Source: a virus. From it: a DNA stretch of 33,414 bases. The notes below the pieces were generated by a model. That model was not told the origin of the DNA. It made no database searches and was given only the letters and a program-made list of their open reading frames with translations. Made by a program: the position numbers and the translations under genes. The stretch is from positions 1 to 33,414 of the IMG/VR virus record IMGVR_UViG_3300033182_000613; one strand, written 5' to 3'. Within the stretch, counting starts at the first letter, position 1; each line of letters begins with the position of its first letter. Positions 1 to 33,414 of the stretch are shown here, piece after piece.

Positions 1-324
1 ACACTTTTTAAAAACAGAGTAGTAAAACAAGTAGGTGAATTACCAGTTGATATTATTGAAACTGATGCTTCTACTCGATCAACTGTAATTGGGTTAAGTC
101 TAACAAACTTAACAGCCTCTTTTGTTTACGTTGATGTATTAATACAAGATGACACTAGTGTAACAGGTTATTATTTAAAAGATACATTGTTGCCAGCAAA
201 CACTAGTTTGCGTGTAGTAGCAACAGGCGAAAAATTAATTTTAGCACCGTCAAACAAACTACAAGCAAGATCAAGTGTTACTGATAGTGTTGATGTTGTT
301 GCAAGTTACGTGGAGGTTGTATAA
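1..324 (+). CDS. small virion structural protein, C-terminal part (5'-partial)
   Basis: The reading frame is open from base 1 to TAA at 322-324, so the start lies outside the window; 107 residues are visible. The segment is beta-rich with alternating hydrophobic residues and ends in SVDVVASYVEVV. It resembles the small beta-sandwich virion proteins common in T4-like marine phages. It also resembles, in layout, the 109-residue protein at 15227-15556: a 'SLTNLTASFVYVDVLI' strand, then a 'tolerance-to-baseline' loop ending in a GEKLIL turn (GKKLVGY in the other). The stop overlaps the next start by one base (TAATG), so the two genes are probably translationally coupled. Fold similarity and virion role are inferred from context and strand pattern; no catalytic motif is visible. 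Confidence 0.7.
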   Translation, partial: TLFKNRVVKQVGELPVDIIETDASTRSTVIGLSLTNLTASFVYVDVLIQDDTSVTGYYLKDTLLPANTSLRVVATGEKLILAPSNKLQARSSVTDSVDVVASYVEVV

Positions 325-704
325 TGAGTCATTATGTAGGTAATAATCCTCAAGATGTTTTAACAGGAGTTATTAAACGATATTTTTATGGTTTAAGACG
401 CAATGATGACGGAGAACTTTTCTTAATACGTGTGGATCAGTTACAAGGTGGTAACGATCACAGTGTTATTATTAATGACTTAGGAAATGCTGACGAGAAC
501 TATTCAGATTTTGAAGAAGGTATTGATTTTTTAGATGGAATAGATGAAGATCATAATATAATTTACGATAACTTAAGATATCCTCAATTACGATGGGACG
601 GAAGAAGTTTATTATATTATATTGAACCCGGAACAGGACAATTTGTACAAAGAATATCAGAAGGATACAATTATCCAGACGGCATTAGCACTGAAGGATA
701 TTAA
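324..704 (+). CDS. conserved small protein of the virion gene block, function unknown
   Basis: The product has 126 residues, is acidic and rich in Tyr, Asp and Gly. It starts at the ATG that overlaps the previous stop (TAATG). The C-terminal half has the pattern YPQLRWDGRSLLYYIEP followed by GQFVQRISEGYNYPDG, which I recall from small unannotated proteins next to large fibre proteins in marine T4-like phages. No enzyme motif, signal peptide or membrane segment is visible. Its position between two structural genes suggests a baseplate, neck or fibre-attachment part, but that is inference. The next gene's ribosome binding site (AAGGAG, 703-708) overlaps its stop codon. Confidence 0.75.
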   Translation: MSHYVGNNPQDVLTGVIKRYFYGLRRNDDGELFLIRVDQLQGGNDHSVIINDLGNADENYSDFEEGIDFLDGIDEDHNIIYDNLRYPQLRWDGRSLLYYIEPGTGQFVQRISEGYNYPDGISTEGY

Positions 705-716
705 GGAGCAAAATAA

Positions 717-3700
717 ATGGCTGAATTTAAGTTAGACAGATTTAAGTATAATTGGAGAAACAATTGGCAAACTGGTGTCGCATATTCTAGAGATGACATT
801 GTTAAGTTTGGCGGCAAAACATTTGTTTGTCTAATAACACATACAGCTTCAGCAAATTTTTATACAGATAAAGATGCAGTAGTACCAGGTTCTACTCCTC
901 CTATTCCAGCACCTAAATGGGTTGTAATGACAGATGGTGTTGCATTTGCAGGTACGTGGCAATCAGGAGTAATGTACAAAGAAGGTGACATTGTCTATAT
1001 CAACGGTAGTCTTTATAAGTGTACAACTCATGTTCATACATCTTCAACATGGGAAGCAGACGAATCGTCTTGGGAAGTATATGCAAATCACATAGATTTT
1101 ATAGGAAACTGGTCTTCTACTACCGAATACGCTATAGGAGCAATTGTAAAATATAATGGTATTGCGTACAGATGTATTTCAACTCATACTTCAGCAGCAG
1201 CTATTGAAGATAATATAGACGATTGGGAAGTTTATTACGAAGGTATAGAATATCGTAGTGATTGGAGTAATGCTACTTCTTATTTTTTAAATGACTTAGT
1301 TAAATACGGTGGATCACTATATCGTTGCGTAGAAGCACATAATTCATTAGATGAAGAATTTAATTTTAATAAATTTCAACTTGAACTTTCGGGCTATGCA
1401 TTTGAAAATCGTTGGATTCCTACGAAATATTATAAAGCGGGCGATGTAGTAAGAGATGGTGGATATCTCTATTATTCTTTATCTGATAATATAGATTCAA
1501 ATCCATCAAACGATGATAGTACAATTAATTGGATAGTTCTTGCTTACGGATATAATTTTGTTGGTAATTGGAGCCCTAGTAGTTATTATAGAGCAGGCGA
1601 TGTAGTACTAAGAGGTGGCAATTTATACCTATGTAAAATGCCTATTGGTGCAGGCGATAATGATGGATCCACAAGAGATTACGAAGATGGAATAACATGG
1701 GAACTATTAGTTGAAGGCCAAACTTGGTCTAAGAACCATTCAATGATTGAATATCAGGTACGAGTAGAAGGACCTAGCGAAAATGAAATAGGTAATTCGT
1801 ATGTGTTCGATTACATGGGATTAAAACCAGCACTAGAAATGCATGAAGGCAATTTGTATGTTTTTGTTCAAGATGATTTAACTAACGTCTATTATCCAAA
1901 CGATCCGTATGCAGAGGTTCCGATTATTAATTCGCATCCTCTTAATTTTTCAAATAATACACTAAATGGGTTATTAACAGACGGTGGTTTAGCGTATACA
2001 ACTGATGTAACGTATTATTTAGATAATCAAATTGTAACATTCTCTGAATACAACGATAGCAATACATTTGCTGCGGCTACCTATCGTAGAGTTGAAATTT
2101 ATGTAACAAAAGATACACCTAACACACTTTACTATTGGTGTTATAATCATGAAAATATGGGTAGCAGTGTTACAGTTACTCATGATTTTGCAACAGGGTC
2201 TTGGAAAGAAGGTAGAGAATATCTATTAAACGAAGTTGTATATTTTGGTGGTAGTGCGTACAAGTGTAATTACCAACATATATCAGATGACCAAAATTTC
2301 CCTGGCGATAACGGTAGTGGCTACACATACTGGGATATACTTATACAAGGTGAGCCAGCTGGCCTGCTTTATAAAGGCGATTTGTTAACATATAATCTAA
2401 GTAGAGGATTACAGGGCGACGAAAGTACAATTGATATAACAAACTTACCTATAGGAGAAGAAAGACAACTTCTTTCTGTAACAGGTAATGATACAGCATT
2501 CTGGAGAGATTATGTTAACGATGCAGAAGTGATTTATGTAAGTACACAAGGATCTGACGAAGACGGATACGGAACAACTAAACATCGCCCATTTAAGTCA
2601 GTGCGCTATGCTGCTGAATATGTAGAAGATAACTTTTCACCATTGACTCCAGTAAAAATTAGTATTTCAACTGGACGTTACGAAGAAATTGGTCCAATAA
2701 GTGTTCCTGCAGGTACAGTAGTTATGGGCGACGAATTACGTTCAACTACTATTGTTGCTACTAACGGATTAGCTGATTATGCTAACGATTATTTTTACAT
2801 GACAATGTATTTTGATCGTTTAACACAGATATTATACGATATTTTAAATAACAATAAAATAATTCCACAGCCAGGCAACGATGAAACACAAGTTACTAGC
2901 TTGCCAGCAGCCGGCACAGGCATTGCTACTATTGTTAATTCTTTAAAAGATGATTTTATTCAATACTGCAACTTTAGAATTAATAGCACAGGCACAGATG
3001 CAACTGTAACATCTACTAATACTATGACTACTGAATACGGTAGAATTTATGGTGCAAATGTATTACATGCAAATAGAAACTTTATTTCTAATGAATTAGC
3101 ACTTTATATACAGCAACAATATCCTGATTATACTTTTAATACAACAAGGATGCGACACGACATAAGGGCGTTTATTAGAGGTGCAGTTTACGATTTAAAA
3201 TATCCTGGAAATTACAAAACAGTACTTGCAGCAAGAAGATATGTTAATGCTATTCTTGGATCACAGTCTGACGACTTATTTTACATGAGAGATGTTACCG
3301 GTTTAAGAAATTGTACTCTTGGAGGGTTATACGGAACTCTTAACCCTCCAGGTGTATTTGAATTGTATCAAAGACCTACAGGCGGTGCCTTTACATCACT
3401 TGATCCAGGTTGGGGACCAAACGACGAGCGTGTATGGATTATGAATCGTTCTCCGTATATGCAAGGAGTAACTAATATAGGTACTGGATGTACCGGAGCA
3501 AAAGTAGACGGATCTTTACATAATGGCGGGTTAAAGTCTTTTGTAACTAATGATTATACACAAGTCTTATCTGATGGTATAGGTTTTTGGACATTAAACA
3601 ATGCTAGAGCAGAACTTGTGTCTATGTTTACATATTACTGTTCTGTAGGATATCTTGCAGAGTCAGGCGGAGTTATTCGTGCAACAAACGGTAATAACTC

Positions 3701-6668
3701 TTACGGACTATACGGTTCGATAGCAGATGGCATTGATAGTACTGAAGTGCCAGTAGAAGTAAATGTAGATAACAGAACCACACAGGCTGTAGTTAATAAC
3801 GTGTTTGCCGGTGAGTTTACTGATCAAATATTTAATTTTGAATATGCACACTGCGGTGAAAATTATACATCTGCTAGTGCATCAATCATTGGTTCAGGTA
3901 TCAACGCAAACGTTGAATTTAGAGACTTTAGAGATGGTGCCTTATTTCAGGCAAGATTATATCCTAGTGACGGTTCATCAGGACTAGGCGGAGCTGGTTA
4001 TACAACAGAACAGAACAATGCGCAAACAGGTGGCACTACATCAATAACACTTGCTGTAGCAGAAGACATTACAGTTCCAGAAATAGAAGGTCAACGTTTA
4101 ATAATTGTTAGTGGTGACGGTACAGGGCAGTACGGTATTGTAGCTTCGTATAGTAATGCAACTAAAATTGCTACTATGGTTAAAGAAAGTGATGGTACAT
4201 TAGGATGGGATCATGTTATTCCAGGATATCCTATAGCACCATTGCTTACATCAAATACACAATATCGTATAGAACCGGTTATTACTGTAGATCATCCCGG
4301 ATTTACTTCAGAGTCATTTGACTTATCGGGGTCCAACACAATAGCAGACGCAACATTTGGAGATACTACACTAACATTTTCTAACGTGGTAACACAGTTA
4401 GGAACAGGCAATGTTGAAACCCAAGACGGTCTTGCGCCAGCCCCTGCGCAATTTACTGTAGTTAAAAACGGTAAATTCTACAGTTTAACTCTTACTGATA
4501 CTGGTGCAGGATATGCAATTGGCGATGAACTGACTATTTCAGGAGATGATGTAGGCGGAGTTAGCCCAACAAATGACATCTTAATTAGAGTTAAGTCTAT
4601 TACTGACGATAGCGTAAACGGTATTGTTGATTATTACTTTGAAGGTATTGGTTCTCCGGGAAGATTTGTTGTCCTTACAAATCCAAACACACTATTTTAT
4701 AGCGACGATGCAGAAACATGGGATACTACAACAATGCCTGCATCCGGAAATTGGAGGAAAGTTATTTCAGGCAATAACAGATTTATTGCTTTGAGATCTG
4801 CATCTGCTGTTGCAGGTTTTTCTAATAACGGTATATCTTGGACTACGTCGTCATTACCATCAACAGAAAACTGGATTGACGCAGTTTGGGGCAGCGGTAA
4901 GTTTGTTGCAGTGGCAGAAGATTCTAATACTGTTGCATACAGCACAACAGGAGAAACTTGGAGTAGTGCTACAATACCAAATGCACCATCTGGTGATAGC
5001 ACTTCGTCGCAATGGGTAGGTGTAGCATATGGAGATGGAAAATATGTAATAATTTCAGGTAGTGACCGAGCTGTAGCTACTTCAAGTAATGGTATTACAT
5101 GGACTAGAACTGAAAATGCACTTCCAGTAGGAATTTTTGATTGGGTAGATGTAGTATTTGGTAATAACAGATTCATTGCTATGACAGAAAGTGGTGATGT
5201 ATATTCTAGTTTTAACGGTACAACTTGGACAAATACGTCAAATATGCCCACGCAAGACGGTTCTACTGTAATGAAATGGAACAGAATTAAGTACAGTCAA
5301 GGAGTATTCTTTGCAGTATGTGACACTGGTGGTGCAGTAGTTGGTGCTGACGTAACTACAGGTCCGACTACATTCTGTGCAACATCAGAAGATGGTATTT
5401 TATGGGCAGGAAGAGAATTAAGCTCACAATCTACTTGGGCAACAGTAGCAACTGGTACAGTTGGTAGTACTCCGTTGTGGGTTGCAGTAGGTTCCGGCAG
5501 CGGAACAGGAGCAGTAGCAAAAGTACGTACAGGGTGTCGAGCAAAGTTAAGATCCAATGTATCATCTTCAGGTAGATTTAATTTAATTGAAATATGGGAT
5601 CCAGGTTCTGGTTACGACGCAGATAACCCACCTACTATATCATTAATTGACAATTCTGCTACTACAGAGGCAGCAGCAATTGCTAGAATAGGTAATGGTG
5701 TGTTGGCACAACCTGACTTTATTAATAGAGGTACTGGATATAGAACTTCTAGCACAATAGTTACAATAACAGGCGACGGTTATGCAGATATTATTCCTGA
5801 CAGCGATTACGTAACATTATCAGGAATAGAAACCGTACCTGGTCCGGGAGCACAATTACTGTTTGAAACTCTCCTTGATGAGGAAACTCCTGTTGTTGAT
5901 GATTTAAGAATCTATACAGCAGTAACTATTGAAGACTTAGGCGACGACGGAACCGGTACAGGACTAAGAAAAGTTAAATGTCGTGTATCACCAAAGTTAG
6001 AAACTATAGATAACTTAGAGCACGGTACATTAACTTATATACGTGAAAGGTATTCGCAATGCCGTATTTCGGGACACGACTTCTTAGACGTTGGTACGGG
6101 TAATTTTGAAGAAACAAATTATCCAGAAATATACGCAGGCGGCAACTACTTTGTTGCTGCTCCTGAAAACGAAGTATTAGAACAAAACGGTGGTCGTGTA
6201 TTCTACACAAGTACTGACCAAGATGGTAACTTTAGAACAGGTGAATTGTTTAGTGTACAACAAGCAACTGGTATAGTTACTATTAGTGCTCAGTTCTTTG
6301 ACTTAGACGGGTTAAGTGAACTAGCATTAGGTGGTGTAAGACTTGGTGGTTCAGGTGCTGTTATTAGAGAATTCTCAACAGACCCTTACTTTTCAGAAGA
6401 TAGTAACAATGTTGTACCTACACAACGAGCTATTGCAACCTTCCTTGCAAATAGATTAAGTGTAGGCGGTTCAGACCTTGAAACAAACGAGTTGATTGCT
6501 GGTAGAGTTAGAGTTGGCGGTCCAGACAATGTAATTACAACAACTATAGACATTGGTATTCAGTTTGTTTCTCCGGCGGTATTTGAAGGCGCAGAAACTG
6601 GAATTACAGGTCATTGGGTAGCACAAATGATGTTGCATAGAAATCCATTTGATGATTCTATGCAATAA
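717..6668 (+). CDS. giant virion protein 1 (1983 aa): CBM-like repeats, cupredoxin-like domain, beta-helix, beta-propeller
   Basis: This is a probable tail-fibre or baseplate-attached structural protein. Residues 1-340 hold six repeats of about 45 residues with the pattern W-x5-Y-x2-GD-x-V-x3-G-x2-Y-x-C, like CBM5/12 (chitin-binding-type) folds; a seventh copy follows at about 492-540. Between them, residues 380-490 form a cupredoxin-like domain with H407 and C475-x2-H478-x2-M481. A pectate-lyase-like beta-helix begins near 605 (VIYVSTQGSDEDG), and the block with SLDPGWGPNDERVWI lies near 895. Residues 1310-1600 repeat 'GKFVAV...YSTTGETW' strands, as in BNR/Asp-box-like propellers. The C-terminus (from about 1782, GHDFLDVGTG) is shared with the next gene. 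AAGGAG at 703-708 supports the start. Receptor or glycan binding is inference. Confidence 0.85.
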   Translation: MAEFKLDRFKYNWRNNWQTGVAYSRDDIVKFGGKTFVCLITHTASANFYTDKDAVVPGSTPPIPAPKWVVMTDGVAFAGTWQSGVMYKEGDIVYINGSLYKCTTHVHTSSTWEADESSWEVYANHIDFIGNWSSTTEYAIGAIVKYNGIAYRCISTHTSAAAIEDNIDDWEVYYEGIEYRSDWSNATSYFLNDLVKYGGSLYRCVEAHNSLDEEFNFNKFQLELSGYAFENRWIPTKYYKAGDVVRDGGYLYYSLSDNIDSNPSNDDSTINWIVLAYGYNFVGNWSPSSYYRAGDVVLRGGNLYLCKMPIGAGDNDGSTRDYEDGITWELLVEGQTWSKNHSMIEYQVRVEGPSENEIGNSYVFDYMGLKPALEMHEGNLYVFVQDDLTNVYYPNDPYAEVPIINSHPLNFSNNTLNGLLTDGGLAYTTDVTYYLDNQIVTFSEYNDSNTFAAATYRRVEIYVTKDTPNTLYYWCYNHENMGSSVTVTHDFATGSWKEGREYLLNEVVYFGGSAYKCNYQHISDDQNFPGDNGSGYTYWDILIQGEPAGLLYKGDLLTYNLSRGLQGDESTIDITNLPIGEERQLLSVTGNDTAFWRDYVNDAEVIYVSTQGSDEDGYGTTKHRPFKSVRYAAEYVEDNFSPLTPVKISISTGRYEEIGPISVPAGTVVMGDELRSTTIVATNGLADYANDYFYMTMYFDRLTQILYDILNNNKIIPQPGNDETQVTSLPAAGTGIATIVNSLKDDFIQYCNFRINSTGTDATVTSTNTMTTEYGRIYGANVLHANRNFISNELALYIQQQYPDYTFNTTRMRHDIRAFIRGAVYDLKYPGNYKTVLAARRYVNAILGSQSDDLFYMRDVTGLRNCTLGGLYGTLNPPGVFELYQRPTGGAFTSLDPGWGPNDERVWIMNRSPYMQGVTNIGTGCTGAKVDGSLHNGGLKSFVTNDYTQVLSDGIGFWTLNNARAELVSMFTYYCSVGYLAESGGVIRATNGNNSYGLYGSIADGIDSTEVPVEVNVDNRTTQAVVNNVFAGEFTDQIFNFEYAHCGENYTSASASIIGSGINANVEFRDFRDGALFQARLYPSDGSSGLGGAGYTTEQNNAQTGGTTSITLAVAEDITVPEIEGQRLIIVSGDGTGQYGIVASYSNATKIATMVKESDGTLGWDHVIPGYPIAPLLTSNTQYRIEPVITVDHPGFTSESFDLSGSNTIADATFGDTTLTFSNVVTQLGTGNVETQDGLAPAPAQFTVVKNGKFYSLTLTDTGAGYAIGDELTISGDDVGGVSPTNDILIRVKSITDDSVNGIVDYYFEGIGSPGRFVVLTNPNTLFYSDDAETWDTTTMPASGNWRKVISGNNRFIALRSASAVAGFSNNGISWTTSSLPSTENWIDAVWGSGKFVAVAEDSNTVAYSTTGETWSSATIPNAPSGDSTSSQWVGVAYGDGKYVIISGSDRAVATSSNGITWTRTENALPVGIFDWVDVVFGNNRFIAMTESGDVYSSFNGTTWTNTSNMPTQDGSTVMKWNRIKYSQGVFFAVCDTGGAVVGADVTTGPTTFCATSEDGILWAGRELSSQSTWATVATGTVGSTPLWVAVGSGSGTGAVAKVRTGCRAKLRSNVSSSGRFNLIEIWDPGSGYDADNPPTISLIDNSATTEAAAIARIGNGVLAQPDFINRGTGYRTSSTIVTITGDGYADIIPDSDYVTLSGIETVPGPGAQLLFETLLDEETPVVDDLRIYTAVTIEDLGDDGTGTGLRKVKCRVSPKLETIDNLEHGTLTYIRERYSQCRISGHDFLDVGTGNFEETNYPEIYAGGNYFVAAPENEVLEQNGGRVFYTSTDQDGNFRTGELFSVQQATGIVTISAQFFDLDGLSELALGGVRLGGSGAVIREFSTDPYFSEDSNNVVPTQRAIATFLANRLSVGGSDLETNELIAGRVRVGGPDNVITTTIDIGIQFVSPAVFEGAETGITGHWVAQMMLHRNPFDDSMQ
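735..1720 (+). repeat. six tandem W/Y-rich repeats encoding CBM5/12-like modules (giant protein 1)
   Basis: Six protein repeats of about 45 residues each start with an aromatic residue and W (NNW, GTW, GNW, SDW, NRW, GNW). They continue with Y, then (G/D)D-x-V, GG and Y-x-C-x3-H. A seventh copy lies at about 2195-2350, after the cupredoxin-like domain. DNA identity between copies is low, so these are old repeats. Confidence 0.75.
3392..3441 (+). repeat. 50-bp exact direct repeat, copy 1 (inside giant protein 1)
   Basis: These 50 bases are identical to 12049-12098 in the next gene and encode TSLDPGWGPNDERVWI plus flanking codon parts. The flanking sequence in the two genes is clearly diverged, so the exact match, third codon positions included, stands out. 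Confidence 0.9.
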
Positions 6669-6686
6669 GGTATAAAAATAAAGATT

Positions 6687-6694
6687 GATAAATA
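6687..6694 (+). promoter_or_regulatory. T4-type late promoter-like octamer GATAAATA
   Basis: GATAAATA matches the T4 late consensus TATAAATA in 7 of 8 positions. It lies 21 bases before the start of giant protein 2, in one of the few real gaps between genes (6669-6715). The octamer could arise by chance in AT-rich DNA; its place directly before a virion gene is the main support. A GGAG ribosome binding site follows at 6704-6707. Confidence 0.4.
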
Positions 6695-6715
6695 TAGTAT
6701 CGCGGAGTAAATTAA

Positions 6716-9700
6716 ATGGCTGAATTTAAACTAGGTAGAATTAGATTTGTATGGAAGAACAATTGGTCTTCTGGTACAACATATTATCAAGACGATGTTA
6801 TAGCATATGGTGGCAAAATTTATATTTGTGTTATAGGCCATACTGCTGATGTAGACTTCTTTAATGATCTTGATATTAATCCTCCTAAATGGAATTTAAT
6901 GAGTGACGGATTCCAATGGAAAGGGTCGTGGCAAACAGGTACCGCCTATATTTACAATGACATAGTAGAATATGGCGGAAGATTATACATATGTAACACC
7001 GTCCATACATCAGCAAGCGATTCGTCAGACGGATTAGAAGTAGATCAAGCAAAATGGACAATCTTTGCAGAAGGGTTAGATTGGAAAGGAGATTGGACTA
7101 CCGATACAAGATATATTGTTAACGATTTTGTAAAGTACGGCGGCCAAACTTTTGTTTGTATTACTCCACACACCTCTGCTAGTACTGTTGCAGATGGGTT
7201 AGAAGCTGATAGCTCGTATTGGCAATTGTTTAATGCTGGTACAGAATATAAATCTACTTGGACAGAATCTACACGTTACAAAGTTAATGATGTAGTTCGT
7301 TATGGAGCAGTTCTTTGGATTTGTACAACTGGTCATACATCTACAAATATATTTGCAAATGATGTAGCAAACTGGGAACAATATGTAGGCGGGTTCCAAT
7401 TTGAAGCAGAATGGGATCCGTATGCAACTTATCAGCCAGGCGATGTTGTGCGCTACGGTGGAAATCAATTTATTGCAAAAACTAACCACACAGAAAAAAA
7501 TCCGTCTGTTGAGTTAAACGATTGGGATTTATTCTTAGAAGGAATAAATTATAAGGGTATTTGGGCAGATGATTCTGCTAATCAAGATTACAGAGTTGGC
7601 GATGTTGTAACGCACGGTGCGTATACTTATATTTGTATAGCAGATAACAATAACCAAGAACCGCCTAATACAACGTATTGGCAACAATTAACAGCAGGCC
7701 TCCAATGGAGAGGAGAATGGTTAGACGACCAGCAATATTACTTAGGTGACATTGTACGTTATAGCAATAACACCTATGTTTGTATATTAGGCCACTGGTC
7801 AGAAGGCGACGACTTTTCAACTATACAAACACAACCAGGCGGTGGCGGCAATGAAAATTCTCGCCCAGATTTAGATGTTACCGGTACATACTGGAACGTT
7901 ATTTCTTCAGGCTCTGAAGCAAGTGTATTAACTACTAAAGGTGACTTAGTATACTACAACGGATCTGGCCCTGTAAGATTGCCAATTGGTGCAAATGGAC
8001 AAGTTTTAACTGTAAGTGCAGATAGCATTCCTGAATGGGCATACTTAGGCGATGCTGACGATGTATATTATGTTGCAGAACACGGCGTTGATAGTCCAGC
8101 ACCAGACTATGGCCGCACTATTGATCGTCCCTGGAGAAGTATTCGCTATGCAACAGAACAAGTAGAGTACGGTACTAAAAATCCTTTTGCAAGAGAGCTA
8201 CTTGAACTTAATAGAATTTTCATTCAAAGAGAAACGACAGAATGGATTGAATGGCAAATTGCTAATGCTGGAGTTGGTAGTATATGGGAAAACTTTACAT
8301 ATGACTCTGTTATATGTGAAAGAGATACCGGCTTTATTGTAGATGCACTTGTTTGGGATATTACACACGGTGGTAATGTACGTTCAAGAGAAGCAGCATT
8401 GTCATATTTTGAAGCATCAGCTTCAGTTACACTTAATAGCCAAGCTGAACAAGATGTCGCTGCGTTTAATTATATGTTAACACTTGTTGAAAATGTGTTA
8501 AATCAAGAAGCACCTGCTGTAAACTACCAAACTACTAATGGTGATAATTCAACTGCAACAGTTGACCAATATTTTAATACTTTAATTACGGCTGAGTCAG
8601 GCGTATATACAACTATTACTGGGTTAGTTGGAATTATTACTGATGCAATCACTGCAGGTGTAACAACTGATATTCCTGAAAGAGTAATTAAAAATACTTT
8701 AATTAAAGTTTCTACTGGCAAATATTACGAAGTATTACCTATTAACGTACCAGCAGAATGCTGTATACTTGGTGACGAACTACGTTCTACGCAAGTATTT
8801 CCAAGAAAGAGCTCTAATGGACTCTTAACACCTAGAGAAGATGTACAATACAGTATTAAATCTGTAGAAAGAATAGAAGAAATTATTGGCGATATTGTAA
8901 CAGGTGTTACAGTTACACCTTCAACAGGAAATACATTAACACAAGATACATCATGGCCGGTTGCAGAGTCTGAAGAAGTTATTGCTGTAGAACAATTAGC
9001 AAGAACTTTAAGAAGAAATATTGATCATGCAATTGGCGATAAAAATGAATGGACATATCCTCTAGCTGGCGAGTTAACTGATCCATATTACGGGTATGCT
9101 AGAGACTTAATTTTAGCAAACAAAGAATTTTTAAAAGCAGAAATCATTGGATATCTAGCAGACCAATATGGAGATTTAAAATATAGTAGGACTTCTTGTT
9201 CACGAGATGTGGGTCTAATATTAGATGCAATTGCATATGATTTAACATACGGTGGAAATTGGCAATCTGTTAATGCAGGTCTTGCATACTACGCAGGAGC
9301 AAGTGGAAGTTTTGTTATTGACAGCACAGAAAAGACTGCTACACTTGCAGCATACGAATATCTAAAAGGATTAGTTGAAACTGTAGGTCAAAACTTAACT
9401 GTTACACCTGTGCTAAACAGTGAAGGTATTACACAAGTTAGTGGTACAGCAGGAAGCTCAACAGCAACTGATGATGCTAAAGCATTACTTGATAATATTA
9501 AGTCAATTATTACTTCAGGCACAAGTGCAGTTAGTATTACTTACCCAAGTATTACAGGAGCATCTGTTAATTTACAAACAGATTCAGGATTATTAAATTC
9601 TGCAAAAGCAGATGTACAAACGGCGGTAATTGATTTTATTAATACTAACTTTGGTTCATTTACCTATGATGCTGCTACTTGTCGTAGAGATGCAGGGCTA

Positions 9701-12700
9701 TTAAAAACTGGTGCTGCATACGATATAGGTTTAGGAACTAACTATAACGCAATCCGTGATGGTTTAGCATACAGAAGAGGTATGACCGCCGAAGTTATTG
9801 CTAGTCAGTTATCACAAACTGTAGGTGCTATACAATACGAAGGTAATATAGTAGGTGACTTATTAGCAGACGCTACTGCAATTTCTAGAAATACTGCTTA
9901 TTGGGCAGAAGTAATTGATATTCTTGCAAATGGCGAAGCTCATGCAGATTCTATTACATGGACTACTGGTGCAGGAGTGGCAGCAAAAACCACAGCACGT
10001 ACAGAATTACAAAGTAACAGAGCTTCAATTATTAGCGACTTAACTAGTTGGATTGGCTCAACGTATCCGGGACTAGCATACAATATAGCAACTTGTGAAA
10101 GAGATACTGGTTATATTATTGACGCAATAAGTTATGACATTCAGTATGGCGGTAATAGTGCATCATACGAAGCAGCAAGAGCTTATTATGACGGTGCTGT
10201 ACAAATACTGCCAGCAGCTCAAAGAGTAGAAACAGCAGCAGCGTTTACACAGTTAAAAACTATTGTAACAACTTATATGTCTGGTGCTGCAGAAGAAGCA
10301 GAGGCAGGCGGTTTATTAGACATTATCATTAATGTTATCAGCACAGGATTAGGTACATTACCAACAAAAACATATCCAAGTGTTTCTTGGGCAACAGCAG
10401 GTATTCAAGCAGATGTTACTGCTGTAACAGGTGATACTACTGTTATTCCTGCTGTATTACAGTACATTACTAATAATTACAGCGGTTTTGTATATGATCA
10501 CGCTAAGTGTTCTAGAGACGTTGCGTTAATTATTGATGCAGCAAGATATGATTTCTGTTTAGACAGTAACTTTGCTAGTATGGTAGCAGCATATTCATAT
10601 CTAAGATTACCTGCTAACAAGGTTAAAGGCGAACAAAAAGATGCAACAATTGCTGCATACGAGTATGCTAGACAACTATTTGTTGCAGAAATATCAGATG
10701 CAACAGCAATCGCTGGTGTTAATTACACTTTTGAATTAGTTAACGATATACTATTTGGCGGTGCAGCAGAAGGCAGTAACGACCCAGTAGACGACTTTAA
10801 CGTATATGCTGCTATTAGACAATTAGAACTTAACAAAGACTTTATTGTTGCAGAAGTAAGTGCTTGGATGAATTATAACTATGTTGATTTTGATAGTTAT
10901 TACACTTCAGCAACTTGCGAACGTGACATTGGTATGATTGTCGATGCTGCAAGTTATGACTTAATTACTGGTTCTAACTTTGCATCAAGTGTAGCAGGCA
11001 TGGCATATTACAGAGTACAAAGTGCTAATGTAACAGGTGGACAATTGTTGCAAACAGTTGCAGCAATTAAACATGCAAAAGTGCTTTCTATGGATTATGT
11101 AGACAGTTCTCATCGTGCAGCAATTGCAGCATCGTTTGATAATGTAATTTCTATTTTAGAAGGTGGTTTAGACGTAGTACCAGCTTATACATGGCCAGAT
11201 AACGGCACATCAGATGCTACATCAGTTGCCGATGCCGCGGCCCTACAGACAAATAGAACAACGATGGTAAGTGGGGTTACAACATATTTGTCAACTACTG
11301 CACCATACGATGCTGTATGGGCGGGATTAAGTGCCGCACAAAAATTACAATGCGAGCGCGATACAGGATATATCATTGACGCTATGACATATGACGTGCA
11401 GTATGGTGGCAACTATCAAACTGTTATCGCAGGAGACGCTTATTACTCGTTTGGTACATTACAAATTGCTGGTGGCGAAAAAGCAGCAACTATTGCAGCA
11501 TATACACAGTTAGGAACATTAGCAAAAGCATATACTAGTGCAACTGGTGACACTGCAATTGATAATTTAGTTACTGATTTAAATAACATTATTAATAATG
11601 GTGCCGGTACAGTATCAACTACTTATCCAAGCGAAACAGGCGAAGATGCTACAACACAAACTTCGTTTACCGATTTGCAAACCGATAAATCAACAATTCA
11701 ATCTGCTGTTACAACTTACATTACAAATACATTTAGTTCGTATACATATAATACAACATTGTGTGAACGTGATGTAGCAACATTCATTGATGCAATGAAA
11801 TGGGATTTACAATGGGCCCAAGAATATAGAAGATCGTATACTAACGGTGTAACATTAATACTACCGAGTAACTATAAAACTAGATTAGCAGCACGTTATT
11901 ATGTAAATGCTGTATTAGGTTCGCAAGAAGAAGATTTCTTCTATTTGAGAAACGGTACTGGTTTACGAATGATGACTATGGACGGTCTAAATGGCGACTT
12001 AACTCCAGAGAATGAATTGGGAACTAGCCGTGTAACCGCAGGTGCGTATACATCACTTGATCCAGGTTGGGGACCAAACGACGAGCGTGTATGGATTACA
12101 GCACGCTCACCTTATGTGCAAAACTGTTCAACATTTGGTAATGCTGCTACCGGACAAAGAATTGACGGTGCGCTGCACAATGGCGGTTATGACTCAATGG
12201 TGTCAAACGACTTTACACAGGTTATCAGTGATGGTATTGGCGCACACATTCTTAACAATGGTAGAGCAGAACTTGTATCTGTGTTTACATACTACTCTTA
12301 CATTGGTTACTTGGCTGAAAGCGGTGGTAGAATACGTGCTACTAACGGTAACAACTCTTACGGTGTATTTGGTTCTGTTGCAGAAGGTGTTGATCCAGAC
12401 GAAACTCCAGTAACTGCAATAGTTGACAATAAGAGACAATACAAAGCTACCATTAGTGCTGTTAACACAGACCAAAACGAACTTATTAATGTTGAGTTTG
12501 GTCATGCTGGTAATGATTATACTGAAGCGAATATTTCAGTATTTGGTCCCGGCGATAATGAAGAAATATTTACAGACGAATTCAGAGACGACGCTGTATA
12601 CCAAGTTAGATTACTTGACCTAGATGACTCAAGCGGAGACATTGGTGGTTCAGGTTATACTATTGTATCTAATACAGCACAGTCTGGAACTTCAACAGAG

Positions 12701-15211
12701 ATTACTATTTCTGCAACTGATTCTGCTTCTTCTACTGCATATATCGGTATGAAGATTATTATTACAGCAGGAAACGGTACAGGACAGTACGGTCTCATAG
12801 ATACATACAACTCAGGTACTAAGGTTGCAACAGTAGTTAAAGAATCAACTGGCGTAGCTGGGTGGGATCATTTAATACCAGGAACCACTATTGTTAATCC
12901 TGATGCAACATCTGTTTATCAAATTGAGCCTGCAATTAGCTTTAGTGCTCCGCCAAGTTCAAACACTGCGCATACTATGCCAGCAGGAAATACTTGGAAT
13001 GATATACATTGGTTTGAAACGTCAGAATTGTTTACAGCGGTAACAGGAACAACAAGCGGTGATGGTATTAGTGCTTCATTTGATGTTGAAAGAGTATACA
13101 GTAAGTATTTCATTACAATTAACGTGGCAGGTACAGGCTACAGTAGATTAGATACTATTACTATTCCTGGAACTAGTGTAGGAGGATTATCCCCTGCAAA
13201 CGACATTACAATTACATTAACAACAGTTAATAGCGCAACAGGTGCAATCATAGAATTTGACTTCGACGGCGAAGCAAGAGGCGGTACATTTGTTGCGATA
13301 TCTAATACTACTGCTAATGCGTACAGTTATGACGGTGAGACATGGTCGGCTAGTACAATGCCTAACCCAGGTGCTGGCGCTACATGGCACAGGTTAGACG
13401 ACGGCTTAGTTGATGACGGTTCGTCTACTTATAGAGCAAGTTATGCTGTTGCTGTAACTGACGGAAGTAATAACGTTGCATATACAGAAACTGGAACTTC
13501 ATGGTCGAGTACTACATTACCAGTTGGTATGAGTGCTGCTGGAGCCAAGTATGTTGCATATGCGTTGTTAGGACCAGGCACAGGTCGTTTTGTTGTACTT
13601 AGTGACGACGACACTGACATTGCGTACTCAGATGATGGCGGCGCAAATTGGGTATACGAAGCAGGTGTTCTTCCGGGCACAGGTTATGCACACTTAATTT
13701 ACGGTAAAGGTAAGTTTGTTGCAATAGATAATGCAGGTAACGCAGTTTATTCAACAAATGGCATTGACTGGAGTGCAGGTTCAGGATTACCTTCGTTAAC
13801 ATACACTGATGTGGCTTACGGTGCGAATAAATTTATTGCAGTAGCAAGTAATAACAACCAAGGCGCATATAGTTTAGACGGTATTAACTGGACAGTGTTT
13901 AGTCTACCTGCTATTGCAAGCCCAACTGCATATACTAAAGTTGAGTACGGACAGGGTGTATTTGTTGCAACACAAACATCTACCGGTAGTACAGTAGTTA
14001 AATCTGAAGATGGATTGTATTGGCAACAGGTAAATGTAACCGCAGATCCAGGTACTCCATCAGGTCACGGTGCAATAGCATTTGGTAACCCTGCAAGAGC
14101 TGGTATGTTTGCACTAACATCAGCAGGCGCAAGCAAGACCCATGTTATTAAATTAAAACAAGGATGTAGAGCAAAAGGTCGTCCAAGTATTGCATCTGAA
14201 AAGATATATGAAATTAGATTAGTAGAACCTGGTTCGGGATACTACAGCGGTGCACCAACAATGACTGTTACAGATCCAAATAATATTTACGATATTATTA
14301 CTAGCGTAAGAATAGGTAAAGGAGCATTGGGCAATCCGTCATTTAGTGCTAGAGGTAACGGATTTATTAGTGCTTCAGCAGATATTGATACTATAGGAAG
14401 TGACGGTTATGCTGATTTCTATCAAGACGGTCAGTATGTTGCTGTAAGAAGATTAACATCTAAACCAGTGCCTGGCTCTAACGTTGTATTTGATAGTTTA
14501 CCAGACACTGTGTATAAACTAGTCAACGTAGTATCGTTTGTTGGTACGCAAGACGGGTCATATACAGCATTCTTACAACTATCACCTGACATGGAAGTAA
14601 TTGATGCTCCAGAAGACGGTGACGGCGTAACAATGCGCATACGTTACTCGCAAGTACGTCTAACAGGACATGACTTCTTAGATGTTGGTACAGGCGGGTT
14701 TGAGACTACAAATTATCCTGGCATTCCTTTAATAGAAGCTAACCAAGAAAATGAAACTGTTGACTTAAACGGCGGCCGCGTATTCTACACAGCAACAGAT
14801 CAGGATGGTAACTTTAGAGTTGGTGACTTGTTTACAATTGAGCAGTCAACTGGTATTGCAACGTTGAACGCAGAAGCATTTAACATTGCAGGTCTACAGG
14901 AACTTACACTAGGTGAAGTTACACTAGGTGGTAACTCAGCAAGTATTACTGAATTTAGTACAGATCCGTTCTTTACTGCAAACAGCGATACAATAGTACC
15001 AACGCAACGTGCTATTAAAGCATACATTGAAGCACAAATTGGTGGCGGTGGTGCAAGTTTGAATGTTAACTCTGTAACTGCAGGCGATGTATTCATCGGA
15101 ACAAACGTTATTACAAACGTTGCAGGCGGAGTGATAAATATTCAAGGAACTATAAACTTTACAGGCGGAGTAATTGGTGTGCCGGTTGCATACAATTACT
15201 TCTTAAGATAA
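6716..15211 (+). CDS. giant virion protein 2 (2831 aa), paralogue of the preceding gene with an eight-fold helical repeat
   Basis: This protein has the same architecture as the gene before it but is 848 residues longer. Residues 1-395 hold seven W...GD-x-V...Y-x-C-x3-H modules. Near 450 a beta-helix starts (VYYVAEHGVDSPAPDYGR), containing the shared segment VPAECCILGDELRST. The insertion is a series of eight helical repeats marked by C-x-RD-x-G-x-I-x-DA, with the Cys at residues 534, 828, 989, 1127, 1265, 1401, 1546 and 1683. The conserved block with SLDPGWGPNDERVWI lies near 1781, a BNR-like propeller spans about 2190-2470, and the C-terminal domain runs from about 2647. It lacks the cupredoxin-like domain of its neighbour. 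The start has GGAG at 6704-6707 and a late-promoter-like octamer upstream. It is probably a long fibre or tail-attached virion protein; the exact particle position is unknown. Confidence 0.85.
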   Translation: MAEFKLGRIRFVWKNNWSSGTTYYQDDVIAYGGKIYICVIGHTADVDFFNDLDINPPKWNLMSDGFQWKGSWQTGTAYIYNDIVEYGGRLYICNTVHTSASDSSDGLEVDQAKWTIFAEGLDWKGDWTTDTRYIVNDFVKYGGQTFVCITPHTSASTVADGLEADSSYWQLFNAGTEYKSTWTESTRYKVNDVVRYGAVLWICTTGHTSTNIFANDVANWEQYVGGFQFEAEWDPYATYQPGDVVRYGGNQFIAKTNHTEKNPSVELNDWDLFLEGINYKGIWADDSANQDYRVGDVVTHGAYTYICIADNNNQEPPNTTYWQQLTAGLQWRGEWLDDQQYYLGDIVRYSNNTYVCILGHWSEGDDFSTIQTQPGGGGNENSRPDLDVTGTYWNVISSGSEASVLTTKGDLVYYNGSGPVRLPIGANGQVLTVSADSIPEWAYLGDADDVYYVAEHGVDSPAPDYGRTIDRPWRSIRYATEQVEYGTKNPFARELLELNRIFIQRETTEWIEWQIANAGVGSIWENFTYDSVICERDTGFIVDALVWDITHGGNVRSREAALSYFEASASVTLNSQAEQDVAAFNYMLTLVENVLNQEAPAVNYQTTNGDNSTATVDQYFNTLITAESGVYTTITGLVGIITDAITAGVTTDIPERVIKNTLIKVSTGKYYEVLPINVPAECCILGDELRSTQVFPRKSSNGLLTPREDVQYSIKSVERIEEIIGDIVTGVTVTPSTGNTLTQDTSWPVAESEEVIAVEQLARTLRRNIDHAIGDKNEWTYPLAGELTDPYYGYARDLILANKEFLKAEIIGYLADQYGDLKYSRTSCSRDVGLILDAIAYDLTYGGNWQSVNAGLAYYAGASGSFVIDSTEKTATLAAYEYLKGLVETVGQNLTVTPVLNSEGITQVSGTAGSSTATDDAKALLDNIKSIITSGTSAVSITYPSITGASVNLQTDSGLLNSAKADVQTAVIDFINTNFGSFTYDAATCRRDAGLLKTGAAYDIGLGTNYNAIRDGLAYRRGMTAEVIASQLSQTVGAIQYEGNIVGDLLADATAISRNTAYWAEVIDILANGEAHADSITWTTGAGVAAKTTARTELQSNRASIISDLTSWIGSTYPGLAYNIATCERDTGYIIDAISYDIQYGGNSASYEAARAYYDGAVQILPAAQRVETAAAFTQLKTIVTTYMSGAAEEAEAGGLLDIIINVISTGLGTLPTKTYPSVSWATAGIQADVTAVTGDTTVIPAVLQYITNNYSGFVYDHAKCSRDVALIIDAARYDFCLDSNFASMVAAYSYLRLPANKVKGEQKDATIAAYEYARQLFVAEISDATAIAGVNYTFELVNDILFGGAAEGSNDPVDDFNVYAAIRQLELNKDFIVAEVSAWMNYNYVDFDSYYTSATCERDIGMIVDAASYDLITGSNFASSVAGMAYYRVQSANVTGGQLLQTVAAIKHAKVLSMDYVDSSHRAAIAASFDNVISILEGGLDVVPAYTWPDNGTSDATSVADAAALQTNRTTMVSGVTTYLSTTAPYDAVWAGLSAAQKLQCERDTGYIIDAMTYDVQYGGNYQTVIAGDAYYSFGTLQIAGGEKAATIAAYTQLGTLAKAYTSATGDTAIDNLVTDLNNIINNGAGTVSTTYPSETGEDATTQTSFTDLQTDKSTIQSAVTTYITNTFSSYTYNTTLCERDVATFIDAMKWDLQWAQEYRRSYTNGVTLILPSNYKTRLAARYYVNAVLGSQEEDFFYLRNGTGLRMMTMDGLNGDLTPENELGTSRVTAGAYTSLDPGWGPNDERVWITARSPYVQNCSTFGNAATGQRIDGALHNGGYDSMVSNDFTQVISDGIGAHILNNGRAELVSVFTYYSYIGYLAESGGRIRATNGNNSYGVFGSVAEGVDPDETPVTAIVDNKRQYKATISAVNTDQNELINVEFGHAGNDYTEANISVFGPGDNEEIFTDEFRDDAVYQVRLLDLDDSSGDIGGSGYTIVSNTAQSGTSTEITISATDSASSTAYIGMKIIITAGNGTGQYGLIDTYNSGTKVATVVKESTGVAGWDHLIPGTTIVNPDATSVYQIEPAISFSAPPSSNTAHTMPAGNTWNDIHWFETSELFTAVTGTTSGDGISASFDVERVYSKYFITINVAGTGYSRLDTITIPGTSVGGLSPANDITITLTTVNSATGAIIEFDFDGEARGGTFVAISNTTANAYSYDGETWSASTMPNPGAGATWHRLDDGLVDDGSSTYRASYAVAVTDGSNNVAYTETGTSWSSTTLPVGMSAAGAKYVAYALLGPGTGRFVVLSDDDTDIAYSDDGGANWVYEAGVLPGTGYAHLIYGKGKFVAIDNAGNAVYSTNGIDWSAGSGLPSLTYTDVAYGANKFIAVASNNNQGAYSLDGINWTVFSLPAIASPTAYTKVEYGQGVFVATQTSTGSTVVKSEDGLYWQQVNVTADPGTPSGHGAIAFGNPARAGMFALTSAGASKTHVIKLKQGCRAKGRPSIASEKIYEIRLVEPGSGYYSGAPTMTVTDPNNIYDIITSVRIGKGALGNPSFSARGNGFISASADIDTIGSDGYADFYQDGQYVAVRRLTSKPVPGSNVVFDSLPDTVYKLVNVVSFVGTQDGSYTAFLQLSPDMEVIDAPEDGDGVTMRIRYSQVRLTGHDFLDVGTGGFETTNYPGIPLIEANQENETVDLNGGRVFYTATDQDGNFRVGDLFTIEQSTGIATLNAEAFNIAGLQELTLGEVTLGGNSASITEFSTDPFFTANSDTIVPTQRAIKAYIEAQIGGGGASLNVNSVTAGDVFIGTNVITNVAGGVINIQGTINFTGGVIGVPVAYNYFLR
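6740..7830 (+). repeat. seven tandem W/Y-rich repeats encoding CBM5/12-like modules (giant protein 2)
   Basis: Seven modules begin with NNW, GSW, GDW, STW, AEW, GIW and GEW. Most carry Y/F-x-C-x3-H (for example ICVIGHT, VCITPHT, ICTTGHT); the fifth and sixth have lost the Cys or the His. The first module aligns directly with the first module of the preceding gene, confirming the duplication. Confidence 0.75.
8230..11890 (+). repeat. eight degenerate coding repeats of about 138 codons (CxRD repeats)
   Basis: Cys codons of the CxRD motif lie at 8315, 9197, 9680, 10094, 10508, 10916, 11351 and 11762. The last six intervals are 138, 138, 136, 145 and 137 codons after a 161-codon step. The first interval is 294 codons because a beta-helix segment interrupts it. 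The unit pattern is C-x-RD-x-G-x-I-x-DA-x2-YD-x4-G-x-N, then A-x-YY and an Ala-rich helical stretch. Confidence 0.85.
12049..12098 (+). repeat. 50-bp exact direct repeat, copy 2 (inside giant protein 2)
   Basis: Identical to 3392-3441 in the preceding paralogous gene, in the same reading frame and at the same domain position, 8657 bases downstream. Confidence 0.9.
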
Positions 15212-15226
15212 CAACGGAGAATAAAA

Positions 15227-15556
15227 ATGGCAACCTCAGGAAGATTAGGAGCAGTAGCTCCAAGCGCAACAACAAATACTCCACTGTATACAGTTGGACT
15301 CGATACTTTTTCAGTAGTAACAGTTAGTATTTGTAATAGAAGTAGCGCAGATGTTACTATCAGATTAGCATTAACAGCAGGAAGTGATACTCCTACTACA
15401 GCAGAATATCTTGAATATGATGTTACTTTAGTAGGCAATGGTACTTTAGAAAGAACAGGTATTGTAATGGATGCTGGAAAGAAATTAGTTGGGTACGCAA
15501 GTGCTTCAGATACTACTTTTGTAGTATATGGAATTGAAACTGACATACCAGCATAA
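15227..15556 (+). CDS. small beta-rich virion structural protein
   Basis: The product has 109 residues and alternates short beta strands with Thr/Ser-rich turns: 'VVTVSICNRSSADVTIRLAL' followed by a GKKLVGYASASDTTFVVY C-terminal pair of strands. The layout matches the partial protein at 1-324, so I read both as members of one small virion-protein family. It starts 15 bases after giant protein 2 with CGGAG upstream and ends 11 bases before the S74 fibre gene. There is no signal peptide, membrane segment or catalytic motif. A fibre-cap, head-decoration or adaptor role would fit; the sequence alone does not decide. Confidence 0.75.
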   Translation: MATSGRLGAVAPSATTNTPLYTVGLDTFSVVTVSICNRSSADVTIRLALTAGSDTPTTAEYLEYDVTLVGNGTLERTGIVMDAGKKLVGYASASDTTFVVYGIETDIPA

Positions 15557-15567
15557 GGATTAATATT

Positions 15568-16521
15568 ATGGCGAGAAAGATTACAACAAAGTACGTAGGT
15601 GATCCCTTATTAGGTCAACTACGTGTAAACAATAATACGATTACAACATTAGGTACAAATGCTAACTTAACTATTGATCCAAACGGTTCGGGTCAAACGA
15701 ATGTAGTTGGTAATTTACAAGTTACTAACGCTTCAAGTTTGCAATTAGCAGACAGCGACAATAGTAACTATATTAGTATCAAATGTCCTTCGACATTAGC
15801 CTCTAATTATACTTTAACATTTCCGGCGGACGACGGAACTAGTAGCCAGTATTTAACAACAGATGGCTCTGGTAATTTAAGTTGGACAAGTGTTTCTTTC
15901 TCAATTACAGATGATACAACAACTAATAGTTCTGGATATTACCCGTTACTTTCTACTAGTAGTTCTGGATCGATAACTGGGTTTTATGTATCGTCAACGA
16001 AACTAAAATTTAACCCGGCTGCTGGGTCAGTGTATTCGAGTATAATAGTCGGTAACGATAACGTAGCAAGTGGAAACTTATATCTAAGAAGCACTACAAA
16101 CGGAGCCAAAGGACAGGTTTACATTGACGAAGGAACTGCAAGTTCTAGCACATCAACAGGCGCATTAAGAGTCGCAGGCGGTGTTGGTATTGCTGGTAGT
16201 TGCTACGTAGGAGGCACAGTGAGTGCAGCATCTATTATAGAAACTTCAAGTATTGCGTACAAAGAAAATGTTAACCCAATTGAAAATGGTCTTGATACTA
16301 TTATGAAACTTGTAGGTGTAACTTATGATCGTAAAGACGGAACTACAAAAAATGAGCCGGGATTAATTGCTGAAGAAGTGTATAAAGTTTTACCTAATTT
16401 AGTATCAACTAAAGAAGGCAAACCAGACAGTTTAAGCTACACAAAATTAACTGCATACCTAATTGAAGCAGTAAAAACACTTAAAAAAGAAATTGAAGCA
16501 CTAAAAGGTAATATTAAGTAA
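15568..16521 (+). CDS. tail fibre protein with C-terminal S74-type intramolecular chaperone
   Basis: This 317-residue fibre begins with short repetitive beta strands (TTLGTNANLTIDPNGSGQ, then LQVTNASSLQLADSDN), typical of trimeric fibre shafts. From about residue 227 it carries a peptidase S74 / endosialidase-type chaperone domain: SSIAYKENVNPI keeps the Ser and Lys of the usual SDxRLKENI self-cleavage motif, with Ser in place of the Asp. It is followed by GLIAEEVYKVLPNLV and a C-terminal helix (LIEAVKTLKKEIEALKG). In this family the domain trimerises the fibre and then cuts itself off before the Ser, here predicted near base 16246. The stop overlaps the next start (TAATG). The family call is strong; actual cleavage is inferred. 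Confidence 0.88.
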   Translation: MARKITTKYVGDPLLGQLRVNNNTITTLGTNANLTIDPNGSGQTNVVGNLQVTNASSLQLADSDNSNYISIKCPSTLASNYTLTFPADDGTSSQYLTTDGSGNLSWTSVSFSITDDTTTNSSGYYPLLSTSSSGSITGFYVSSTKLKFNPAAGSVYSSIIVGNDNVASGNLYLRSTTNGAKGQVYIDEGTASSSTSTGALRVAGGVGIAGSCYVGGTVSAASIIETSSIAYKENVNPIENGLDTIMKLVGVTYDRKDGTTKNEPGLIAEEVYKVLPNLVSTKEGKPDSLSYTKLTAYLIEAVKTLKKEIEALKGNIK

Positions 16522-17339
16522 TGGCTGAATTTAAAAATACTTCGGTAACTGGATCTTTAACGATACCGCAAGGGACTACAGCACAACGTCCTATAGACCC
16601 ACCAAACGGATCAATGAGGTTTAACACTACTAACGGTTATGCAGAGTATTTTAGAGATTCGCATTGGGGAGAGTTAGCAACCGGGCGCGGCATGCCGGTA
16701 AGTAACGGATTAATGTTAGCACTTGATGCTAGTAACCCAAACAGTTATAGTGGAACAGGAACTACTTGGTACGACGTAAGCGGCAACGGCTGGCAAGCAA
16801 CGATGAGAAACCTTACTTCTGCTAACTGGGTACTAAAAAACGGTATACGTGCGTTTGAAACCAACGACACTAATAACCAAGGATTTAGTATCAGTGGATT
16901 TAACTTTCCGCTGGAAGAACGTACTTACGAAATTTGGATTAATTCAAAAAGTTTTGGAATAGGTTGGCAAACTTGGTTTGACGATAATGCTACAGAACGT
17001 GTACTTTTTGGAACTAGCACAAACACGGTGCATGTATATCCAAGTCTTAACTTTACAGCAAATTTACAAACAGACGTTTGGTATAGTTTAGCATATATAA
17101 TGGATAGCAGTGGACAATTTACACGAGCGTATGTTAACGGATTAGAATTAGGTTACGGAACATATAACGAAGTTGGCGCAAGACCTAGCAGTGGAACATT
17201 GTATCTTTTAGGTGATCCGGGCAGCGAAATTACCAGCTGCTATTGTGCCGCAGCATTTGTTTACAATAGGTCGCTAAGTAACGACGAATTACAATGGAAT
17301 GCATGTGCATTACATGAAAGATTATATAACGCATATTGA
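16521..17339 (+). CDS. tail fibre / adhesin with LamG-like (concanavalin-type) domain
   Basis: This is a 272-residue protein. The N-terminus (MAEFKNTSVTGSLTIPQGTT, then GSMRFNTTNGYAEYF and W) is the short attachment module also seen in the next two genes. From about residue 62, 'LMLALDASNPNSYSGTGTTW' begins a laminin-G/concanavalin-like jelly roll, with YDVSGNGWQATM, RTYEIWINSK, WYSLAYIMD and the final strand AAAFVYNRSLSNDELQ. Such domains in phages bind sugars or host surface material. It starts at the TAATG overlap with the S74 gene. Its place inside a run of fibre genes supports a receptor-binding role; the ligand is unknown. Confidence 0.85.
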   Translation: MAEFKNTSVTGSLTIPQGTTAQRPIDPPNGSMRFNTTNGYAEYFRDSHWGELATGRGMPVSNGLMLALDASNPNSYSGTGTTWYDVSGNGWQATMRNLTSANWVLKNGIRAFETNDTNNQGFSISGFNFPLEERTYEIWINSKSFGIGWQTWFDDNATERVLFGTSTNTVHVYPSLNFTANLQTDVWYSLAYIMDSSGQFTRAYVNGLELGYGTYNEVGARPSSGTLYLLGDPGSEITSCYCAAAFVYNRSLSNDELQWNACALHERLYNAY

Positions 17340-17348
17340 GGATTAAAA

Positions 17349-19295
17349 ATGGCGGAGTTGCAAAGTACCATTATTAATGATACAGGTTACCTAGCATTAC
17401 CAGTAGGTACAACTGCTCAACGAGGTGCAGATCCCGGTGGTACACTTGTTTATTTTACTAGTGTAGGTACTACTAGCTGGACTGTTCCTGCAAACGTTAC
17501 AGCCGTTGAAGTCCTTGTTGTAGGAGGTGGCGGCGGCGGCGGCTCTGACATGGGCGGCGGCGGTGGCGGCGGAGGCGTTGTTTACGAAGGTGCTTATGAT
17601 GTAACTCCTGGTGAATCTATTACAGTAGTAGTAGGTGGAGGAGGCTCAGGAGCTCCTGCTGGTAGTAGTGGCCCTAGAGGATCTAACGGCGGCAACTCCT
17701 CTTTTGGAAATATTATAGCATATGGTGGCGGCGGTGGCGCATCTGACCACGACAGTTCAAGTTATCCTGCAGGTGACGGTGCAAGTGGCGGGGGCGCAAG
17801 TGGCGGGGGCCTACCTCCAAACGGTGGATCAAGTGGATTTTTAAGTGGCGGCTCTGGCGGATACGGCGGCGGATCTAGAGGACGATCAATATATCCCGGT
17901 CAAGGACACGACGGTTCTTGGGGTAGTGGTCACTGGTACCCGGGAGGTGGCGGCGGTGCCGGAACTGAAGGTAAGTCATATCCTATTCCTCACGGCGGTG
18001 ATGGCGTTGTTTCATACATTACAGGTGCTCCTATATACTGGGGCGGAGGTGGAGGCGGCTCTGGCTACTCTAGTACTGGTGGTAACGGTGGCCTTGGTGG
18101 AGGCGGCGGTGGCGCTGTAGGAACTACATACGGTGGACAAGGTTACAATAATGGATCCGGTGGCGGTGGCGGTGGTACTAACACATGGGCACAAACACCG
18201 GGCGGCGCTGGTGGAGCAAACACTGGTGGCGGTGGCGGCGGCGGTTCTCACTACAACTCTAATAACTACGGTGGTAACGGTGGTTCGGGTATTGTTATTG
18301 TAAAGTATAATACTACTGCTCCAGGTGCAGCACCAAATACAGGATCTATCAGAGTAAACTCTACTACAGGCCATGCAGAATATTTAAGTGCTGCAGGATT
18401 GTGGACTCCAATGGCAGTTCCGTTTAAAGTAAGAACTGTGATTAATACAGCATATATGATGGGCGGATACCAAAGCGGAAATGCGTGGAACAATGTGAAT
18501 AGATGTTTTGTATATACTGATACTACTATTAACCTAGGCGACGGATCTTTAGAACGTTCATTCAACTATCAAACTGCAAGTTGTGGCAGAGACATTGCGT
18601 ATGTATGGGGTGCAGGCAACGGCCACGTAGTAAGTTCAAACTACATTATTGGATTTAATATGCGTACTGATCAACAGTATAACGCAATGGTTAGTAGAAC
18701 CCTTTCTTATAACGGTATTAACAAAGGAAGTACCTTTAGAGAAACATATACTGCATGGATCACAGGCGGCGGCAGCAGCACTATTGACGAAGTTAACATG
18801 GTTACAGAAACTACAATAAGAACAATAGGTGGGTGGAGTTCAACGAATCAGTGGGGAATGAGCCACGAAAATGAAGGTTATTTCTTCTGGGAAAATGATT
18901 CAAGAATCTGGACGTTTGCTACTAGAACTGCAAGAGGATCCCCAAGCAGTCAACCTAGTAACCACCATCAGCAAAAATCAGTTCAATCTAAAATGAACTA
19001 TGGCTGGGCTGGTAACGAAGGTTCATACAGTGGTGGCTATAACCTGCGTAAAACAAACTTTGCTACACACCAAGCAAACGTTAGTACGCACAGTAAACCA
19101 CGTGGTAACTGTGGTGAAGAAAACTACACAATGGGACAAGACTGGCAGTATATGCTAGGTAACTATGATGGTTCTCAAAACAACGGTTCTTGGAAGTGGT
19201 ATTACTATACTGACAGTGGCGTAAACGTAGGTAGTACTACAGAACCCAAAGGAAAAGGCGGATCAAGTTCAGGCGCCTGTGCGTGGAGAGATTAA
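17349..19295 (+). CDS. glycine-rich tail fibre / adhesin
   Basis: The product has 648 residues. The N-terminal attachment module (MAELQSTIINDTGYLALPVG) is followed by 'TSWTVPANVTAVEVLVVGGG', the start of a glycine-rich phage adhesin domain. Residues about 57-315 are dominated by Gly runs separated by short polar loops, as in T-even gp38-type adhesins with polyglycine-II sandwiches. Then comes a second short fibre motif (GSIRVNSTTGHAEYL) and, from about 358, a kelch-like beta domain paralogous to most of the next protein. Both end in GEEN...GQDW...AxxWR. The Gly run makes a GC-rich island in AT-rich DNA. GAGG lies eight bases before the start. A receptor-binding tip is the likely role, by family analogy. 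Confidence 0.83.
   Translation: MAELQSTIINDTGYLALPVGTTAQRGADPGGTLVYFTSVGTTSWTVPANVTAVEVLVVGGGGGGGSDMGGGGGGGGVVYEGAYDVTPGESITVVVGGGGSGAPAGSSGPRGSNGGNSSFGNIIAYGGGGGASDHDSSSYPAGDGASGGGASGGGLPPNGGSSGFLSGGSGGYGGGSRGRSIYPGQGHDGSWGSGHWYPGGGGGAGTEGKSYPIPHGGDGVVSYITGAPIYWGGGGGGSGYSSTGGNGGLGGGGGGAVGTTYGGQGYNNGSGGGGGGTNTWAQTPGGAGGANTGGGGGGGSHYNSNNYGGNGGSGIVIVKYNTTAPGAAPNTGSIRVNSTTGHAEYLSAAGLWTPMAVPFKVRTVINTAYMMGGYQSGNAWNNVNRCFVYTDTTINLGDGSLERSFNYQTASCGRDIAYVWGAGNGHVVSSNYIIGFNMRTDQQYNAMVSRTLSYNGINKGSTFRETYTAWITGGGSSTIDEVNMVTETTIRTIGGWSSTNQWGMSHENEGYFFWENDSRIWTFATRTARGSPSSQPSNHHQQKSVQSKMNYGWAGNEGSYSGGYNLRKTNFATHQANVSTHSKPRGNCGEENYTMGQDWQYMLGNYDGSQNNGSWKWYYYTDSGVNVGSTTEPKGKGGSSSGACAWRD
17781..17810 (+). 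repeat. perfect 15-bp tandem duplication in the Gly-rich coding stretch
   Basis: GCAAGTGGCGGGGGC occurs twice head to tail, encoding ASGGG twice. It is in frame (15 bases), so a change in copy number alters loop length without a frameshift. This suggests recent slippage. Confidence 0.85.
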
Positions 19296-20341
19296 TGGCT
19301 AACTTAAAAAATACAAATATTAATGATACAGGTCACTTAACACTTCCAGGTGGCGAACCTGGAACTACTTCTGCAGGAACTATAAGATATAATATCACTG
19401 AAAATAGAGTTGAAATATATAATCCAAATACTGGTGGCGGACAATGGTCTAGTCAAGTATTGCCTTATTTGTCTAGACAAATTATTACTACGGGTTACTT
19501 ACATGGCGGATACGCATCTAGTGTTGTTTTTACAAATACTAACAGAACTACTTTTGCCACAGACACAACAGTAGACCTAACCGGTGCGAACCAGGCACAA
19601 GAGCGAGGACACAACTACAAATCGTGTTTGTGGAGTGGAACTACGAACTATACATTTGGCGGACAAGCAGGTTCTCACTGTGCCAGCTCTAGCGGTAATA
19701 TTGCATTTAACATGGTAACTGAACAAACACTAACTAGCGGTTATTCAAGAAACTTACCTTACTCTACAAATAATAATGCGTGTTTGCAACATGAAAATTT
19801 TAGAGGTTGGACAAGTATGGGCGGAACGTCAAACGTCTACGAATGGGACATGCAAACTGAAACACTCAATACGACTGCTATTACTTCTAACCCAAATGCT
19901 GGTGGATGGGGTACTAGTCATGAATTATATGGTGTATGGATTGGTTCTAGTGCAGGATATAGATTCTCATGGGCTACAAGAACTAACATTAACAGCAGAG
20001 GAACTGCTGTACAAGGTGACAAACATCAGCATTCATTAAGTTTCAAACACGCATACCATATTGCAGGACGTGAAAGCAATCCAAGTTCAAACTGGCGCGA
20101 AACAAATATGTATACAGATGCTACACAAGATGCAATTGGCAGCAAGCCAGCATATAGCGGAGAAGAAAATACAGTTACAGGACAGGACTGGGCGTATGCA
20201 CTAGGCTGGTACCAAGGTTCTCACGTTAATACATCATTTCGTTTTGTGTATGCTACAAGAGCAGGAACTACAACAGGTTCTAGCACACAACCAAAAGGTG
20301 TAGCAGGTCAAAGTTCAGCAACGATGTCATGGAGAGCATAA
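19295..20341 (+). CDS. tail fibre / adhesin with kelch-like beta domain, paralogous to the C-terminus of the preceding gene
   Basis: The product has 348 residues from ATG 19295, which overlaps the previous stop (TAATG). An in-frame GTG at 19283 exists but would bury 13 bases in the preceding gene and spoil the shared N-terminus (MANLKNTNINDTGHLTLPGG). After a short fibre motif (GTIRYNITENRVEIY), residues about 52-348 show repeated '(F/D)NM-x-TE(Q/T)' and 'GG' strands like kelch propellers. The final segment with HSLSFKHAYHIAG, GEENTVTGQDWAYALGWY and SSTQPKGVAG matches the end of the upstream Gly-rich protein. No transmembrane or catalytic features are seen. It is probably an alternative or accessory receptor-binding protein, inferred from context. 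Confidence 0.82.
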   Translation: MANLKNTNINDTGHLTLPGGEPGTTSAGTIRYNITENRVEIYNPNTGGGQWSSQVLPYLSRQIITTGYLHGGYASSVVFTNTNRTTFATDTTVDLTGANQAQERGHNYKSCLWSGTTNYTFGGQAGSHCASSSGNIAFNMVTEQTLTSGYSRNLPYSTNNNACLQHENFRGWTSMGGTSNVYEWDMQTETLNTTAITSNPNAGGWGTSHELYGVWIGSSAGYRFSWATRTNINSRGTAVQGDKHQHSLSFKHAYHIAGRESNPSSNWRETNMYTDATQDAIGSKPAYSGEENTVTGQDWAYALGWYQGSHVNTSFRFVYATRAGTTTGSSTQPKGVAGQSSATMSWRA

Positions 20342-20345
20342 AGTT

Positions 20346-20353
20346 GGTAAATA
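20346..20353 (+). promoter_or_regulatory. weak late-promoter-like octamer GGTAAATA
   Basis: It matches TATAAATA in 6 of 8 positions and lies in a 46-base gap, 34 bases before the start of the next gene, which has AAGGAG at 20375-20380. The gap is the only support beyond the match; it may be chance. Confidence 0.22.
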
Positions 20354-20387
20354 GATTGCGTAAATTTATTTTCTAAGGAGTTTTACA

Positions 20388-21263
20388 ATGACAGATAAAC
20401 AAGATAGACTTATTCAGTATCATTCAGATCGTTTTAATAGCGATATTAATTCTGACGTAAGTATGCTCTCTGATCAAGAAAAAGAAATTGTTAAAAGAGC
20501 AATGAATAAAGAATGGACAAATCCAAAATATAAATTACGCTGGTTTGTTGGTCAATCTCAAATTACACCTTTTGCAAAAATGCGTCAATGGCTTCTTGAA
20601 ATTAAATCAAAGGAAGAATCTATTGAAAACATGGAATACGAAGTTGCTAAGACCGAAGTTGAATATGACAGATTTAAACGTATGAGAGATCAATCACATG
20701 ACGATCTAGATCGTAGACTTGCAGAAATTGAAATGTGGAATACAGAACGTATGCTTTACATGAGTAAACGTAGACTGCAAGATTGGTACCTAGAAAGACA
20801 GCACTTAATTGATTTACTAAATGAATTTATGGATTCAGATGAATCGTATCTACCAGACGGATCAGGCCGTACTTACATGGATATTCTTAACACCGAAGAA
20901 GAAGATGTTTATGAAGCAGAATACTGGACTAACAGGCTTGCAAAACAAGCAGCAACAGATATGTTATTCTATGGCAGAATAAATTCAGGTAACATGGATG
21001 CTATTTTACAAATGCCACCTGAGCAACAAGCAGAAACACTTGCATTAACTGTTAATTATAGTACTAAATTACAAAACTATCAACTACAGTTACAAGCACA
21101 AGCCGAAGAGAATTTAAAATTAGGAAGTAATGAAAATTACAAATCATTAACAAAGCCTAAAGAAGAAAGTACGCAAATGCATTCTCTTGAAAATTCTAAA
21201 ACGGATAACGAGATAAATACAAATATTGAAGAGGATTTATTAAAAGATGTATATTCTGTATGA
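20388..21263 (+). CDS. unrecognised charged protein with predicted coiled coil
   Basis: This 291-residue protein is rich in Glu, Lys, Gln and Met. Residues about 50-150 form long charged helices (KEESIENMEYEVAKTEVEYD, then DDLDRRLAEIEMWNTERM) with heptad-like spacing. The C-terminal third has Gln-rich helices (LQNYQLQLQAQAEENLKL) and ends in a disordered acidic tail. There is no signal peptide, membrane segment or known active site. The start has AAGGAG at 20375-20380. The gene follows the fibre array and overlaps the next gene by 17 bases. Such a protein could be a fibre-assembly chaperone or scaffold, but I do not recognise the family and that is a guess. Confidence 0.72.
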   Translation: MTDKQDRLIQYHSDRFNSDINSDVSMLSDQEKEIVKRAMNKEWTNPKYKLRWFVGQSQITPFAKMRQWLLEIKSKEESIENMEYEVAKTEVEYDRFKRMRDQSHDDLDRRLAEIEMWNTERMLYMSKRRLQDWYLERQHLIDLLNEFMDSDESYLPDGSGRTYMDILNTEEEDVYEAEYWTNRLAKQAATDMLFYGRINSGNMDAILQMPPEQQAETLALTVNYSTKLQNYQLQLQAQAEENLKLGSNENYKSLTKPKEESTQMHSLENSKTDNEINTNIEEDLLKDVYSV

Positions 21264-21846
21264 AACTTTGCCGAGCAATGATCCTAGGCTAACTACTAAC
21301 ATTCAGCACCGAGCAAATGCTTGGCATTATTCTATTGCTTATGTAAATAATGACTCTTTAGTAGAACACCCAATTAGTTGGCTTGATTATACAGAACTAA
21401 CTTCTGATGAAGCAGAATGTCATAGATTTATGAATGTGTTAGACGGAGAAATCCCAGTAATGATTAACAAAACTAATCCTGCTGACTTAGTTTCTCCCAC
21501 TAGCTACGGCGATAACGACTACGAAAAACAAATGTATCAATTAACAAAGTCAGATCTAAACAATACTGTTGCGTTAATGAAAAAGATAATGAAATTACAC
21601 GCAAAAAATCATAGTACAGATGAAACTGTAAGAAATAGACTTTATCAAGGTATTGATGCACTTAGCGAAATTACAGAAACTCAAATGTTTATGGCAACTT
21701 ATTTTGAATGGGAATGTGCGTACACTGCACTTCAAGATAAAATTCAAGAATTTCCAGTTAAGTGGTCTTGGGAAGAATTAAGACTTGATACTGAAAATGA
21801 TAAAGTTGTTATACAAACAACTGTTGACCCTGACAAAGACGTTTAA
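21247..21846 (+). CDS. unrecognised helical protein
   Basis: This 199-residue protein begins at an ATG inside the end of the previous gene (17-base overlap), which implies coupled translation. The N-terminal 60 residues look like a small mixed alpha/beta region (WHYSIAYVNNDSLVEHPISW); residues about 95-165 are helical (DLNNTVALMKKIMKLHAKNH and following). The tail (KVVIQTTVDPDKDV) is polar. No known motif is visible. It is the last gene before a strong terminator, so it closes the transcription unit that begins with the structural genes. Function unknown. Confidence 0.7.
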   Translation: MYILYETLPSNDPRLTTNIQHRANAWHYSIAYVNNDSLVEHPISWLDYTELTSDEAECHRFMNVLDGEIPVMINKTNPADLVSPTSYGDNDYEKQMYQLTKSDLNNTVALMKKIMKLHAKNHSTDETVRNRLYQGIDALSEITETQMFMATYFEWECAYTALQDKIQEFPVKWSWEELRLDTENDKVVIQTTVDPDKDV

Positions 21847-21855
21847 TCTTTTCAC

Positions 21856-21884
21856 TTTACTTTCTTTAAAAAAGATGCTATAAT
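21856..21884 (+). promoter_or_regulatory. sigma70-like promoter embedded in a terminator hairpin
   Basis: A perfect -10 box TATAAT (21879-21884) lies 17 bases after a -35-like TTTACT (21856-21861, 4 of 6 match to TTGACA). Transcription would start near 21890-21892, giving a leader of about 30 bases before the ATG at 21920. The -10 box sits in the left arm and loop of the terminator, so transcripts begun here would lack the left arm. TATAAT is not rare in AT-rich DNA, so this needs a 5'-end experiment. Confidence 0.42.
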
Positions 21885-21906
21885 AAGTAATTATAGCATC
21901 TTTTTT
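21868..21906 (+). terminator. rho-independent terminator, perfect 16-bp stem, likely bidirectional
   Basis: The left arm (21868-21883) and right arm (21891-21906) are exact reverse complements with a 7-base loop (TAAGTAA). The right arm ends in six T. The left arm begins with six A, so the structure would also work on the other strand. It follows the end of the gene at 21846 by 21 bases and ends 13 bases before the next start codon. Confidence 0.85.
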
Positions 21907-21919
21907 GTTGAGTGAACAA

Positions 21920-23596
21920 ATGAAAAAAATTTTTAGCGTACCATTAAACCCAAAACTAACTCCAGATCAATTTGTAGAATTTTATAATTTTCTTAATGAT
22001 TATAAAGAATATATTTACGACATATATTTTACAAGTCGTATACCACCTTTTATGCAAGACGCTATGGGTGATGTTTTTGTACTACAAGAAGATTATTCCT
22101 ATGCTATTGAGCAAGCATTGGTAATACAAGCTAATCTTAATATTCCTGTTAGCGCAACATTTAACAATATTTCTGTTCCTCCTACGCAGAAAAATTTAGA
22201 TTTGTTTATTAAAAACTTTAAACCTTTATATGATGCAGGCATACGTATTGCTACTATTCCGCACACGCATTGGATGGCTACAGGGCAAATCAAACGAGCA
22301 TTTCCAGAACTATACGTAAAGAATACTATTTTAAGAGATGTAAAAACCGCCGCAGAGGTTGTTAACCTAGCCAAAGCAGGATTTGATTATATCAATTTAG
22401 ATAGAGATTTAATGCGAGATAAAGATACACTTTTGCGTATTAAAACTGCTAAGGAGTGGATTAAGAAAAACTTAGGAAAAGAAATTAAAATAAGTTTATT
22501 AGCTAACGAGGGATGTTTAGGTAATTGTCCTATGATGGTCGAACATTTTGAATTTAATAACGCTAGAAGAGGCGAAGCTCCACAATACTTTAATGATCCT
22601 ATTAGTCGTGTAAGTTGTCCTAAATGGGAAGTTGACGATCCTAGTGTACATTTAAAAACAGCAAACATCCCGCCGTGGAAAGAAGACTGGGATATTTTTA
22701 TTAACAAATTAGGAATTGATGTATTTAAAATGCATGGAAGAGAAGCCCCTCCAAGATTGTTTGAAAGTATTGATATTATTAAACGTTATGCTGCTAATAA
22801 TGATATCTTAATAGACCAGTTTAACAGTTATTTAGAGGATAATAATTTAAAAGAAAAACCTATCTTTGCATGGAGAGAAAAAATACGTAATTGTAAATTT
22901 GACTGCTGGGAATGTCATTTCTGCGACGATATTTACAAAGTTAAGTCTAAAATTGATCACACTGATTTAGTCAAACATGTAGCACAAAGTATCTTAGATT
23001 CAGGTATACCTACTACACAAAATAATATTCCTGGACTAACTAGTTCTAGAGTAAAAACGTTATTAAACAATATTGCAAAAGGTGTAGACACATATATGGA
23101 AATTGGATGTGCGTTAGGGTCAACATTCTTTGCAACGTTAGATAAAAACACATTGGTTGCTTATGCTGTTGATAACTGGAACGAAAATATTCAACCAGAT
23201 CGAACAGACTTACGTACTTTGCCAGAAAACACATATTTTAGATTTAAACAAAATTTAGAAAATTATAAAGGAAATTCTAAAATTGTTGTATTAAATAACG
23301 ATTTGTTTGAAACAAATCTAAAGGACCTCAACAAAAAAATTAATATGTGGTTTTATGATGGTCCTCATGATGCAAAGACAACAAAAGAAGCTGTAGAATT
23401 TTATGCTTCGTCATTCTCTAAAGAAGCAGTACTGATATTTGATGACGCAAATTGGAAAGGTGTAGTTGACGGCGCTAGAGAAGGAATTAACGCTGCTGGA
23501 TTAACAGCTAGTTATGAAAAAATAATATTAAACGACCAAGAAGATCCAAATGGATGGTGGAACGGGCTATATATTGTTATTGTGAATAAAGATTAA
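21920..23596 (+). CDS. U32-type TIM-barrel protein fused to a SAM-dependent methyltransferase
   Basis: The product has 558 residues from ATG 21920; an in-frame TTG at 21905 lies in the terminator's T run and is unlikely. Residues 1-340 resemble peptidase-U32-family barrels: NEGCLGNCPMMVEH (C199, C203), SCPKW (C233), and DVFKMHGRE near 270, matching the family's FKxEGR signature. A Cys cluster C325-x3-C329-x2-C332-x2-C335 follows, consistent with an Fe-S or Zn site. Residues 391-558 form a class I methyltransferase of the Methyltransf_24 type: YMEIGCALGST (SAM loop), AVDNW, DGPHD, FDDANW. Known U32 relatives (UbiU/V, TrhP, RlhA) perform oxygen-independent hydroxylation with an Fe-S cluster, so hydroxylation followed by methylation is a reasonable hypothesis. 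The substrate is unknown. The gene leads the cargo block and sits two bases before the halogenase. Confidence 0.75.
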   Translation: MKKIFSVPLNPKLTPDQFVEFYNFLNDYKEYIYDIYFTSRIPPFMQDAMGDVFVLQEDYSYAIEQALVIQANLNIPVSATFNNISVPPTQKNLDLFIKNFKPLYDAGIRIATIPHTHWMATGQIKRAFPELYVKNTILRDVKTAAEVVNLAKAGFDYINLDRDLMRDKDTLLRIKTAKEWIKKNLGKEIKISLLANEGCLGNCPMMVEHFEFNNARRGEAPQYFNDPISRVSCPKWEVDDPSVHLKTANIPPWKEDWDIFINKLGIDVFKMHGREAPPRLFESIDIIKRYAANNDILIDQFNSYLEDNNLKEKPIFAWREKIRNCKFDCWECHFCDDIYKVKSKIDHTDLVKHVAQSILDSGIPTTQNNIPGLTSSRVKTLLNNIAKGVDTYMEIGCALGSTFFATLDKNTLVAYAVDNWNENIQPDRTDLRTLPENTYFRFKQNLENYKGNSKIVVLNNDLFETNLKDLNKKINMWFYDGPHDAKTTKEAVEFYASSFSKEAVLIFDDANWKGVVDGAREGINAAGLTASYEKIILNDQEDPNGWWNGLYIVIVNKD

Positions 23597-23597
23597 A

Positions 23598-25124
23598 ATG
23601 AAAAAAGTAAAAAATATAATTATATTTGGCGGCGGAACAAGCGGATGGCTAACTGCTGCATACATGACTAAAAATTTAGCATTTCCAATTGACATTACAA
23701 TAATTGAAGATGTAAATGCAGGCCCAATTGGTGTTGGCGAAGGTACTCAGCCCTTGACTGCTAAATTTTTATATGAGTGCGGAATAGAAGCAAAACACTG
23801 GATGAAACCAAGTAATGCTGCATTTAAGTACGGCGTTGAATTAACAGGATGGAATGAAGAACCTTATTTTGTTGACAACGACGATGTTAAAAATTATATG
23901 ATAGCTAGTGCAATGTTTACTAGTGATTATTTTATAGACAAACCTTACAAAGAGTTTGCGGACTGGTATCCTGCTTATAGATTAGCTAAATCAAATACAA
24001 GCCCAAAGCTAACTGTAGATATTGATCAAAATTTTGGTTCGGGTCCTGACGGTTACGGTGCAGTACATTTTAGTGCTTACGATATTATCACAACAATAAA
24101 AACTATTCTTGGCGATAAAGTTACACATATCAATACTAAGATAGTCAATGTTGAAACAGATAACAACGGAATCACTAGACTGATTGACGAACAGAAAGTT
24201 AGTTACACGGCAGATTTATACATTGATTGTTCTGGGTTTAAGAGTTTGCTGTTAGAGAAGACATTAGGAGCAGAGTTTGTTTCATATGTTGATAATGGAT
24301 GGTTGCTAAATGATAGTGCTGTTGCTATACAAACACAATATACAGACCCAGAAAAAGAGTGCCACCCGTACACAAAGTCAACTACAATGAATGCAGGTTG
24401 GCGCTGGACTATTCCTACATACTCACGTATAGGCAATGGATATGTATATAGTTCAAAATATTTAACACCAGAACAAGCAGAACAAGAGCTTAGAGAAGCA
24501 TTAAATGAATGGAATGCGCCAGCAAAACATTTAAAAATGCGTTGTGGCACCCATAAAGAAATTGCTTTAAAAAATGTTTGTGCAGTAGGGCTAAGTGCCG
24601 GATTTGTAGAACCTTTAGAAGCTACTGGTATAACGTTTACTACGGCTGTAGCTAAATCAATTACTGATCTTTTAAACCTTAATAACGGAATATGGGAAGA
24701 TAATGTTACTGATATTATCAACCAAGGTTGGTATGAAATGTGTGTTGAAATTTTAACTTTTGTTTGGAGCCATTATTATTTTAGCACACGAAATGATACA
24801 GAATATTGGCAAGCAATTAGAAAACAAGAGATTACTGATTTACCAACCGATGCACAATTCATGCTAAACCAGTATTATCCTCAACTCAAACCATTCATAT
24901 TTTTTAGTCCGCAAAGTATGTTTAGTTCACAACAATGGTTTAGTATGTTACATGCAGGCGGCGCATATAAAGGTGTAAATGGTACTAGATTATCTGCAAA
25001 AGAAAAGGAATATGCAGAAATATTTTTAGACGTCGGTACTACTAGAATTAATAGTATTATTGAAAAATTTCCAAATCATTATGATTTTTTAAAAGGGTGG
25101 TATGACGGATGGACGGTAGAGTAG
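23598..25124 (+). CDS. flavin-dependent tryptophan-halogenase-like protein
   Basis: This 508-residue protein has the family's full marks. The FAD loop GGGTSGWLTAAYM lies at 11-23 and GVGEGTQP at 45-52. AAFKYG contains K77, aligned with the catalytic Lys of PrnA-type halogenases. The halogenase signature WRWTIP lies at 268-273, and VEPLEATGI at 337-345. Length is normal for the family. Such enzymes use FADH2, oxygen and halide to make HOCl/HOBr-type halogenating species. A flavin reductase is needed but none is seen here, so the host would have to provide it. It starts two bases after the U32-methyltransferase stop and overlaps the next oxygenase by 16 bases. The substrate need not be tryptophan; many relatives act on other indoles or peptides. 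Confidence 0.88.
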   Translation: MKKVKNIIIFGGGTSGWLTAAYMTKNLAFPIDITIIEDVNAGPIGVGEGTQPLTAKFLYECGIEAKHWMKPSNAAFKYGVELTGWNEEPYFVDNDDVKNYMIASAMFTSDYFIDKPYKEFADWYPAYRLAKSNTSPKLTVDIDQNFGSGPDGYGAVHFSAYDIITTIKTILGDKVTHINTKIVNVETDNNGITRLIDEQKVSYTADLYIDCSGFKSLLLEKTLGAEFVSYVDNGWLLNDSAVAIQTQYTDPEKECHPYTKSTTMNAGWRWTIPTYSRIGNGYVYSSKYLTPEQAEQELREALNEWNAPAKHLKMRCGTHKEIALKNVCAVGLSAGFVEPLEATGITFTTAVAKSITDLLNLNNGIWEDNVTDIINQGWYEMCVEILTFVWSHYYFSTRNDTEYWQAIRKQEITDLPTDAQFMLNQYYPQLKPFIFFSPQSMFSSQQWFSMLHAGGAYKGVNGTRLSAKEKEYAEIFLDVGTTRINSIIEKFPNHYDFLKGWYDGWTVE

Positions 25125-25690
25125 CGTTATATCATTCTGATATTTTTATTAGAGACAATCTTGGAACGTCAGAACAACTTAAAGATTTGTACGACCAAAT
25201 ACAAGAAGCTAAAACATCTAATAAAGAAGAGATAAGTCGCAGTAATGACGGGTGTTTTAGAACTACTAAAAAGTATAAAAACGACGATTGGTTAATGGCC
25301 GCTGTTCAAGACATGACAAAGAAAGCAGCAGAATATTATTTTGAAACAGACGAATCATTTTTGCAACATGTACCAGATAAAAAAATTAAAATAAATTATT
25401 GGACTAATGTAAACCAACCTGGTGCAAGTAATGTTATCCACAACCACGAAAAAGATTCATTTGCAGCAGTGTTTTATTTGCAAGCAGAAGGAACCGGAGA
25501 TATATCATTTGTAAATCCTGCAAATTTATTATCTAACTGTAATCCTGCTAGTCCATTTACACGTTGTTTAAATTTTTCTCCAGAAGATAATCAATTAATT
25601 CTATGGCCAGCTTGGGTTCCACATGAAGTTTATCCAAATCCGTCGGACAAAGAACGAATTAACATAGTTTTTAGTATACAACTTACATAA
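25109..25690 (+). CDS. 2OG-Fe(II) oxygenase (2OG-FeII_Oxy_5-like)
   Basis: This 193-residue protein starts inside the halogenase end (16-base overlap). The double-stranded beta-helix core is visible: INYWTNVNQPGASNVIHNHE with H111 and H113, then AAVFYLQ, and the distal WPAWVPHEVYPN (H172) followed by RINIVFSI (R183, the likely 2-oxoglutarate anchor). This pattern, with the WxNxNxPG lead-in and HxH, matches the putative 2OG-Fe(II) oxygenase family PF13759, common in marine phages and bacteria. The likely reaction is hydroxylation of a side chain or small molecule. Tight coupling to the halogenase suggests a shared pathway. The substrate is unknown. Confidence 0.85.
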   Translation: MDGRVALYHSDIFIRDNLGTSEQLKDLYDQIQEAKTSNKEEISRSNDGCFRTTKKYKNDDWLMAAVQDMTKKAAEYYFETDESFLQHVPDKKIKINYWTNVNQPGASNVIHNHEKDSFAAVFYLQAEGTGDISFVNPANLLSNCNPASPFTRCLNFSPEDNQLILWPAWVPHEVYPNPSDKERINIVFSIQLT

Positions 25691-25691
25691 T

Positions 25692-26432
25692 ATGAAAAGT
25701 ATAAAAATAGAATTTTTTTCAAAGGTAAAGGGATTAGCGGAAACTTTCCCTGTTATACCCGCTAATCAATATCGTCCAAAATGGATGAGTATATGTAAAG
25801 ACGACTTTATTAAAACTAAAGATACTTTACAACCAAGCCATTTACAAATGTGTCCCGGAATCTTTGAAATTTTCAAACACGGGTACATGGTTCCTATGTG
25901 GCATGATGCTGTAATTAAAACAACTTACGATAGAGAAGACTTTGATTTTGTATTACCAAGCACATATCTTAAAGAGTTAAGAGGTGGAGATCCAATTGGA
26001 ACGCACCCTTACAATATTACAAAATTTTTACCAAAAAGACATTACAGTAAACACGCTATTGTAAAAATGAATACTCCTTGGAATGTTATTGCACCGCCTG
26101 GTGTAAAGTTCTTAGTGTTGCCAATACCTTATCCAGACACACACGAACTAGAAAGTGCAATTGGTATACTAGATCCCGCCGTAAGTACAGAAATTAATTT
26201 TCAATGTTATTTGAACATAAACCAAGGTGAAATTATGGTAAAAGCAGGAACGCCTATGATGTATCTTATTCCTCTTACAGAGCAACAATACGAATTAGTT
26301 GTAAGAGACATGACTAAAAAAGATGCTGCTTGGTTAGAAAAGCGTAATTATCTAAATATTTTTGGATTTAAATTAAACAAACAAAAAATTAAAGAATCGT
26401 TTTATAGACATTTTTACGGAGTTAAAAAATGA
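25692..26432 (+). CDS. beta-rich protein, possibly DUF6065-like, copy A
   Basis: This 246-residue protein is paralogous to the one at 26838-27602. Shared landmarks, A then B: 'PVIPANQYRPKW' / 'PIIPASKQQWKW'; 'CPGIFEIFKHGYMVPMWHD' / 'CPGILGITKTGWVQRAWQD'; 'NTPWNVIAPPGVKFLVLPIP' / 'QSPWMVYIPKGYYLMSMPLP'; 'GILDP' / 'GLLDP'; 'AGTPMMYLIP' / 'AGTPLCQYIL'. This layout resembles a phage domain of unknown function (I think DUF6065, with a cupin-like core), but the name is uncertain. No catalytic metal triad is evident. It begins two bases after the oxygenase and overlaps the next gene by four bases (ATGA). Confidence 0.75.
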   Translation: MKSIKIEFFSKVKGLAETFPVIPANQYRPKWMSICKDDFIKTKDTLQPSHLQMCPGIFEIFKHGYMVPMWHDAVIKTTYDREDFDFVLPSTYLKELRGGDPIGTHPYNITKFLPKRHYSKHAIVKMNTPWNVIAPPGVKFLVLPIPYPDTHELESAIGILDPAVSTEINFQCYLNINQGEIMVKAGTPMMYLIPLTEQQYELVVRDMTKKDAAWLEKRNYLNIFGFKLNKQKIKESFYRHFYGVKK

Positions 26433-26863
26433 TACACGAATTATTTACTAATGATTTTGCGTTTTATCGACAAGAAATTAGAGAAGCAAAAGATGATTAT
26501 ACAAAACATAAGATAGATAAAGATAGACGAAAAGCACACAAATGGATTTCTGAATTTTTAAAAAAAGCTGAAATTATTCTAACTTATAAAAACGGAAATG
26601 ACACTATTACTACTATTGCGACCCTTAATGTAAAAACAGATTTAGAGTTACCTCAGACTCCAATGACACATGTTACTATAAACGGCAAACAAGTTTTAGA
26701 AGATCAGTATTTAAGATTTTATAGAATGCCTGAAGTTTTACCAGATTGCATTCATGTAGATCAAGTATTATGTTTTTTTGTTAGTAATCAACATGTAAGT
26801 GAAGTATCAGGAAGAATAAACACTCCAGGAAAAAAATATGTTAAAGAATCTGTTGAGTCATAA
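26429..26863 (+). CDS. unrecognised protein between the two paralogues
   Basis: This 144-residue protein is linked to the upstream gene by ATGA and to the downstream one by a 26-base overlap. The N-terminal 50 residues are a highly charged helix (RQEIREAKDDYTKHKIDKDR); the rest is predicted beta (AEIILTYKNGND, TTIATLNVKTDLEL, THVTINGKQV). There is no known motif. Its position inside a tightly packed block suggests it works with the neighbouring oxygenases or the paralogue pair; no biochemical role can be read from the sequence. Confidence 0.7.
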   Translation: MIHELFTNDFAFYRQEIREAKDDYTKHKIDKDRRKAHKWISEFLKKAEIILTYKNGNDTITTIATLNVKTDLELPQTPMTHVTINGKQVLEDQYLRFYRMPEVLPDCIHVDQVLCFFVSNQHVSEVSGRINTPGKKYVKESVES

Positions 26864-27602
26864 AAAAGAAAAATTAGAATTTGTATCTTTGTTACCAGAA
26901 GTAGCACAAATTATGCCTATCATTCCTGCATCTAAACAACAGTGGAAATGGGCTAAAGATGCCTTAGAAAACTACAAAAAAGTTAAAGACGAGAATACTA
27001 CGAAACGTTTTACTCATGTTGCTAGATGTCCTGGGATATTAGGTATTACAAAAACAGGATGGGTTCAGCGTGCATGGCAAGATATTGTTATTAAAACAAA
27101 TGGGGACGGAGTTTCTTACGAATGGCAAACACCTGTAAATCAAAATATAATAGATAGCGACCATACATGGCGTTGGGACTATGTAAGTCATCATAACGAA
27201 GAACTTTTTGGAATATATAACCCTGATAAAAATTGTTTAAAGACTGTTATAAAAATCCAAAGTCCTTGGATGGTGTATATTCCTAAAGGGTATTATCTAA
27301 TGAGCATGCCCCTGCCATACCCTGATAGACATGACTGGACGGCAGCAACAGGATTGCTCGACCCAGATTACGGTCCTAACTTTTTAAATGTACAAATGTT
27401 TTGGCATAATCTTAACGGAGAAACTTTTATTCCTGCAGGTACACCTTTGTGCCAATATATATTAATAAAGAAACACGAAGTTGAAGCAACAGTAAGAGAA
27501 TATGAAAAGAAAGATATTGAAAATTTACGTCTAAGGGCTACTGCGATAGATTGCAAGTATCAAAGCAATTATACAATGTTAAAAGACTTAAAATGGAAAT
27601 AA
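26838..27602 (+). CDS. beta-rich protein, possibly DUF6065-like, copy B
   Basis: This 254-residue paralogue of the protein at 25692-26432 keeps the same order of motifs: PIIPASKQQWKW, RCPGILGITKTGW, IKIQSPWMVYIPKGYYLMSM, GLLDPDYGP, NGETFIPAGTPLCQY. Both also share a helical C-terminus starting '(V/T)VR(D/E)(M/Y)xKKD'. The copies are strongly diverged, so the duplication is old. The start overlaps the previous gene by 26 bases and the stop lies two bases before the next gene. Function unknown. Retention of both copies beside two Fe(II) oxygenases and a halogenase hints at a role as scaffold or substrate-binding partner, which is speculation. Confidence 0.75.
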   Translation: MLKNLLSHKKEKLEFVSLLPEVAQIMPIIPASKQQWKWAKDALENYKKVKDENTTKRFTHVARCPGILGITKTGWVQRAWQDIVIKTNGDGVSYEWQTPVNQNIIDSDHTWRWDYVSHHNEELFGIYNPDKNCLKTVIKIQSPWMVYIPKGYYLMSMPLPYPDRHDWTAATGLLDPDYGPNFLNVQMFWHNLNGETFIPAGTPLCQYILIKKHEVEATVREYEKKDIENLRLRATAIDCKYQSNYTMLKDLKWK

Positions 27603-27603
27603 C

Positions 27604-28182
27604 ATGGAAGATTTCATTTATATAAAATATAACGCACTAAACAAACAAGAGTGTGCCGACGTCATTGATTACTTCGAACGTATGAGGTCATTAGGACTTG
27701 TTTTTGATAGACAAGAATTAAAGGACGGTATGCCTCATCATAAAAAAGACAAAGCGTGTTTTATGTTTGAACCTGATGCTATAACATTTGACAGAACACA
27801 TCCTATGGCTATGATGTTAATTGATCGCATAAAAGAAGCCTATATGGATTATATTAAAGAGTATAGTATACTTGCAGAAAGTGAACAACATGGCATTTAT
27901 AATATTAAAATTCAAAAGACCCAAATAGGTGGCGGTTTCCATAAATGGCACTATGAATCTAATGGAAGACTGTCAAGTAATAGATTTCTTGTATACACTT
28001 TATACCTAAATGATGTAAAGGTTGGCGGAGAAACGGAGTTTTTATACCAACATCGTAGAGTAAATGCTTCTGAAGGTACACTAGTATTATTTCCAGCAAC
28101 ATACACACATACCCATAGAGGAAATCCTCCTTTAAGCGGTGATAAGTATATTGCAACAGGATGGATTGAATATTTTGAATAA
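27604..28182 (+). CDS. prolyl-4-hydroxylase-like 2OG-Fe(II) oxygenase
   Basis: This 192-residue protein has the complete Fe(II)/2-oxoglutarate set: H116-x-E118 in GGFHKWHYESNGR (Glu replaces the more usual Asp, as in related phage enzymes), then 'LVYTLYLNDVKVGGETEF', the distal FPATYTHTHRG (H169 or H171), and K181 in GDKYIATGW as the 2-oxoglutarate-binding Lys. This is the prolyl-4-hydroxylase alpha-subunit-like family well known from marine phages. Proteins or peptides are plausible substrates. It differs in family from the oxygenase at 25109-25690, so the block has two independent hydroxylases. It starts two bases after the preceding stop and overlaps the J-domain gene. Confidence 0.88.
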   Translation: MEDFIYIKYNALNKQECADVIDYFERMRSLGLVFDRQELKDGMPHHKKDKACFMFEPDAITFDRTHPMAMMLIDRIKEAYMDYIKEYSILAESEQHGIYNIKIQKTQIGGGFHKWHYESNGRLSSNRFLVYTLYLNDVKVGGETEFLYQHRRVNASEGTLVLFPATYTHTHRGNPPLSGDKYIATGWIEYFE

Positions 28183-28438
28183 AGACCCGTACATAATTTT
28201 AGGAATTCAACGTACAGCAACTATAAACGAGATTAAACGCCGTTATAGGGTGCTTGCTATGAAAGAACATCCTGATAAAGGTGGCGACATAAAAAAATTC
28301 TTAGAAATAAAAGAAGCATACGAAATACTAACAAACACAAAGTCTAAAGAAACAAAAAGTTTTGATCAAGGAACCGACACATTTTTTAAAAAAATGTTTG
28401 GAAGCAAGTTTGGCCCGTGGAGTAATAAATGGCTGTAA
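28175..28438 (+). CDS. small J-domain (DnaJ-type) co-chaperone
   Basis: The J-domain runs from DPYIILGIQRTATINEIKRR through AMKEHPDKGG (the HPD tripeptide that stimulates DnaK) to KEAYEILTN, essentially the whole protein. A short tail ends in Gly/Phe residues (FFKKMFGSKFGPWSNKW). There is no zinc-finger or C-terminal client-binding region, so this is a minimal J-protein that probably recruits the host DnaK. The start is uncertain: TTG 28175 gives 87 residues and an 8-base overlap with the oxygenase; GTG 28139 would give 99 residues. No ATG is available before the domain. Role in phage assembly or in folding the cargo enzymes is inferred. Confidence 0.85.
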   Translation: MNKDPYIILGIQRTATINEIKRRYRVLAMKEHPDKGGDIKKFLEIKEAYEILTNTKSKETKSFDQGTDTFFKKMFGSKFGPWSNKWL

Positions 28439-28641
28439 TAAAAGTTGAGATATGTCCATATCTTCAAAGAGAAAGTGCTAGACAAAACAAAGCACACGAA
28501 AATGTTTTAAATTGGCAGCACCGTTACAGATGGATCAAACACGTTCTCTCTCATGATAAAAGAGAAATTCTTTTCCATGAAGAAAAGTACTTTGAAGAAT
28601 TTAAGAAAACTTGGCCTCATTGGTATAAGCGCATTTATTAG
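28429..28641 (+). CDS. small basic protein of unknown function
   Basis: This 70-residue protein starts inside the end of the J-domain gene (10-base overlap). It is rich in His, Trp, Tyr, Arg and Lys (NWQHRYRWIKHVLSHDKREI, then FKKTWPHWYKRIY) and looks like two or three basic helices. There is no known motif. It could bind nucleic acid or an acidic partner. It is the last gene of the cargo block, and a late-promoter-like element begins one base after its stop codon. Coding status rests on the tight overlap and clean length rather than on homology. Confidence 0.6.
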   Translation: MAVIKVEICPYLQRESARQNKAHENVLNWQHRYRWIKHVLSHDKREILFHEEKYFEEFKKTWPHWYKRIY

Positions 28642-28649
28642 CATAAATA
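28642..28649 (+). promoter_or_regulatory. T4-type late promoter-like octamer CATAAATA
   Basis: CATAAATA (7 of 8 to TATAAATA; followed by C as in many T4-like late sites) lies in the 32-base gap between the cargo block and the virion gene at 28674, 24 bases before its ATG. A GAGG-type ribosome binding site (28664-28667) follows. The position before a structural gene makes it the best late-promoter candidate in the window. Confidence 0.5.
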
Positions 28650-28673
28650 CACTATAAAGTGTTGAGGAATTAA

Positions 28674-29879
28674 ATGTCTGCTAATCCTGTTGTTAATAAC
28701 ATACGTATTATACCTAGAACTCAAGATTTCTTAGAAAGAAATACAGGTTCTAGCGGAGAATTATATTTCAATAAAGACAGTAACAGTCTAAGAGTCTACA
28801 ACGGAAGCCTCAGAGGCGGCCATGAAGTTATTTCTGAATATAATCTAACCCAGTATATTGCGCAAAAAGAAATTGCTACTGTAAAATACGATGTTACGGT
28901 AGAAAATCAAGGAAGTGGTAATAAGTATGTTCTAAACGGTACTTATTATACTGATTTAAGTTTTGTAGTAGGTTATACTTACATTTTTGATCAAACTGAC
29001 CTTGACAATTTATATTATCCTAACGCTGAAGGAACTGTGTATAATGAACATCCTTTACATTTTTCTAGCGACGATCAAGATGGGAAGTTGAACGGCGGCA
29101 CTACGTACTTAACTAATGTCATTTATTTGCTAGACGACATTCAAGTTTCAGAAACCGAATACAATCAAAGATTCAATAGAGCCACTACTAGACAGGTACA
29201 ACTAACCGTAACTAAAGATACTCCAACTACCCTGTATTATTGGTGTGCTAATCATGTAGGTATGGGCAGAACTATTACTGTTGGCTTACCTGGTTCTGGT
29301 AATTCAGGTGGTGCGCAGGTGGATGTTTCAGATACTGCACCTGCTAGTCCAACAGAAGGAAATATATGGTTCAACAGCACTAACGGTAGAATATATGTAT
29401 ACGTTGCAGACGGCGATAGTAGTCAATGGGTACAACCTAGCGTACCAGTGTTTAGCGGAGACTATAACGATTTATCTAATGCACCAACTAGTATTTTAGA
29501 CTTTAGTATAACTGATGGTTCAGCTGGACAAATATTACAAACTGACGGCGCTGGCAATTTCTCATTTGTTGCCGGCACAACATATGACCAAACATTAAAC
29601 ACTTCTGACGATGTAGAATTTAATACAATAAGTGCAACTGAATTTATTAACACAGGTGTAGGTACTCCAGAAATTGATAGTGCGTCAACATTAACTTTGA
29701 CCGCAGCAGATGGAGTAATTGTAAATGGATCTCAATTTAGGTTACCTAGTTTTACAACAACTCAAAGAGGTAATCTTGTTCCAATCAACGGTGATTTGAT
29801 ATACAATACAACAACTAATAAGGTGCAAGCGTATCAAAATGGTGCTTGGATAAACCTTGATGACGGAAGTGCAGCATAA
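28674..29879 (+). CDS. virion structural protein with cupredoxin-like domain and fibre-type C-terminus
   Basis: The product has 401 residues. The N-terminal segment (TQDFLERNTGSSGELYFN, then NSLRVYNG) is a fibre attachment motif. Residues about 70-205 form a cupredoxin-like domain closely related to that of giant protein 1: H126 in NEHPLHFSS and C191-x2-H194-x2-M197 in TLYYWCANHVGMG, a ligand set like type 1 copper proteins. The C-terminal half shows fibre repeats (SGDYNDLSNAPTSILDFS, QILQTDGAGNFSF) and ends with QRGNLVPINGDLIYNTTTNK. A late-type promoter precedes it, and its stop overlaps the protease start (TAATG). Copper binding is untested; the His/Cys/His/Met spacing is seen directly. 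Confidence 0.82.
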   Translation: MSANPVVNNIRIIPRTQDFLERNTGSSGELYFNKDSNSLRVYNGSLRGGHEVISEYNLTQYIAQKEIATVKYDVTVENQGSGNKYVLNGTYYTDLSFVVGYTYIFDQTDLDNLYYPNAEGTVYNEHPLHFSSDDQDGKLNGGTTYLTNVIYLLDDIQVSETEYNQRFNRATTRQVQLTVTKDTPTTLYYWCANHVGMGRTITVGLPGSGNSGGAQVDVSDTAPASPTEGNIWFNSTNGRIYVYVADGDSSQWVQPSVPVFSGDYNDLSNAPTSILDFSITDGSAGQILQTDGAGNFSFVAGTTYDQTLNTSDDVEFNTISATEFINTGVGTPEIDSASTLTLTAADGVIVNGSQFRLPSFTTTQRGNLVPINGDLIYNTTTNKVQAYQNGAWINLDDGSAA

Positions 29880-31441
29880 TGAGCGAAAAAGAATACGCAG
29901 TAATTGTTAAGAAGGGTGTAGACATAGAAGAATTTGATGCTGAAATGGCAGCATCGCAAGGTCACGGTCCTGTTCCAAATCGCTCAGTAGATGTTGCTAA
30001 TCCACGTTTAGGTTCTGGTAGAATGACTCACTGGATGATTACTGACGAAGAAGCAGAATCTTTGCGTAGTGATCCTAGAGTTGAAGCAGTTGAAATTCCT
30101 CCGTACTTACGCGACGATATACACATAGGTCTAAGAGCAAGTCAAACAGGAAATTTTTATAGAGGTACGTTAGGGGCGTCTACAGAAGTTAATTGGGGGT
30201 TAAAACGTTCTATTGCTGAAACAAACACATACTTTAATCAACCAACTATAGCAGGTAATTACGAGTATGCACTAGACGGATCAGGTGTTGACATTGTAAT
30301 TCAAGATAGCGGTTTACAAGTTGATCATCCTGACTTTAATGACTATGTCGGTAATAGCCGAGTTCAACAAATAAACTGGTATACAGAAAGCGGATTACCT
30401 GGCACACAATCTGCTAACCATTATAGAGATTATGAAGGTCACGGAACACATTGCGCAGGGATAGCAGCAGGTCTTACCTATGGCTGGGCAAAAGGTGCAA
30501 GAATATATTCGCAAAAATTAAGCGGGTTAGAAGGCCCCGGTGACAGCGGAACAGGTATATCAGTAGCTGATGCGTTTGACTCTATTAGATTATGGCACAT
30601 TGCTAAAGGAGGAACAAGACCAACAATAGTTAATATGAGCTGGGGATACTTTAGCTCTTCTACAGTTGATCCTACTTCTGGTGAATATAGAGGTATAAGT
30701 TGGAATTATGGCGATCCAAATTATTCAACCATTACTGAACTTTGGGCTAATGCAGGAATTGTCCCACCATTTGACGTTGACGGTACAAGTGTAAGATACT
30801 TTACAAATACAAATGCTTTTGCTAATGCAGAAGTTGAAGATATGATTGATGCTGGAATACATGTATGTATAGCGGCAGGAAACGATTATTATAAACTAGA
30901 CGTATCAGGCGGCCTAGATTATGATAATTTTGCAGTATTTTCAGGAACACAACAATTTTATCATCGTTCAGGATCTCCATATAGCAGCAGAGCGTTTTAC
31001 GTAGGTAATATTGACTCAACTGTTCAAAACGACAGCGGAACTTATAGAGATAAAACAGCAAGTTCAAGTAATAAAGGTCCTGCTGTTAATATATGGGCTC
31101 CTGGAACTAATATAATGAGTACTACTAGCACTGTTAATGACGGCTATACAACTGTAAATTATCCCAATAACACAAGCTATAAAATTACAAGTATTAGCGG
31201 AACGTCAATGGCATCTCCACAAGTAGCAGGAGTGTGCGCTCTATATTTACAAGCAACACCTGATATTTCAACAGACGATCTGCTGACAAAAATAATAAAC
31301 GATTCTAAAAGTGTCATTTATGATACGGGAGTAAATAACGATTACGCAAGCTACCAAACGTCAATTATGGGTGCTCCAAATAGAATGTTATATTCAAAAT
31401 ATGGAAGACAACCAGTAATTTATAAGAATGTGAGTTTATAA
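29879..31441 (+). CDS. subtilisin-like serine protease (S8 family)
   Basis: This 520-residue protein has the full catalytic set: D143 in DIVIQDSGLQVDHPDF, H188 in YEGHGTHCAG, the oxyanion N335 in CIAAGNDY and S443 in SGTSMASPQVAG. Residues 1-80 resemble an I9-type propeptide: MSEKEYAVIVKKGVD at the start and SDPRVEAVEIPP at the cleavage-zone end. There is no signal peptide, so it acts in the host cytoplasm or inside the particle. It sits between two structural genes and is coupled to the upstream one by TAATG. Processing of a virion protein or degradation of host surface protein are both possible. This differs from the usual T4 prohead protease (gp21, U9 family). Confidence 0.9.
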   Translation: MSEKEYAVIVKKGVDIEEFDAEMAASQGHGPVPNRSVDVANPRLGSGRMTHWMITDEEAESLRSDPRVEAVEIPPYLRDDIHIGLRASQTGNFYRGTLGASTEVNWGLKRSIAETNTYFNQPTIAGNYEYALDGSGVDIVIQDSGLQVDHPDFNDYVGNSRVQQINWYTESGLPGTQSANHYRDYEGHGTHCAGIAAGLTYGWAKGARIYSQKLSGLEGPGDSGTGISVADAFDSIRLWHIAKGGTRPTIVNMSWGYFSSSTVDPTSGEYRGISWNYGDPNYSTITELWANAGIVPPFDVDGTSVRYFTNTNAFANAEVEDMIDAGIHVCIAAGNDYYKLDVSGGLDYDNFAVFSGTQQFYHRSGSPYSSRAFYVGNIDSTVQNDSGTYRDKTASSSNKGPAVNIWAPGTNIMSTTSTVNDGYTTVNYPNNTSYKITSISGTSMASPQVAGVCALYLQATPDISTDDLLTKIINDSKSVIYDTGVNNDYASYQTSIMGAPNRMLYSKYGRQPVIYKNVSL

Positions 31442-31455
31442 GATAGGATTTAAAG

Positions 31456-32361
31456 ATGGCAATAAATTTTCCAGCATCACCAAGCGAAGACGATACTTTT
31501 ACATCAGGGGGTGTAACATGGCAATGGGATGGCACTACTTGGAACATTGTAGGAGGTTCTACCCCTGTAAATATTAGATCGTTTTCTACTATCACTGGAG
31601 ATAGCGGATCAACAACAGCAGATAGTCCATCAGATACTTTAACAGTAATCGGAGGATCTGGCATAGCAACATCTATATCGGGTGATACATTATCTATTGC
31701 TTACGCCGGAGGAGGTGGAGGTTCTGATCAAAATTTATGGTACACTATTCAAGCAGATAGTGGAAATACTTCAGCAAATACTACAACTGACACATTGACT
31801 GTTGCAGGCGGAACTGATATTTCTACTAGCATTAGCGGAGACACTCTTACTATTAATTACACAGGAGCCGGTGGTGGCGCAAATTCTATAAACGATCTTA
31901 CTGATGTTAATATTGGAGGAATAACTCAAGGCGATACACTAGTTTGGACCGGTGCTTCTTTTATTCCTACAGGAAGAAGTTTTGCAACAATGTATATGCC
32001 TGCAATTGCCTTGCTACGTGTAGGCGCAGCTGGAGTTACTGCATATACATTTAATTCTCATTACTCAGGTAATAATCCTACAATTTATGCAATATCAGGT
32101 ACTACTATAGCATTTGATTTAACTAATGCATCCGGACACCCATTTGAAATACAAGATAATACATTAACTGCATTAACTAGCGGGTTAACACATGTTGATA
32201 ACGAAGGAACGGTGTCAACAGGAGCAAGTGCGCAAGGAAAGTCAAGTGGTGTGTTATATTGGGAGATACCTGAAACTGAAGGTGGTACATATGTTTATCA
32301 GTGTCAAGCGCATGCGGCTATGTACGGTATAATATCTGTTAAGAGATTGTCAACTATTTAA
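31456..32361 (+). CDS. virion structural protein with C-terminal cupredoxin-like domain
   Basis: The product has 301 residues. The N-terminus (INFPASPSEDDTFTSGGVTW, then WDGTTWNIVG) is a common short module of phage virion proteins. Residues about 45-150 hold repeated 'DT(L)TV(I/A)GG-x-I/D-x-TSISGDTL' strands. The C-terminal domain (about 190-301) is cupredoxin-like: H228 in SGHPFEI, and C283-x2-H286-x2-M289 in YVYQCQAHAAMYG, followed by IISVKRL. It is distantly related to the domains in the genes at 717 and 28674. The stop overlaps the convergent minus-strand gene by 12 bases. Particle location is unknown. Confidence 0.82.
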   Translation: MAINFPASPSEDDTFTSGGVTWQWDGTTWNIVGGSTPVNIRSFSTITGDSGSTTADSPSDTLTVIGGSGIATSISGDTLSIAYAGGGGGSDQNLWYTIQADSGNTSANTTTDTLTVAGGTDISTSISGDTLTINYTGAGGGANSINDLTDVNIGGITQGDTLVWTGASFIPTGRSFATMYMPAIALLRVGAAGVTAYTFNSHYSGNNPTIYAISGTTIAFDLTNASGHPFEIQDNTLTALTSGLTHVDNEGTVSTGASAQGKSSGVLYWEIPETEGGTYVYQCQAHAAMYGIISVKRLSTI

Positions 32362-32616
32362 ATCGTTTACAATTTTATAGAGTTTATATCTAACACTTGC
32401 TAATCTATCAACACTCTCATGTGCTCTTGCAGGGTTAATATATCCGTTATTTGTAGGATTATGTTCTTCGTCAATTAAAGTAGAATACTTTTTAAATTCA
32501 GCCATTAATGATTCAAATTCTTGTTTTAATTTAGGATTTGTTATTTTTAGTAATGCTTGATTAAATGATTTGATATCTTTACGATATCGTTCACTATTTG
32601 ATAACTGAAGTTTCAT
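32350..32616 (-). CDS. unrecognised small helical protein
   Basis: This 88-residue protein is mostly helical and charged (NSERYRKDIKSFNQALLKIT, then KLKQEFESLMAEFKKYSTLI), with RLASVRYKLYKIVNDL at the end. There is no known motif. It is the last gene of the minus-strand run; its ATG follows the cupin-like gene's stop directly (TAAATG), so the two are coupled. Its end overlaps the convergent plus-strand gene by 12 bases, with no terminator visible between the two transcripts. Confidence 0.7.
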   Translation of the reverse strand: MKLQLSNSERYRKDIKSFNQALLKITNPKLKQEFESLMAEFKKYSTLIDEEHNPTNNGYINPARAHESVDRLASVRYKLYKIVNDLNS

Positions 32617-32979
32617 TTAAACACCTATATTAGAAGCAGGAATTATTGTATAGAAATCTTCGGCACTAGCTGAATCACTTACTTGAGAGATTGTACTATT
32701 TTGTTCTAAACATTCTAAAGAAACTGGTGTTAATGGAGTTACTTTATAAACAGATCCTTCTGGTAATTCTTGTTGATAAACTTTACCGTTAGATGTGTCA
32801 ATCCATCTAACTATAAATTTACCACTATTTACAAACCAACTTTTGGTAGTAGTTTTGTGTAGATGAAACGGCATTTTATCGCCTGGTTTATTAAAAATAA
32901 GAATCTTACCTGCATATGTGTTTTCATCTGCCCAGGTAATTTCTGTGCCCCACTCTCTCTTAAAATCGTTTTCCGTCAT
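32617..32979 (-). CDS. cupin-like protein with incomplete metal site
   Basis: This 120-residue single-domain cupin has motif 1, G33-x5-H39-x-H41, and the closing G53 at the right distance. However, the metal-binding Glu position is Lys (K46), and the usual motif-2 His is not obvious. The surrounding strands (KILIFNKPGDKMPFHLH, WFVNSGKFIVRW, LPEGSVYKVTPLTPVSLEC) fit the sugar-isomerase/epimerase type of cupin. With the site incomplete it may bind a sugar or act as a small regulatory fold rather than as a metalloenzyme. It overlaps the NUDIX gene upstream by four bases (ATGA). Confidence 0.75.
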   Translation of the reverse strand: MTENDFKREWGTEITWADENTYAGKILIFNKPGDKMPFHLHKTTTKSWFVNSGKFIVRWIDTSNGKVYQQELPEGSVYKVTPLTPVSLECLEQNSTISQVSDSASAEDFYTIIPASNIGV

Positions 32980-33407
32980 ATTAATTGATCTATTAGTTGA
33001 AATATAGTTTCTAACTTGTTTAAGTTAGTCTTTTTATTTAAGGTGTTTTGTAATCCGTAGTGTAAAGGTTTGGGCCATTTACTAAATGACACCCAAGCAT
33101 ATCCATCATGTTCATTGTTTAAGACAGGCATAAACTCTTCCTTAATTATACAAAGATACGTATGAAAAAGGAACTGCGCATCGTTAGAAACAAAGGTCTC
33201 TAACGGTAATGTTTTCTTGATTTCAACATCGCCGATCTCTTCAGAGATTTCACGCTTCAGTCCTTCCCAAGGAGTTTCGCATCCTTCGTTAGTACCGCCT
33301 ACAAGTCCCCATAGATTCTTATGCTTGCCACCTACGCGATGCAAGAAAAGGAAACGTTTTGTGTCAAGTGCATAGAAGAGAGCACCACTACAGATTATCT
33401 TATCCAT
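32976..33407 (-). CDS. NUDIX hydrolase
   Basis: This 143-residue protein has a perfect NUDIX box: G38-x5-E44-x7-REISEEIG (to G59), the Mg-binding loop that hydrolyses nucleoside diphosphates linked to another moiety. The N-terminal strands (IICSGALFYALD, FLFLHRVGG, WGLVGG) are typical. The length is that of a minimal NUDIX enzyme. Possible substrates include oxidised or excess nucleotides, ADP-ribose and NAD derivatives; the sequence does not choose. It is the first complete gene of the minus-strand run, with its ATG near the window's right edge; any promoter lies outside. It is coupled to the cupin-like gene by ATGA. Confidence 0.88.
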   Translation of the reverse strand: MDKIICSGALFYALDTKRFLFLHRVGGKHKNLWGLVGGTNEGCETPWEGLKREISEEIGDVEIKKTLPLETFVSNDAQFLFHTYLCIIKEEFMPVLNNEHDGYAWVSFSKWPKPLHYGLQNTLNKKTNLNKLETIFQLIDQLI

Positions 33408-33414
33408 ACAAATA

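Follow-up and report, generated by a model that had tools for sequence, protein, structure and literature searches.

The window analysed here is a 33,414-nt stretch of viral DNA (IMG/VR record IMGVR_UViG_3300033182_000613), in which nine intact open reading frames, all in one direction, fill positions 21920–28641, with tail-fibre genes on both sides (Table 1). Consecutive frames are separated by 1-nt gaps or overlap by 4–44 nt, which bears out the tightly packed block of eight or nine genes described in a sequence-only reading of this DNA. The block encodes a U32-like/methyltransferase (MT) fusion, a flavin-dependent halogenase, two 2-oxoglutarate (2OG)-type oxygenases, two phrog_7084 paralogues, a J-protein and two uncharacterised proteins. 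The dN/dS values of the enzyme genes, 0.10–0.29 with dS near saturation, indicate purifying selection.

Table 1 Features of the block and of the adjoining fibre module.
Feature	Position	Strand	Evidence
Gly-rich tail-fibre-like protein, candidate substrate	17349..19295	+	PF21722, E 2.5e-17; C-terminal domain common to next gene
phrog_1417 fibre-like protein, candidate substrate	19283..20341	+	E 8e-27
phrog_1409 protein of fibre module	20388..21263	+	E 4e-41; order fibre-phrog_1409-199aa-MT conserved
199-aa protein of fibre module	21247..21846	+	Conserved gene order
Terminator-like hairpin flanked by A and T runs, separating fibre module from cassette	about 21868-21907	+	15-bp stem and T-run
MT: U32-like TIM-barrel/Cys-rich domain and class I methyltransferase (phrog_1458, T4-GC 354)	21920..23596	+	phrog_1458, E 2e-171
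Flavin-dependent halogenase, 508 aa	23598..25124	+	PF04820 (Trp_halogenase), E 2.3e-85, residues 6-455
Putative 2OG-type oxygenase, PF13759/TIGR02466, HxH...H...R	25109..25690	+	PF13759, E 8e-15
phrog_7084 paralogue 1 (DUF6065-like)	25692..26432	+	E 1.4e-41
144-aa ORF, position conserved, fast evolving	26429..26863	+	70 matches in surveyed loci; dN/dS 0.56
phrog_7084 paralogue 2 (DUF6065-like, predicted dUTPase-like fold)	26838..27602	+	E 6e-48
2OG oxygenase, prolyl-4-hydroxylase-like (PF13640)	27604..28182	+	E 7e-11
Minimal J-protein, HPD motif	28139..28438	+	PF00226, E 2e-16; HPD conserved
70-aa ORF, conserved in window lineage	28429..28641	+	38 matches in surveyed loci
Late-promoter-like CATAAATA ahead of next structural gene	28642..28649	+	ATAAATA motif

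The glycine-rich tail-fibre-like protein and the phrog_1417 protein that follows it are related to each other (E 1e-42), and in nearly all relatives a fibre-like gene of the phrog_1417 family closely precedes the fusion gene. The T4-GC 351-354 fibre module, of which the fusion gene is one member, occurs in 123 phage records, often without a halogenase; among the matches listed, phage records with the fusion gene and those with the halogenase do not overlap. The modules of P-HM2, Syn19 and S-RIM2 exhibit the same gene order as the window (fibre-like, phrog_1409-type, 199-aa-type position, MT) but, unlike the window, the loci examined carry neither halogenase nor phrog_7084. In the fusion protein, a Methyltransf_24 match (Pfam, E 1e-7) follows a TIM-barrel-like domain that, as modelled, resembles the U32 protein Mk0906 (Foldseek, 5d88, TMt 0.69). 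Seven cysteine residues are invariant in 39 relatives, and no Peptidase_U32 match is present among the Pfam matches listed for the 39 members. The ATG at 21920 is probably the real start of the gene; the listed TTG start at 21905 falls inside the upstream hairpin.

The GxGxxG motif (GGGTSG), the catalytic lysine (K77) and the WxWxIP motif (WRWTIP) of the halogenase are all intact, the latter two as first reported from the sequence, and K77, W268 and P273 are conserved in 100% of 80 relatives. Phylogenetic analysis places the window halogenase in its own clade of 35 members (local support 100). The VirX1-lineage halogenases form a separate clade, about 30% identical to the window halogenase, and because of this separation halogenases have probably become associated with fibre loci on more than one occasion. 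The distantly related VirX1 is a characterised iodinating halogenase and accepts many small aromatics in vitro (PMC8407142). The literature searched reports no natural substrate for viral halogenases such as VirX1.

The two oxygenases belong to different families, as had been claimed. The upstream enzyme scores 55.5 bits against PF13759, above the cut-off of 27, and 56.6 bits (E 3e-15) against TIGR02466, just under the curated cut-off of 62.5. It is a putative 2OG-Fe(II) oxygenase with H111-x-H113...H172 in place of the canonical HxD/E...H metal triad, and the set that these residues form with R183 is kept in 80/80 relatives. The downstream enzyme retains its histidine ligands in relatives (H116 in 100%, H171 in 94%), and its closest solved relatives are bacterial prolyl-4-hydroxylases (PDB 3itq/5hv0, E 2e-6). 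Since prolyl-4-hydroxylases act on proteins, this gene counts in favor of a protein substrate.

Both members of the paralogue pair noted earlier fall into phrog_7084. The AlphaFold model of paralogue 2 (pLDDT 90.5) matches dUTPases over part of its length (Foldseek E 5e-4, TMt 0.5–0.6), and a weak alignment reveals a stretch resembling dUTPase motifs 3/4, with D175 retained in 57/67 sequences. The DUF6065 profile (PF19541) matches three of 67 phrog_7084 relatives (best E 2e-6) and leaves the window proteins unmatched. Judging from these models and matches, phrog_7084 is likely related to DUF6065 and probably adopts a dUTPase-like fold. The minimal J-protein recognised in the sequence-only reading is confirmed by its Pfam match; translation probably starts some 13 codons past the listed GTG, the first residues being missing in homologues.

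Transcription signals had been proposed on both sides of the block. On the left, the hairpin is real in the sequence but is not conserved among relatives: stems of 8 bp or longer occur at the site in 6/80 relatives versus 19/500 in the background, which leaves a role as a conserved boundary signal unsupported. On the right, a late promoter is plausible, as ATAAATA occurs at four sites in the window, on the + strand only, one of them (28643) 31 nt 5' of the next gene; however, the exact T4 late promoter TATAAATA is absent from the window.

Of the 67 fusion-gene relatives that were informative, 61 are followed by the halogenase gene, and the six loci without it lack the phrog_7084 and 2OG genes too. 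The order fibre-phrog_1409-199aa-MT-halogenase-2OG-7084 is kept in relatives. As the relatives were chosen by similarity to window genes, these counts are biased toward close kin. Scattered or pseudogenised genes in relatives, the case named earlier as refuting a single pathway, were looked for, and the order is conserved and the genes intact. The proposal of one coupled pathway survives this check but has only partial support and is weaker than that of a virion substrate: the fusion module is so often found without halogenase, and phrog_7084 and 2OG genes occur without a halogenase in 13/64 genes. A cyanobacterial host for the window lineage was considered and set aside, since psbA was not found in ten relatives of up to 245 kb, records that are possibly fragments; the host is probably other than marine picocyanobacteria. 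Two unannotated gut records with halogenase matches contain none of the partner families.

A related block, which includes VirX1, is seen in cultured cyanophages, namely Syn9/Syn10 and their kin in the Kyanoviridae. As in the window, halogenase, phrog_7084 and 2OG oxygenase genes lie directly behind fibre genes, here of the Gly_rich_2 family. The order Gly_rich_2 fibres-164aa-halogenase-7084-2OG-DUF6445-like-JmjC_2 is found in Syn10, S-RIM44, S-CREM1, P-TIM40 and Sf-FP1, and further phages carry halogenase and oxygenases behind the same fibres. In contrast to the window, this block lacks the U32/methyltransferase fusion and the J-protein and contains JmjC_2, a DUF6445-like protein, a 73-90-aa protein and often two halogenases. 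A halogenase is present in 20/20 records with the Gly_rich_2 fibre family and in 14/14 cyanophage records with phrog_7084. For S-SZBM1, another cultured phage with the cassette, the main-text table of virion proteins includes the upstream genes 51 and 52 and omits 46, 48, 49 and 50. No one fibre family is common to the two main halogenase contexts. A glycine-rich fibre domain was rejected as an obligate partner in the window lineage, where many halogenase-positive relatives have fibres of ordinary glycine content. S-SRM01 carries a lone, very divergent halogenase of a third clade, flanked by a tail-fibre gene on one side and a gp37-gp38 adhesin tip gene on the other. Many other cyanophage halogenases lie off fibre loci (P-SSM2, S-PM2, Syn1, S-MbCM6, S-B64, HTVC008M, S-SSM7).

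The block may constitute a tailoring kit for post-translational modification of the distal tail-fibre/adhesin proteins of the phage itself, whose genes lie directly upstream, a reading to which we give a little under an even chance. The suggestion that a virion protein encoded next door is the substrate has become the best supported, with two halogenase clades and the divergent S-SRM01 enzyme at fibre loci. The observed basis is the gene content, its intactness and order, the repeated placement at fibre loci, also in unrelated phages, and DUF6065 fusions to JmjC/Cupin_8 and SapC; from it we infer that the fibre is the substrate, which residues are altered, in what sequence the reactions run and what the helpers do. 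The 2OG-type oxygenases would hydroxylate fibre side chains, and the halogenase would halogenate aromatic residues (Trp/Tyr) of the fibre, while presenting or holding the substrate may fall to the J-protein and the two DUF6065-like proteins (phrog_7084). The fusion of U32-like and methyltransferase domains, presumably an older member of the fibre module, could contribute another oxygen or methyl group. The phage would probably gain through changes in receptor binding or in the stability of its fibres. The fibre C-terminal domain contains 2.96% Trp in halogenase-positive versus 1.84% in halogenase-negative phages (p 0.002, with eight halogenase-negative sequences and a p value that ignores phylogeny); three neighbouring proteins do not exhibit this difference. 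The breadth of VirX1 toward small aromatics, the number of halogenases away from fibres, the want of a fibre family common to both main contexts and the frequent lack of the glycine-rich domain were counted against modification of fibres.

The main rival is a small pathway whose product, a small molecule or a sugar or peptide formed during infection, is halogenated, hydroxylated and perhaps also methylated and serves as a signal, an antibiotic or a host surface decoration, with the fibre neighbourhood incidental. The tryptophan-halogenase type of the enzyme and the small-aromatic activity of VirX1 agree with it. So does the cluster of the T4-like jumbo cyanophages S-SSM6a/S-SSM7, in which, as in the window, the halogenase accompanies 2OG and cupin genes but, unlike in the window, carbamoyltransferases and sugar genes are present and the locus (in S-SSM7) is near neck genes; for S-SSM6a, metabolite synthesis or capsule decoration has been proposed (PMC7824862). 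Explanations offered so far for the many 2OG oxygenases that marine T4-like phages carry are DNA repair, 2-oxoglutarate signalling and, from older authors, antibiotic protection (PMC2984593), the last of which would also fit. Such a pathway nevertheless appears unlikely: assembly-line, adenylation, carrier and sugar-synthesis domains are absent from the block's Pfam matches, the prolyl-4-hydroxylase-like enzyme and the JmjC_2 of the Syn10-type block are typical of protein hydroxylation, and the repeated fibre-locus placement is left unexplained. Fibre regions are also metaviromic islands with frequent Fe(II) oxygenases (PMC3909814), and independent auxiliary genes could have been gathered in this hypervariable region by recombination, as a hotspot rather than a pathway. 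The GC content of the cassette (33% versus 38–39% in the flanks) and the gene sets that differ between lineages are consistent with such gathering; gene order kept over wide divergence, the low dN/dS of the enzymes, the absence of the whole set from all six halogenase-negative MT loci and the fusion of some of the same families in bacteria make it improbable.

Slightly less probable again is a ribosomally made and modified peptide encoded in the block itself (the 70-aa or 144-aa ORF, or the 73-90-aa protein of the Syn10-type block). Within the window lineage the 70-aa ORF is conserved, and it encodes many W, Y and H residues, but it is missing from many halogenase-positive relatives. The 73-90-aa protein, found in 35 loci of which 35/35 have a halogenase, appears acidic and helical and has no conserved Trp. 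Leader-binding, maturation or precursor-processing domains were not found among the block's Pfam matches. A role of the dUTPase-fold protein, the oxygenases, the halogenase and the U32-like protein in modifying nucleotides or phage DNA or RNA bases would draw on the RNA-base hydroxylation known for some U32 proteins. The predicted dUTPase-like fold of phrog_7084, together with the thymidylate synthase gene that it adjoins in a haloarchaeal virus, points to nucleotides and against fibre tailoring. The 2OG families detected are P4H-like and TIGR02466, with no oxygenase of the TET/JBP or AlkB type detected, and the fibre-locus context also argues otherwise, so that this role is the least probable and very unlikely.

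Should the tailoring of fibres hold, receptor binding would be diversified by enzymatic modification besides sequence change, and host-recognition chemistry would extend beyond the 20 amino acids. Enzymatic decoration of a phage's own host-recognition fibres would be new; the literature searched yielded nothing relevant on virion hydroxylation, DUF6065 or halogenase-TonB-SapC links. The repeated physical link to tail-fibre genes offers a concrete, testable substrate for viral halogenases. A wider reading, possible but on balance doubtful, is that phages halogenate and hydroxylate (perhaps also methylate) their receptor-binding fibres while a related bacterial kit of halogenase, JmjC/Cupin_8, DUF6065/SapC and DUF6445 acts on TonB-dependent receptors. 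If true, it would provide a shared working hypothesis for DUF6065, SapC, DUF6445, Cupin_8 and halogenases behind outer-membrane receptors. A companionship of DUF6065 and halogenases within the same bacterial genomes was rejected, the 24 halogenase-bearing genomes tested giving a single weak match. The proteobacterial loci resemble the window in having a Trp_halogenase at a surface protein gene, with Cupin_8/JmjC or DUF6445 in some, but are cellular, with a TonB-dependent receptor in place of the fibre. The nearest proteobacterial halogenases lie mostly behind proteins of ~900–1000 aa, of which two were tested and 2/2 are TonB receptors, and two other loci have DUF6445 or Cupin_8 neighbours. 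Bacterial DUF6065 is itself fused to Cupin_8/JmjC in two proteins and to SapC in one.

The virus record of 33,414 bases may be a fragment. Its block of nine plus-strand ORFs (21920-28641), spaced by overlaps or 1-nt gaps, was assigned with Pfam, PHROGs and NCBIfam (see the table). It lies among fibre genes, and the first of two very long CBM5/12-repeat proteins matches tail-fibre families. The GC content of the block is 33%, vs 38-39% in the flanks. The enzyme genes show no sign of decay, since dN/dS is 0.10-0.29, each computed against its best relative with dS near saturation. A subtilase gene sits amid fibre and baseplate genes a short way 3' of the block and is retained in many relatives. 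ATAAATA occurs on the plus strand only, at 6688, 15134, 21213 and 28643, mostly ~30 nt 5' of genes, and is possibly a late promoter variant of the window phage; TATAAATA is absent from the window (5.6 expected).

Features of the block, its flanks and loci compared with it
Feature	Position	Assignment or location
ORF 1 (fusion gene)	21920-23596	phrog_1458; Methyltransf_24 C-terminal to an N-terminal domain without family assignment
ORF 2	23598-25124	Trp_halogenase
ORF 3	25109-25690	2OG-FeII_Oxy_5 (PF13759 type)
ORF 4	25692-26432	phrog_7084, first copy
ORF 5		144 aa, no family assigned
ORF 6	26838-27602	phrog_7084, second copy
ORF 7	27604-28182	2OG-FeII_Oxy_3, prolyl-4-hydroxylase-like
ORF 8		J-domain
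ORF 9		70 aa, no family assigned
Two very long fibre-region proteins	717-6668; 6716-15211	upstream; 5-6 CBM5/12 repeats each
S74-chaperoned fibre		upstream
LamG-like protein		upstream
Gly_rich_2 fibre-like protein		upstream
phrog_1417 fibre-like protein	19283-20341	upstream
Baseplate/fibre-like protein		downstream
Subtilase-family protease	29879-31441	downstream
DUF6065 fusion ORFs	L262 1471-3165; L265 574-2220; L264 694-2340	alphaproteobacterial genomes
phrog_7084 relative	L007 6917-7804	Halorubrum virus HRTV-11
Divergent halogenase	L288 6001-7458	S-SRM01
NPYGITxIDF protein	L002 8359-8580	one of 35 loci

Two viral-contig scans yielded the best-scoring 160 loci, a sample biased toward close relatives; anchoring on the fusion gene gave 69 distinct loci, 67 with sufficient downstream sequence. 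The sequence-only reading had proposed one coupled cassette, and the order is indeed conserved in related phages: among these 67 best-scoring loci, the fusion gene is followed by a halogenase in 61, a 2OG gene in 60 and phrog_7084 in 52, and the six without halogenase also lack the other two. The retained order runs fibre, phrog_1409, 199-aa protein, fusion gene, halogenase, 2OG gene, phrog_7084. The fusion gene is present in 123 cultured-cyanophage records, and in the two cultured cyanophages examined it lies 3' of the fibre-module genes (T4-GC 351-353), with no halogenase at the locus. Judged by this gene order it belongs to the fibre module, to which the halogenase, 2OG and phrog_7084 genes are attached as an accessory block.

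A second fibre context is found in Syn10, S-RIM44, S-CREM1, P-TIM40 and Sf-FP1, where the gene order begins with two to three Gly_rich_2 fibres, continues with a 164-aa-type protein and a single or paired halogenase, and then runs through phrog_7084 to many oxygenases including JmjC_2. This fibre family is accompanied by a halogenase in 20/20 records, with a JmjC gene too in 19, and all 14 cyanophage records bearing phrog_7084 have a halogenase. Within the Syn10 block, the second halogenase is identified from its length and position as VirX1 (531 aa, PDB 6QGM), the characterised iodinating enzyme. In the freshwater cyanophage S-SRM01, a lone, very divergent halogenase has a tail-fibre gene region on one side and a gp37-gp38 adhesin-tip gene on the other. 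The window lineage forms its own clade of 35 rows in the halogenase tree (FastTree, local support) and the VirX1 lineage falls in a separate one; therefore, one recent inheritance does not explain the association with fibre loci. Other halogenases are located at a distance from fibre genes. A protein of 73-90 aa bearing the motif NPYGITxIDF occurs in 35 loci, each with a halogenase.

The phrog_7084 structure is predicted with high confidence (pLDDT 90.5), and the nearest solved structures are dUTPases (E 5e-4, TMt 0.5-0.6); the stretch G-(I/L)-L-D-P...N-x-Q...A-G-T-P-L-x-Q-x-I aligns weakly to a dUTPase-family protein (E 0.04). DUF6065 matches 3/67 phrog_7084 relatives (best E 2e-6) and exceeds the cut-off in 23 of the 190 genomes of an alphaproteobacterial sample, where it is fused in one ORF to Cupin_8/JmjC twice and to SapC once. 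These fusions link families without assigned function to 2OG-type oxygenases. Within 2.5 kb of 64 distinct phage phrog_7084 genes, 41 have both halogenase and 2OG neighbours, 13 have 2OG only, 10 have neither and none has a halogenase without 2OG. Taken together, these neighbours and fusions indicate that phrog_7084 probably partners with 2OG/JmjC oxygenases. A distant relative in HRTV-11 stands alone, adjoining thymidylate synthase with DNA polymerase B nearby.

The fusion-protein model, built from 39 relatives (pLDDT 86), resembles class I methyltransferases, and its N-terminal part resembles the U32 protein Mk0906 (5d88; TMt 0.69). Seven cysteines are invariant (C204, C208, C238, C330, C334, C337 and C340). 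The U32 label assigned earlier holds as a likeness of fold and not as sequence membership, since Peptidase_U32 is absent for every fusion-protein member among the matches listed.

In the proteobacterial sample, most loci of the nearest halogenases have a protein of ~900-1000 aa immediately in front of the halogenase gene; the two such proteins tested are both TonB-dependent receptors. Another locus contains a Cupin_8/JmjC gene, and a further one a DUF6445 gene also matched by the phage family profile CK263. Halogenases beside receptors, with the DUF6065 fusions, suggest from this small sample that one kit may recur beside surface proteins.

Gene content, conservation, order, repeated placement at fibre loci and domain fusions are direct observations; for a fibre tailoring kit, the reading we prefer at slightly under an even chance, we infer the fibre substrate, modified residues, reaction order and helper roles. 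Trp makes up 2.96% of the fibre C-terminal domain across 54 halogenase-positive loci and 1.84% across 8 negative ones (p 0.002, one of several post hoc comparisons, phylogeny uncorrected), an enrichment only suggestive of the fibre as substrate. Tyr content of this domain and Trp content of three neighbouring proteins did not differ between the two groups. In the published virion table of S-SZBM1 (PMC9146016), genes 51 and 52 appear and genes 46, 48, 49 and 50 do not; thus the fibres themselves were not sampled there, which fits modification, low abundance or few tryptic sites alike.

Next in probability, and doubtful, is a pathway for a metabolite or glycan; for a different cluster, an earlier proposal was that it makes a metabolite or decorates the capsule (PMC7824862). 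A recombination hotspot collecting independent genes, against which the retained order speaks, is unlikely, and a modified peptide is a slimmer prospect still. Nucleotide modification is the least probable; the HRTV-11 context and the dUTPase-like fold of the model hint at a nucleotide-related origin of phrog_7084. Cyanophage genes of these classes had previously been proposed to serve in DNA repair, in 2OG/NtcA signalling or in protection from antibiotics (PMC2984593, PMC3037559, PMC9964418). One survey counted Fe(II) oxygenases with the host-recognition genes of metaviromic islands, giving no mechanism (PMC3909814), and the literature searched contained no proposal of tail-fibre halogenation or hydroxylation.

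In the ORF 3 oxygenase, HxH replaces HxD/E and is invariant in 80 relatives, possibly forming a three-histidine iron site, as judged from sequence. phrog_2297 and phrog_274, labelled DNA endonuclease in PHROGs, match the clear 2OG oxygenase of ORF 7, and several cyanophage 'endonuclease V' genes are located within oxygenase runs; such labels are probably misannotations.

Follow-up and report, generated by a model that had tools for sequence, protein, structure and literature searches.

What chemistry might a virus carry out with a single polypeptide in which a U32-like barrel is joined to an O-methyltransferase? The question is raised by an IMG/VR virus record of 33,414 bases (the window, meaning the whole stretch of DNA analysed), in which a stop-free frame translates into a protein of 558 residues, here P0001; the longest TTG-started version of this frame begins at 21905. 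A sequence-only reading had proposed that a U32-type barrel with seven candidate metal-binding cysteines is fused here to a SAM methyltransferase, and that the chain could hydroxylate and then O-methylate RNA or another substrate.

Such a pairing has a counterpart in bacteria. As described in the available text of PMC6599085, the U32 proteins YrrN/YrrO (TrhP1/TrhP2) and YrrM (TrmR) of Bacillus subtilis are encoded in one operon, yrrMNO. TrmR is similar to catechol O-methyltransferase and converts ho5U to mo5U, and TrhO-TrmR gene fusions occur in three species of Phytophthora and Phaeodactylum. In the portions of the literature at hand, characterised U32 oxidases act on RNA or quinones, with a [4Fe-4S] cluster published for UbiU/UbiV and prephenate use for TrhP (PMC6747719; PMC11574389), and characterised Fe-S U32 proteins are linked to hydroxylation (PMC11574389).

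Organization of the fused protein

All of the motifs named from the letters are present in the translation: NEGCLGNCP (196-204), C233, FKMHGRE (269-275), C325/C329/C332/C335, YMEIGCALGST, DGPHD and FDDANW. Their positions, together with those of the neighbouring genes, are collected in Table 1. The protein matches PHROG 1458 over residues 49-557 (E 2.3e-171), and phrog_36869 over residues 5-347. The whole fusion is thus a member of the family PHROG 1458 / T4-GC 354, whose names carry no function. Three other candidate identities were discarded. An NCBIfam CRISPR-repeat-binding match is noise (16.7 bits against a cut-off of 140), and a phrog_2675 'DNA methyltransferase' match (38.9 bits) reflects the shared SAM fold. 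In radical SAM enzymes the CX3CX2C cluster sits in the N-terminal part of the barrel; in P0001 this spacing is found only in the C-terminal tail of the barrel part (325-332), and no radical SAM Pfam profile matches, so that motif place and profiles together lead us to reject that reading.

Table 1. Coordinates of the fusion, its parts and its neighbours in the window. Fractions of 97 refer to distinct aligned sequences, fractions of 81 to phage loci with a relative near the fusion.
Feature	Position	Strand	Basis
Glycine-rich tail-fibre-like protein (Gly_rich_2), candidate substrate	17349..19295	+	relative near fusion 78/81
Fibre-type protein	19283..20341	+	no Pfam match; relative nearby 72/81
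phrog_1409, constant upstream gene (annotation: function unknown)	20388..21263	+	upstream in 81/81
199-aa protein directly upstream of fusion	21247..21846	+	no PHROG match; 41/81
U32-like barrel / class I O-methyltransferase fusion P0001, 558 aa	21920..23596	+	translation, PHROG 1458, T4-GC 354, alignment
N-terminal U32-like barrel and Cys-rich tail, ~residues 1-345	21920..22954	+	AlphaFold2, PDB match 5D88, profile links
C199 and C203 (NEGCxxxCP), just past barrel strand	22514..22528	+	97/97; common to bacterial groups
C233, third cysteine of barrel part	22616..22618	+	97/97
KMHGRE (270-275)	22727..22744	+	K and GR align with canonical U32 KIxGR via group B
C325-x3-C329-x2-C332-x2-C335, second candidate metal site	22892..22924	+	97/97; 7/7 Chloroflexota relatives tested
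COMT-like O-methyltransferase domain, ~residues 365-558	23012..23593	+	Methyltransf_24 33.2 bits; O-methyltransferases Z 15-17
SAM-binding loop E394-G400	23099..23119	+	G396, G400 in 97/97
DGPH (480-483) and DDAN (508-511), candidate divalent-metal/catalytic residues	23357..23452	+	conservation
Flavin-dependent tryptophan-halogenase family protein	23598..25124	+	PF04820 287.6 bits; 53/81
2OG-Fe(II) oxygenase	25109..25690	+	PF13759; either 2OG gene 66/81
phrog_7084 protein	25692..26432	+	either phrog_7084 gene 51/81
Second phrog_7084 protein	26838..27602	+	PHROG match
Second 2OG-Fe(II) oxygenase	27604..28182	+	PF13640

A divergent U32-like barrel

Structure prediction gives a barrel for the N-terminal half, and the best PDB barrel match to the predicted models is a U32 structure, 5D88 (the U32 protein Mk0906). 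The full-length AlphaFold2 model, built with 55 sequences, has a mean pLDDT of 90.5 and a pTM of 0.83. Foldseek ranks 5D88 second for this model (E 1.1e-6, TMt 0.70), behind a methyltransferase match, and VIA superposes 222 residues of it across model residues 1-280 (Z 16.6, rmsd 3.1). When the N-domain is modelled by itself (pLDDT 82.7), 5D88 comes first (Z 14.7), with a small lead over other barrels, such as methylenetetrahydrofolate reductase (MTHFR, Z 13.5). Across the models 5D88 is the top barrel match, with a Foldseek TMt of 0.70-0.71.

Pfam PF01136 (Peptidase_U32) does not match P0001 at E 0.1, nor anything else within the window; the first half of P0001 has no Pfam match of any kind, no NCBIfam U32 model matches the protein, and a PDB sequence search returns a single weak match (E 0.066). 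A profile of the phage N-domain, A2, run against the PDB hit two near-identical clostridial toxin light chain chains (E 0.017) over the last third only, which was taken as chance.

The profile reaches bacterial U32-like proteins, its best E values being 9e-14 for a Desulfobacterota group and 3e-33 for a Chloroflexota group. By phylum, A2 matches were found in 12 of 297 genomes from the phylum of a Syntrophaceae MAG, in 5 of 251 from the phylum of a Dehalococcoidia MAG (one being the phage contig L118), and in 1 of 243 from a third phylum, that one being the phage-like contig L117 in its own genome. Ten of the bacterial proteins were scanned with PF01136 and four passed its cut-off, at 23.7 to 50.8 bits. 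Among nine scanned with NCBIfam, one weakly matches the TrhP and UbiU models and another the TrhP model (E 0.005). For one relative, L125, sequence comparison alone picks up 5D88 (E 1.5e-11).

These relatives supply a bridge. With hhalign, A2 aligns to the bacterial group B at 99.3% over 306 columns, and to group D at 99.8%; group D is presumed to be Chloroflexota, through the Dehalococcoidia MAG of L118. Group B aligns in turn to UbiU-like (98.3%), RlhA-like (97.8%) and TrhP-like (97.2%) proteins, canonical group names that were set from length and PF01136 score. Compared directly with those groups, A2 scores only 1.0% (TrhP-like), 32.8% (RlhA-like) and 9.3% (Ubi-like), and group D scores 0.1-51%. 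In the alignments KMHGR of A2 meets KLVGR of group B, which meets KIEGR of canonical U32 proteins. A further group, C (L129-L133), has the cysteines in common in the alignment and came up in the genome search at E 6e-6 to 3e-4; it was dropped as a bridge when hhalign failed (2.7% to A2, 0.1-1.9% to canonical U32).

By transitivity through group B, then, the N-domain belongs to the U32 superfamily. Being linked by profiles but weak in direct scores, it is a divergent relative rather than a standard U32 protein. The proposed U32-type barrel accordingly survives in its fold and in a homology to PF01136 proteins by transitivity, and fails as a Pfam U32 match of the protein itself. With the oxidases UbiU/UbiV, TrhP and RlhA, all of PF01136, the phage domain has in common the barrel fold, the K..GR element and the placing of cysteines close to strands of the barrel, and it is homologous to them via group B. 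It differs from them in having seven cysteines in place of a four-cysteine motif, a fused methyltransferase, surroundings of fibre genes and no PF01136 match.

Cysteine layout and conserved residues

The spacing of the cysteines in P0001 is CX3CX29CX91CX3CX2CX2C. The U32 clusters described in the accessible text of the published work follow CX6CX15CX3/4C, of which UbiU and UbiV have variants (PMC6747719; PMC11574389), and this motif is absent from P0001; a layout so unlike the published one again marks a divergent branch. Groups B and D, and likewise L119, carry this set of seven cysteines. With three cysteines in the barrel and four in the tail, the domain may hold either a cluster that leaves one site open together with another site of four ligands, or a single cluster and a bound zinc.

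Of 124 loci matched, 115 gave a stop-free alignment of more than 500 residues, and 9, partial or interrupted, were excluded; with the query these make 97 distinct sequences. All seven cysteines, E197, H209, K270, H272, G273, R274 and E275 are invariant in 97/97, and for this reason the barrel motifs are not a matter of chance. The seven candidate ligands proposed from the sequence are therefore all present and fixed, in a layout unlike that of the characterised U32 oxidases. On the methyltransferase side, G396, G400, N511 and W547-G549 are likewise found in 97/97, the acids D480, D508 and D509 in 96/97, and H483 in 76/97, being absent in 21. Mean pairwise identity is 63% over residues 1-345 versus 42% over residues 365-558, and the N-terminal part is the more similar in 4616 of 4656 pairs. 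One member of the 97 (L061, 6001-7629) has asparagine at 480, 508 and 509 with its barrel cysteines intact, and its methyltransferase looks inactivated.

The methyltransferase half

The C-terminal part had been read as a SAM methyltransferase, which can be sharpened to a COMT-like O-methyltransferase. Pfam Methyltransf_24 matches residues 394-509 with 33.2 bits against a cut-off of 26.3 (at E 0.01 it matches neither of the members L061 and L087), and the remaining top VIA rows of the full-length model are O-methyltransferases of the COMT/CCoAOMT type, with Z of 15-17. The residues of the D480/D508/D509 region we take to be metal ligands by analogy to COMT. From other Methyltransf_24/COMT-type enzymes, whose profile cut-off it passes, the phage domain is set apart by its fusion C-terminal to a U32-like barrel and by the loss of H483 in 21/97.

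Two structures of B. subtilis TrmR are among the matches of this domain, 5zw3 (Z 15.6) and 5zw4 (Z 15.0). Together with the one-operon precedent in the available text of PMC6599085, they bear out the earlier analogy to a U32 hydroxylase working with a separate methyltransferase. In both systems a U32 protein is partnered with a COMT-like O-methyltransferase; TrhP1/TrhP2 and TrmR are separate proteins with tRNA U34 as target, whereas the phage has one chain, another cysteine layout and a fibre-gene context.

Distribution and annotation

Relatives of the fusion were found by tblastn in 123 of 50,697 phage records, every one at less than 60% identity and every one titled Synechococcus phage, cyanophage or Prochlorococcus phage. 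The match spans 80% or more of the query in 121 of the 123 at E 1e-5 and in all 123 at E 1, the record count staying at 123 with the relaxed threshold; barrel and methyltransferase as a single chain are thus a conserved arrangement. Of 245 candidate stretches in IMG/VR, 239 encode relatives, and the 80 best of these 239 were kept. A query with Syn19 led to 31 loci and a third query to 7. In one distant viral member (L155:5992-7612) barrel and methyltransferase lie in two overlapping frames, either a true split gene or a sequencing error.

Two members come from MAG records, L117 under an archaeal title and L118 under a Dehalococcoidia title. Both carry cyanophage-type genes and are probably phage contigs that were binned with the MAGs; in L118 the fusion stands among fibre genes. 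A canonical U32 fragment has matches in 43 phage records, and no cyanophage appears in their tally; the ten listed, short and lacking annotation, may be carry-over of bacterial or host DNA.

Annotation in the phage records is mostly 'hypothetical' (PHROG 1458, T4-GC 354), and where T4-GC numbers are given the fusion gene is T4-GC 354, 'hypothetical'. No earlier report of the fusion was found in the literature searched, where the phrase search for 'T4-GC 354' may miss variant spellings, and no title retrieved for peptidase U32 with phage is about cyanophages. The fusion, in short, is a seven-cysteine U32-like barrel with an O-methyltransferase, conserved in cyanophages and lacking a named function in the records examined.

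A setting among fibre genes

Neighbours were counted on the same strand within ~8 kb in the 81 of 117 anchored loci that have at least 3 kb on either side. A halogenase or 2OG oxygenase is present in 66/81 loci and both are present in 53/81; as a control, the window's NUDIX gene has a relative near the fusion in 0/81. Because the loci share a common descent and matches between glycine-rich proteins are loose, these counts express linkage and not independent events. Among other cyanophages, S-ShM2 has three 2OG oxygenases between the fibre genes and T4-GC 354, and S-SM1 has several 2OG oxygenases behind the fibre genes. T4-GC 354 is absent from the region of S-SM1 examined; a virion proteome of this phage has been published (PMC3037559).

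Other features of the window may be recorded here. The two phrog_7084 copies lie between the two 2OG-Fe(II) oxygenases, a very large protein with six CBM_5_12 carbohydrate-binding module stretches is encoded at 717-6668, and a subtilase (Peptidase_S8) gene stands at 29879-31441 amid fibre-type genes.

Standalone bacterial relatives

An order-level search found the Chloroflexota relatives in 8 of 156 genomes, at 9 places. Two of these, on short fragments, were excluded and seven full loci were read (L145-L149, L196, L197); plasmids gave no match to the Chloroflexota protein. The proteins are standalone, of ~410 residues, and have the seven cysteines and an FK.SGR element in common with the fusion (hhalign 99.8%). 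Where an O-methyltransferase is present it is a separate gene of the Methyltransf_2 family, whereas in the phage it is fused. Such a gene lies directly upstream on the same strand in three of the seven loci (L148, L149 and L196), at spacings from an 11-base overlap to a 30-base gap. It matches Methyltransf_2 at L148 and L149, and the L196 gene is 60-66% identical to those two. By BLASTP the L149 enzyme has no detectable relation to the methyltransferase half of the phage protein (E 1.7). An upstream O-methyltransferase of another family in 3/7 loci is independent support for a pairing of hydroxylation with O-methylation.

A reductive-dehalogenase-type gene adjoins six of the seven loci, the exception being L197. 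PF13486 matched at L145, L146 and L147, and BLASTP connects the corresponding genes of L148, L149 and L196 with these three (28-32% identity, E <1e-48). In three loci the O-methyltransferase gene sits between the seven-cysteine gene and the reductive-dehalogenase-type gene, and a DAHP synthase gene is near L145. The seven-cysteine gene may be an overlooked partner in the metabolism of organohalides or aromatics. In the Syntrophaceae MAG (L119:7589-9520) another U32-like gene, shorter than the first, comes after the standalone relative of the N-domain, and genes of the GNAT, sulfotransferase and cysD/cysN-like kinds lie close by; judged by eye, it reads as a bacterial contig.

What the fusion may do

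The same pair of folds as in TrhP and TrmR is held here in one chain, and hydroxylation by the barrel with O-methylation by the C-domain is therefore the best explanation. We give a probability of about one half to the fusion being a one-chain, two-step tailoring enzyme. The U32-like barrel, with one or two Fe-S clusters (C199/C203/C233; tail CX3CX2CX2C), would oxidize the substrate, most likely by hydroxylation, and the metal- and SAM-dependent COMT-like domain would then methylate the new hydroxyl. Fe-S binding, hydroxylation, the order of the steps and the substrate are what we infer; the conserved fusion, the intact SAM and metal motifs, the invariant cysteines and the linkage to fibre and oxygenase genes speak for this two-step reading. 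Against it, PF01136 does not match directly and direct profile scores to canonical U32 groups are weak, the cysteine set departs from the published motif, the C-domain has diverged further than the barrel and looks inactivated in 1/97, and H483 is missing in 21/97. O2-sensitive chemistry is odd in oxygenic hosts and next to O2-dependent oxygenases, and the dehalogenase-like neighbours of the Chloroflexota relatives could point to other, reductive chemistry.

This last point leads to a different reaction, which we consider unlikely: an Fe-S barrel with non-hydroxylating chemistry, whether reductive or the dehydroxylation or dehalogenation of an aromatic, beside a methyltransferase that uses a pre-existing hydroxyl, for example from the neighbouring 2OG oxygenases. 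A cysteine layout unlike the known U32 oxidases, as described in the available text of PMC6747719, the dehalogenase-like genes at 6/7 Chloroflexota loci and the 2OG relatives at 66/81 phage loci fit such a role, which is opposed by the published link of characterised Fe-S U32 proteins to hydroxylation (PMC11574389) and by the strong bridge from group B to the UbiU, TrhP and RlhA groups.

For a two-step enzyme, our best guess at the substrate is a side chain of a phage fibre or adhesin, or a small molecule, rather than RNA; it is the fibre-gene setting that suggests a fibre protein or a small molecule of late infection. A more specific version, speculative and in our estimate improbable, is that the fusion is a protein-modifying U32 enzyme whose targets are side chains, perhaps those of aromatic residues, in the glycine-rich tail fibres of the phage itself. 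It would hydroxylate and O-methylate them as part of a fibre-decorating cassette with the 2OG oxygenases and the halogenase, and would represent a seven-cysteine, possibly two-cluster branch of the U32 superfamily.

RNA had been put forward as a substrate, a suggestion that is unsupported; the regular neighbours are tail-fibre genes. That the chain is TrhP and TrmR in one, giving the tRNA or rRNA of host or phage a methoxy base that resembles mo5U, we regard as quite unlikely, even with known U32 RNA hydroxylases, the yrrMNO operon and the TrhO-TrmR fusion described in the available part of PMC6599085 as models. The TrmR structures lie no more than ~2 Z units below the top match to the C-domain, but the Z gaps to many small-molecule O-methyltransferases are small, so that the TrmR match shows no specificity; the gene sits among fibre genes, and no RNA-binding domain was matched in Pfam, PHROG or NCBIfam. 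Very unlikely is a virion or assembly protein, for instance one that serves as chaperone or tip of a fibre and retains the fold of an enzyme without catalysis, its constant place downstream of phrog_1409 (81/81) near fibre genes and a faster-diverging C-domain, degraded in L061, being outweighed by SAM- and metal-site residues kept in 96-97/97 and cysteines in 97/97, a pattern that argues for catalysis.

Implications

If it acts in two steps, the phage fusion would carry out methoxylation on its own. The bacterial counterpart, with its two separate genes, offers an independent test of the logic of hydroxylating first and methylating afterwards. A 'hypothetical' gene of many cyanophages, which infect cyanobacteria of the ocean, thereby becomes a testable enzyme. 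It also raises the question of why cyanophages keep oxygenases, a halogenase and this fusion beside their fibre genes.
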